Origin: Polytrichum commune
Lineage: Eukaryota; Streptophyta; Polytrichopsida; Polytrichales; Polytrichaceae
Reading direction: 5' to 3'
DNA: 64,000 nucleotides
Assembly (NCBI GenBank): GCA_950295325.1
Contig: OX485803.1
Span: forward strand, 66,789,554-66,853,553
The notes under the pieces are model-generated. The model searched no databases. It saw only the letters and a program-made list of their open reading frames with translations, and was not told the DNA's origin. Positions 1 to 64,000 of this stretch are shown here, piece by piece. The translations under genes were made by a program, and so were the position numbers. How positions within the stretch are numbered: the stretch's first letter is position 1; each line of letters starts with the position of its first letter.

Positions 1-1000
1 TGTGCAATATCATGTTTAGTCCTATTGACTTCCTATAGTTTATGGGCCCACGCATGCAAGTAGCCTACATATTTTGAGATTGTATAGTGGATCTTGAGGA
101 GTTGGCACTTTGGAGCTTTGGAGTGTTGGAGGTGTCCAAGAGCGCATTTGGTTGTTGTAAGTGTTTCTTTGTGTTTTGCTATTGCTTGAATTTTTTTTTG
201 ATACAAAGAGTGTTGACTTGTGAGCCTTGAGGGTTGAGAATCTTGTATGAGAGGTTTGGAGGTGTTCAAACTTTAAAAAAATATTAATTAAATGTTTTGA
301 GTGTTGACAAGCTTATTTGAGAGGTTTGGAGGTGTTTAGACTTCGAACGCATCTGATTTGATTGTTTTGAGTGTTGAAAAGCTTATTTGAAAGTTTTGGA
401 GGTGTTTAAATTTCAAAAGAATCCAACTTAAATGTTTTGAATGTTTGAAAGTGTACTTGAGAGATTTGGAGGTGTTTAGAGTTCAAAAGCATTTGACTTC
501 AATATTTTGGATGTTTAAAGGCTCATTTGTGAGGGTTGATTGTTGAAAGGCTTGTTTGACACTATTCAAGGTGTTTTGAGTTGAAGGAAATGTTGTTTGA
601 GTGCCTTGAGTGTGGAAAGGCTTATATGAATGCATTGAATGTGATTGAAGATAAAAAAAAAACATCTGAATTGAGTGACTGGAGAGTGCAAAGGGCCCAT
701 TTGAGAGAAATACATTCATTTGAGTGAAACTAAATCTAACTTGAGTGATTGAAAGTCCTAACATACATTTGAGAGCAATTGGACTCATTTGAGGTGTGAG
801 AGATCCGACTTGAGTGCTTAGAGTGTCTTTAGGCATTTTGGAGATGAAGTGGACTCATTTGAGGTGAAGAAGATCATACTTAAGTGATTTGATAGTTCTA
901 GGGCATATTTGAGAGCAAAAGCTCTTATTTATTGTGATTTAGATATGACTTGAGTGATTTGAGAGTTTAAAAGTCCATTTGACACCACGAGAGCATTTAT
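1..1000. repeat. 70-bp tandem satellite, degenerate
   Basis: A repeated phrase containing 'gaggtttggaggtgttta' recurs at exact 70-bp steps (unit starts near 241, 311, 381, 451 and 521). A more diverged version built on 'ttgagtga' continues at 671, 741, 811, 881 and 950, in the same 70-bp phase. Less regular copies reach back to about 100. I see no credible gene here. The array may continue to the left of the window. Confidence 0.8.
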
Positions 1001-1288
1001 GAGTCCCAGTGATCCGACCCAACACAACGTGGGAGCCATAATATTTTACGCACAAACCAAGCAACGTATGATGTCTACAACCCAACATGTAAGATTGGAC
1101 GTTCACACTACAATGACCTTGGACTAACTAGGACTGTGTGGTCCTTTATTGAGGATATGTGAATAGATATGACAAAATATCGCCGACTCTGGTACCAAAT
1201 GGTATTCTCCCCCTTGCAAATGTAAGAGGCGGGAAACCGTCAATTTAAAAGGACCCAACGTATGGTAAACATGATGGCAAAGATGCAA
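1001..1288. other. Spacer; weak retrotransposon primer-site resemblance
   Basis: Unique-looking sequence between the satellite and the segmental duplication. Read on the minus strand near 1180-1200 it contains TTGGTACCAGAGTC, which resembles the plant initiator-Met-tRNA primer-binding site (TGGTATCAGAGC). No matching LTR was found, so this is only a hint. Confidence 0.2.
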
Positions 1289-1439
1289 CACAATAACTTT
1301 CTTACAATGGAAGAAAACAATGCTTTGCTAGACTTGGGGACACCAGAGCAAAAACATTCAACAAGTCGTTGAAATCTATAATGGTGAGCACAAAAGAAGC
1401 CATGGGAAATGTCGTCACAACACCGGAGGTGACATAGAA

Positions 1440-1705
1440 CCCCTCTTAAAGTCGCTTAAAACTCCTTGATTACAAGCAATTGACCAGTGAACAATGGGAA
1501 GTCATAGATGAAGCCAAAAACAATATTAAGGACTAAAATGTTGTGCCTAATGATCACCATAGTGTGCAGGGTGGTGGGTATGGCAAGATCTTTGGAATTA
1601 CCATATAAGCACTACCACAACGGGACACAAACACTCAAATTATCACTACCTACATTTTGCATTACTGTTTCTAACTCAAGATATGTGTGCAATGTATGCA
1701 ATTAA
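1440..1705 (+). pseudogene. Possible hAT transposase remnant
   Basis: Short interrupted reading frame. The counterpart in copy B (47600-47740) reads LDYKQLTLEQWEVMDEAKTI, which resembles the 'L-T-x-E-x-W-x-x-L' segment of plant hAT transposases. Here the frame is broken after EQWEVIDEAK. The match covers few residues, and no catalytic or dimerisation domain could be found nearby. Confidence 0.22.
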
Positions 1706-3287
1706 ACAATTTTGTCACATTACAGTAATAAAGTCATGAAAACAAGGAAATGCAATGAAAACTTACAAAAACAAGCACACATAAGCCCTAGGGGTTGCAC
1801 CTTTCATTAAAAGCAAAGAATCTCGTGCATTTGCAACATACTCTTAAAACCCCCTATATACAAGTTCTTTATTGTAAAATCATGCAATACAAATACACTT
1901 TCAATGATGAAAATATATGACAATATGTATACATAAAAAAATTTACATTCATGTATAGTCACTAACATAAGTAACATAAGTATACAAATATACTTTTGAA
2001 TAATAACGAATTCCTATTGTATCATGTATAATGTAAAACCCTAGCATTTATTAATAGAATTCTTGAAGAATTGTGAATCCCTTGGATGTAACTCACAAAT
2101 ATCTAAGTCTACAATATATGTCATAGGAGCTAATACAATTATTGCTTCTAAATATAACATCAAATGATATATAAGATTGCAAGTCCTCTTATTGTTGATT
2201 CCTTTTTAATATCAACATAAGCCAATCTCCATGATTGATGGATGGTCCCTCAAGTCAATTGGATCCCTATACTCTACCCAACAATTACCAAATTTTCTAC
2301 GCATTTTATAAACCCTCCCAATAAACCAAACCTTAATTGGAGATAATTTCTTTAGTCTTCAATGGTTCTTGACAAGTAAAGCTTCAAATGTGTTAAAAAA
2401 CACACTCCACAATCATAACCAAGATTTAACATAGTATCATGATTTGCAGCTATAAGGAGTTTAGGCTTCATATATAATATGATAGCCTTAATCCCAATCA
2501 ATCGATATTTAGATAAGTTTGAATTGCCATTCAATTGACAAACAAATGTACTTTTGAAATTTCTACACTCCCCTACCTCTACATAAGCCACAATGAACTC
2601 TACATTAAGTTGAAATGGCATTTCAACATTTTCATGTTCATCAATTAGGACATCCTAGGCTTGTTAGAGTTCACTTTGCAACTCCACATCTTAATGTAAA
2701 TCACTTTCAACTTGCGACTACATCAATTCCGTCTTTATGACAACATCCTTGCACATGTTTGAATTATCTTCTCCAACACTATAATTTTCCTTGTCACCGC
2801 CATGTGCATTAAAATCATCAATGAATGTTTGATCATAATCACACTCTTCGTCCTCCTGCCTACTTCCAAATAAATAAGCCTCAATAAGTGTTCCAAATAA
2901 GTGTTCCAAGAACAAATGTTGTACATTTTCTAAAGGTCCTCCATACTTGCACATAACTACAAGTTATAATTTGTGTAACATATATATACATGTAATGGAA
3001 GTTCAAATTAATACCCCTTTTGTGCAGTCACGTATACTCATACGTGTCATGAAAGGTGCAACCCCCCGGAGGTCAAGTTCACTGGACTCCTTTGCAACTC
3101 TCAAGTTGTTCATAGGATCAACTCACATGTTCCCAATAGAACACCACCAAACACAAAACTAAACACAAGCAAGGTCGAGAATAGGATAAAGACCTTTGAA
3201 TATGTGTTATTTAGAGGTCTTAAGATAGGAAATGCAAACAAAATTGTAATAAGACTACAATTGCCTATGTTTGTGGTTGTCAACCGA
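1706..3287. other. Non-coding upstream flank, shared with copy B
   Basis: AT-rich sequence matching 47850-49407 in copy B. Short open frames are present but are not conserved as protein between the two copies, so I call no gene. Confidence 0.6.
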
Positions 3288-5313
3288 TGAACTAGCCACA
3301 ATCTTATAGGAGCATGTTTTTAACATGGATGATTGAGAACTTCATTCAAGTATGCAACAAACTTAAGCACATCCTTGATTTACCAATTTGATCTAACATA
3401 TTGGATTTTTTTTTAAAATTTTCACTTTTTAACTCAACGTTTGAGAATTTAATTCCTAAAATGTCTCGTCTCACAAAAAATATATCACCAAGGTGAAATT
3501 GTTCATTGTGGGTTTGTTCATGAACCATGATGCTCTTCCACTTAGGACTCTACAATGATATGTGCAATTAGGTTGCCCAACGCTAATTTATTGACCTTCC
3601 ACACTAGCTGGAACATTTATTACCACAACATCAAAATATAAGAGTTGTTCTATTTGACTCCGATTGCCATAATATACAAAGTTGTAAGTCATTGTAATAT
3701 GTTTTTGAGCAAGGTAAGTAATTTGCATGGGTAAAGAGGCATAATATTGTTTGACTAAGTGATCAGGATGAGTGGTGCCATAAATATATTATATGAGGTG
3801 CTAGAATTCAACCTAAAAATTGAGTGAGATTCAAGTGAAACACTTACTTAATATTAAGAAAATGAAACGATTGATTGCAATTGAGTTATGTTATGGGCAA
3901 CCTATTTGCGAAGGCAACCTAAATTATTGCACATGTCAGTGTAGATAACAAATTTCCATCTGTCAGCCTTTTTGTTATTGCTTGGAACTTGATGTCAGTA
4001 TTTAGATTTATTAGGTCAACTTATAGGAATGAGTCACAACCTTCAAAGGTTGATGGTACCTTCAATTTGTCTAGACTTTAAACTTGAGAGTTATTCTAAA
4101 CGAGCCAGGAGCAGTCGTAAGCTAGGTGACTTCTTATTATGTTGGCCTTAGGGTTTATTTATTTATATTTTAATAAGAATAATAATAACTGAGTGTTTTT
4201 TAGGAGTATTGTTCTCCCTCTTTAGTATGACACGTTTGGGAAACACAAAAAGTTGTATTATTGAGGTGTCGTCTTTGAATTTATATGACAAATGGCATAA
4301 AGTTGTTGTATTATTGAGGGAATACAAAAACATAAGTAATATGAGGCTTAAAAATATAAAAAACGAGTTTAAGCAATATATATGGTATAAAATAATAGCT
4401 TATAACTCTAAACAAATACAAATATTCTCAAGAACTATTGAAATAGGAGTTCAAAGATCTCTGGTGTTGCCTACCCAAGTTAGCAATTGTCATCTTATCT
4501 AGATTTCCTACTAACTTTTAAAAACTAATAATTTCATTAACACCAAAATATAAAGAGTTCTCTAATAAGAAACTAGACAACAATGATGCATGATGTTTAA
4601 TATGATCACTAAGGTTTACCGTAGGTGGAGCAACATCATTCACATGTACTAAATGTAGATTAACGTTAAGATCAAAGTCTTGTGCATAATTGATTCTCAA
4701 AGCAACATCCACCAACTCATCAGTACTCATTTCTAGCTCAGTAATCTCTTCCCCTTCCATCTGAATGTTCTTGATTGACATCTCATCATCACCCACTGCA
4801 AGAATGCAAGAGAGTGCACAAACGATATTGGTCATACAATATCACCCGTGTACAAGGCAACATACTAGGCATGAGGCCACTCTAACCCTAACCATGTCCA
4901 TTCTACACTAGTAACCCTAATTATCATTAAGTTCCCAATGATGAGTGAAGTTCCCAAGTAGTTCCCAAGTGAATTTGGATGTAGTTTAGATGTACATAAC
5001 ATAGATGAAAGGTGTTTTAGCATTAACTACCTCTTTAATATGACAAAATGGAGATTCTGAATGTTGCATTATCGAATGTCGTAGTTGTATAAAAGAGAGA
5101 GTTTTGAACTAAAAAGTTTGGTCTTGCAAAAATGTGTTGTGATATCGAGGGTGTCGTATAAATGAGTGTAATATTAGCGTGGTTAGACTATATCCGCATG
5201 ATGGTTGCACAATGCACATTGAAGAATGCCATTTGTTTTATCCACTTTTAAAATTGACGATAGGATGCAATATTTTCCTTTTACTTACATCACAAGGGAG
5301 GAACTATTATGAC
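3288..5313. other. Copy A-specific block (2.0 kb) in the duplication
   Basis: Flanked by sequence shared with copy B ('caaccga' to the left, 'taatgtgttgg' to the right). Copy B has an unrelated 450 bp (49408-49857) in the same place. The block contains a phrase near 3793-3880 ('ggtgctagaattcaacc') that resembles sequence near 6030-6130 and 51210-51290, so repeat-derived DNA is present. No terminal inverted repeats or genes were recognised. Confidence 0.55.
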
Positions 5314-6690
5314 TAATGTGTTGGCGACAACATAGATTTGCGTGATGTGACATTTGATTCGGAGTTGACACTAACCCGGCAAGCTATGTTGCTTTGTATT
5401 TTCTATAGAATATCCTAAAGTGCCTGTCAGAACTCTAATGATTTGTTGACTGTGCTAACTATATTTCTTAAATTATTCTAGTCCAGGCTCTGATACTTTT
5501 GGCAACAGGGCCTACCATATGACAAAATAGTGTAGGTTCGGGCTTTGTGGCCCCTACACACTCTCATCAATCGTGCAGACGAACCCGGGCTCATAGAGTA
5601 AAACCAACAAGCCTTGTATAGTCGTATGAACTCGATCTCACATAGATTAATATTGGATTCCATTTTGGAGTCCGTTTTATTTTGGAAAAGGATTAGTGTC
5701 ATGTAAAATAACTTGTTGAGTTTTTACTTTGCCAATGGATGAGTTTACTTAGACACTAGAATGTTCCGTTGGAGCTATCTTTTATCCATCCAACACCAAA
5801 ACTTGACTACATATAGGTTTCAAGTTGCCAATTGATCACAAATGAATAGGATTAGACTCGTTTGGAAATTTTGAAGCTAATTTTAGTGTTAATAAACTTA
5901 AAAAGTAACCTCCGGGTTGTATTCTATTTGAGAGCACCTATATTGAATCAAGTGCATCGGAAGTTTGCCATGACATTATTCAAATGAATGACTAGGTTGG
6001 GTGGGGTTGGGAATATGTCGTGTAAGGTGCTAGAATTATACCTTATGGATGTTTGTCAACAAGCATATTCAACCAAAAATGTGACCAGGTTTGTTATTGT
6101 ACATTAATAGAATGGAATGGTTGATAGCATTTGAATGATGATATGGTAGGCCCCTCAGCAGACTACCAATGTACATTGGCCCCCCAAAATGTGTCAAAGT
6201 TGTCCATGATTACTTCTTAGATCATAAGATGTGGGCATAATCAAGGAGTCCTTGGCATAGGCTAATCACTAAGAGGAAGATGTCTTGGAATATTGGGGTG
6301 CCTAATGTTGGGTTGACAAATTGTACCTAAGATGGTATCCTATCTTAGGGTTGTGTGGTTCGGAGAGAGGAATTATCACATGTGAGTGTAACCTCTTATT
6401 CATCCAACATAAAAGCCTTGAAATCATTTGTAACTCAAAAATTATTATTTTGAAATAATTTGACACCAATTTATCTTCAAAGACCCCAAATTAGTATGAT
6501 CCAAGTCAATTGAGATAAATCGGCCACAAACCTATAGGGGTCTAACAAAAATTTGTAGTTGGATGGATGAGAGGTATCCTCATATGCGATAATTCTCTCG
6601 CAGTGTGGTTCCACCGTGAGCACCAAGCACCAAGCACCAAGCACCCAAGACAACTACCCCTCTCTTTGCTGTGGGTTTCGGTGACCTTGT
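5314..6690. other. Upstream flank with putative LTR fragment (shared)
   Basis: Matches copy B with scattered indels. On the minus strand, 5470-5500 reads as the end of an LTR followed by TATCAGAGCCTGG, close to the tRNA-Met primer-binding site TGGTATCAGAGCC. The putative LTR would lie at about 5500-5700 on the minus strand. No polyprotein is present. Being shared by both copies, the fragment predates the duplication. Confidence 0.35.

Positions 6691-6691
<1 letters not shown>

Positions 6692-6766
<75 letters not shown>
6692..6766. repeat. (GTT)15 plus T30 microsatellite
   Basis: Fifteen TTG/GTT triplets (6692-6736) run straight into 30 T residues. Copy B lacks the tract entirely at the homologous place near 51790. 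The long polyglutamine or polythreonine frames that cross it are artefacts of the repeat. Confidence 0.95.
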
Positions 6767-6767
<1 letters not shown>

Positions 6768-6875
6768 GTGTAATGAAAAAAATATTTCATTTGTCTCCCC
6801 CGCGTCTGTCCCCCCACACACACACCAAAAAAAGAAGAAATTAACCACCAAATTACCAATGTATGATGGTCCTGG

Positions 6876-7470
6876 ATTTGCATCCTAAATGAAGGTCATG
6901 CTACATTTTAGAAGAGTTTGACCATTTTACATCTTTGTTTTAAGCTCATATATGTTGATGGAGAGGCAAGAAACATAATCTCATAGTCTAAATGTGGGGA
7001 ATATCCGGGAAGATTACGTGGAATACTATTTGTCCCACACAACACTGTTATGCATCTGAATAATATTATGTTGATGGTTCGAAGCCTTCCCTCCATGCAT
7101 TGTGGCCTCAATACAAAATTTTAATTCCACTCTAAGGTAGTTGGGCCTAAAAGCGACACTTTAAGAAGCTTTCAATATTTTAGGTAGGTTAAATAGCTGG
7201 AAAATTCAAATTTTTTTCCATATATTAGCAAGTCTATAGAAAGTCTATACTTTTTAATAAATAATAACATATGCAACCTACAAGAAATTCACAAAATTGT
7301 TCTAAAATGTGAGTCTTTTATTCTCCGCTAGGGGGATTCATTGATGTTGGATTGTTAGGTTCGAATCATATCAAAATCAACCTTATTGCGGGTGAGAGTC
7401 TTTTATTAAATGAAGGTGATGTCCCCATTATGTGGAACACTGCTTATAGTGCCTCATTGAGTAGATAAAT
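6876..7470. other. Copy A segment absent from copy B
   Basis: Copy B passes from 'accaatgtatg' directly to 'gatccatgattagcc' (near 51860-51880), skipping about 590 bp found here. No inverted termini or clear target duplication were seen, so deletion in copy B is as likely as insertion here. Nothing coding. Confidence 0.5.
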
Positions 7471-7918
7471 CCATGATTAGCCATTGTGATTGGCCAAAGT
7501 TAGTACTCTCTTGAAAGCGTTCTTGCATTCTTCTTACAGTGCTACTATGAATGACCAAAGTTGTGCTATTAAACAAAGAACTAATTCGACAATGACTTAA
7601 TGACACTGGTGCACTCACTTATTGACGGCTTAAGAATTAAAAATAGGTGTCACCAAAAGGAAGGTGTTACTTTAAAGCACTGCTACCTTACATTTGTTTC
7701 CAGTCGCGGTCTCACTCTTTCAGTTTCGTAATGTGCTGTGTCCATGCACACTACAAAAAGTGACATGAGCAGGAGAACAAGTGATACTTCTCGTAATAGT
7801 TTCAATAAATTACCCACGCGTAAAGAGCATGAATGTGTAGGAGGTACTAGCCAACGATTGTCTCGACCACAGTGCCACCAACTGTGACGAGAGTACTTTG
7901 AACTTGTCGACTTTAAAC

Positions 7919-7926
7919 TATATAAA
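7919..7926 (+). promoter_or_regulatory. Candidate TATA box upstream of laccase A
   Basis: TATATAAA in a block of about 150 bp that is nearly identical in copy B (52847-52854). It lies 1268 bp upstream of the laccase start codon (1275 bp in copy B). Use as the laccase promoter would require a long leader or a 5'UTR intron. The short frame just downstream (7945-8139) is conserved but shows no recognisable domain. Confidence 0.3.
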
Positions 7927-9186
7927 GTTCATGTTGGCACTCGCTTGAGGAAATTCAAGGGCCCCGAAGCTTGTGTTGAGGTCGAGAGTTTTGAGGTCGG
8001 GTTGAGGATCACTAGGGAGTCCGAGCTGGTAGGAGGTGTAACATCTGAAATTCCATGCGTGAGAGAGTTACCAAGTTTTGTGCTGCTTCAAATCTGCATC
8101 TGTAACAATATATGTCAGCTCACAAGAGGTCTCAGCTGAATCTGAAGCTGAATTTGAGCTAGTTTACATATTACATTGAAAACGACTGATGTGAATGAGT
8201 GTCCTCAGAATTTTCGCCTGCAGTGTTTCCCTGATTCTGGTAAGCTCAATCTGGTGTTGCAAGAAAGTTCTAGGCATTCATGAAGTTTCTTTTGAATTTA
8301 GGGTGAAGTTTGTGACACAGAAATTAGATTGAGATCTGGGAGGCAACAATGTTGCAGTATTTATTCAGATGGTTGATTATTAATGCCTGCAAATTTAATT
8401 CTGGAGCTGAATAATAACATTATATGGTTACCATCAGTATTTCTCCTGCAACATTGCACACCAAGAACAGGCTATTTTTCCTCGTCGCAGTTACAGAGTG
8501 GTGATGATTGAATCAATGGCAACAAAACTCTATTCTCTGTGGATATCAGTTATAGTCTGGGTCATGCATCAATCACAGTTATACTCCAGGGATCCATTAG
8601 TTAGTAGAATTTCAATTGAATTTTGTGTCATCCTCAGCCTAGCTAGCTGTGAGTAAATGAATTTGAAGCGTGTGAATCAAATCTGTTAGAGGACTCTGCT
8701 CTTTGAGCCGAATATAGGCTTGTGGATTAATCTTCACTACTTTATTTTAAGTTCCATGAAGCTCAATCTCAGGCACGGAGTACTCTCTTGCCAGTAAAAG
8801 TTTCTAGAATGTTTGGAAGTTCTAGATTAGATGTGAATCTAATTTCTTGAAACTAAAAATCATCAAGAGTGGCATTCAGATTCAGCAGCACCAAAAATTT
8901 AGTGTTTACAAGATATCAAAAGTCATCATTCATTCACTGGCCTCATCAACATCTACAAAAGAAAGAAGTCTTCATTTAGCACTGTCTAGAAAAAAAGTCT
9001 TCACTTTTTCCTAACTGAGTCACCTTGAATGTGTTTAACCTGTCCATTGAACTCAGCTGAGGATCATGCTCTTTTGAAAAAGAGCTCCAGAGGAGAATAA
9101 AGAGCAGTTTGAGCGTTACATCTAGAGAATTGCTGACCCATGAGCATTGAAGAGAAACTGAACAAAGTTTGAAGGAGTCATTTGTC

Positions 9187-12100
9187 ATGGGTAGAGGAGC
9201 TGGCACAGCTATGGTTGCATCCATTCTTGCGACCTTCTTGTTCATTTTCATTTCACTAATTCCGCAACCGGCAGCAGCAACAAAGCACCACCGCTCCAAA
9301 AAGCACCATCTGCACTGGACGGTAATTAGACTTTCATTAATTTTTTAGATTTAAGTTATTTTTCCAGCCTTTCAATCTAAGTACATTATCAACAATCATC
9401 TTGTCTCTGGGCAGTGGTGCCTTCCGGAACATCCTGGTGGGGTGGAATTTTTGTGACGATTCTATAATTCAATATTGAGGCCTGATGACTACTTGTCATC
9501 GTGAAAATTTGGAGTACCATTATTATAGTGCTGTCTGGGTCGCCACATTGATGTTGAGAGCTAATTCCATGTTTGATTGAACATGGTCTTGACCAATGTG
9601 GATACGACACGTGGCAAAAACCTTCCATAAAACAATTATGTTGTGGTGAACCAGAGACCACCTTATCATGTGTATATATACAGGGGGTCGCTTACATGTG
9701 CTTTGTATTAATGAATGAAAATTATAATTGTACAGGTGGAGACCAAAAATGTGACTCGAGATTGCGAAACTGTGGGCATTGCGATTGTAAATGGGCAGTT
9801 CCCAGGCCCTTCTGTACACGTCAACGAAGGAGACACTCTCATAGTTAATGTGACAAGCAAAGTGGACACTGACGTCACTATACACTGGTGAGTGTGTTGT
9901 AGCCAAATTATGTCATCTATCAGAAATTTCTATTTAGAAGAATTTTGTATTTAAATCATATTGCAAATTATATACGACTTATGGCCAGAGAATTCACTGG
10001 AAGGAAGAAAAAATTCTGCCGGAATGATTTGATATAACATGCAGCTAGAAGAAGGGATTTTAGGACTTCTAGGAGTACAAAAGTTTACCTGCACCCACTC
10101 TTGAGTTGTCTTTGGAGAATGTAAGGTGCTATTATGCGACAAAGTCTTCCATAGTACGGCACACGCTACTTGTGACTAGAGTGTTTTTATATTTAAATTT
10201 GGGCGAGATAATCAAGGCACCACGAGGGATGTCCTTGCGTGAGGTGTCAGAAATATTAATGGATAGTCGTCAATATCCTGGAACGAACATTTTGTTTGAT
10301 CACCAACCACAAGAAAAACTGCCTGCTGACCTGAAATATGCTGTTTCTGAAACGAATGATTGCAGCGACCTATATAAACACAGTGCCACTAAGATATGCG
10401 GCCCTCTTGTGGGCACTTCCCGTGCCCGGGAAGTTTTAGTCATAGTCGGTCAAGATCCTAGTGATTCTAAATCCAACCGGTTACATGCTGACATCTTCCG
10501 GTTCTGCTATATTCATTTGAGGTATAGTCTATATATTCCTCTAAAATGATCAGTAATTCTTCTGAAGTCGAAACTTCAACCGGTTATTTCTCAAACTCAA
10601 GTGGTTCATTTGTAACTAGCCGCTGGTTCTCCCTGAGCCCTGGTACTTCCAACTCCATAGACATATTTAACCATTGGGTCAGCTTGAAAATTCTGTCATC
10701 CGGTTAGCAATTGCAAATAAGGAAGGTTGTCATTTCGTGTTTCACAATCGGAATAAGAACGGGTGAAAAATCTATCATAAGTTCACAATGGATATTTTCT
10801 TTGTCTTTAAACGATCACATAGGTCTTCATAATTGTGTTAGCTATTGAACCTGTAATGGTGTTTATGATTCGTTTCCACTATCCAATCTCATCATAACAC
10901 ATGTCTTTTAAATATCCGGTCTTAACGAGAAGTGTTGCTATGAACTACTGAAATATAAGTCATGTCCAATTAAAGTGTAGATAACTAATGAGAGGAGAAT
11001 GGATGATGAACCGTGCAAGCGGCGAGTCAACTACCTACTCGAGCCGGTTATCGGTCATAATTGATTAGCTCATGGATAGAATCTTGGAGTCCTGAATGAT
11101 ATCACGCCTCCACAGATGAAGCTTTGTGACGAGTCATCATAGCCTTCTTCTCTTGGACGAGTGATCGGTTATGAGGAGTGACCAGTGACCACATAAGGCC
11201 CACATACCTTCCTGCCAGTGCGTCTGTACAGATCTGTACTTGAGAACCACTTCTTGGAATGGTGAGATGTGGAGCCTTCAGAATCTTTCACACTTTCATG
11301 GGGTCTACGAATATTTTTGAATTGCAAGTACTTGCAAGTTTCTCGAAGTGGCGAATTTGGCTTTGGAGACTCTCACACTTCTAAGTCCGTCAGGCCTCAG
11401 TAACTAGGAATATTTGTGAGTGCATGCAGGCATGGAATTAAGCAGATGCTTACGAATTGGGCGGACGGACCCACGCACATAACTCAATGTCCATTGAGCT
11501 GCGGGGAGTCGTACACATATGAGTTTACTGTGGCCAACCAAAGCGGCACGTACTTCTGGCATGCACATGCTCATTGGTTGCGCGCGACTGTCTATGGTGC
11601 CTTCATTGTCCACTCCAAAGCCACCCCCCCTTATTCTAAACCCACTGCGGAAAGGTCCATTCTTTTTGGTAAGTACCCTCTCACTAACCTCCACCACTCG
11701 GGAACAAAATTGATCAAAGTGCTTCCTTATCATCTTTTTTAATTAGCTTGGTCAAAGTAAAAGGTTAAAGTAGTGCAGTACTACTTAAGAGATGCCATTC
11801 ATTTGAATGGGAAACTGCAGCCATACTAGCAGCCTCGATCCACCAAATGTTATCATGGCTCCCATCAACGCATATAAGATAGCCTTGGTGCAAAGGGCAG
11901 CTTAAACGGAGCTTGGTCTTAACCCTTATCCATAGGAACTCCGAGGTTAAGCCACCTAAGGTCCAAATAGTACTCGGATGGGTGACTTGCCCAACATTTG
12001 AAACTCTTGTGTACCCTACCACCTAGGGTCCACTCGATCATAGTGGGAGTATGAGGGTCAACTGGATGTGTTCAACCACCCACATGGGGGGTTTACGGGC

Positions 12101-15100
12101 TTGTCCTTGGCGAGGGGGGTAGGTGCATGCCAACTTGTTTGCACATGCTCAAAGTGTTCACATTTGAAAGGTATTAATAGTCTTTATGGTCTTCTTATAT
12201 TTGCAATGCTCATTTTGGGGTTACATATTGATCACTACCAACATATGAGTCCTAGAGAGTTGTCTTACGTTGGTGAAAGAACAATGTTGAAATTCACCAT
12301 TGTGCTAGAATTGCAGATTCTCCAATGACAGAGGTCAATTGTCCAGGACCCACATGCTTGTTGTAGATTTAGACCAAGTGCTTGAAGATGAAGCAACACC
12401 AATTGGTGGCAAAATTGGAGTCGTCTTTCTTTCATTTTTAGAGTTTGATGCATGCACGTCTTTTCCAAAAGATTTGAATTCTATAGCTAAGTTTGCAGAC
12501 ACCAGACGAACACACATGACCACAGTTGTTTTAGTCTACTTCTAGAAACTGATATTGGTGAATCTTGTTTCTTTGCAGGAGAATGGTACCCTAAAGATCC
12601 AAATGTAGTGGAATCAAATGCCCTAGCAGGACATGCTGCAAACTTCCAAGTGTACACATCATACACCCTCAATGGGTGGCCTGGACCTTTGAACAATTGC
12701 TCTAATGGTAAATTAAATTCATCCTGAAAGAATCTGATCAATTTTCTCCGACTATTCACAATGCCTTCATCATTATTCGCCCAGAAGATCATGTTACGCA
12801 AGAAGCACGACTTTACTCATAAACGAATCAACACCTACCAATTACATGTATCAATGTCAGTGTTCAAGTTAACATTTCACCCAGTCCACTATAAAAGTGC
12901 CTTCAATACAGAATTTTCTTGAACATATAATTATAAGCTAGCAGTTATACAGCATTGCATTTCAGTGTCTTACTTCTTGAGAGAAGTTAGTAATTTGTCA
13001 ATATAGAATGCCCATTGTTTGGTGGGTGTATTCAACACACTTAATCCTAGACTGTTTGTGGTAATTCTTTTGCTGCTGCAATTAATCAATCAATCTATTG
13101 ATTTGAGTAATTGGTGCACAGGTTATGCGAAGCTGAAGTTTGTTGCAGGGAAGACATATTTGCTGCGACTTGTTAATGCGGCACTCAATAATCACCACTT
13201 TTTCATGATAGCAAACCACACGATGACAGTTGTTGCAGCCGATGGGGAATATGTGAAACCATTTACAGTTACAGTGGCATTGCTCTCGCCTGGACAGACT
13301 ACGGATGTCCTGGTTACAGCTGACCAACCAAAAGGTAATTTAGGACACATTGGAGTTTAATATCCTCCATTTCAACAAGACTTTGTTTTGGAAGTTGGTC
13401 TCCTATGATATTTAATTGGTTTTTCTGCATAGAACATCAATAATTTTATTAGAGTCAACATTCAATTCAACAGGACTTTTTGCTGGGCATTGGTCTGCTC
13501 TAATTTTCCATTCGTTGTTTTGCATAGAACATCAATAAAAAAAAACAAAAAAGTATGTTTGTGGTGTAATATGTTTGGAGATAGTGTTTGAATTCTGAAT
13601 GAAGAGAGAAACTTTTACTTATTTTCCAGGTTCATTGAGGGTCAAACTAGTTTTAGCACCTCTTGACATGTCAAAATGAGTTGGACCTCCAATGAACCAT
13701 TGAACCAATGTAGAATGTTCTTCGTTCAAACCTCCACACTACCTTCAAAAATGTACGAAAAACTTACCAAACAAAAAACTTGGTGTTGTTTATTTATTAT
13801 AATCAACTCGTGACCAAAATCCCCATGGTCAATTAAAAGATAACTCTACTATGTTTACCAAATGTCATGCTAAATTCATCAAATCTAGTCCTATGTAAGA
13901 AGAAAGCACCGTAAACACCATGTGGAAATTTTCATGAAAAAATAAGTATCGCGGGTTGAACCAGACACAACTCTATGGGTACCAGGTCCTTATGCAGGCA
14001 AAGTTGTTTCCTGGAATTAGTGGGTGGCAAGCCTAAGCTTGTGGTCAAGAGAACATAAGTATTTTTTACAAAGAGACTAAGGTATAGCATGCTATAATCA
14101 TTACCCTACCCTTACCAAGAATCTAATATCTTACACCATACTTAGATATTGATTTTGAGAATGTTCAACACCTTAACATTAAGCTCTCGGGATGATTTTG
14201 GGTCGTCTACAAATAACACTCTGAATCTTTGTGATTTTTGCACATGAAATTCAAACAAGAAATATTACCCTAGACCTAAATTGAATTCATTCCTTGCATT
14301 CCATTTAAAAATAAATAAAATCTAATAACAGTAGCAGCTACCTATACTCAATGCTTCTTAGAGTGATGCTTTTAACACCCGTCACAAAGATTAAATTGGA
14401 TCATTGTCACTGGTTCTTTGCCACTACAAGCAATTTTTAGGTATCCAACGACCCATAATCCTTGTAGTTACCGTATATTTTACCTTAGCGTACCTATCTG
14501 AGTAGAAAATTTTGGAAGATTATGGAGACAAGTTTGTGTGCACGGGAGTCATTGAAATTGCTTTAAATGTTGGCTTCACCAGTCACATTCTTATGGTGTC
14601 TTGAACTTTTTCTTTCAATGTAGGCAAATATTACTTCGGAATAAGCGAATGGCGACCGTTGTCATTAGCCACGGATACTTCACCTTCAACACCCTCGATT
14701 GGAATTCTTGAGTATAGCGGTTGCCCCTCCTCTTCATCAGCAGCGGCGAAACCCTCTATAAATATGCCAACATTTCCTCCGCTTAATGACTCAACATTGG
14801 CACACAACTTCTCAAACAGTCTCTTTGGGTTGATCAATTCCAACCTTCCACGCACCACGGACCGTAGCTTTGTTTTCGCGGCGGCGGTTGCGAATGTTGT
14901 GTGCACCGCGGCCGAAAATTGCACGACGGGGACCAAAATTGCAACCACCCTCAACAATGTGACCTTCGACACCCCGACCAACAGCTCGATTTTGGAGGCC
15001 TACTACTACAAGACGAAAGGCGTGTACACGACGGACTTCCCTCCGAACCCGCCGGAGGTTCTCAACTTCACATCGAGCTCCACGGTCCTGCAGTACAACT

Positions 15101-15724
15101 TGACGTCGCACCGGGGAGCGAAAACACTGACGTTGAAGTATAACCAGACCGTGCAAATTATCCTGCAAGATGTCGACGTGTATCTTCTGGACTACCACCC
15201 GTTCCACTTGCACGGACACAATTTCTACGTGATTGGCTCCGGGTTCGGGAACTACAATGCCACCAGCGACCCGAAGAACTTCAACTTGGTGGATCCGCCG
15301 ATCCGCAACACCGTGGGGCTGCTGGAGGGCGGATGGGTTGCCATTCGTTTCTTAGCCAACAATCCAGGTGAGTCCTAGCATCCTTCAGGTCTTGTCAAGT
15401 AATGATGCTCCCAAGAAAAGATGGAATAGTTGGCATGCGATATCCGTTCATCACCTTCTACCCATGTCCACGTGGGCATGGGGGTTGCAAAGTTGATTGA
15501 TAAACTGAAGGCACAACTCATACCAAAATGAAAATATTTTCAATGTTTTTCTTACAGAAGTGTGTTAATCATCTTTGGTGACATAACAAAATATTGGTTC
15601 ATTGATAGAAGCATTAGAGCAACCCCTATGGTCATTAGAAAAGGAACCTATCATATTCGGTTTTCAAATGTTTTTTGGGCCAATATGACATGCTTGTTAT
15701 CTTTCACATAAATCATAAATCTTC

Positions 15725-15758
<34 letters not shown>

Positions 15759-16999
15759 CTTTAACTTTCAAATCTTGAGGGTGGGAAGGGGTGTAGAGTG
15801 TTGTCTCTTTCCTCCCCCCCCCCACCCCCCCAAAGAAATTAAAAAGAATCTAGAAAACCAATTATTGAGAGAAACATTTTCTAGTGACCATAGGACTTGT
15901 TAGATGATGGTGCTCATGGATTGATGATTTGTTATTTCACAAAGAGGAGAAACATGTCGGATCTTGAATATTGTGCATTGAGAAGGTCCATCCAATGATA
16001 GCATTCAAGTTTCTGATTTACAAATTAAGGGTTTTAACACTTTGAAATGTCTAGATATTTTTATAACTTATTAGAAGCAATTCTCTAAAGCATGGATCTA
16101 GTACATGCAAGTTCCTTTTCCTTGGAATATTTGGTTCTTTGTCCTAGAACCAAAGTCCCTACACTATTTGTGACTTTCAACCTAAATCTGCTCTGCAAGG
16201 ACCCTTCACAAAGTCTTAACTCATATAAGAATGAGAACAACTTGCAATGGCTGAACTGATATTATGATGTGTACTCTTAAAAGAAACTCTTCCATACTAC
16301 GAAAGCACTCCAAATTAAGATTTACTATTCTTAAAAATGTTTAGCAAATTTAGAGTCCGAACTAGGCTCTAAAGACAATTAAAGGTGCTATATAGGAATT
16401 ATTCGGTTACTTTTCTAAATTGGACATCTATATTTGGTTGGTGTGTGGTTAGACAAAGTTCGAGGAACAAAGATCATAAATGACACATAGTTCAAAGAGA
16501 TTGGTTTACGTCTTTAAATTTTCTCAACTATTCCACAATCAATAGTGAACACAATTGAGAGAATCCATGTATTAACCTACGGAATCAACAAACATGCACT
16601 TCCGATAACCATGAATCGTGGAACCTCCGATTTTCAATCTGGTTTTCGATGATGTTTCATCATAGTTTTGCTAATGCAACACAAATTTGACGGCGTAAAC
16701 CTGATGAATAAGAGAGTAGAGAACAAGAAAACCAAACCGTATAACACCCTCATGCCTTTGTTGCCATCCCAGGGAAGCAATCACTTAATTACACCAAAAT
16801 TCTCACACCAGTTTCTAATGTATGCACCTTTTTTTTTTTTGACTTGGCAGGAGTTTGGAACTTCCACTGCCACATTGAGAGGCACATGTCATGGGGCATG
16901 ATGATGGCCTTCATCACAGAAAATGGGGAGGGACCGACCGCAACATTGCCTGCCCCAAAACATCGCTTGCCACAATGCAAATATGACCCAAACCCCTGA
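9187..16999 (+). CDS. Laccase (plant multicopper oxidase), copy A, seven exons
   Basis: Secreted copper oxidase of the laccase family (benzenediol:oxygen oxidoreductase); plant members oxidise monolignols and other phenols in the cell wall while reducing oxygen to water. Exons: 9187-9321, 9736-9887, 11430-11668, 12579-12707, 13122-13334, 14624-15367, 16851-16999. All introns are GT-AG and the joins stay in frame, giving 586 codons plus stop, the usual plant length. Residues 1-31 form a signal peptide ending PAAA. Copper sites: HWHG at 95-98 (split by intron 2), WHAH at 139-142, HPFHLHGH at 481-488, [12 protein letters not shown] at 543-554. C544 and H549 would bind the type 1 copper, with M554 in the axial position. 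Many N-x-S/T sites fit a secreted glycoprotein. The start is the only Met giving a signal peptide. Which LAC subgroup it belongs to cannot be told by eye. Confidence 0.95.
9520..9682. other. Insert with hairpin in laccase A intron 1
   Basis: About 165 bp absent from intron 1 of copy B, which runs from 'ctattac' straight to 'agggggtc'. It contains nested perfect stems: CCACATTG (9543-9550) with CAATGTGG (9594-9601), and CCATGTT (9567-9573) with AACATGG (9580-9586). Origin unknown. Confidence 0.55.
10421..10650. mobile_element. 230-bp dispersed repeat in laccase A intron 2
   Basis: Present only in copy A; copy B joins the flanks directly at 'gggcacttcc|aactcc' (near 55210). The insert is bounded by a 6-bp direct repeat ACTTCC (10415-10420 and 10645-10650). 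Its reverse complement aligns over nearly its whole length with 20875-21085, including several AACCGG blocks. No inverted termini or poly(A) were seen. A SINE-like or LTR-derived fragment is possible; class not determined. Confidence 0.6.
11900..12017 (+). repeat. 5S rRNA-derived sequence in laccase A intron 3
   Basis: The stretch GGAACTCCGAGGTTAAGC (from 11934) and TACTCGGATGGGTGAC (from 11971), followed by CTCTTGTGTACCC, follows the order and spacing of the internal-control half of plant 5S rRNA (AGAACTCCGAAGTTAAGC ... TAGGATGGGTGACC ... CTCGTGTTGCACCC). The 5' half is much more diverged. It is probably a 5S pseudogene or part of a 5S-carrying retroelement such as Cassandra TRIMs or a 5S-derived SINE. 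Not a functional 5S gene. Copy B retains only the first part. Confidence 0.7.
13373..13540 (+). repeat. Imperfect tandem duplication in laccase A intron 5
   Basis: The segments 13373-13442 and 13468-13537 are diverged copies (both start 'caaca-gactt' and end 'catagaacatcaata'). Copy B has only one, which accounts for much of its shorter intron 5. Confidence 0.6.
15728..15756. repeat. (GA)n microsatellite in laccase A intron 6
   Basis: An uninterrupted GA dinucleotide run of 29 bp. Copy B has a shorter, interrupted version at about 60097-60115. Confidence 0.95.
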
Positions 17000-17185
17000 A
17001 TGATAATTCACAGCACTGACCTCGAACTTCTTGCTAAAGATGGGATTGGCATTTGAGCATTTCTCATCTGATGTCAAGAGGTTGCCAATTTTGGTGTTCT
17101 TCGATTATTCTTTTATAAACACTTTGATTTGTTACAGAGAGGCTCAATTGCCTCTTCAATGATTTCAGTATCACTTTGAAACGAA

Positions 17186-18179
17186 CTTGCGGACCATCTT
17201 TCACATAACTCCCCCCCTCTCCAAAAAAAAAGGGATTTGGTTTCGATTGAGTCTGTATATTATAAATTGGATTTGAGTCATTCTACTTGAAATTAACTTA
17301 ACCCTTTCAGATATTTCCTCCTGCCCACGGACTGTATTTGCTTTGAAAACTCTTCTCCATTTTGCATCCGCAGTTCAGTCTACTGTTGGAATATGAATTT
17401 TTTAGTCGCTTGAGTCAGAAAAATTCGAAGGGATATAGATTTAGGTGAGATTTTTGTCTTTTGGTCTTTAAATTGCAGTTTCCCTTTTGGTAGAAGCGAA
17501 CTCTTAACCCGTTAGGAGTTTGAAAGAGCAGTATGCATCCACTTCTGTCAAAAACCTCACTGTGTTGAAGATTTAATTCCTGTTGAACAACAGTGCAAAA
17601 ATCAACGGCCGAAACTGGAAAAGTAAGAAAACAAGAAATGTCATGGAGGAATCTGAGGGCAAGAGGGGGTTACCGCATAGGAGCTGCTTACCTCTCATTC
17701 ATCCTACATAAAGGCCTTTGAATAGTATGCAGCCTAGAGGTTATTCTTTTTGGTTAATTTGACAACCAAATTAATTATAAAGACCCCGAAGTAGTCTTGT
17801 CCAAGTCATTTGAGACAACACAATTACAAATCTATAAGGTAGAGGGTGCTTAAACTAACACTTTAAGTTATTGCACATACATATGGTTATGTGGTTGATA
17901 GAAATATTATACATTTATATTAGCCTTTGGGCCAAACATGAATATAAAGAAAAGAAAAATAGTCTTACTTGAACATTTGATGAATACTCAAAGTCAAAAC
18001 CACCAGCTACCTTAAACTTATTCATAGGCCCTCTGTATGACAACCTTGCATATGATGAGGACCCCCGCCTTTTGTTGGTTCATTGCCTAGAACCAACAAA
18101 ACATAGTGGGGTACTAGATCCAAGCTAGATCATAGCCCAACGTGGCCACCTCTATGATCCCACCTGGTTGAGTTGTAAA
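17186..18179. other. Intergenic, no gene seen
   Basis: Sequence beyond the end of the segmental duplication. It carries weak similarity to the upstream flank ('cctctcattcatcctacataaaggcc' type phrases near 17690 and 6390), so it probably contains repeat debris. No coding region. Confidence 0.5.
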
Positions 18180-19535
18180 CACGGGGGGGTGACTATCGGA
18201 ATTTTAGAAACCACGTGAGATAAAAAATAGGGTCAATTTAATTCGTTGAGGGTAAAATTTAAAAATTCGTTAGATCTACCATAGCTTTGGAAATATGTCC
18301 CATACATGATTATATATAAAATAGGGCGGTGAATAATTCCTCCATTTTAGTAATCAGTAGAAAAAAAATAGGATTATAGATATTGGATCCCCCCAAATGT
18401 GTGTAGTAGAATCAATAGAATAATTATGGGTTTGACTACTTGGATGAAGAATTGTGTAAATTCTGTCCAAATTTGAATGAAAAGTGTTAGTATGGAGGGA
18501 AAATGTTGTGGATTTTTTTGGGGGAAGGAACATTGTGATTTCTCAACGGCCCTTGGGTTGGCTTAGGGTTTGGACAAGCATAGTGGCGTGAAGGCGGTGA
18601 AGCGTTTGGGTAGGAGGTCTTGCGTTGGTGAAGCGTGAAGGGATGAAGCAGTGAAGCAGTGAAGCGTGGCACAAAGGCGGTAGGTAAGACACATTTTTTG
18701 GAGCTTTCTTCGTTGCTCCATAGCATTCATAGCATTCACACAGGTGTTTCACAAGCGCCAAAGATTCGGCTTGCTCCTCTTGCGGTAAGAGTCAATTTCG
18801 AACTCCAATTTCTTGATTTTTCTTGATTGGAAGTTAAACCTCTCCAAAACATTTTGTCTTATCATGACATTGTAGAGGATATCGATATGTACCTTGACAT
18901 GTATTGGAGGGTGCATAGTTATATCCTAACCCTTCACATTGTAAATATTTGGTACAAGGTTGAATGTGTTTGTGAACACAATTAAAGTAAATGTTTTTAA
19001 TTTTTGTATTTGGTTTTTTCAATTGAATGCAATCTTTTGTTTTGGAGAAGATAATTATGCAAAATTTCATATCTTATGACAATTGATTATAATTCTTGTT
19101 TTGTTCTATCCGTGTTTACAACTTGTCTATGTTATCTTCATGTTCATTGGTAATCTTTTAACTAAACTCCAAGTGTTATTGGTTGTGTTTTGAATGGCAT
19201 TTTGAATGCTTTAGCATTGGTATAACTAATTGAAACCGATTAAATAAAAAGATGGATGGTGTGGAACGTTTGTTGCTCACATAGTTGATTTTGCAATGCT
19301 ATAGTATTCCGTTCACTATTTGGTACTTGTACGATTTATAAAAAAAATATGATGCCAAAAATTGGTCTCTCTAAAAAATTACAAATAAACATAGGGTGCT
19401 TAAAAATATGTCAAAGCAACTTTATATCTACAAATAGGGAGGGAAAAAATACCAAGAGGTGCATAAATACCCCCCCATTAAATACCCCATTATCGCACGT
19501 GGTTACAAACTGTAAGGGGGTGTGACCCCCCCGTG
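18180..19535 (-). mobile_element. Non-autonomous hAT-type element, 1.36 kb (family 1)
   Basis: Starts CACGGGGGGGTGACTATCGG and ends with the inverted counterpart ...GTGACCCCCCCGTG. Its whole length aligns in inverted orientation with 31343-32687. Both ends carry an internal AAACCACGTG/CACGTGGTT block. No transposase frame is present. The flanking 8-mers do not match, so either the target duplication has decayed or the ends were rearranged. Superfamily assigned from the related copy with a perfect 8-bp duplication. Confidence 0.7.
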
Positions 19536-19829
19536 GGAATCACTCCTTCATAGCCAAACAATTGAGATTACAACCAAACTTCAACACTAAAAATGTCCAA
19601 GAATAAATACCAAGTAGTATAATCACCATGGAGAGAATTTAACCATTTATTCAAACACGAGGCAATGAACTTGCAATTAAGTATTACAAGTCATTGATTC
19701 AGGATACAACTCTGTGTATGATATTTAATTTACAATGACCAAAAAAATAAAAAATCCAACAAAGATTTGGCCTCACAATAAATGTTTTGGGCTCTCCATT
19801 TTTGTACAAATTTCTCTCCTCAAATACTA

Positions 19830-20336
19830 TATTCGTTAATCGGCGACTTTGGAAAGTCTCAAAATAGAATTACTCATAATTTGGGATGCCAATATTGTGA
19901 GCATACGGAACATAAGGCAACATCGGGAACATGACGGTTTACAAAGTCGCATCCGAAGAATATTCACATTCCTAAATAGAATAAGTATTTAAATCATAAT
20001 CAAAACATAAACTACACATGGAAATAATAATCTAATCCCAAAAACAAATGGTTTTATGTCATTATAGAGTCTAGGATGCGCATCCATACATAAAGGTCTT
20101 ATTGAATTGGATGGCACATCCCAAACCTATCTATAAATTTGAATGTAGCCGCAATAAAACCAAGTCTATAAAGTGCCCTATTTTTCAGACTAATTCCAAC
20201 CTACATTATGTTTCCCCATCTCCATCTTCCGCTTCACATCCATTCTTGGCGTCATTTTCCGCAGTTGCAATGCGTGCCAAGTTGTCTTTGGCATAATCTA
20301 TATGTTTTTGGGGGATGGTCATTGTTTCCGATTTGA
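19830..20336 (-). repeat. Inverted partial copy of the 31.2-33.1 kb element
   Basis: Its reverse complement aligns first with 31207-31342 (the C-terminal coding end of the remnant there) and then with 32696-33080 (its 3' flank). The 1345-bp hAT insertion is missing, so this copy shows the empty site near 20211-20230. Read in reverse, the coding end continues to a stop shortly after the insertion point. Confidence 0.7.
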
Positions 20337-20727
20337 AGTACTCTTGTGCACAAAACTATTATGAATATAACATTTAATGTCACCAATTCTAATTGTCTTT
20401 CTCAATACTAATTGTAAACTGTGGTGTAGTATCACCAACACTAAATATTAACCCAACATTATTTGTCATTCCTTGTAAATTTTTTGGGGCATTATAGATT
20501 TACAGTGCTGCAATTACTATCACTTACCAAGTGGTTTTCCATCCATATTTCAATCATCCATGCCAACATTTCATCACAAGTTGCTGACAAGAGAAGGTAG
20601 GGTTTCGGCCAATGGATGCACTCATCCATCATCCATGACAGTATTTGTAAACTATTCAGAAGTAGTGTTGTCCGAAAAATTACCATGGTGACACTAAATA
20701 TCATATTTAGTGCAATAGTCATCTCTG

Positions 20728-20749
20728 ATATATATATATATATATATAT
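20728..20749. repeat. (AT)n microsatellite
   Basis: Eleven AT dinucleotides. Confidence 0.9.
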
Positions 20750-20874
20750 TCATTCCACTCAAGAAAAATCCTGGCTTGAATCCCAATTTCTAACAGAAGT
20801 GCAAATTTCTAACACAATTATATCACAAACACAGGTAAATGATATAATCTCAGTTGGACTGTCAGGTTTCTGCT

Positions 20875-21085
20875 GAATCAATGATCGGGGAGAACCGGCA
20901 GTTAGTTACAGATGAACCGGTTGAAGTTCAAGACTGCAGGAAAATTACCGATGATATTAGAGGAATTTATAGAATATATTCCGATTTAATAAAGGAAAAC
21001 CGGAGGATGTCAACATGTAACCGGTTGGACTTGCAAACACTAGGATTTCAACCGATTATGACCAAAATCTCCAGGATCACTGTGC
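20875..21085 (-). mobile_element. Dispersed AACCGGTT-rich repeat, second copy
   Basis: Aligns in inverted orientation with 10421-10650. The shared landmarks are AACCGGTTGAAG, ATGTCAACATGTAACCGG and the GGGAGAACC start. No terminal repeats recognised. Confidence 0.55.
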
Positions 21086-22067
21086 TGAATTACCATAAAT
21101 TTGGAGTACATCATGGATGTGTTTTCTAAAGAATTCAAAAGCTTGGCAAAGTCTAGACTCTGGTGAAATATATTATATGGTTTTTTGTGGTCAAGATATG
21201 TGCTCGTGGATAATATTATGAAATATAATACTTGAACTCAGATTGTGCGCCATTATACTCATGAAAGTAGATACTAGAGCTGCTTATCCTGGGTTTAATG
21301 GGTGCTGAGTATGGCATCTGAAACTTACAGCAGGTACTCTTCGATAATCTTCACCTCCTTCGAATGTACCCAAATTCCATCCAATCGACGAGGTGGGTTA
21401 ATCCCTCCAACCATGTTGATTTGTATTTCTAAAAATCGATCAGCAGCCGTCCCAGGTGTATATCTCTACCTGAAATATATGCCTCCATGTGCACCGGCAC
21501 AGCCATTACTGAATCAAGTGGGAATTCATTTATTCTAGCTAAGTGCTTTGAAGAATGATCAGCTAAAAATCCATACTTTAAGACATGCAAATTGCAAGCA
21601 AACATTGAGTGACCTGAAATGACTCAAAACAGACTAGATCTCAATTCACTTTGGTACAGCGACCATGGAAATCATTCCATATCCATCAAGACAGTGATAT
21701 CTTTTGTGAGGACAAACTTATGAAACATTTCATTACTTATATGCATACAACTTTACAAGGTCGCCAGGACCGGAAAGAGAGAGCGAAGGAGAGAGAGGCT
21801 GCTCTCCCTCCAGGTGCACGAAGTTGTCAAGAATTTCCTTACAGCAGAAGACTAATTTCGTCGAGGTGCATATATGCTTCGACACATTTTGGTGTTGCAT
21901 AATGTTCCTTTTCTCATCCCGGATTCTGCAGTTTATTTAAGGTCAGTCATTACTGATGTGATCCGGCGAAAGTGCACAATGCAATGTGAGGGCTATGTTT
22001 TGCAATCTCTGATCAATTCGGTTAATTATCACAGGGTCGTGGCCATGTGCACATTCTTCACTGATCC
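21086..22067. other. Downstream flank of the GH5 gene, no gene seen
   Basis: Non-coding sequence. The short open frames lack any recognisable domain. Confidence 0.5.
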
Positions 22068-23368
22068 TCAGATGATGGCCTGCTTCTTGTAGCAAAAAGA
22101 ATCTGTTTGATTGAGGAGCTCCAACTCGATCTTCAAGTTTTTGCAGACATCAGGATTATTAGCCTCGGTAGGATCGGTTCTTGGGATTACACCAGCTTCC
22201 ACGGCTTGGTTATACCCCCACCGCCAATCGTTCCGCCCACCGATCCAGTTCACTTTCCATGTCCAGAAGATCCATCCTTTCTGTTTCTCATAGCTATCCA
22301 TTTGAGCACCGAACCAGCTTCGGTACCAACTCACCGCGTCACCTTTGTTGATGTCAAAGTCATCTGAATTAGGGTATTCTGTCGCCAAGCTCCACTCTCC
22401 GACAATGATAGGCGAGTTTCCACCAACATCCTCAAAACAAGGGTGGAACAGGTAATCTCTCCGCGTGGGCGGGACAAAGCAGCTATGAGAGGGCTGACAA
22501 TCTCCATCGTAGGCCCGGTAGTTATGGTCATCGTAGAGTGCGAAGCTTAGGTCGACGTCCCCCAGGCCTTGGGTAGGGTTACCTCCACCCGCGTACCATC
22601 GGCCATCCATCATCTGAATGTGGAGTCGACTATCCGCAGACACTTTCAAGCCATCCTCCACAGCCCGGATGCGTTTCCACGCATTAGGGTAAAACTCATA
22701 AAACATGCTGTGCTTCTCGCCGTTTGTAAACGGCACAGGCTCGTCCACAATTTCGATGGCGCCAACGTTACCGAACGTGCTGTCTGTATGTCTGACGCTT
22801 GTGATCCACTCCAACCACTGGTATGCTCTCTCGTAGATTCCAGAGTCGAAGAACCCCACCCGCTTCACGGATTTCCTCGTAAACTGATGGTTAGGGCTCT
22901 GCCCTCCCGGTGCAGCATGTAACTCTAAGATGATGTACAAGCCCGCGGATGTAGTCATGCGGCAGACATTCTCGAGGTAAGGAAATTCACCTCGAGAGAA
23001 GAGCTCACCAGATTGGACAAGCTCGTCGTGGATCCAAACCCTAATGGGATCCGCACCGTGTTCAATCCATAGCTCTTGATCAGATTGATATCCTCCTGAG
23101 TGATCCAGGATCCCCAGTGGCGCTGGAACGTTGCATCTGCAGCGGCTTGCCCCAGAGCTTGAGTACACTCAAACTCGTCGTTGCGATGCCTGCAACCCAT
23201 GCTGTTCCATTCGTCCCCCATCATCCATGGCTCCACGATGAAGAGTCCTCCCAAATTCACCCCCCGAATCTTACTTTCGTTCGGAAGCCATTCATTGGCA
23301 CTCGAAATGCTGCAACATAGTAGCAGGATTAGGCCCAAAGCAATCTGCAAATCGCCGCACTTGATCAT
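22068..23368 (-). pseudogene. Fungal-type exo-beta-1,3-glucanase (GH5), one frameshift
   Basis: Reads like the secreted fungal GH5 glucan 1,3-beta-glucosidases (subfamily 9), which release glucose from beta-1,3-glucan ends. The start at 23368 gives a signal peptide (MIKCGDLQIALGLILLLCC...SSA). Conserved stretches follow in order: IRGVNLGGLFIVEPWM, DEWNSMGC, WITQEDINLIKSYGLNTVRI, LELHAAPGGQ, IEIVDEPVPF (acid/base Glu; the usual Asn before it is Asp here), DDHNY, and IIVGEWSLA (nucleophile Glu). At about 23037 one base is missing in the LGF-WIHDEL region, which moves the frame; the rest is open to the stop at 22068. Full length would be near 433 residues, normal for the family. No introns. A recent pseudogene or a sequence error are both possible. 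Transfer from a fungus to a plant ancestor is inferred from similarity only. Confidence 0.85.
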
Positions 23369-24620
23369 CACTGAATCCTCAATCACCCTCATTCCTGGAG
23401 CTGCTTTGAAATTCTCTGCAGCTTGATCATGTGCTATTCTGAAGATCTGCTCGAGCATGGGTGAGTTTGTGGATGGATCAGTCTCCATATTCATGCCATG
23501 ATGTATGCTGTGACTTTGCTGTGGGCCACATGCAATCACTGCAAGGTATTTGTTGCGTCACCGGCACAGGGATGAAGTAAGCGGTACCAAAAGAGCCCTA
23601 AAGACCCACAATCTCGGAGCCTGCGACCTTGCCTTTGAAGATCTACAAAGCAGATGCTAACTTCGAGGCCCGTTTGTGGCTTCATGAGTGGGGACGATCT
23701 AAGGGTCGCTTCACACACGAGACTGAGGGCCCGCGACCATTGCACTTCAAGCACTCTCATGGGTGGAAAAGGTGGAGCCAGTCCAAGTTCGCTTCGCACT
23801 ACGCCTGACGGACCAAACGAAGTGAATGCAAGATGGATGTAAGGTCTACATGGATTTCTACATGGCATCAATTGGATCATGTTTTCATGGTTACATGGTT
23901 ACTTGGATTATTTGTAAGAACCATCTCTTGGAGGTAGGCCTAACACAAAACCGGGAGACCATTGCAATCTGGAACCTCACAATCGTTGATTTATTATATT
24001 TTATCATGTGTGAGGACCCTGTATGAATAGAAATTCATTGAAATAGCTTTTGGTTGAGGGCATGGTCACATATGACTTCACACTACACTTGAGGACCCGT
24101 GACCACGCTACATGATTTTGGAAATGTCTTGGGATGGCCTTTGGACACTTCTTTTGGACTCTCACAAATTACAACTCTTAGCTCGTGTGTGAAGGGGCAC
24201 CAAGAGCCTTGAAATTCCGTCACTGTTGTGTAGAATATGGGATTGAGTAGATGTTGTCACTACACCATTTATGGTATTTAGTATCACATGCGTAATAGTG
24301 TCATTGACCCTATTTTGAGGTGAATGCTAGGTTATATTAATGATCAACAACTTCACCATAATTTTAGTGTCATCTCATGACACTTGGGGTTCAAGTGCGC
24401 TTACTAATAACTTGGCACATTAAGTATGTTCAAAGTGTTATCAGGTGTGTCACACAATGGTCTATGAGATGACTAAAGTATACACAAATGGCACTTGGCA
24501 TTAGTATGCTCAATAACATCTTCCCCTTTCATACTAAAACATAGAACTATCATCTCAAATATCTCAATGTGCTAAGCTAAATGTCATAATATAAATTTGT
24601 TTGAATTTAAAACGTGATTT
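23369..24620. other. Intergenic, no gene seen
   Basis: The frame of the GH5 gene stays open upstream to 23539, but that part precedes the signal peptide and looks like leader sequence. Nothing else is recognisable. Confidence 0.5.
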
Positions 24621-27600
24621 ATGTTGTCGAATACTATCACATTGGCAATTAGTAGACATGTCATTGCGTGTGATGGAATTGAACAAAATCGTAAGCGAAA
24701 TTGTAACTTAGAAGTTGGGTCACCTTTGTTTTGTGAGACGATTCCTTCGGTGCTCTTAATTGGTGAGAACCTCAAGGCTTATAAGGTTCCAGAGAGTGGT
24801 CAGGGCCCGGGTGAGGGGCTTGAGAGTTGTAAGGTTGCATTGTGTAGTGACGTGCCCATGAGTGCTAGGATTTATGTCAATGTTGAAGGTTTACAAGAAG
24901 GCTTACTCACAAAAACTACCAAGTTAGAAGCACCTGAAGGTCTTGGTAGCATATCAACACTTGAACCAAATAGGCATGTTAAAGAGGTTGAGCGATATAA
25001 GAATTTGTGTGAGAATTTGATGGTAATCCAAGCAGAGTTTCCAATTGACACTCATGGAATTTTCAGCATTCAATCTCTTTCGGGGATTTTCAAGGTTCAT
25101 TGTGAAACTTGTGATATGGCATATGCAATTTCAACACCTAATTACAACCTTCAAAACTTCAAGCAACAACATTTGAAGAGGAAGAAACATGGAGATACAG
25201 TATTGAAGAGACAGTCCAACAATCGCGAAGCACAACTATTGCACGTGAAATTTGACCATGATTTGGAGGTCAAATTGAGAATATAATGTTTAACAAAAAA
25301 AAAATCATTTATATTGCTCTATAATGTCCAAACAGCCTATTCAACTTTTGCCAATAAAAGTCGAATTCCTGATTAAGAGGTTATTGCATTTTGTAATTCC
25401 AAATAGTAAGTGACAATAAATACCATAATTGGTGTACTTTCCTATTTTTTATCTGTCTGTATAATTACATCCATGGCAAAATGCGCCAGGTCAGGATATG
25501 TCCAATGTTGTTGGTTTCAACCCTGGCCACAATATGTATATAAACCAATGGTTTATCACAATAGTCTATGCATGAGTCTGGTACTATAAGTCTGAGATAC
25601 CAAGTTTGTGTATCATCGACTGCTGCATAACATTTCTGATCCATTGGTATGTATATCTCGTTCATGCATGTTGTCTTATTATTTGTTCTAACTCGGTATG
25701 TTTCAGATGTAGATTGTGTGAAGCGAACTGATCAGTGTAATTATGAGTTGGGACCGTGCAGTAAAACAAAAATTGCTACTCGATTGTCGATTTCTGTGTA
25801 ATATGTATAACCATGCTCGCCCAGAATTTCTTTCTCTGGTCAACAATATGTAACGTACATATTGAGATCTATGTCTTCATTCTTCGACATTCTTATGATC
25901 AATGATCAACACGTTTTTTGCAGGTGAAATTTGACCTAGATTCGGAGGTCAAATATCGAGCATGGATATTTGAAATGAAGTCGCATGGAGCTGTGTATGT
26001 TGATGCCAACACATGGGCATGCACAAAATGTGATTACAAGGCTGGGTTTGTGTCAAGAAACAACATTAAAGTGCATATGCAAAGCATGCAACATCTTGCT
26101 CGTGTTACAAAATTAAACAATGGGCTTAAATTGGAAGGTGGACAAACGACCATACTTCCAAGTTTTGCAAAGACAATCTCAGCTGGGCGAGCAGAGTATC
26201 CTCTAGGCTACCAAGTCCAAATTGATGATATTGGAATTGATGATATCAAAGTTTATGTAGCAACTCATCTTTGTCATGGCTTCTATGATGACTTTCTTAC
26301 CGTCTCTGAAGTGTAGGTTTGCATACGGTCTTTGAAGTCAGATCTTCATCATGGTCTTGAATATTATGCTGTGCCACAATATAGATTTCAGAAGTTCAAT
26401 GACGAAGGAGAAATCACTTTCAATTGGATATTTCAAAAACATTACGCTATATGATATACACGGGTTTTAAGTGTACTGTATGCTCCTTAATTCCTAAAAT
26501 GGAAGATTTTCGGAAGAGGGTGTTCAGGGAAACTCAAGCAATTGTGAAGAGGGACAAAAGAGTGCTTGAACCAGGGTTGAATGTGGAGTATCTACAAGCA
26601 AAGGAGCTTAGAGAAGCATCAAGGGAGCTCATGCAACGGAATGAATTGTTAGCTTCTGAGCTCTTCATTGTAAACAAGAAACTTGTAAATTCTTCATTAT
26701 CAAAATCCTATCTCAGCAATAAATTGAAGAATGTAATCTTGGAGCAGAAGTTGTCGGAGGTAGCTGATTTTTTGAAAACGAGCTTATGAGAGGCGCTTTT
26801 TCCGGTAGATCGACACTACTGAATTTTCTTATAGATACTGGGAAAGAATTTGTTGTCTGTCACGAAATGTGGAGGAAATGGGCAAGGGAAACAATATACA
26901 GCAAATACGAAGTTGTTATTTGAAATGATTTTGAAAGTTGGGGGTCCTTTGGCTCACAACTTTGTGAGCATTAATTTTCTTGGGCCGGTCCAGAATACCA
27001 CCTTGAAGGTTTCAGGAAGACGTCTTTTCATTTTAGAGGCTTTATTGATGAAGGTGGATTTCAGTATATGGCTACTGTCCTCCAGAAACACAAAGAGCGT
27101 TTAGGAATAGTTGGTGTAGTTCCTGTAGAATGTAGTGAAGATGAAACAAGTTGTATTGAACTTGCTACTTGGAATCGGAGAACAAACGAAGTGGATGGGT
27201 TTTGTGGCACATTAGGTGCTGAATATAAATGTGTTTCACCTTGTGTGATAAAGGCTGATTGTATCGACACTCTTCAACTAGCATTCAAAAATCTTGATAT
27301 TGCAAGTATGGTCAGACTTTTGTCTGTGAATATTTTGGTTAAAGGATTTCCAAAACTAGTGTATGCATTGCTGCCTACCTGCAATAAATTTGATGCAACC
27401 GAGGTTCAAAGGCAGTGGGTCTTGATTCACGTTTTTCACAACAAATTTTTGAAAACAGTGGTGGGTCCTTTGATTAGCCATGGGAGTGATAGTGATGCAA
27501 GAAGAAGATCATTTTTGCTGAGAAGTATTGCAAAGGGTACGTTTGGACTTACATCTCCAAGTTTTATTGTTAAGGCGCCAATTATAAATGGTTTGCCCGG

Positions 27601-29375
27601 CCTGATGAACCAAGATCCAGTTCATGTTGCAAAGAAAATGCGAAATCCTTTGTTGAGTGCAAAGAGGGACATCTTTTAGGAAAAAGCTCGTGTTGTATTA
27701 AATCACGTGGCACTGGTGATGGTGATCTTTTCCAAAGATGAGCATGGATGACTTGAAGAAGATGTAAACGTCAAAGACAAACAAAATTTTCCGGTTGTTC
27801 AACGATTGGCATCACCATTTGTAAGAAGGTGTCTTACTTTATTTATTGAAGGGGTTACAAATAATAATGGTAGATTCTACAAAGAAGATGGTAGAAGAAC
27901 AGTTCTCCATTTGGAATTGATATGGGCATATTTACAAATATTCTTTGGTCGTGATACTTTAGGCCATGGACTTAGTCTAGCTGAGAATTGGTTCACAAAA
28001 CAAAGTGAACAAGATTTATTGATATACTCTCATTTTGTTGTTTTATTCATTATGACAATGCGTGATCACTTTGTGCATCTTCCCGTATCTTTGGATATGA
28101 GTGGATCAGATTGTTGTGAAGATATTTGTAGCTTTCTTGGACAGGAAGTGCACAACAAAAAGAATTTTTCATTTGGAGAGGCTTTAGAGAGGATGGGACA
28201 TATTTGCAGGACATGAGAGATTAAAGTTGACAAGGAGAGTCCCATTTTTGTTTCACCTCACAGGAAAAAAAAAATCTTTGGTAGAGTTTAGCAACTAATG
28301 AACACACAACTTTAGCAAATTTAGAAGATTATTCTAGTGTAGAAGACACAAAGATGGAAAGTCTTTGGTTGGATGGTCTGCAATATGCTCGAATGAAACC
28401 TGTGAACGTGGGTATGCTTAATGTATTGGAACAGACAGAGAATTAGATTTCTCCACGGCCCAATTCAATCGATGCAAGCTTTCGGGGACAATGACAATCT
28501 AAAAAGTCTCCTTTGATTGTTGGTGTTGAATCTCCAAGTGAGATTTCAACCATAGTGCATTTAGCTGTGTTGGATGCAAAGCTAGGAACTCAATTTGATG
28601 GAAGCGAGTATTAGAGAAGATGTGCAAGTTGAAGTTGATGTTTAAAGCAAAGTTGAATCAACCATTGAGGTTCCAGGAAAGGGAAGTGTGCACAAGATGA
28701 GGATTATTACAGAGCTAAACTTAATACCTAACAAATTGCCACTTGATAGGCTTTGGAGAGTACAAATGAAGCAAGGGTCAGTGCATATTGCAGGCACTTT
28801 ATATGGCCATGAGAATGATGAAGTTGGCTTATTTGATGATATTGGAATCTGCATTGTACACAATCACGTGCCTCAATGCTTTATTGCTCGAATTCAACGA
28901 ATTTACAAAGAGTTGGACAATGGAAGTAGAGTGGAATATCAACGGCCCGTCAACATTGGTGCTTCATGTGACAAGAGTGTACATGTGATGTTGAAGTATT
29001 ACAAGGTTACATCGGGATTGATGTTGGAGTATGGTGGCTTTGAGAAAAATGGTGAAGCTGATCCTTGAGCATTTATTGTGTCATTGCTCCTGTTACTTTG
29101 ATTTACAATGCAATGAGTCAGTTGTATGAATTACAAGATGCAGATAAATTTGCTATAGATAACTATATTAGAATTGAGATGCTTAGATCAAAGTCTATTG
29201 GAATTGAGATTCTTAAGTCCAAGTCTGTTGGACGAATAAACGTGATGCTTTGAAAGCTCAATTGGCACCACAAGCATCTGTAGGCATTGCAACAATAGAT
29301 GAATCTAGCTCAGTAAAGATAATGACTACCACTAGAAGTGGTCGGATTGCCAAGAGAAGTATACAAATTTTATAA
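24621..29375 (+). pseudogene. Decayed zinc-finger/transposase-like gene
   Basis: A series of open segments in one direction (24621-25244, 25924-26460, 26500-26790, 27050-27680, 27806-28216, 28660-29068, 29070-29375) separated by stops and frameshifts reads as one long protein. Near the start are two zinc-finger-like units: CETC...HLKRKKH and CTKCDY...HMQSMQH. A basic, helical stretch rich in E, L and K follows (26500-26790). The middle holds GFPKLVYALLPTCNKFDA, GPLISHGSDSDARRR and QDPVHVAKKMRNPLL, a pattern reminiscent of the 'D-P-x-H-x-x-K-x-x-R-N' region in P-element-like transposases. Then follow MRDHFVHLPV and MSGSDCCED. The tail reads TTTRSGRIAKRS. I cannot assign a transposon superfamily. 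With at least five disruptions it is not functional. Confidence 0.55.
25245..25923 (+). other. Putative intron flanked by ~40-bp duplicated exon sequence
   Basis: The coding phrase GTGAAATTTGACC...GAGGTCAAAT occurs at 25245-25276 and again at 25924-25955. The first copy runs quickly into a stop; the second continues the protein. Splicing from GT at 25245 to the TTTTTTGCAG ending at 25923 joins the codons in phase (LLH then VKFD). Confidence 0.5.
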
Positions 29376-30299
29376 ATTATTCAAATAATGAATCCAAATT
29401 ATTTGGAAAATAATCTAGATTATATGTATGATTATGTGTACATAATCTATGCCTTTGTGAAAATTTTGGACGAGCCCCTTGTAATTATTTGCATTAGTTG
29501 TCACCATGGGCTCGAGGCTTCTAGCTCAAGCGGCTAAGGGAAAATATCTACTTGGCCCCAACCCTTCTAGAAAGACAAAAGGATACTTGACGGTGGGGTA
29601 GGGGCCCTGCCCAAAGTCCTAGAGGCTTACATGGGTGAGGCGGCTTAGCCGACCGACCCCACCCGAAGGATACTTGGCAATTTGCTCCGGGTTGTTGTAG
29701 TGTTGTTTTGGCAACATAATGATCAACTCAAGAGTGGACATCCATGAATGAAAGCCCACATTAACCATTGGCTACCTACTAAGGGGAGAGTCTTGAATGC
29801 ATGTATAGGAGGGTTTGGTTACCAAGCCATGAGCCTGGAGGTCCGCGGTATTGGGAGCTAACCATACATGTGCGTGGGATGTGCAGGTTAGCACTCATGG
29901 CACTTGCTAGAGTTGGAAAACGGTCAAGCTAAGTTAAGGAAAACTAGCAAAGGTCGCGACATCCCATGCTTTTTTTGATGGTTGTCAATTGACACCCCTT
30001 TATGAGGCAGTATTTCAAGGGAAGGATGTTTGTATATCTTCATTCCCAAAACCACTTGGAGAACCCATTTTTGCTAAACCCTTGCCTCTAACTCTGCATG
30101 TACAATTTTAAAATTGTGCTAAAAATAACAAATATCGATATATGATTTGTTTTTGGTCGTTGCTCTTCGCAAAAGGCATTTTCAAAATGTTGTTTGTGTT
30201 TTTCTTTATCATTATGGGGCACACGCACGACGACATTAATGCGTCATTTGGCCGTTGGAGCATGAAGTTGCATAAAGAGGATTTTCCCACCATACCACT
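29376..30299. other. Intergenic; possible retroelement debris
   Basis: Relatively GC-rich patch at 29510-29700, including TAGCTCAAGCGGC, which resembles a tRNA-type A box. No matching B box was found, so I do not call a SINE. No protein-coding signal. Confidence 0.35.
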
Positions 30300-31342
30300 T
30301 CTCATGAAATTATAAATAAATTTGGATAATGCATCGGTGATCCTGCACATGATTGAGGAAATACCGAATTTCAAGGCCTTCATCAAGCCATACATGTTGA
30401 AGGGAGTGGACCGTTTGGTTGCACATACCAAAGAACAACAATTTTGCTTCTATATGGGGGATGATGGTGTCCTAACATGCAATTCAAGCTTTTGTGCACA
30501 TATCTTAATTGGGGGCCAGAGGATGGTATACTCGTGTGGCGTCAAGACAAGGATGAGAAATGCATGCTCCTAGTTGGGGATCTGAAGCTTTGCAAACCCA
30601 ACCCATGAGGAATGGGCCGGAACTCATCAAAGGTATATCCGGATTCATTGAATATTGGAAAGAATTGTTTGAAGAATACATCACCAGACGTGTTTGAGAT
30701 ACTCATGAATCATTGATTGCGTATTGGGATGACATTCGCTTGGCCTTGTTGACACTTGGTATCAAGATCCGTACGACTTTTATACAAGAATATTGGCCAC
30801 AAAATCGATGGGTTGTTGTGGGGTCTGATGTCATATTCTTCAGTAATGGAGATGTCTGTGAGGAGTTCGCAATGGACGAACATTATATTGACCCTGCGCA
30901 CAATCATCTAGCTTCATCGTTTTATGTGGTTGTTGATTGCCATGAAGGTTATATGGTCCTTATACATGCAAGAAATGAGGAGCACCTCAAGCCAATTTGG
31001 TTGGTGAAAGCATTGTCTTCATCCAATTTTGTTTGAACTAGCCCCAACTTTCGTTAAATTGAAGTGGAATATTGCCGTCCAAGCACCAAAGACCAAAACT
31101 TGCTCCACACCTATTTAGGTTGACACCAAAAAATGTTTCAAATGGACAATGGACTCAACATACGGATCGGTTTGGATAAACACAAGTACCATATTTTGTG
31201 TTTGGAAGCCGCGCAAAGATTTCAAATCGGAAATAATGACCATCCCCCAAAAACATACAAATTTTGCCAAAGACAGCTTGGCACGTATTGTAGCTGCAGA
31301 AAATGATGCCAAGAATGGGTATGAAATGGAAGATGGAGATGG
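30300..31342 (+). pseudogene. Coding remnant of a large unclassified element (3' end)
   Basis: Broken frame. Open stretches include 30322-30490 (..FKAFIKPYMLKGVDRLVAH..), 30713-31036 (..DPAHNHLASSFYVVVDCHEGYMVL..) and 31149-31342 (..DFKSEIMTIPQKHTNFAKD..). I do not recognise the family. The end is also present in inverted orientation at 20215-20336, where it reaches a stop a few codons further on. Here that end is cut by the hAT element at 31343. Multi-copy status suggests a transposon-encoded protein. Confidence 0.5.
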
Positions 31343-32687
31343 CACGGGGGGATCACACCCTCTTACATTTTGTAACCACGTGCGATAATGGGGTATTTAA
31401 TGGGGGGGTATTTGTACACCTCTCGGTATTTTTTCCCTCCCTATTTGTAGATATAAAGTTGCTTTAACATATTTTTAAGCACCCTATGTTTATTTGTAAT
31501 TTTTTGGAGAGACCAATTTTTAGCATCATATTTTTTTTATAAATTGTGCAGATACCAAATAATGAACAGAATACTATAGCATTGCAAAATCGACTATGTG
31601 AGCAACAAACGTTCCATACCATCCATCTTGTCATTTAATCGGTTTCAATTAGTTATACCAATGCTAAAGCATTCAAAGTACCATTCAAAACACAATCAAT
31701 AACAATTGGAGTTTAGTTAAAAGATTACCAATGAACATGGAGATGACAAAATGTACAAGCTAACATAGACAAGTTATAAACACGGATAGAACAAAACAAG
31801 AAATATAATCAATTGTCATAAGACATGAAAATTTTGCATAATTATCTACTCCAAAACAAAAGATTGCATTCAATTGAAAAAACTAAATACACAAATTGAA
31901 AACATTTACTTTAATTGTGTTCATAAACACATTCAACCTTGTACCAAATATTTACAATGTGAAGGGTTAGGATATAACTATGTACCCTCCAATACATGTT
32001 AAGGTACATATCAATATCCTCTCTTATGTCATGATAAGACAAAAAATTTGGAGAGGTTTAACACCAATGATGACAAAGAACTAAAACTAATTGTTGGCAT
32101 GAGGCGGACATACCTCACGAGAGCGGAGCAAGCCGAATCTTTGGCGCTTGTGAAACACCTTGTGTGAATGCTATAAATGCTATGGAACAAAGAAGAAAGC
32201 TCCAAAAAATATGTCTTACCTACCGCCTTTGTGCCACGCTTCACCAATGCAAGACCTCCTACCCAAACGCTTCACCACCTTCACACCACTATGCTTGTCC
32301 AAATCCTAAGCAAACCCAAGCGTTGAGAAGTCACAACATTCCTTCCCCCAAAAACATCCACAACGTTTCCCTCCAAACTAACGCGTTTCATTCAAATTTG
32401 GACAGAATTACACAATTCTTCATCCAAGTAGTCTAACCCATAATTATTCTATTGATTCTACTACACACATTTGGGGGGATCCAATATCTATAATCCTATT
32501 TTTCTTCTACTGATTACTAAAATGGAGGAATTATTCACCGCCTTATTTTACATATAAACATGTAGGGGACATATTTCCAAAGCTATGGTAGATCTAATGA
32601 ATGTATAAATTTTACCCTCAACGAATTAAATTGACCCTATTTTTTATCTCACGTGGTTTCTAAAATTCCGATAGTCACCTCCCCGTG
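31343..32687 (+). mobile_element. Non-autonomous hAT-type element, 1345 bp (family 1)
   Basis: Ends are CACGGGGGGATCACACC... and ...ATAGTCACCTCCCCGTG. The 8-bp sequence GGAGATGG is duplicated exactly on both sides (31335-31342 and 32688-32695). The related uninterrupted sequence at 20211-20230 has this 8-mer once. An 8-bp duplication with short inverted ends beginning CA-GGG fits the hAT superfamily. Most of the interior matches 18180-19535 in reverse; no transposase is encoded. Confidence 0.88.
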
Positions 32688-32695
32688 GGAGATGG

Positions 32696-33085
32696 AAAAA
32701 CATTATGTAGGTTGGAATTAGTGTGGAAAATAGGGGCACTTTATAGAGTTGGTTTTATTGTGGCTACATTCAAATTTCATAGATAGGTTTAGGATGTACC
32801 ATCCAATTCAATAATACCCTTGTATACTGAATGCACTACCTATATTCTATAATACCATAAAACCATTTATTTGGGAATTCGATTGTTATTTTCCACGTGT
32901 AGTTCATGTTTTGATTATGATTCAAAGACTAACTATATTTAGGATTGAAAATATTCTTCGTGTATGAATTTGTAATTTATCATGTTCCCAATGTTCCCAA
33001 TGTTCTGTATGCTCACAATATTGGCATCCCAAACTATGGGTAAATTTTATTTTGAGATTTTCCGAAGTCTCCGATTAGCAAATAT
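32696..33085 (+). repeat. 3' flank of the large element (direct copy)
   Basis: Aligns in inverted orientation with 19830-20212. A shorter part (about 32980-33085, TTCCCAATGTTC...CTCACAATATTGG) also matches 34840-34940 (inverted) and 38650-38775 (direct). It marks the ends of a repeated family. Confidence 0.6.
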
Positions 33086-33394
33086 AGTGTTATCCCATTT
33101 TATAATCAAATGTGCAAGGAACAAACAACATGTCATTTTGAAGATCATACAACATAAATATTTACATGGGTATAAAAAATATTAGTCACATACACAGTTG
33201 ACAAGATGTATGTCATCGATCATAGGCCGAAAATACGAGAAGAATATGACTTGGGTTATACAAACGGCTGTTTGTATACCTCCCTACACATGTTTCAGGA
33301 GGATATATTTACGAACATCCGTTCGTATGTCCCAAGCCGTATTGTTTATGTCAACTAAAACATAGATCATAACAATTGAGGTATTTACGGATGT

Positions 33395-33805
33395 CACGGG
33401 GAGGTCACTCCATTGTCAAGTTGAAAACCACGTGCGAACAAAGTTTGCTACCCCTATATTATATGCCATAGATAATTTTAAAAACTATGATATTTTTTCT
33501 ATATATACATATCCATTGATAATATCTTTTTTGTATTTTTTTGAAATTTTTAGTCATCTCCATTTTTTCTAGTAATTTGTTTAGTTCAATTCTGCGTCAT
33601 TCTAGTTAGAAACGGTATATTTTCTAGGAAAAACAAATTATCAATTTTGGTTATCAATTTTTACTATGTAATAGATACCATGTATATGTACTCATAAATT
33701 TTTTTTGATAAAATTTTGACCCATTTTGTTAATGCAACTTAGAAAAAGTAGATTTTTTTTGTTCACACGTGGTTTTCAACTTGACAATGGAGTGACCTCC
33801 CCGTG
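33395..33805. mobile_element. 411-bp hAT-type MITE, family 1 derivative
   Basis: Terminal inverted repeats of about 48 bp, nearly perfect, start CACGGGGAGGTCACTCC and contain AAAACCACGTG. Flanking 8-mers are ACGGATGT (33387-33394) and ACCGATGT (33806-33813), a target duplication with one mismatch. The ends share CACGGGG and AAACCACGTG with the 1.35-kb elements, but the interior is unrelated and AT-rich. Confidence 0.85.
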
Positions 33806-33901
33806 ACCGATGTACGATCGTAAAACGCTTGTAAAACATGCAGAGCAAAGCTCTTGCCATTTTTACATGTTGGCACGAGTGTTGGGAGTCGCAAATTTCC
33901 C

Positions 33902-33991
33902 TTGAGAGTTGCAAACTTGGGAGTAGAGAGATTGAGAGTTACAAGCTTGAGAATTGCAAGCTTTAGAGTAGCAAGCTTGAGAGTTGCATGC
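33902..33991. repeat. 15-bp minisatellite, six units
   Basis: Six consecutive 15-bp units of the type TTGAGAGTTGCAAGC. As the unit is a multiple of three, open frames with five-residue repeats cross it on the minus strand; I regard these as artefacts. Confidence 0.9.
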
Positions 33992-34839
33992 ACATAAAGT
34001 GTTGTTGCAAGGGTTTGTATATAACGTGTGAGGGCTTGAGAGTGTTAGGGAGGATTGAGTGGTACGAGGGTGCAATCAATTGAGTGTACATTTGTGAGGT
34101 TTTATGGATTTTTCACTAAGAGAGGAAGCACATATTTTGGGTGTAGACCAATTCAATGTGAGTAGAGCAATCCTTCTGAACTCACTTCCCTCACATTCTA
34201 AAATTTGTTCATTATTAAATTCTATTTGTTTTCTTAATGCAAGCTGAGCATTGGCATGTTCTGTATGCAAGTTTTGCCATGTTCTTCAATTTGGTGTTCT
34301 CTCACATTCTAAAATTCAAATAAGTTTTGATTCAATTTTTTTTCTTCAGTTTCAATCATTCTCTCGTTTTATCTTCACTTAGTGTATCCAAAGGCACTAA
34401 TTCGAGGTTGATATGTATCAATCACAAACCAAGAGTTACAGGAAACCATGCAAGGATTGTTGATACATAGCAAGCAAACCTATGTAAAACACATTCATAT
34501 ATGTACAGATATATAATAAAGTTTTATACATGACATATAGGCGCATCCATTTATGAACGCGCATTCATAAATTCCAAACCAATGGATGAAAAATTTAACA
34601 ATAAAAAATAAAATAAACACAAAACCCTTTTATGAATGGGCGCTTGTAAACATCTGCATAATAACCAAGGGCTACATATTTACAAACGCACGTTTGTAAA
34701 TATATGCTACATACAGAATACACAACACGCCAATGCTATAATAATTGTAGCGAATAAAAATACATATACATGAAGACCCATCTTATGTATGTTATATAAA
34801 TAACAAAAACCACTATATGTATTCGACACTATATTTGTT

Positions 34840-35180
34840 AATCAAAGACTTTGGGAAGTCTTAAAATAAATTGGACCCATAGTTTCGGATGCGAATATTG
34901 TGAACAAAAGGAACAATGGCAACATAATGTTTTGGAAATCCATATGAAATAAAAATATATGATTCTAAATATAGTAATTCTCTAAATGATAACCAAAACT
35001 ACATCAAACACAAATTTTTAATGACAAAAATTCATAATTATTTTGTCTTGTCGGTTTTGTATTGAACAAAACTATCAAATCCATATATAACCATTTGTTT
35101 TAATAACTATAGACTCTTGCATGCGTATCTCAAACATAAAGGTCTTATTAAATTGGACGGCACATCCCAAACCTAACAAT
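34840..35180 (-). repeat. Inverted end copy of the large-element family
   Basis: Matches 19830-20120 in the same orientation (AAAGACTTTGGGAAGTC..., AATATTGTGAAC..., CATAAAGGTCTTATT...) and 32830-33085 and 38650-38780 in inverted orientation. With the copy at 38.65 kb it forms inverted ends around the coding remnant at 35.4-38.4 kb. Confidence 0.6.
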
Positions 35181-35398
35181 ACTTAGAATAATTTGACAAT
35201 GGTATTGAGAATTTGCAAATTAGCATTTGGAATATATAATTTGGATTACACATCCGCAAAAAATTATAAAAAACTTATGATAGCACGTGGGAAGTTGGTT
35301 TCCACATCTGTAAACTATTATAATCATGTAATATAATTGTAATCTATAAAATTTATATATAATGTGTTTAATATAGTATTCGACCCAAGTGTCATAAT

Positions 35399-38300
35399 AT
35401 GGAGCTGATCTTGAGGCCCAACATCTCTCTATACCGTGAGAGTCAACGGAAGAGGAACAAGACTCCGTACAACAAATACCCTAAAGGCGCGGTCTTGGAC
35501 CTTTTCAATGAAGACGAGGATGAGGTTAAGATGTACAATGCCATCTCTGCCTTGCCTCCTGAGCCTGGCAAGGTGAAAAAGAGCCAACGTCCATGTCCGA
35601 ATTGGACATGAATTGAAGATGGAGAAGAGAATGAAGGAAGAGCTTGACCACGGGCTCCAGGAGGCCAACAAGTTGCACGCCAAGAAGATGCATGCCATCC
35701 AAGTTAAGATGGAGCAAGCTAGGTTGGAGCCGCCTTCATCTAGTAGCCATGCAATGTATATACCAAAGCATGCCTATCCAACCCCCGTGTTGAACGTCCC
35801 ACCCTCTCCCCAGGTTGCCGCCACTCTAGAGCCCTCCTCTCGACTAACCTCTACCGGCAACCTAGACTCACGGGCGCGCGTCCAAAACTCTCCAGAGCTC
35901 CCCTCCCTTCATAGTGCATGGGCCACACCCCCTTAGAGTGCCACAGAGGAGGACGCCTCTAATTTCACAATTTTGAGGGGGGATGTAAATAGGGCGGGCA
36001 AAGACATTGCGCGACACACCGACAATGTGGAGGAGCCACATGAGAGCCCGACACGTGAGACAATAGGTGACGATGAGATAGTTGTCAATCAAGACAACGC
36101 CTCCATCGGCAATGAAGATGTACATATGCGGGGGAGCCACGACGTCACAGAGGTGGAGCAACCTTACGTAGATCTATACCCAAGCCTCTCTAGCAGCTCA
36201 AGACACCTTGATGGTGGACACAAATGGTCTTTACAATATCACGGATGCGCGTCTAGAACCTGTGCCCATGGTGACGAATCATGGTGAAGGAGGCACTACT
36301 GGCCTGGACCTCGCCGTTGAAGAGGTAATCAACCTATGAACATGCCTCCCACGTTGCGGATGCGCGTCCGTATGTACCATGTTTGCCACCTTCGTGGCGG
36401 TGCATGTTTTTGAGTTCAACTCTAGCCTTCCCCCCACAAATGGAGGCAATTTTTCTAGCATAGATTCCATTAACTTCTGGAAAGAAAGCGCTAGATTTTT
36501 GGGCTCATTGATAGATGTTCTTTGAAAAATGTATATCACCTATTACATTAATAAATCTTTTTGAACAAGATAGTTTGGATTATTTTGGCCTTCTATTTCT
36601 TTGTTGAATTTATTTATGTTTGTCAATTAGTTTTCGTAAGTAGTATCATTCACCTAGATAGAATGATTCATCACAGGGTCCGTCGGAGATAGCTTGCAAC
36701 CCTCTGGAAGACCAAGTTGGCCATTCATAATATCTTACCTCAATGGGGTGCTTTGCCATTCCAAGCATATCCCACAAAGTGCGTTCAAGGGGCCCTTCCG
36801 TAGTCCACAAGACATGGATTAAGGCGGACAATTCGATACCTTCATTAACAAAAAGGCCGTCTAGGCCCGACCCAGCTACGTGAGTCCTTCGTGAGGTCCT
36901 CGGCTTGGCCCATGTGCTCATGGACAACATGGAGGTCATCGCCAATTTTATTTTCCAATAATTTACAATGCCCTGCTTGCTTCTCGGTCAAGAATACTGC
37001 GATGAGCTTCATGACCGTAGTGGCAAGATTGTACCCAAGGTCGCAGGAGGTGGTGGGCCGCAATTCCTAAAGGTCCTCAAGAAGAACCTTTGGGTGGGTG
37101 TTCCTGTGTTGGAGGAAGTGCCCCACGGTTGTTTGCCCTCCCCAGAGAACGCTCTCCTCGTCGATGACAACCCTCAAAGAGTCTCCTCAACCCTCCGGGC
37201 ACCGTCACCTTCTCGGATCATTGGAAATGCAATAGAAATGACACCTTCCTAGAGAATGAGCTAGGTCTCTACATTAGGAGGCTTGCCTGTCACCCCGGAA
37301 GTGTCCCGGATTTTGTCCTCTCCAACCCCATTGGCAATAGGCCTCTCGGTCCACGAGATGAAGTATTTAGGAAGTTGTATGGGAATGCTAAATTCCATAA
37401 GTTAAATTGAAAACTTTGAACATTTTTTTATTTGTACTTGGATCCTCCATGTTTATATCAAACCATTCCCCCATTTTTTTTGTAATGTATTTTTGTGTCT
37501 TAGTTGCCTCACCAAGCGTCCCAAAGTGTCGTCAATGGCCCGTCCGCATCTCCATTGGGCCCTGGCTCCCCTTCCCTTGGTATGAGCGATGTTGCAATGC
37601 CTTCACTATTCCATTTTTTGGATGTCGAGCTACCTCTGTTGTTGATTACTCCGAAGACTCTAGGTTTGAAGACGGAGTTGTGGATTGCTCTCCTACAAAG
37701 GTAGCAAAACTCAACTACCCTCCATCTCCCCTCCGCAACAAGAAACACGTTCGTATTATTGACATTAATGCGTCACCATCCAAATATTTCATCCCCAAGG
37801 GCCCACGGTCGACTAGAAGCCTTTGCATGGATGAACCCTGGATTGATGTCCCAACCTTTACGAACGTCCCTATCATGCTTGTATCTACCCTCATCGATGT
37901 CCCCGAAGCTCAAACAAACACCCCCAAGGCCAAGGTGCCCAACTCTTGGCCTTCTCAAGTTTTTCCTTGACAATGTTGGTTTCCATGTATTAATGCATTT
38001 GTGTTTTTTGGGTTTTTCGGACTTGCATCCATAACTTGTGCCCACTTATACAAACCCACTTCATCATATACATTTGTGGTCGTTGTTTCAAACCCTACCG
38101 TACTCGAATGTGGGCCGTCCATCCTCGATTTTTTCATTGGATAGGCGAACCATGAAGACCGATTCTTGCGAGTCCGATCGTTGTTTGGCCCTTCGGAGGA
38201 GTGCAAGACATTCAGTTTCACAAACGCCTTCATATTCCACTCACAATACCACATCCCACAATTTGGTAGCGCGTCGGCAAATATGGACGAACGGCACATA

Positions 38301-38448
38301 TTCCGGACCAGTAAACAAACAAGGTTACAGCCTTGGGTCCAAGATCTTTAGAGCCATGGAGGGCATTAAAGCAAAAGAAAAAGAAACGGCCACAAAGGCT
38401 ATCGCAAAAATAAAAGTAGTGCGTCGTATTGACGATCCAAACGTGTAG
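35399..38448 (+). pseudogene. Element-borne gene remnant with FCP1/NIF phosphatase-like part
   Basis: Open segments on one strand: 35399-35611, 35613-35936, 35973-36287, then about 36840-37400, 37640-37970 and 38038-38448. The part at 36880-37250 reads VLREVLGLAHVLMDNMEVI, a stop near 36958, then LGQEYCDELHDRSGK, FLKVLKKNLW and NALLVDDNPQRV. It is followed in another frame by LGLYIRRLACHPG...LSNPIGNRPLGP. This order resembles the FCP1 homology (NLI-interacting factor, HAD) phosphatase domain, including the DD motif before 'P'. The N-terminal DxDx(T/V) nucleophile motif was not found. The N-terminal part is Pro/Ser-rich with a charged helix; the C-terminal part is basic (MEGIKAKEKETATKAIAKIK). 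Stops and frameshifts show decay. Inverted repeats and palindromes flank it, which suggests a transposon that acquired the domain. Confidence 0.45.
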
Positions 38449-38778
38449 GTTATATTAATATACATTTAGTTTTCAAATGTATTGGCTAGTGATCGATTAT
38501 ATTTCAAGGACTTTGGCCTAATATTACATATTTCACTTGTATTTTGTATTTCAATCCTATTCAATAAATATGATACCAATTTTGTATACGCAAATGTTTT
38601 CATGTATCCCATTTTCTTATTTCCGTGTGTGTAGTTTCATGCATTTGAATCTCATAACTATATCCAATATTGGGAACATAGCATATTCATAGTGTTTTCC
38701 TTCCTACAAATGTGAAAGCCATGTTCTTAAATAGTCTCAAAGTCATCAAAAAGTCTTTGATTACTGAATATTGTGTTA

Positions 38779-39018
38779 TTTACAAACGTGCATTCGTAAA
38801 AATGTCTAATGTACATTTACACATGGCACATTACATTTTGTATTTATGGACGGTCGTTCATAAATATGCTACCAAAATCTAGTGTAACAATTCAATGTGG
38901 ATATACTTCATGTTGTGCAAAACATTTCCACACAAAGAACATACTACACCCATGCCTACAACGCTCGCAATAGTGCATGCCACACGGTATTGTTATTTAC
39001 AAAGGAAACGTTCGTAAA
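38779..39018. repeat. Right cluster of 22-bp palindromes (three sites)
   Basis: Same half-sites as the left cluster, at 38779-38800 and 38843-38864 (22 bp each) and 38996-39018 (23 bp, more diverged). The first follows directly after the end-repeat copy at 38650-38778. Confidence 0.75.
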
Positions 39019-42000
39019 AACAAATCTAAATGTGTTTGTTATTTTGAAGATGGCGAGAACAAGCAGAAGCACAATCAATTGTTTGCAATGCTTATAATGC
39101 GTTTGCTAGATACCATTTAGGACATAAATGGCAATGACACCTATCTTCCCAAAGAGGACTTCATGGAGGAGTATAGGACACTAGTGCGTGTATTTCCAAT
39201 ATATTTCCTTACTCACCGCTCACAAGTTACTACTCACATGGTAGCACTCCCTATAACCAAATATAGTGTTTTGGATGACAATTTTGATAGCCATGGGTAG
39301 GCTCTTTGACACCATTGAATTTTTTTGATTATATACTCTACCATGCATTCACATATAAATAACTTGATCCAACATTGGTAAATCATGATGACCTCTAAAG
39401 CACATGGGTGCAAGCATGGTAACGTGGACCAAAATATTGGTCCGGTATACTAAAACCATAGTTTTTTGGTCAAAGGCCTATAAGTAGTAGCAAAGTGTTG
39501 TTTAAATTGGATTTTTTTTCATGACGACTTCTAATGTTGTGTTAAATACTCAAATATAGAATATCAGGTTGAGATCTTCAATACGTTGTCATTCAAAATG
39601 ATGCTCAAAAGCAAATGGTTGAGTATAGTTTCGAACATAGATTTCATGACCTTAACTATTTTGAAGTTTGAATTTCCTTCCATATTCCTTGAATCTATTG
39701 TCTACTTGAGGGCATCATCACAAAACCTTGTAGAAAACCAATTATTTAATGTAATTCTATCGTATTTTAAACAAATTTTAGACAATCATTTGATCAATAT
39801 CACCTACTAGCACACCACTTGCGCCGTCTTCTAAAATATGTAGACTTTTCTTGGAATTGTTTTGTCATCATAATTTGCTTGGCTTAGTAGATCAATATGT
39901 TTTTAAAATGTCTATGATTTTTTCTTCACAAATTTCAAAGTTTGTGTATAGTTTTGAAACACTTTCACCGAACACTAGGCAGGATCATGAGGTGTCCACT
40001 TTACCGTGCTTGCACCCACATGTGCAATGCTTTACTACCGACATATGAGTCCTAGGCAATCATCTTAGATTGTGAGAAGAAAAAATGAAAATCTACTACT
40101 GTGATAAATTTGCATATTTTCTGGTATGTAGAACAAGTTTTAGTGATGCAGGTCAATTACCCATGACTCAAAGAATGTCACTACTCACTGCAGCGTCCTA
40201 TGTCATATTCCCGGTTGACTGTAGTAACAGTAACAAAACAAGGTGTGCTGGAGGAGTTGCCTTGTCGTCACCACAACTGGTGAATGATGGAAGCTGACAA
40301 GAGTCAGGTACATGGGAAGCTTAAAAGCTGATATTATCCCCTCACATCACTCAGTGGTTAGCCCTCACAACTTAAAGATTCTGTTGATTTAGATTAATGT
40401 TGCTCAAGGGAGTTTTCAATGTGTTAACATTTAACCCCTAAACGCTCAAGCCTTCACCTTCCAATTTTGGGCACTTCCAAAATCAATGCTGAATTTTTTT
40501 TGTCATGTAGCAAAATAGAGTATGTTTTCTTGAAATTCAACCATATGGATGCAAACTAGATTACCATGTATTCTTGTTGTGAAAATTTGAAGTCAAATCG
40601 GACCACATTTGCTAGGTTAGCTTGACATATGAACATGGTCTTCATCCGGAGGGCAACTAGAGAAAACTTTAATTTTTTTGATCCATGACCATTTCGGTCA
40701 TGCCACAAATTTTAGAAGTTTTGGAAACCTTGCGATGATATGTTATATGGATAACAAATGAGCTACTCCCAGAAATTTGGGTTTCTTCAAAAATTTAGAT
40801 GAAGTCCATTACCCTCAAAGTTAGAGGGCCACATAAGGTAATATTTGGGAGATTCCCCCTTTTCACGGGGCAAGCAAAATGTGCACTAAATATTTTCCAA
40901 ATCCATCTGAATAAGTTGTCCACAATTGTTACCTTGTCTTAAGGAAAAAAACATTACCCAAATTGGGCATCATATGTGAAAAATATCAGCTCCTAAATGT
41001 GGCTCCTAAATTTGGCTCTTACATTTGGGCAACTCATGAGACCACCTCCCAAAACAAGCATTCTAACCTAATAAAAATTTATACACACTTGAAGTAAGAG
41101 GCTTTTAAATGTTATTTTGGCCCATATAAGCACCACCCTACACCGGTAGATACCTTCCATCCCACTAGATTGCCACCTACTCAGTCGCAAACCCCATCTG
41201 AATATTAGGTGGTGACCCATTTCAGGTTGCATGAGCGCTTAAGGGTTGAACACAGAAGAATGTCGGTTGAAGGGGACTTAGTTTGCAAAGAAATTTTGAT
41301 CGCACAAGCATAGGGAGGGTTATCAAGTTACAAGTTATAAGTTGGATAGATTTGATGACAATTCATGATTGCTGTTACATACAGATCCAAGTCTTTATCC
41401 ATTTCTCGAGAGGTGGTTAGATTGATAGTATGTGACAAAGGCCATGTGTTGACATGACTTGGATTTTTGCAGTGGTAGTGCATTGTAAATTGCAGAGTCA
41501 TTATTCTTAACACTATATTAGGTAATTTGAGACTTTGGGCATTTTGAGACATTTACATATATAAGAACATAGGAAAAGTTACATTAATATTAGGGAATGT
41601 GTGAAACTCAAGCATGCGAACATTTAAGAGTGGCGATATTCATCAATACACAACCCAAATAAGAACCAGAATTAAGATGATTTCGTAAGACAACCCAAAC
41701 ATGAGACAATATTGGAGGAGACATGACATATTCATATTACGGGAAATAACTAAAATACAAAGTCTAGTCAAAGAAACTAAGTAGCAAACAAGCACCACAT
41801 AACCATTATTGGACGGTCCAACCTAAACTAAGCCTACTTATGTACAATTTCTATGCTAAAGTTGGCATTTTTGGCTTTGGCCCTTTTTTTCTTTTTCTTT
41901 TTTGTTTCTTGCATCGCCTTCATGTTCTAGAAAATCTTTGCTCCATGGCTATAGCCAAGGTTGGGACACGGTCCTACAATGATACATTTACAAGGCTGAC

Positions 42001-42739
42001 AAGAACCCAAATTATAGAAGGATGAATCTAAATGGGATGTCATTTGGGAAGAAGATTGCCTCGCACTTCTTCGCAAGGCATAGAAATGCTCTGAGTCAAT
42101 GGATAAGGCGCCTTTGGAATGGGTTGGTTTTGAAAATTTGGATGCAACCTACAAACTAATGGAATGAAGGGGGTTAGTTTGAGGAAGAAGACTGAAATCT
42201 ATGTTGAACAAAGGGATCGAAAGAATGCAAGAAGGAAAATGCAACTTGGCAGAGGCTATAGCGTACCTTGGGACATGGGACAACCAGGGAAAAATCAACA
42301 TAGGTGGGCAACGCATCACAAAAAGGATTAGGCACATATGGTGTCAGTCAAATGTCTATATGAAGCCATCAATGAGGTGCCATGTCGCCTCCATACCGAG
42401 AAGAGGAGTCCCGGTCATAATCGCGCGCAAGCTTGACGCCCTTGAGTAGTGACGGGGACGGCGAGGGATGGAATATTTGCTTGGGTAGGGGATTAGCGTG
42501 GGTCTCTTTCTTTCTTACTTTATCTCTCTCCCTACCATATAGGTAAAGGCACAAAATTCCTAGAATGCTAGCAAACTAAATATTGAATAAAGAAGTTTGT
42601 AAACCCTATTAATGTTGAATAAAGGGGTTTTAACCTTGTTGGATCATTGTTGCACGGATTCGTGCTTGTTGGAGTGAACTGTATACGGATGTGTGACTAC
42701 TGGAGTGAAGGCTGCACTTAGTTGCAATTTCATGTTGTA
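39019..42739. other. Anonymous AT-rich DNA
   Basis: No gene, RNA or element with defined ends was recognised. The short open frames here have no domain signal and no duplicated counterpart in the window to test them. Confidence 0.5.
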
Positions 42740-42990
42740 TTGTTGTTGGTTGCATAAGTTTGTGTTTGTATAAGTTTGAATTTGCACGAGTTTTCATTTG
42801 TATAAATTCTGGTTGCATAAGCTCTTGGTTGCCCTAATTGCTATTTCATTAGCTTTTATTGCATAAATTGTTGGTTACATTAGCTCCTGGTTGCATAAGC
42901 TATTGGTTATATTAGATGTGGTTGCATTAGTTTTTTATTATATTAGCTCTAGTTGCATTAGCATTGGTTGCATTGTTGGTTGTTGAGGGT
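42740..42990 (+). repeat. Degenerate short tandem repeat (GGTTGCATTAGCT type)
   Basis: Variants of TTGGTTGCATAAGCT and TTGGTTGCATTAGCT recur every 25-35 bp with many substitutions. Confidence 0.65.
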
Positions 42991-43284
42991 TTTGCTGCAT
43001 TTGAGGCTTACATGCATAAAGTAAAGGTAGAGTTAGATTTAGTAATTAGAGTTAAAATTAGTGATTAGTAAAGTTAGATATAAAGTTATAGAGTAAAGCT
43101 CTAGCTTTACTCTAGATTGGATTGTTGGCTTGGAGGGTGGCAAAATGTCAACCATCCAAATACTATTCCTCGAAAGAGTGGCTTAACTCTCAATCTTCAC
43201 ACCACACAGCCAACCCAAACGAGGGTGGCTGGTGTGGAATTTGGTAGAAGCTAGGTAAATTTAGGTAGTATGAAGAACGGATCC

Positions 43285-43412
43285 ATGAGGGATGAAATAA
43301 TGAATGTAGGATGAACTTAGGTGGTTTAGATAGATGAGTGTAATACACATATGAATGTATTACATAGATGAACGGGATGTATAGATGAATGTGATACATG
43401 AATAAATGTGTA
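43285..43412 (+). repeat. Short diverged repeat of GATGAATG type
   Basis: Phrases such as ATAGATGAATGTGATACAT recur irregularly. No coding meaning seen. Confidence 0.5.
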
Positions 43413-46400
43413 GAACCAATTTTTTGGCCATTGCCTGTCCGAATAAGGCTATTAGCCAATTTTGATGATTTTCATCTGGCGATCGGCGGTTGGACTTCAT
43501 TTGGAGTCGATGAAGGGGGCGATTGCCGTTCAGAAGCGGTTGCTACAGCTAACCGACTCGTCACCTCCCTCAACGATAAGGAGGAGCCGGCCATCGTCAA
43601 ACGTAGGCTATTTGCACACAATAAAGATCTTACCTAGTCTCAATCAGTTTTAGCAATAGACATAGGAAGTCTGAAGCTCAGTGATTGAGTTCGGCTATAG
43701 GCAGACCAAACGAAAAGCTTGAAGTCGTAGGGTTAGGAGAAGAAGAGCCGTAGGAATCGGACTCTGGAATAGGCAATTGACATTGTGCTAATGAGCAAGT
43801 TATAAGTAAAGTTATGTTGTGTAACTGTTTGTCGAGAGTAGGCACAAATTGTTTGAAGAAAGCTATTACATTTGCATGTGAGTAACGTCAATGAGTGTGG
43901 AACTGAACAAGTAGTCTGGCGCAGCATTGTAATGTCGAGATCATGCAAGTAGGCTGATAGGAAGTGGCATTGTAGTGAATCAAAATTGATTAAGTGTGAG
44001 TGGACATAAAGGAAGCAAGAAAGGCTACTGGCCGAAGAACGCTCAGTCGTAAGGGAGAAGTCGAAGAGGCCGAGTGGCCAAGATGTGTCTGAGAGTAACG
44101 ACAAGATGAAGCCAGAAGGTGGCAAGGCAACTGGTCTAAGAAAGGACTTGACGGATGAGAACAGAATGTCATAAAGAAGGCAGATTATGAGAGAGCTCAA
44201 TGAGGAGCAAGATAGGCAATGAGCTTACACTGAGGCTGTTAGCCGAAAGCAATGAGTGCAGGCAATTGGCCAAGTAATGAAAGAAGATAGCCATAGTCTT
44301 GAGAGAGGGTTGAGAGAACCCTCAGTGAGCTCAGTAGCCAGCCGAGAGGGCGATAACCTTTACAGAGAGGCTGACAGAGAGTAAAGAGAGGGTTTATCGC
44401 CTAGGCAAGTGTTGTTACTTTACTGGCCATTAGCCAAGAGAGCAAAGAGAGGTTCAAAAGGAGAGTTGGGCTAATAGCCAACGTTGGACATGGAAGGACT
44501 AGAGGGAGACTATAGGCTGTCAAGACATTACCTTCCCGAGAAGGGGAGATTATCTTATTGGAGTAAGACTTTACCATCCACATGACATTATAATTAGTTC
44601 AAAACAAACTAAAGCCTTAAGGAAAGAATATAGCCTAGCTGTTGATGTATGGAATTTCATATTAACAAGTGGATGATTGCTTGAGATGAGTCACCAGGTG
44701 ATTGAAGACAAAGGTGGTGACTTGAGATATGCGAATACATGTATGATGATTGTAAGTTGAATTAAGAGGGAATTAAAAATGTTGAATTACCGCAATTGTG
44801 ATTTATGTTGATCAAAGACTATGCGGTTACCAAAAGACATTACCCCGGACTTCGGTCCTGACAAATTGCCAAGAACAACTTGCCAAGCTTTTGAGCTTCA
44901 CAACTGAAATAGGTCAAGACATAGAGTGATAGAAAATTCCTTGAAGATAGGACGGAATCACCCACGACTGAGGAAGCACAAAGGAACCATAAGAGTGGAG
45001 AGTAAGCGGAATTAAGAAGGAATGAAGAAAGAAAGGCCCTAAGATGTTATTGTGATCCTTAATCCAATGTGACATTAACCCTTATAAACACTATCTCAGT
45101 CTTCCTGGAGACATAGTTCCCTGGGTTTTGTTGTTTTGAGCCATACCCAAAAACTTATTACAAAATGTGACGCATACATGAAGGTGACACATTAAGAGGA
45201 TTGTATGAGAAAGAAGATCAAAGTTTGGAGGCACTAGAATACTCCACCCAAATGGCCAATCTTGTGGGTTGTTATTTCGGTTGGAGGAGCAATTGTCAGC
45301 ACATGTGGTTTATAGAACTTTATTTCTTTGTATTGGTATTCAGAAACATAATTGTAATTGATATGGAATCCACACTCAATAATGGGTCTTTGGATTGTTC
45401 TTACATGGATGATTTCTTATGACCATAGTGATGGCAAGTTTGTCCATTCTATTTTAGATTTGTATTTGGCAGATTTAAACCATAACATTGGATCATTTGC
45501 AAAAATATATATGCTTGAATTCATTGCCAGAATCCTTTAATGAGCTTATAATGGAAAAAAATTACTCCTAACTATACATTTCCAACTAGACAACTACGCC
45601 AAAGACAATAAGATGACGTAAGATTCAAAGGTTATCTCTAGAAGATCCGAAGTGAAAAAATGCCAAGATAATTGAACAGATGGAGGCAAGTTGATTTCAC
45701 TAGTAGTTGATTAAATCTAATATTTTTAGTCAGTAGAATTTGTCTCAATGATGTAGGATTCCATGTGATACGTATTTTTTGACATTACAAAGTCAATAAT
45801 AGAAGAAGAATTATTGGATGAAAGATGACAAAACTAAAACTTCAGAATAAATATCCAAAGCAAAAAACACTAAAAATTTGTACACTAAGTCAACTGGATA
45901 GACAATGAGGTGCAGAACAAAGAAAATGCTCACTCCCAATGCCTGAGGCGAAACCTTTAAAATGAAAGCTCAACTTTCTCTTCAATCATCTTTCATTTTT
46001 TATGTTCACTCCCTAAAGTTAGAACTTTCCCTCTAACAACTTCATCTCACATCCGGCCAACGCTCAAACTTGACCAAATGATTGAGTTATATTTATTGGA
46101 GTATACTAATATTGAATGTTAGCTAATTTAATACTTCTAGATATAAATTGTGCAAAAACTTAGAGTAATAGTCTAGTACTATAAGAGATGATAGTGTGAT
46201 CTCTATATCTTAAATAAAAGTTTGTTTAGTTTTGTTGATTCTTGCCCTTTCAAATTAATTTATCTTGATAACTATCTTTTTTAGTTGTTAAATAATAATT
46301 GGTTATACAAGGAATTTGAATAATGAAAGATCTTGAGTTAGTAAAAAAATTATAGACAATCTTGAATTGATATTGAATATTTTGAAGCCCGTGGTCCGTT

Positions 46401-47432
46401 AAGAATAACTAACTTCAGAGGCTTATCAAGGCTTGTGACAACATTTGTTTTTGTGACATTTATACCAATGGATAATTCTTGAAGTATTCTTTATAGCCCA
46501 AATTTTTTTGTTGTAGGAATTTAAAATTTTGTTTAGAAATTATAGGTGTTTTTGTGAGATATCCTTCCATTTGAAGCAACTGACTTTAGAACCTCACCAT
46601 GGATTCTATGGGCATCGATTTCTACAAATCTTATGTCTATAGGTAGGTCTTAAATTTTTTCTTTCTATTCTAAGTAGCTTCATTTCATTCTAAAATTTTG
46701 AGATGGAGTTACAAGAGTTTGTGTGAGGCAAGTCCAACATGTTAGTTTTTTTTTCAATAAAATCTTCTACTACTTATAAATAATCAATTGGACTTTATAC
46801 CACACTAGGATGCATTGTAGTAACTAGAATATATTAGAAAGATCAAATTTATATTTTGTACGTGAAATAAGGTTCAATTGGACTTTGAGGCATTCTGTAC
46901 AAGTAATTAGATTCATTTCACTCACAAATACTTCTGAACCTTAATATAGTTAGATGTGACTCAAAAATACGTAAAATTCTACCTTTGGCTTGGATGTCCA
47001 AATGGTACAAACTTTACCTCACATGCGACAAGCAAATGGACTTTGAGATCCTTGGATTTTACGACCATGATTGAAAAGTAGTATTAGTTTTCACTTGTTT
47101 GAAGTACAACTCTAGGATGTTCAAATGCAATAATTTGTCTTATATACTGGTTAGTTTTCACTCAAATTTTTATTTTTGATATTTGACATTTGTGGAGTAA
47201 TTTGTGGGTGTTATCAAAATTTTTTTTAAAACAATTCTATCTAGAATATAGATTTTTTGTGAAAAAAATTCTTTGATGAACTAGGTTGATCAATTTCCAC
47301 ATCCCAGACTATTGTCTTGGAGAAATGTTGGGAGAAATAAAATTGAAGAAAACAAAAATTATAAATATCTAAGATTTTGGTGCTGAGCACAATTTAGTGA
47401 ACATCAATAGTCAGAGTGATTTTTTTAATAAT
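43413..47432. other. Anonymous intergenic DNA
   Basis: A patch of higher GC (43480-45050) carries several open frames on both strands without recognisable domains. It may be old retroelement sequence, but neither LTRs nor a polyprotein could be shown. From 45050 to 47432 the sequence is strongly AT-rich and empty. Confidence 0.45.
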
Positions 47433-47599
47433 CACAATAACTTTCCTACAATGGAAGAAAAGAATGCCTTGCTAGAGTTGGGTACACCAAAGCAAAAACA
47501 TTCAACAATTCGTTGAAATCTATAATGGTGAGCACCAAAAAAGCCATGAGAAATGTTGTCAAAACACCGAAATCAACATAAACCCCTTTATAGCAGTCG

Positions 47600-47740
47600 C
47601 TCTAAACTCCTTGATTACAAGCAATTGACTCTCGAACAATGGGAAGTCATGGACGAAGCCAAAACAATATTCGAGGCTAGAATGTTGTGCCTAATGATCA
47701 CCATAGTGTGTGGGGCGGTGGGTTTGGCAAGATCTTTGAA
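47600..47740 (+). pseudogene. Possible hAT transposase remnant (copy B)
   Basis: Counterpart of 1440-1705, with a longer open frame: LDYKQLTLEQWEVMDEAKTI. The similarity to hAT transposases is short and unsupported by other motifs. Confidence 0.25.
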
Positions 47741-49407
47741 TTACCATATATACACTGCCACGATGGGACACAAACATCCAAATAATCATTACCTACATTT
47801 TGCATTACCATTTCTAACCCAAGATATGTGTGCAATTATGCAATTAAACAATTTTCTCACATTATAATACTAAAATCATGAAATCAAGGAAATGCAATGA
47901 ACACTTACAAAAACAAGCACAAATAAGCCCTGGGGGTTGCACCTTTCATTAAAAACCAAAAACCACATGCGTTTGCAACATACTCTTAAAACCCTTTGTA
48001 TGCAAGTCCTTTTTTGTAAAATCATGCTATACAAATACACTTCCAATGATGAAAATACAAGTGACAATATTTATACATAAAAAGCTTTACGTTCATGTAT
48101 AGTCACTAACATAAGTATACAAATATATTTTTGAATTAATAATGAACTCCTATCGTATCATGTATAATGCAAAACCCTAGCATTCATTAATAAATTGTAG
48201 AAGATTTTTGAATCCCCTGGATGTAACTCACAAAATAATCTAAGTCTATCTTATATGTCATAGGAGCTAATACAATTATTTCTAAATATACCACCAAATG
48301 ATATATAAGATTGTAAGTCCACTTATTGTTGATTCCTTTTTTATACCAACATAAGCCAATCTTCATGATTGATGGATGGTCCATCAAGTCAATTGGATCC
48401 CTCTACCCAACAATTATCAATTTTTCTACGCATCCTATAAATTCTCCCAATAAACCAATGCTTGGTTGGAGCTAATTTCTTTAGTCTTCAACGTTTCTTG
48501 ACAAGTATAGCTTCAAGTGTGTTAAAAAAAACACTCCACAATCACAACCAAGATTTAACACAATATCATGATATACGGCCATAAAGAGTTTAGGCTTCAT
48601 ATATAATATGATAGCCTTAATCCGAGTCAATCAATCTTTACATAAGGTTGGATTGCCATTCAATTGACAAACAAGTGTACTTTTGAAATTTCTACACTCC
48701 CTACCTCTACATAAGCCATAATGCACATTACATTAGATTGAAAGGGCATTTCAACATTTTCATATTCATCAATTAGAACATCCAAGGCTTGTTGAAGCTC
48801 ACTTTGGAGCTCCACATCCTTATGTAAATTACTTTGAGCTTGTGACTACATCAATTCCGTCTTTATGACAACATCCTTGCACATGTTTGAATTGTCTTCT
48901 CCAACACTATAATTTTCCTTTTCATTGTCCTGTACACTAAGATCATCAATTAATGTGTGATCATAATCACACTCAATATTCCTCCCTACTTCCAAAAAAA
49001 TAATCATGAATAAGTGTTCCAAATAAGTATCCCAAGAACAATTGTTGTACATTTTCTAGAGGTCCTCCATACATGTACATAACTATGAGTTATAGTTTGT
49101 GTAATATATGTATACATAGAACGAAGTTCAAATTAATATCCTTTTGTGTAGTCACGTATCATCATACGTGTTATGAAAGGTGCAACCCCTTGGAGGTTAA
49201 GTTCACCAAACTCCTTTGCAACTCCCAAGTTGTTACCATAATCAACTCACATGTTCCCAACAGAACACCACCAAACACAAACTACACACAACCGAGGTCA
49301 AGAATAGGAGAAAGACCGTTGAATATGCGTTACTTAGAGGTCTTAAGATATGAGATGCAAACTGTAGTGTAAAACTACAATTGCCTATGTTTGTGGCTGT
49401 CAACCGA

Positions 49408-49857
49408 AATACGTAAAGCGGTGAATGACCAGTATTGGTGTACTAGAATAGGGGTTTATTGATTCTTGTGTGGACCCAAAATGGCTAATTGGAAAATTGG
49501 TGGCCTGAAAAGGATGCACTGCTAGATGGGATGCAATGATTGGCCGGATAGGTGTTGTTGCACACCACTTGCGATCACTTTTGGGTGCCAAATTAACCAT
49601 TTTGTGTGTTGTTGTATGCGGAGTAGAATATTTTGATGTTAGATCAGGGAGCCTCTATTGTACAAGTAGAGGGTTTGACTTACTTGCCTCGTTGAAAAAT
49701 TGTGACTTATTATTTACAAGGAATAAAATTGCGAAACAACTTGCATTCCTCATCATTTCCTCTTCTCCATCTTTGAAAAATATTGCACGTACAAAAATTT
49801 CAAGCCACTCGTTCTAGCCGGATCAACTTATTTTCACCGCTTTAGGTATTTCTAACT
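49408..49857. other. Copy B-specific block (450 bp)
   Basis: Replaces the 2.0-kb block 3288-5313 of copy A. An open frame at 49536-49817 has no recognised domain. No terminal repeats were seen. Confidence 0.5.
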
Positions 49858-50024
49858 TAATGTGTTGGCTTCAACATAGATTGCGTGATGTGACGTTTGA
49901 TTCGGCATTGTCACCAACCCGGCAAGCTATGTTGCTTTGTATTTTCTATAAGAATATCCCAAAGTGCCTGTCAGAACTCTAATGATTTGTTGACTGTGAT
50001 GACTATATTTCTTAAATTACTTCT

Positions 50025-50255
50025 AGTCCAGGCTCTGATACTTTTGGCAACAGGGCCTACCATATGACAAAATAGTGTAGGTTCAGGCATTGTGGCCCCT
50101 ACATACTCTCATCCATCATGAAGATCAACCTGGGCTCTTATTAGAGTGAAACCAACAAGCCTTGTATAGTCATACGAACTCGACCTCACTAGATTAATTT
50201 TGGATACCATTTTGGAGTCCTTTTTATTTTGGGAAAGAATTCGTGTCATGTAAAA
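50025..50255 (-). mobile_element. Putative LTR end with primer-binding-like site (copy B)
   Basis: Same as 5470-5700 of copy A: minus-strand GGCCCTGTTGCC followed by a spacer and TATCAGAGCCTGG. The fragment was present before the duplication. Confidence 0.35.
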
Positions 50256-50635
50256 TAAATCGTTGATTTTTTACTTTCTCAATGGATGAGTTTACTTAGA
50301 CATCAGAATGTTCCGTTGGAGCTATCTCTCCTCCAACCAACACCAAAACGTGACTCCCTGCAAGTTCCAAGTTGCCAATTGATCACAAACACATTGGATT
50401 AGACTCAATTGGAATCTTTGAAGCTAATTCCAGTGTAAAATAAACTTAAAAAATAACTTCTGGGTTGTGTACTATTTGAGAGCACCTATGTTGGATCATG
50501 TACATCAAAAGTTTGCCATAACATAATTCAGCCAAGTGACTAATTTGGGTGGGGTTGGGGACATGTTATGTAAGGTGCTAGAATTATACCTTATGGATGT
50601 TTGTCAACATGCATATTCAACCATGAATCCGGGTA

Positions 50636-51240
50636 CGCAACCCATATTATATGTAGGGGGCATCGGCATTAAAACGGCTTAGAGGATGGCTTTATAAAAA
50701 TTATATCAAATCATACAAAAATAAAAGGACCAAAAAGTTGGGTGAGGACCAAATTAAATAAATTGAGATGTAGAAAAAAATTGGGTTGTATGTATATATA
50801 TATATATATATATATGTAAAATGCACAACGTATGTAAAGAATTGAATCACCTATTCTTTTAACATATGCCTATGCAAAATGCTAAGAGATCCACACAAGT
50901 AGTTGCCTTAAATTAAGATTAAAACTCATTCGCAATGTTTTATTTATAATAAAAAATCTCTAAATTTTATTAAATTGCCCAAGAAGTTGGGTAGTTTGGC
51001 CTATGGTACTTGTATTAAAAAACACACATAAGTAGGTTTTTAATGCAATTACATGCTTCAAGGAATATTTAGATTTACATTTTTGAATTCCTTGTTAAAA
51101 GGGCGACAAGAGTTTCCTACATTTAAAAAAAATTATATCAATTGAGATTGGATGAAAATGCATTATAAGTGATTACAATCCAAGCCATATAATACGGGAG
51201 TTGTGTACCCAAGACCCTAAAAATGAGTGAAATTCGGGTG
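50636..51240. other. Copy B-specific insert with (TA)n
   Basis: About 600 bp absent from the matching place in copy A (near 6080). It includes a TATATA run at 50790-50815. Its right end, CCTAAAAATGAGTGAAATTC, resembles 3818-3840 of copy A, so it probably belongs to a dispersed family. Termini not resolved. Confidence 0.5.
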
Positions 51241-52035
51241 AAGCATTTGTCATTGTATATTAAGAGAATGGAGTGGTTGATAAATAATGGTATGGTAGGC
51301 CCCTTAGCATACTACGGATGTACATTGGCCCCCCAAATTGTGTCAAAGTTGTGCAAGATTACTTCTCAGATTATATGATGTGGGCATAATTAAGGAGCCC
51401 TTGCCATAGGCTGATCGCTTATGGGAAGATGTCTTGGAATATTGGGGTGCCTAATGTTGGGTTGACAAATCATACCTAGGATGGTATCCTATCTAGGGGT
51501 TGTGTGGTTCAGAGAGAGGAATTATCGCATGTGAGTGTAACCTCTTATTCATCCAACATAAAAGCCATGAAATAATATGTAGCCCAAAAATTATTATTTA
51601 AAAATAATTTCACACTAAATTATCTTCAAAGACCCCAAATTAGTCTAATCCGATTCAATTGAGATAAATCGGCCACAAACCTAAAGGGGCCTAACAAAAA
51701 TTTGTAGTTGGATGGATGAGAGATATGCTCATATGTGGTAATTCCCTCTCTCGGTGTGGTTCCACTGTGAGCACCAAGCACCAAGCACCCAAAACATCCC
51801 CCTACACAAACACACATAAAAGAAGAAAAAGAAATTGACCACCAAATTACCAATGTATGGCGCTCCTGAATAGATCCATGATTAGCCATTGTGATTGGCT
51901 AAAGTTGGTGCTCTCTTGAAAGCGTTCTTACATCCTTACACCGCTACTATGAATGACCAAAGCGGTGCTATCAATCAAAGAGCTATTCTGACAATGACTT
52001 AATGACACTAGTGCACTCACTTATTAACAACTTAA

Positions 52036-52563
52036 GGGCCGGTTTAGACTTGGAGTCAAGGCTCAAAAATGGGTTGGGGTGAAAGAAATCCACTCCTCTC
52101 ATTGGTAGAGAGGTTGGGACTCGCCTCTTCAAGTTTACACCATGAGTTGGGGCCAATTAACAAATAAATTATTTTATTCATCATGACAATGGCCTCAAGC
52201 CTTGGAAAAGAGAGCTCCCAACCTTGTGGACTCTTTCCCTCTAGTTGAGGCCATTATCATAGCTTTTATTTGCTTGTAGTAGTTTATTCTTTGGGCATTG
52301 AATAGGAGGGGAGACATTCTAAATTTATTATACTTTAATCATTATCCATAGAATAGTTCATGAGTACGTTGGAACCTCTCATAACCCTCTCATAATTGCA
52401 ACCTCCAAATGGCCCCAACCCCACCTAAATAGGTTTAAACATGAAAGCAATGAATGAAGTTAGGTTACTTTCTTATTAATGACCTTGGGGGACCATTTGC
52501 ATGCCACATGGGACATATTGGCCTTCGTTTACAATGGCCTTGACCCCAAGTCTAAACAGGCCC
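52036..52563. mobile_element. Tourist/PIF-Harbinger-like MITE, 528 bp
   Basis: Starts GGGCCGGTTTAGACTTGG and ends with the inverse CCAAGTCTAAACAGGCCC (terminal inverted repeats of about 27 bp with two mismatches). The trinucleotide TAA is duplicated (52033-52035 and 52564-52566). Copy A has the uninterrupted sequence CTTAAGAAT near 7628-7638. A TAA/TTA 3-bp duplication with GGGCC-type ends is the hallmark of Tourist-like elements. No coding capacity. Confidence 0.9.
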
Positions 52564-52846
52564 TAAGAATGAGAAATAGGTGTCGCCAAAAGGAAGGTGT
52601 TAAGGCACTGCCACCTTATATTTGTTTCCAGTCGCGGTCTCACTCTTTCAGTTTTGTAATGTGCCGTGTCCATGCACACTACAAAAAGTGACATGAGCAG
52701 GAGAACAAGTGACACTTCTCGTAACAGTTTCAATAAATTACCCACGCGTAAAGAGCGTGAATGTGTAGGAGGTACTAGCCAACGATTGTCTCGACCACAG
52801 TGCCACCAACTGTGACGAGAGTACTTTGAACTTGTCGACTTTAAAC

Positions 52847-52854
52847 TATATAAA
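52847..52854 (+). promoter_or_regulatory. Candidate TATA box upstream of laccase B
   Basis: TATATAAA, conserved with 7919-7926 and lying 1275 bp upstream of the laccase start codon. The surrounding 150 bp are almost identical in both copies. Confidence 0.3.
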
Positions 52855-54121
52855 GTTCATGTTGGCACTCGCTTGAGGAAATTCAAGGGCCCCAAAGCTT
52901 GTGTTGAGGTTGAGAGTTTTGAGGTTGGGTTGAGGATCACTAGGGAGTCCGAGCTGGTAGGAGGTGTAACATTTGAAATTCCATGCGTGAGAGAATTACC
53001 AAGTTTTGTGCTGCTTCACATCTGCATCTGTAACAATATTTGTCAGCTCACAAGAGGGCCTCAGCTGAATCTGAGTCCCCGTGTGAATTTGAGCTAGTTT
53101 ACATATTACATTGAATACTACTGATGTGAATGAGTATCCTCAGATTTTTCGCCTGTGGTGTTTCCCTGATTCTGGTGAGCTCAATCTTGTGTTGCGAGAA
53201 AGTTCTAGTCATTCATGAAGTTTCTTTTGAATTTAGGGTGAAAATTGTGACACAGAATTTAGATTGAGATCTGGGAGGCAACAATGTTGCAGTATTTATT
53301 CAGATGGTTGATTATTGAAGCCTGCAAATATAATTCTGGAGCTGAATAATAACATTATATGGTTACCATCAGCATTTCTTCTGCAACATTGCACATCGAG
53401 AACAGGCTAGCTTTCCTCGTTGTAGTTATAGAGTGGTGATGATTGAATCGATTGCAACAAGAAATTATTTTCTGTGCATATCAGTAATAGTCTGGGTCAT
53501 GCATCAATCACAGTTATACTCCAGGGATCCAGTGGTTAGTAGAATTTCAATTAAATTTTGTGTCATCCTCAGCCTAGCTAGGTGCGAGTAAATGAATTTG
53601 AAGCGTGTTTATCATATCTGTCAGAGGACTCTGCTCTTCGAGCCGAAATATAGGCTTGTGGATTAATCTTCACTACTTTATTCTGATCTCCATGAAGCTT
53701 GAACTCAGGCACGGAGTACTCTCTGCCAGTGAAAGTTTCTAGGACATTTGCAAGTTCTAGGTTAGATGTGAATCTAATTTCTTCGAACTAAAAATCATAT
53801 AAAATGGCATTCAGATTCAGCAGCACCAAAAATTTAGTGTTTACAAGATAGAAAAAAGTCTTCATTCATTCACTTTCTCATCAACATCTACAAAAGAAAG
53901 AAGTCTTCATTTAGCACTGTCTAGAAAAAAAGTCTTCACTTTTTTCTAACGGACTCACCTTGAATGTGTTCAAACTGTCCATTGAACTCAGCTGAAGATC
54001 GAGCTCTTTTGAACAAGAGCTCCAGAGGAGAATAAAGAGCAGTTTGAGCATTACATCTACAGAATTGGTGACCCACGAGCATTGAAGAGGAATTGAACAA
54101 CATTTGAAGGAGTCATTTGTC

Positions 54122-57100
54122 ATGGGTAGAGGAGCTGGCACTGCTATGGTTGCATCCGTTCTCGCGACCTTCCTTTTCATTTTCCTTTCACTAATTCCCC
54201 AACCGGCAGCAGCAACAAAGCACCACCACTCTAAAAAGCACCATCTGCACTGGACGGTAATTAGACTGTCATTAAATTTTCAGATTCAAGTTATTTTTCC
54301 AGCCTTTCAACTTAAGTACATTATCAACAATCATTTTGTCTTTGGGCAGTGGTGCCTTCCGGAACATCCTGGTGGGGTGGAATTTTTGCAACAATTCTAT
54401 GATTCAATATTGAGGCCTGACGACTACTTGTCATCCTGAAAATTTGGAGTACTACTATTACAGGGGGTCCCTTACATGTGCCTAGTATTGATGAATGAAA
54501 ATTATAATTGTACAGGTGGAGACCAGAAATGTGACTCGAGATTGCGAAACTGTGGCCATTGCGATTGTAAATGGGCAGTTCCCAGGCCCTTCTGTACACG
54601 TCAACGAAGGAGACACTCTCATAGTCAATGTGACAAGCAAAGTGAACACCGACGTCACTATACACTGGTGAGTATGTTGTAGCCAAATTGTGTCATCTAT
54701 CTGAAATTTCTATCTAGAAGAATATTGTATTTAAATCATATTGCAAACTATATACAACTCATGGCCAGAGAATCATTGATTGCTTGCTGTCAATGAAAGG
54801 AGAAAAAAAATCTGCTTGGAAGGATTTGATATAAGCATCTGGAAGAAGAGTTTTTAGGACTTCTAGGAGAACAAAAGCTTTTCTGCACCTACTCTTGAGT
54901 GGACTTTGGATGATATAAGGTGCTATTATGCAAAAAAGTCTTCCATAGTATGGCACACACTACTTGTGACTAGAGTGCTTTTATATTTAAATTTGGGCAA
55001 GATAATCAAGCCACCATGAGGGATGCCCATGCATGAGGTGTCAGGAATATTAATGGATTGTCGTCAATATCCTGGAACGAACCTTTTGTTCGATCACCAA
55101 CCACAAGAAAAACTGCCTACTGACCTGAAATATGCTGTTTCTGAAAAGAATGAGTGCAGCTATATAAGTAAACACAGTGCCACTTAGATATGCGGCCCTC
55201 TTGTGGGCACTTCCAACTCCATAGACATATTTAACCATTGGGTCAGCTTGAAAATTCTGTCATCCGGTTAGCAATTGCAAATAAGGAAGGTTGTCATTTC
55301 AAGTTTCACAATCAGAGTAAGTATGGGTGAAAAATCTATCATAAGTTCACAATGGATATTTTCTTTGTCTTTAAACGATCACATAGGTCCTCATAATTGT
55401 GTTAGCTATTGATCCTCTAATGGTGTTTATGATTCGTTTCCACTATCCAATCTCATCATAACACATGTCTTTTAAATGTCCGGTCTTAACGAGAAGTGTT
55501 GCTATGAACTACTGAAATATAAGTCATGTCCAATTAAAGTGTAGATAACTAATGAGAGGAGAATGGATGATGAACCGTGCAAGCGGCGAGTCAACTACCT
55601 ACTTGAACCGGTTATCGGTCATAATTGATTAGCTCATGGATAGAATCTTGGAGTCCTGAATGATATCACGACTCCACAGATGAAGCTTTCTGACGAGTTC
55701 TCATAGCCTTCTTCTCTTGGACGAGTGATCGGTTATGAGGAGTGACCAGTGACCACGTAAGGCCCACATACCTTCCTGCCAGTGCGCCTGTACACATCTA
55801 TACTTGAGAACCACTTCTTGGAATGGTGAGATGTGGAGCCTTCAGAATCTTTCACACTTTCATGGGGTCTACGAATATTTTTGAATTGCAAGTGCTTGCA
55901 AGTTTCTCGAAGTGGCGAATTTGGCTTTGGAAACTCTCACACTTCTAAGCCCATCGGGCCTCAGTAACAAGAAAATTTGTGAGTGCATGCAGGCATGGAA
56001 TTAAGCAGATGCTTACAAATTGGGCGGACGGACCCACACACATAACTCAATGTCCGTTGAGCTGCGGGGAGTCGTACACATATGAGTTTACTGTGGCCAA
56101 CCAAAGCGGGACGTACTTCTGGCATGCACATGCTCATTGGTTGCGCGCGACCGTCTATGGTGCCTTCATTGTCCACTCCAAAGCCACCCCCCCTTATTCT
56201 AAACCCACTGCGGAAAAGTCCATTCTTTTTGGTAAGTACCCTCTCACTAACCTCCACCACTCAGGAACAAAATTGATCAAAGTGCTTCCTTATCATCCTT
56301 TTTAATTAGCTTCGTCAAAGTAAAAGGTTAAAGTAGTGCAGTACTACTTAAGAGATGGCATTCATTTGGGAAACTGCGGCCATACTAGCAGCCTTAATCC
56401 ACCAAATGTTATCATGGCTCCCACCAATGCATATAAGATAGACTTGGTGCAAAGGGCAGCTTAGACGGAGCTTGGCCTTAACCATTATCCATAGGAACTC
56501 TGAGGTTAAGCCACCTAAGGCCCAAATAGTACTCGGATGGGAGTATCAGGGTCAACTGGATATGTTCAACCACCCACATGGGGGGTTTACGGGCTCGTCC
56601 TTGGCGAGGGGGGTAGGTGCATGCCAACTTGTTTGCACATGTTCAAAGTGTTCACCTTTGAAAGGTGTTAATAGTCTTCATGGTCTTCTTATATTTGCAA
56701 TGCTCATTTTGGGGTTACATATTGATCACTACCAACATATGAGTCCTAGGCAGTTGTTTGACGTTGGTGAAAGAACAATGTAGAAAATCACCATTGCGAA
56801 AGATTTGCAGATTCTCCAATGACAAAGGTCAATTATCGAGGACCCATATGGTTATTGTAGATTTAGACCATGTGCTTCAAAATGAAGCAACACCATAATT
56901 CATGTTGGTGGCAAAATTGGAGTCGACTTTCTTTCGTTTTTAGAGTTTAATGCATGCATGTCTTTTCTAAAAGATTTGAATTCAATAGCTAAGTTTGCAG
57001 ACACCAGATGAACACACATGACCACAGTTGTTTTAGTCTACTTCTAGAAACTGATATTGGTGAATCTTGTTCTTTGCAGGAGAATGGTACCCTAAAGATC

Positions 57101-60100
57101 CAAATGTAGTGGAATCAAATGCCCTGGCAGGACATGGTGTGAACTTCCAATTCTATACATCATACACCCTCAATGGGTGGCCTGGACCTTTGAACAATTG
57201 CTCTAATGGTAAGTCAAATTCATCCTGAAAGAATCTGATCAATTTCTCCGACTATTCACAATGCCTTCATCATTATTCGCCCAGAAAATCATATTACGCA
57301 AGAAGCACGACTTTACTCATAAATGAATCAATACCTACCAATTACATGTATCAATGTCAGTGTTCAAGTTAACATTTCACCCAGTCCACTATAAAAGTGC
57401 CTTCAATACAGAATTTTCTTGAACGTATAATTATAAGCTAGCAGTTATACAGCATTTCAGTGTCTTACTTCTCGAGAGAAGTTAGTAATTTGTCAGTATA
57501 GAATGCCCATTGTTTGGTGGGTGTATTCAACACACTTAATCCTAGACTGTTTGTGGTAATTCTTTTGCTGCTGCAATTAATCAATTAATCTATTGATTTG
57601 AGTAATTGGTGCACAGGTTATGCGAAGCTGAAGTTTGTTGCAGGGAAGACATATTTGCTGCGACTTGTTAATGCGGCACTCAATAATCACCACTTTTTCA
57701 TGATAGCAAACCACACGATGACAGTTGTTGCAGCCGATGGGGAATATGTGAAACCATTTACAGTTACAGTGGCATTGCTCTCGCCTGGACAGACTACAGA
57801 TGTCCTGGTTACAGCTGACCAACCAAAAGGTAATTTAGGACACATTGGAGTTTAATATCCTCCATTCCAGCGAGACTTTGTTTTGGAAGTTGGTCCCTTA
57901 TGATATTTAATTGTTTTTTCTACATAGAACATAAATAATTTTATTGGAGTCAATATTCAATTCTGAATTGAGGGAGAAAATTTACTTATTTTCCAGGTTC
58001 ATTGAGGGTGGAACTCATTTTAGCACCTCTTGGCATGCAAAAATGAGTTGGCCGTCAATAAATTATATAGAATATAGAATGTTCTTCGTTCAAACCTCCA
58101 CACTATCTTCAAACATATAACTTGGTGTTGCACATTTAAAATAATCAACTTGTGATCAAACTCCCCATAGCAAAAATTAAAAGACAACTCTACTAACTTT
58201 GTCAAATGTCATGCTGAATTCATCTAATCTAGTCCTCTATAAGATGAAAGCACTGTAAGAAGACATACCATGTGAAAACTTTCATTAAAAAATAGGTATT
58301 GTATGTCGAGCTAGACACAACTCTATGGATACAAGGTCCTTATGCAAGCAAAGTTGTTTCTTGGAATTAGTGGGTGGCAAGTCTAAACTTGTGGTCAAGA
58401 GGATATAAATATTTTTACACAGAGACTAAGGTATAGCATGCTATAATCATTACCCTACTCTAATCAACAATCTTATATCTTACACCATACTTAGATATTG
58501 ATTTTGAGAATGTCCAACACCTTAACATTAAGCTCTCGGGATGGTTTTAGGTCATCTACAAATAACACTCTGAATCTTTATAATTTTTTGCACATGAAAT
58601 TCAAACAAAAAAATTACCCTAGACCTACATTAAATTCCTTCCTTGCAATCCATTTTATAAAAAAATCAATCTAATAATAGTAGCTGCCTATACTCAATGC
58701 TTCTTATAGTGTTGCTTTTAACACCCGCCACAAAGATTAAATTGGATCATTGTCACTGGTTATTTGCCACTACAAGCAATGTTTAGGTATCCAATGACCC
58801 ATTATCCTTGTAGTGACCGTATATTTTACCTTAACTTACCTTTCTGAGTAGAAAATTTTGAAAGACTACAGACAAGTTTGTGCGCATGGGAGTCATTGAA
58901 AGTTGCTTAAAATGTTGGCTTGACCAGTCACGTTCTTATGGTGTCTTGAACTTTCTCTTTACAATGTAGGCAAATATTACTTCGGAATAAGCGAATGGCG
59001 ACCCTTGGCATTCCCCATGGATACTTCACCTTCAACACCCTCGATTGGAATTCTTGAGTATAGCGGTTGCCCCTCCTCTTCATCAGCAGCGGCGAAACCC
59101 TCTATAAATATGCCAACATTTCCTCCGCTTAATGACTCAACATTGGCACACAACTTCTCGAACAGTCTCTTTGGGTTGATTGATTCCCACCTTCCCCGCA
59201 CCACGGACCGTAGCTTTGTTTTCGCGGCGGCGGTTGCGAATGTTGTGTGCACCGCGGCCGAAAATTGCACGACGGGGACCAAAATTGCAACCACCCTCAA
59301 CAATGTGACCTTCGACATCCCATCCAACAGCTCGATTTTGGAGGCCTACTACTACAAGAAGAAAGGGGTGTACACGACGGACTTCCCTCCGAACCCACCG
59401 GAGATTCTCAACTTCACATCAAGCTCCGCAGTCGTGCAGTACAACTTGACGTCGCACCGGGGAGCGAAAACACTGACGTTGAAGTATAACCAGACCGTGC
59501 AAATTATCCTGCAAGATGTCGACGTGTATCTTCTGGACTACCACCCGTTCCACTTGCACGGACACAGTTTCTACGTGATTGGCTCCGGATTCGGGAACTA
59601 CAATGCCACCAGCGACCCGAAGAACTTCAACTTGGTGGATCCACCGATCCGCAACACTGTGGGGCTGCTGGAGGGCGGATGGGTTGCCATTCGTTTCTTA
59701 GCCAACAATCCAGGTGAGTCCCGGCATCCTTCAGGTCTTGTCAAGTAATGATGCTCCCAAGAGTACAAATCACTTGTAAGAGAAATTGAATTTAGTAAAA
59801 GAAAAGATGGAATAGTTGGCGTGCGATATCCGTTCATCACCTTCTACCCATGTCCACGTGGGCATGGGGGTTGCAAAGTTGATTGATAAACTGAAGGCAC
59901 AACTCGTACCAAAATGAAAATATTTTCATTGTTTTTCTTAAAGAAGTGTGTTAATCATCTTTGGTGACATAACAAAATATTGGTTCATTGATAGAAGCAT
60001 TAGAGCAACCCCTATGGTCATCAGAAAAGGAATCTATCAAATTTGGCTTTCAAATGTTTTTGGGCCAATATGGCATGCTTGTTATCTTTCACACAAGAGA

Positions 60101-61371
60101 GACAGAGAGAGAGAGATCTCAAGTCCTTTAACTTTCAAATCTTGAGGGTGGGAAGGGGTGTAGAGTGTTGTCTCTTTCCTTCCCCCCCACCCCCACCCCC
60201 CAAAGAAAATAAAAAGAATCTAGAAAACCAATTATTGAGAGAATCATTTTTAGTGACCATAGGACTTGTTAGATGATGGTGCTCATGGATTGATGATTTT
60301 TTATTTCATAAAGAGGAGAAACATGTCGGATCTTGAATATTGTGCATTGAGAAGGTCCATCCAATGATAGCATTCAAGTTTTTTATTTACGAATTAAGGG
60401 TTTTAACACTTTGAAATGTCTAGATATTTTTATAACTTATTAGAAGCAATTTCTCTAAAGCATGGATCTAATACATGCAAGTTCCTTTTCCTTGGAATAT
60501 TTGGTTCTTTGTCCTAGAACCAAAGTCCCTACATTATTCGTGACTTTCAACCTAAATCTACTCTGCAAGGAACCTACACAAAGTCTTAACTCATATAAGA
60601 ATGAGAACAACTTGCAATGGCTGAACTGATATTATGATGTGTACTCTTAAAACCAACTCTTCCATACTATGAAAGCACTCCAAATTAAGCTTTACTATTC
60701 TTAAAACTGTTTAGCAAATTTAGAGTCCGAACTAGGCTCTAAAGACAATTAAAGGTGCTATATAGGAATTATTCGGTTACTTTTCTAAATTGGACATCTA
60801 TATTTGGTTGGTGTGTGGTTAGACAAAGTTCGAGGAACAAAGATCATAAATGACACATACTTCAAAGAGATTGGTTTACGTCTTCAAATTTTATCAACTG
60901 TTCCACAGTCAATAGTGAACACAATTGAGAGAATCCATGTATTAACTTACGGAATCAACAAACATGCACTTCCGATAACCATGAATCATGGAACCTCCGA
61001 TTTTCAATCTGGTTTTCGATGATGTTTCATCAGAGTTTTGCTAATGCAACACAAATTTGACGGTGTAAACTTGATCAATAGGAGAGTAGAGAACAAGAAA
61101 ACCAAACCGTATAACACCCTTGTACCTTTGTTGCCACCCCAGAGAAGCAATCACTTAATTACACCAAAATTCTCACACCAGTTTCTAATTGATGTATGCA
61201 CCTTTTTTTTTTGACTTGGCAGGAGTTTGGAACTTCCACTGCCACAATGAGAGGCACATGTCATGGGGCATGATGATGGCCTTCATCACAGAAAATGGGG
61301 AGGGACCGACCGCAACATTGCCTGCCCCAAAACATCGCTTGCCACAATGCAAATATGACCCAAACCCCTGA
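54122..61371 (+). CDS. Laccase (plant multicopper oxidase), copy B, seven exons
   Basis: Duplicate of the gene at 9187-16999, with the same apoplastic phenol-oxidising role expected. Exons: 54122-54256, 54516-54667, 55993-56231, 57080-57208, 57617-57829, 58970-59713, 61223-61371. Every exon has the same length as in copy A, all splice sites are GT-AG, and 586 codons plus stop result. The signal peptide and copper motifs [16 protein letters not shown] and [12 protein letters not shown] are present. I count about 24 amino-acid differences from copy A, clustered at the start of exon 6 (RPLAFPMDT against RPLSLATDT) and in exon 4 (HGVNFQF against HAANFQV). None hits a copper ligand, but residue 546, between ligands H545 and H549, is Asn here and Ile in copy A. 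Introns are 259, 1325, 848, 408, 1140 and 1509 bp. Both copies look functional. Confidence 0.95.
56461..56540 (+). repeat. Partial 5S rRNA-derived sequence in laccase B intron 3
   Basis: Retains GGAACTCTGAGGTTAAGC and TACTCGGATGGG. About 60 bp that follow in copy A (from GTGACTTGCCC to the CTCTTGTGTACCC end and beyond) are deleted, so the insertion predates the duplication. Confidence 0.65.
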
Positions 61372-61557
61372 ATGATAATTCACAGCACTGACCTCGAACT
61401 TCTTGCTAAAGATGGGATTGGCATTTGAGCGTTTCTCATCTGATGTCAAGAGGTTGCCAATTTTGGTGTTCTTCGATTATTCTTTTATAAACACTTTGAT
61501 TTGTTACAGAGAGGCTCAATTGCCTCTTCAATGATTTCAGTATCACTTTGAAACGAA

Positions 61558-62727
61558 ATGTTTGTGAAAGATAAATCCCAATAAAATACTTTTTAAATAG
61601 TCAAAACATTGGCCATAATTTGTATGAGATAAGCATAAACTCTTAGATTTTGAAGCTAAGGATGTTTTTGTACCTACTTTTGAATCAAATATATTAATTT
61701 TAAGATTTGAAAGTCTCGGTAACTGAAATGGATTTAGATAGTTTATACATGTCTAAAAGTCCACTTCAAACTTAGTTACCATAAATTGAACAACTTAGAT
61801 CTTTTGTAATATATTTATATTAATACAATACGAACCAATATAGCCTAAAACATATTTTGGTCATTCATAAGTCAAAAGAGATTTTATAGAAAATAGAAGA
61901 GAGATGAGGTTTAGAGCTACCTCATAAAAACGACTCCAACTTAATTATAAATTTTTACAATGAAGTGAAACTATTTAGACTAGTGAGACAACTTCAAAAT
62001 CTATTTAAGCATTTAATATTTAAAGGAGATTAAAACTACACAAAATCGTGGTAAGTCTTGAAAGCTAGATGTTAACTTCCTAGATAGGTAACTTTCTAGG
62101 TAGTCTTATAAAAACCTCCATAATTTTAAAACATAACTTAAAATAATATTTTTGAAAATAAACTATAAAGAAGACTCGAAGATATATTCAGAAGTATAAA
62201 TTTTGTAGAATATGAATGCTTTAAAAACCTATGCTGAGCCTTTGAAATCAGCTGTATCTAAAGGTCAAGGGGTTTTTAAATATTCACTTCTATTGACTCA
62301 AAGTTATCTAATACTTAAGTGTCTTTTAAAAATTTACTGAAGACTAAAGATTCAAAAAATACAAGTCATACACTTAAATAAAAAATGGGTACAAAAAAAT
62401 CAATTTTTATTAAAATGAGAGATCTCATTTTCTAATTTCTTACAACACTAAAACTATCACTCAAACGCCTCACACCAACTAGTCCTACATAATCTTCATT
62501 CAATAGTATCACACTATAATATAAAAATTAGTGACTACGGCCTTCGTTCATATGAGACTAGACCAAATATAAGATGATAGTTGAACAAGATAAACAAATA
62601 AGGATTTAAACCATGTGAAGGCCAAAGTTGAACAAGATAAGTAAGAAATGTCAAAGATAAATGATATTGGAGTTATATTAGGGTCGAAGTTAAACCATTT
62701 TTTAAAATATTGTCTCAAGGGGATGGG
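61558..62727. other. Intergenic, AT-rich, no gene seen
   Basis: Unrelated to the sequence after copy A. No open frame of note and no element ends found. Confidence 0.5.
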
Positions 62728-62735
62728 GGTGAGCC

Positions 62736-63369
62736 CAGGGTTGTTTATCCCGCTGTTATGACGGTGTCGTGCCGTCATGACGTGTCGTGTCGTGACGGAC
62801 CCCTCCATCACGACACAATAGGGTCTACGTAGGGTCAACCTAAGGGGCAGCTAGTAGGGTGGGTAAAATACTTACCTTCTTGCCAAGGTGGTGTCTTATG
62901 TGGCAGAAAAGGCCGACGTGGACGTGGATATGCCTAGCACCAGGTAAACCATTTTGCCATTATGTTTATCATTCTATTAAAATCAAAGTAGTAAAATATA
63001 ACTAAGGAGGGTGTGGGGCGGACGGGGGGGGGGGGGGGGGACGGGGCGGACAGGGGTCGGGAACGGAGCGGACGGGGGTTGGGAACGGGGGCGGACGGGG
63101 GAGGGAACGGGGCGGACGGGGGGGGGGACGGACGGGCGCTAGTAATTTTTTCCCCACTTTACCTCTACTTTGCTGACATGTCATCACACGTGGACATCTT
63201 ACATCCTACGTGTCCGAAATGGGGTAATGTAATTACACATAGAATTCGATAAAATTCAAGTCCGTCAGGATAAAGACAGCATCCGGCATAATGTCATGAC
63301 GGATACGTGTCGTGACGGCACGACATTATGCCGAGATTAGCCTCCGTCACGACACAATAGACAACCCTG
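62736..63369. mobile_element. hAT-type element, 634 bp (family 2)
   Basis: Ends are CAGGGTTGTTTAT and ATAGACAACCCTG, matching but for one base. A perfect 8-bp duplication GGTGAGCC flanks it (62728-62735 and 63370-63377). Next to each end are repeated CGTCATGAC and CGTGTCGTGACGG motifs. CAGGG termini with an 8-bp duplication are typical of hAT elements. No transposase; the centre is a G-rich minisatellite. Confidence 0.9.
63008..63137 (+). repeat. G-rich minisatellite (GGGGCGGACGG type)
   Basis: Repeats of GGGGCGGAC and GGGAACGG with runs of up to 14 G. The dense G-runs on one strand could form G-quadruplexes. It lies wholly within the hAT element. Confidence 0.85.
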
Positions 63370-63377
63370 GGTGAGCC

Positions 63378-64000
63378 TCTTCGTTCATATAGAAATTCTA
63401 GGTACCATACATTATCTTGGTTGATTCAGTGGAAAATTTTACATCGTTCATTCGTCTAATATTCATTTTTTGAAGTTCTAGTTATCAAAAAATTTCATCC
63501 AATTATTTATCATCTATTAACTTATTAATATCGAAGAACAGTTGTCATTAGAATTTTCTATCATCAAGGGAATCCATACTAAATCAAGACAAGATTTCAA
63601 TTGTGACTATCAAAATTAACTTGCCCCCGCGCTACGTCCAATCATCTAAGTGCCTTCACCTCAAAACCTCTGGATGACTTTGGGATCAAAAGAAATATCC
63701 ATTGATCCAATATCGATGTAAAACAACTAAGGTTCTCATCTTTAATATCTAATTTAGCTTACTCCTCATAAATAATTTGTAAATAAAGCATTAAAATTTA
63801 TTATTTAAGCCCTCTTCTCTCTAAACTAATTTCTATCATTAAAACCTTATAATAAAACATTTGATTATGTATATAATCTAAATGATACTAAAGTAAAGAA
63901 TCTTTGGTAAGGAAATGCAAATAAATTCATTATAATCTATATGATGGTGATCACAATGGTAGAACAATTTGACAAAAACACTACAACCTATTCAATTCTT
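63378..64000. other. Intergenic to window end, no gene seen
   Basis: AT-rich sequence without recognisable features. Confidence 0.5.

What the first reader, a model, noticed from the sequence alone, without database searches (positions are those of the whole stretch)
33257..39018. Array of 22-bp palindromes bracketing an element-borne gene
Eight sites with half-sites TTTAYRAACG and CGTTYRTAAA, seven of them exactly 22 bp, occur in two clusters: 33257-34700 (five) and 38779-39018 (three). I noticed none elsewhere in the window. The clusters flank the coding remnant at 35399-38448 and adjoin inverted end repeats (34840-35180 and 38650-38778). Fixed length with variable central bases suggests a dimeric protein-binding site, for example for a transposase or an anti-silencing factor like those binding sub-terminal motifs of some plant Mutator-type elements. 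The function is inference; the pattern is seen directly.
Basis: partly seen in the sequence, partly recalled or inferred. Interest (0 to 1): 0.75.

Follow-up and report, generated by a model that had tools for sequence, protein, structure and literature searches.

The report
Palindrome arrays inside giant plant transposons
The 22-base mirror-image sites are real: they are decayed remains of site arrays that a family of 16-17 kb plant jumping genes carries in front of and inside its own genes, in two versions that each go with a different version of one of those genes, which suggests a self-targeting switch like the few known ways jumping genes escape being silenced.

Summary
In detail: seven 22-bp sites and one 23-bp site, none elsewhere in the window at up to 3 mismatches. 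Genome-wide the motif occurs 3427 times against 2 for the reversed control. The reading must change. The palindromes do not bracket a transposon: a decayed derivative (34825-38777, flanks ATTC/ATTT) jumped into one array and split it; its joined flanks match contiguous DNA elsewhere. The array belongs to 16-17 kb elements with 27-bp termini (685 exact ends), 4-bp TSDs (8 of 11), a DUF7869 protein (gene A, presumed transposase), a DGQHS-motif protein (gene B) and an NLI/FCP-type phosphatase domain (gene C). Sites sit between divergent genes A and B and in gene B's introns, kilobases from the termini. Two symmetric dialects exist: TTTACGAACG-NN-CGTTCGTAAA, and TTTACGGACG-NN-CGTCCGTAAA (1147 sites); mixed sites number 43. 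In the elements examined, dialect goes with gene B clade (B1 about 42% identical between dialects; DUF7869 exon 86%). Best reading: a dimeric site for an element-encoded factor, probably gene B's product, working like Arabidopsis VANC anti-silencing. Binding and function are inferred, not shown.

The parts
33257..33278 (.). palindrome 1 (TATACAAACGGCTGTTTGTATA)
   Evidence: 2 mismatches to the loose pattern; lies in a stretch aligned with the L002 core
33308..33329 (.). palindrome 2 (TTTACGAACATCCGTTCGTATG)
   Evidence: 2 mismatches
34550..34571 (.). palindrome 3
   Evidence: 1 mismatch
34629..34650 (.). palindrome 4
   Evidence: 2 mismatches
34679..34700 (.). palindrome 5 (no mismatch to the loose pattern)
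38779..38800 (.). palindrome 6; its first three bases lie in the TSD of the inserted element
38843..38864 (.). palindrome 7
   Evidence: 1 mismatch
38996..39018 (.). palindrome 8, 23 bp
   Evidence: read
33092..34824 (+). left part of the decayed palindrome-bearing core of the outer element (GA dialect)
   Evidence: pieces match L002 1031-1086, 1153-1381, 5360-5900, 7247-7389 at 71-84%
38778..39045 (+). right part of the same core
   Evidence: 38777-38922 = L002 8649-8791 at 80%; joined flanks match contiguous genomic DNA across the junction, in one case out to query position 548
34825..38777 (+). inserted, internally deleted element, GG dialect by kinship; A-end TIR at 34825, B-end TIR at 38777
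   Evidence: termini, 4 mismatches each to a 27-bp consensus; left flank ATTC, right flank ATTT
34821..34824 (.). left copy of the target-site duplication (ATTC, one mismatch to ATTT)
38778..38781 (.). right copy of the target-site duplication (ATTT)
36721..37367 (+). remnant of gene C (NLI/FCP-like phosphatase domain in intact relatives)
   Evidence: matches Y 2710-2043 at 64%; PF03031 1.5e-16 in relative X
36353..36374 (.). decayed GG-dialect palindrome, apparently at the gene B intron 3 position
   Evidence: 5 mismatches to the GG consensus; position compared by eye with G
38014..38035 (.). second decayed GG-dialect palindrome
   Evidence: 5 mismatches; resembles element G position 17662
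29962..31342 (+). broken DUF7869 exon of a neighbouring element whose A-end is at 33091
   Evidence: 82% identity to X 14750-16131; terminus at 33091; frame broken

Best explanation
The palindromes are cis-acting sites of a large DNA-transposon family, each bound by a symmetric dimer of an element-encoded protein, most probably the product of gene B. Arrays lie in the non-coding DNA between the divergent genes A (presumed transposase) and B, and in the introns of gene B. By analogy with VANC I infer that binding at this density marks the element's own non-coding DNA and keeps it from being silenced, and may autoregulate both genes; dead or gene-less copies that keep the array can be served in trans. 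Shown: the element, its termini and TSDs, the array positions, the two symmetric dialects, and their link to gene B clade in the elements examined. Inferred: dimer binding, gene B as the binder, and anti-silencing. In the window the array is a decayed GA-dialect copy split by a GG-dialect deletion derivative.
For: Enrichment and linkage: 3427 versus 2 sites; 88 of 98 GA and 45 of 50 GG sites (the printed part of the lists) lie inward of an exact terminus, versus 5.1% and 1.2% of random positions. Placement: upstream of gene B in 14 of 14 regions from five frame-length groups plus X and L003, with different tandem units (42, about 50, 143 bp) and spacers that align to X only in pieces at 66-77%; in introns 1-3 of gene B (inferred from GT/AG and frames) in 3 of 3 elements from both dialects. 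Symmetric specificity change: GG 1147, mixed 43; position 7/16 is invariant in 144 of 144 distinct GA sites. Co-divergence: B1, B2, B3 42, 54, 34% identical between dialects, DUF7869 exon 86%; pN well below pS in both genes. Array kept without genes: L002, exact TIRs and TSD CATA, 26 exact palindromes, no gene B match. Analogue: VANC21 motifs lie in tandem repeats in introns of VANC21 and VANB21 and upstream of VANA21 (PMC5735166, passages and section 8).
Against: No binding, methylation or expression data. Only two dialects, so the gene B association is essentially one deep contrast; gene B may simply evolve faster than gene A (within the GA dialect B1 dN is 0.083 and A1 0.052), and gene C (61%) also diverged. 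No recognised DNA-binding domain was found in gene B; ParB-like matches are sub-significant (E 0.02-0.16) and no stronger than unrelated weak hits such as YEATS (0.015). Element G carries one GA-type site close to gene B's start, and H one mixed site. The lower change rate at palindrome CpGs is modest (12 distinct changes over 72 positions versus 12 over 26 flanking ones, 13 over 58 coding ones).
Confidence: 0.5

Rival explanations
1. The palindromes are transposase (gene A) binding sites needed in cis for transposition, as in subterminal repeats of CACTA or hAT elements.
For: Most listed sites lie within the elements, and a gene-less element, L002, keeps 26 exact sites.
Against: In the full elements read the sites lie kilobases from the termini, between genes and in introns. 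The DUF7869 exon is 86% identical between dialects while the motif differs at more than 1000 sites.
Confidence: 0.15
2. The palindromes act as RNA hairpins in transcripts (splicing, mRNA control or small-RNA precursors).
For: Sites lie in introns close to inferred 5' splice sites; the dialect change A-T to G-C keeps pairing; among changed CpGs, C>T (wobble) exceeds G>A (28 to 13).
Against: Within the GA dialect, of 127 changed pair cells 82 are unpaired, 40 are G-U and only 5 are Watson-Crick with both sides changed. Large arrays lie in intergenic DNA between the two genes.
Confidence: 0.12
3. The palindromes are bound by a host protein (transcription factor or silencing factor) that the element exploits or suffers from.
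For: The site is CpG-rich in AT-rich DNA: 72 of 98 CpG positions upstream of gene B lie in palindromes.
Against: A host factor does not readily explain two symmetric dialects that split along element gene B clades, or how few listed sites (10 of 98, 5 of 50) lie away from an exact element end.
Confidence: 0.13
4. The palindromes are passive: satellite-like repeats amplified by slippage inside the elements, without function.
For: Arrays are tandem repeats whose unit and number change between copies.
Against: The palindrome stays the same where spacers diverge; it recurs in small numbers in introns at matching places in both dialects; both half-sites differ together between dialects.
Confidence: 0.05

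Closest known systems
VANDAL21 / VANC21 anti-silencing system of Arabidopsis (Mutator-like)
   Same: Element-linked motif at high density in tandem repeats of non-coding DNA, in introns of the element's own genes and upstream of others; motif types differ between related elements (PMC5735166 passages).
   Different: VANC21 motif is a 9-bp non-palindromic YAGTATTAY arrayed in one orientation; here a 22-bp CpG-bearing palindrome and a DUF7869 element with 4-bp TSD. Kinship of gene B to VANC was not tested beyond Pfam (no hit). Demethylation not tested.
En/Spm TnpA and its 12-bp subterminal repeats (recalled; only a listing seen)
   Same: Element-encoded factor with many short target copies, linked to methylation control.
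   Different: TnpA sites are subterminal; these are internal and intronic.
Sola DNA transposons
   Same: 4-bp TSDs, present in moss Physcomitrella, some over 15 kb (PMC10741241 passages); a D/D/D-like motif set is visible here by eye.
   Different: No Sola sequence was available to compare; accessory genes B and C and palindrome arrays were not mentioned in the passages seen.
ParB-parS partition systems
   Same: A DGQHS-motif protein beside palindromic site clusters.
   Different: Match sub-significant; parS is 16 bp (recalled); no ParA partner looked for; eukaryotic transposon.

Membership tests
PF25273 DUF7869 (gene A) | profile match above the curated cut-off | tested here: met
   E 5.8e-40 in X, 4.5e-40 in G
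PF03031 NIF / FCP-SCP phosphatase (gene C) | profile match above the curated cut-off | tested here: met
   E 1.5e-16 in X, 1.8e-13 in H
Sola superfamily | 4-bp target-site duplication | tested here: met
   8 of 11 copies of one subfamily with both ends found (3 misses; 1 further copy lacked an end), plus G ATGG and L002 CATA
Sola superfamily | homology to Sola DDD transposases | not tested
   no Repbase sequence on hand; 'Sola' is a lead from PMC10741241 and PMC3627910 passages
Mutator-like (VANDAL) | long TSD of 7-12 bp and a MULE transposase | tested here: not met
   4-bp TSD; the only significant Pfam hit in gene A is DUF7869; TSD range from PMC10741241
VANC-like anti-silencing system | element-linked motif in tandem repeats of non-coding DNA | tested here: met
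VANC-like anti-silencing system | element-encoded protein binds the motif and removes methylation | not testable with these tools
   needs EMSA or ChIP and methylome data
ParB/Srx-fold (gene B) | significant profile or fold match | tested here: not met
   PHROG 1033 ParB-like E 0.02 (G) and 0.08 (H), DUF6551 E 0.16 (H), matched stretches cover the DGQHS motif; X and L003 gave no ParB hit; no PDB hit by sequence at E 10; fold not predicted

The most novel reading that the evidence does not exclude
A eukaryotic transposon carries a ParB/parS-like device: gene B's DGQHS protein loads as a dimer on palindromic arrays and spreads along the element, keeping its promoters and introns in an open, unmethylated state, while symmetric motif dialects co-evolve with gene B so that each clade serves only its own copies.
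Probability: 0.12. Interest if true: 0.92.

Novelty: new variant of a known kind. Interest (0 to 1): 0.7.

Why it matters
In the papers seen here, sequence-specific anti-silencing by a transposon is described for Arabidopsis VANDAL elements; En/Spm TnpA is a recalled second case. Here another type of element, abundant and with many near-identical copies, shows a similar placement of its motif with a cleaner signature: two symmetric dialects, each present at more than a thousand sites, that go with the clade of one accessory gene. That names a specific protein-DNA pair and a specificity position (7/16), and makes co-evolution of a selfish element with its own target sites directly testable. It also gives DUF7869 an anatomical context, as the probable transposase of elements with defined ends.

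Tried and rejected
Chance: rejected. Palindromes as subterminal sites of the 35.4-38.4 kb unit: rejected. Further dialects: position 7 as pyrimidine, 0 sites. Position 8 other than A: 38 sites, 27 of them the symmetric TTTACGGCCG-NN-CGGCCGTAAA, 10 with one GTC/GAC half, 1 other; in the one element read they lie in intron 2 of a GG element, so I did not count a third dialect. Relatives outside the genome: gene B (L003 frame) none in plasmids or phages at E 1, none confirmed in viral contigs; the DUF7869 exon none in viral contigs; genome contigs was not scanned. Gene B by profile: no Pfam, NCBIfam or PADLOC match of weight; weak unrelated hits included YEATS 0.015, Peptidase S24 0.15, N-SET 0.19 and, for the B3 frame, HAUS-augmin3 0.0013 (below its cut-off). 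PDB: best 0.82, none at E 10 with the alignment. The genome pattern lists print only the first places, so linkage counts rest on 98 of 3427 GA sites, 50 of 1147 GG sites and the 46 termini on C1 below 41.4 Mb out of the 100 printed. GA was counted with a looser pattern than GG and mixed, so those totals are not strictly comparable. CpG decay as a sign of hypomethylation: weak only. A first count included two badly diverged copies and failed to separate the upstream region; one search dropped L001, L034 and L036 (21 of 24 rows kept). One search printed some flanks reversed but not complemented; redid the TSD count. In the joined-flank search, 3 of 41 rows do not cross the junction (two are the window itself, one is a q2-38 side match); 36 of the 38 crossing rows reach only 44-57 bases to the left of it. 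Paper searches: DUF7869, 0 papers; DUF7869-like motif strings, 0; no title or abstract listed in the ten searches describes these palindromes.
Full report
1. The observation. One search finds seven 22-bp sites with up to three mismatches, all at 33257-38864, expectation 0.79 and 0 of 100 shuffles reaching seven; the eighth, a 23-bp copy, is at 38996-39018. In the whole genome (408 Mb, 64 contigs; window at C1:66789554) the exact pattern occurs 3427 times against 2 for the same pattern read backwards.

2. What carries it. Around such clusters I fetched whole elements. X (L005+L006) and Y (L007+L008) match over 16.1 kb at 99% and differ outside. Both begin and end with AACACTATATTCG...GGAGACTT. 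Of 12 copies of this subfamily, 11 had both ends, and 8 of those 11 show an identical 4-bp flank on both sides; misses are Y, c9 and c10, and c4 lacked one end. L002 contains the uninterrupted site into which X inserted: L002 4140-4569 matches X 1-430 (98%) and L002 4565-6918 matches X 16541-18872 (90%), the overlap holding the duplicated ACTA. Exact 27-bp termini number 332 plus 353, control 0. Copies look young: X and Y are 99% alike, and 49 of the 98 scored GG-clade gene B matches are 93-100% identical to G, many with open frames.

3. Genes. Gene A's second exon matches Pfam DUF7869 (5.8e-40); the 4-bp TSD, D residues in IHDKMDH, QFDNC and GHTHDDID (seen by eye) and the position at one end suggest the transposase (inference). 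Gene C matches NLI/FCP-type phosphatases (1.5e-16). Gene B has no significant family. The four B1 proteins aligned (X, L003, G, H) share DGQHS. Sub-significant hits to a ParB-like phage family (E 0.02 in G, 0.08 in H) and DUF6551 (0.16 in H) cover that motif, but a YEATS hit elsewhere in G is as strong (0.015) and X and L003 gave no ParB hit. DGQHR-type motifs belong to ParB/Srx-fold proteins (PMC4619093 passages). I treat that as a lead only.

4. Where the sites sit. In X most palindromes lie at 7640-8250 and 11609-12662, between divergent genes B (start about 7611) and A (frame from 12661), around a 3.3-kb centre, with single sites further into gene B. They are not at the termini. Introns 1, 2 and 3 of gene B (inferred from GT/AG signals and frames) each hold palindromes, at up to 4 mismatches, in X, G and H (3 of 3). 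In 14 regions upstream of gene B (X, L003 and 12 others) there are 7-14 sites at up to four mismatches; a site starts 50-53 bp before the ATG in 14 of 14, and 13 of 14 have CAG directly before the ATG (L055 has CAA). Tandem units and spacers differ: X aligns to the other groups only in pieces at 66-77%, while some other groups are closer to each other (74-85%, and above 90% within a group), yet the palindrome stays.

5. Two dialects. A relative of the window's inner element (L062) carries TTTACGGACG-NN-CGTCCGTAAA. That exact form occurs 1147 times, control 0; the mixed form (one half of each) 26 plus 17 times. Full elements are nearly pure (exact forms): X 16 GA, 0 GG; L002 26 GA, 0 GG; G 10 GG, 1 GA; H (one end seen) 12 GG, 0 GA, 1 mixed. 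In 144 distinct sites within four mismatches of the GA form, from 37 gene B upstream regions, the switching position (7/16) never varies. The two dialects have different gene B clades, about 42% identical in B1, against 86% and 77% for the two gene A exons and 61% for gene C. All 6 scored GG-clade gene B matches on C1 in the range covered by the printed GG list lie within 7 kb of a listed GG site (98 of 1055 candidates were scored). dN between dialects is 0.40-0.60 for B, 0.30 for C and 0.08-0.18 for A, with dS above 1 or saturated. With only two dialects this is one deep contrast.

6. Linkage in numbers. On C1, 88 of the first 98 GA sites and 45 of the first 50 GG sites lie inward of an exact terminus within 16 kb, against 5.1% and 1.2% of random positions. 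The remaining 10 and 5 sites may lie in elements with decayed ends; that was not tested.

7. The window. 33092-34781 and 38777-38922 match pieces of L002's core in order. Between them, 34825-38777 has an A-type and a B-type terminus and flanks ATTC/ATTT. With this unit removed, the joined flanks (563 letters, junction at 284) match contiguous DNA across the junction at 38 places besides the window: one over q16-548 (75%), one over q113-475 (78%), two over q227-425 and 34 over q240-425 (79-82%) (40 of 80 candidates scored). In the one read, L079, palindromes lie on both sides of the junction. Hence the two clusters are one array. The inner unit's coding part is 76-86% like 39 other scored matches. 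The relative read in full (L062 within G) carries the GG dialect, and the inner unit has two decayed GG-like sites. It is thus, most likely, a GG derivative inside a GA array. The neighbouring unit ending at 33091 holds a broken DUF7869 exon at 29962-31342.

8. Mechanism. A fixed-length palindrome with a free centre and symmetric dialects points to a homodimer. The co-diverging element protein is gene B (and, less so, C). Placement in introns and upstream DNA, dense tandem arrays, and retention in the gene-less L002 resemble VANC21 targets: tandem repeats in introns of VANC21 and VANB21 and upstream of VANA21, with density deciding occupancy (PMC5735166, passages and section 8), and VANC binding inducing loss of silent marks (PMC10398659 abstract). 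So anti-silencing or autoregulation is my best reading. Against RNA hairpins: of 127 changed pair cells 82 are unpaired, 40 G-U and 5 doubly changed Watson-Crick pairs; for them: C>T outnumbers G>A 28 to 13. Against transposase sites: position, and the conserved gene A. Palindromes hold 72 of the 98 CpG positions upstream of gene B; in 21 copies they show 12 distinct changes over 72 positions, flanking CpGs 12 over 26 and coding CpGs 13 over 58, while non-CpG positions show 8 over 108 in palindromes and 89 over 526 in flanks. That fits constraint as well as lower methylation and decides nothing.

9. Host. A contig (C8) has rbcL followed by a tRNA-like gene and an accD-like frame (read by eye), an order I recall from bryophyte plastids; a moss is likely, but no name is claimed.

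10. Novelty. Transposase type: probably known (Sola, not tested). Motif system: works like VANC or TnpA, but is not shown to be a member of either; the DUF7869 setting, palindromic CpG site, paired dialects and DGQHS protein are not described in any paper text seen here.

Noticed in passing
L005+L006 8272-11608; L002 2988-5982: A 3.0-3.3 kb centre between the two palindrome arrays, in which I recognised no gene, aligns in pieces at about 68-78% between X and L002 and is kept in the gene-less L002; its role is unknown.
   Followed up: no
X versus L003: Gene A (A1 dS 0.38) and gene B (B1 dS 2.6) of the same two elements differ greatly in synonymous divergence, suggesting that elements exchange modules.
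   Followed up: no
window 33393-33807: A 415-bp unit with 50-nt inverted repeats, 98% complementary, sits inside the palindrome core; looks like a MITE.
   Followed up: no
window 14605-15378 and 58924-59748: Two very similar laccase-like (multicopper oxidase) coding stretches lie on either side of the transposon-rich region (named by eye).
   Followed up: no
window 22068-23557 (-): Open frames resembling an exo-beta-1,3-glucanase (named by eye).
   Followed up: no
window 19823 and 41509: Two more element termini (A-type facing right, B-type facing right); the region is a nest of these elements.
   Followed up: partly
C3:38046047 and 26 other places: 27 symmetric TTTACGGCCG-NN-CGGCCGTAAA sites; in the element read they occupy gene B intron 2 of a GG element: perhaps a third specificity in the making.
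   Followed up: partly
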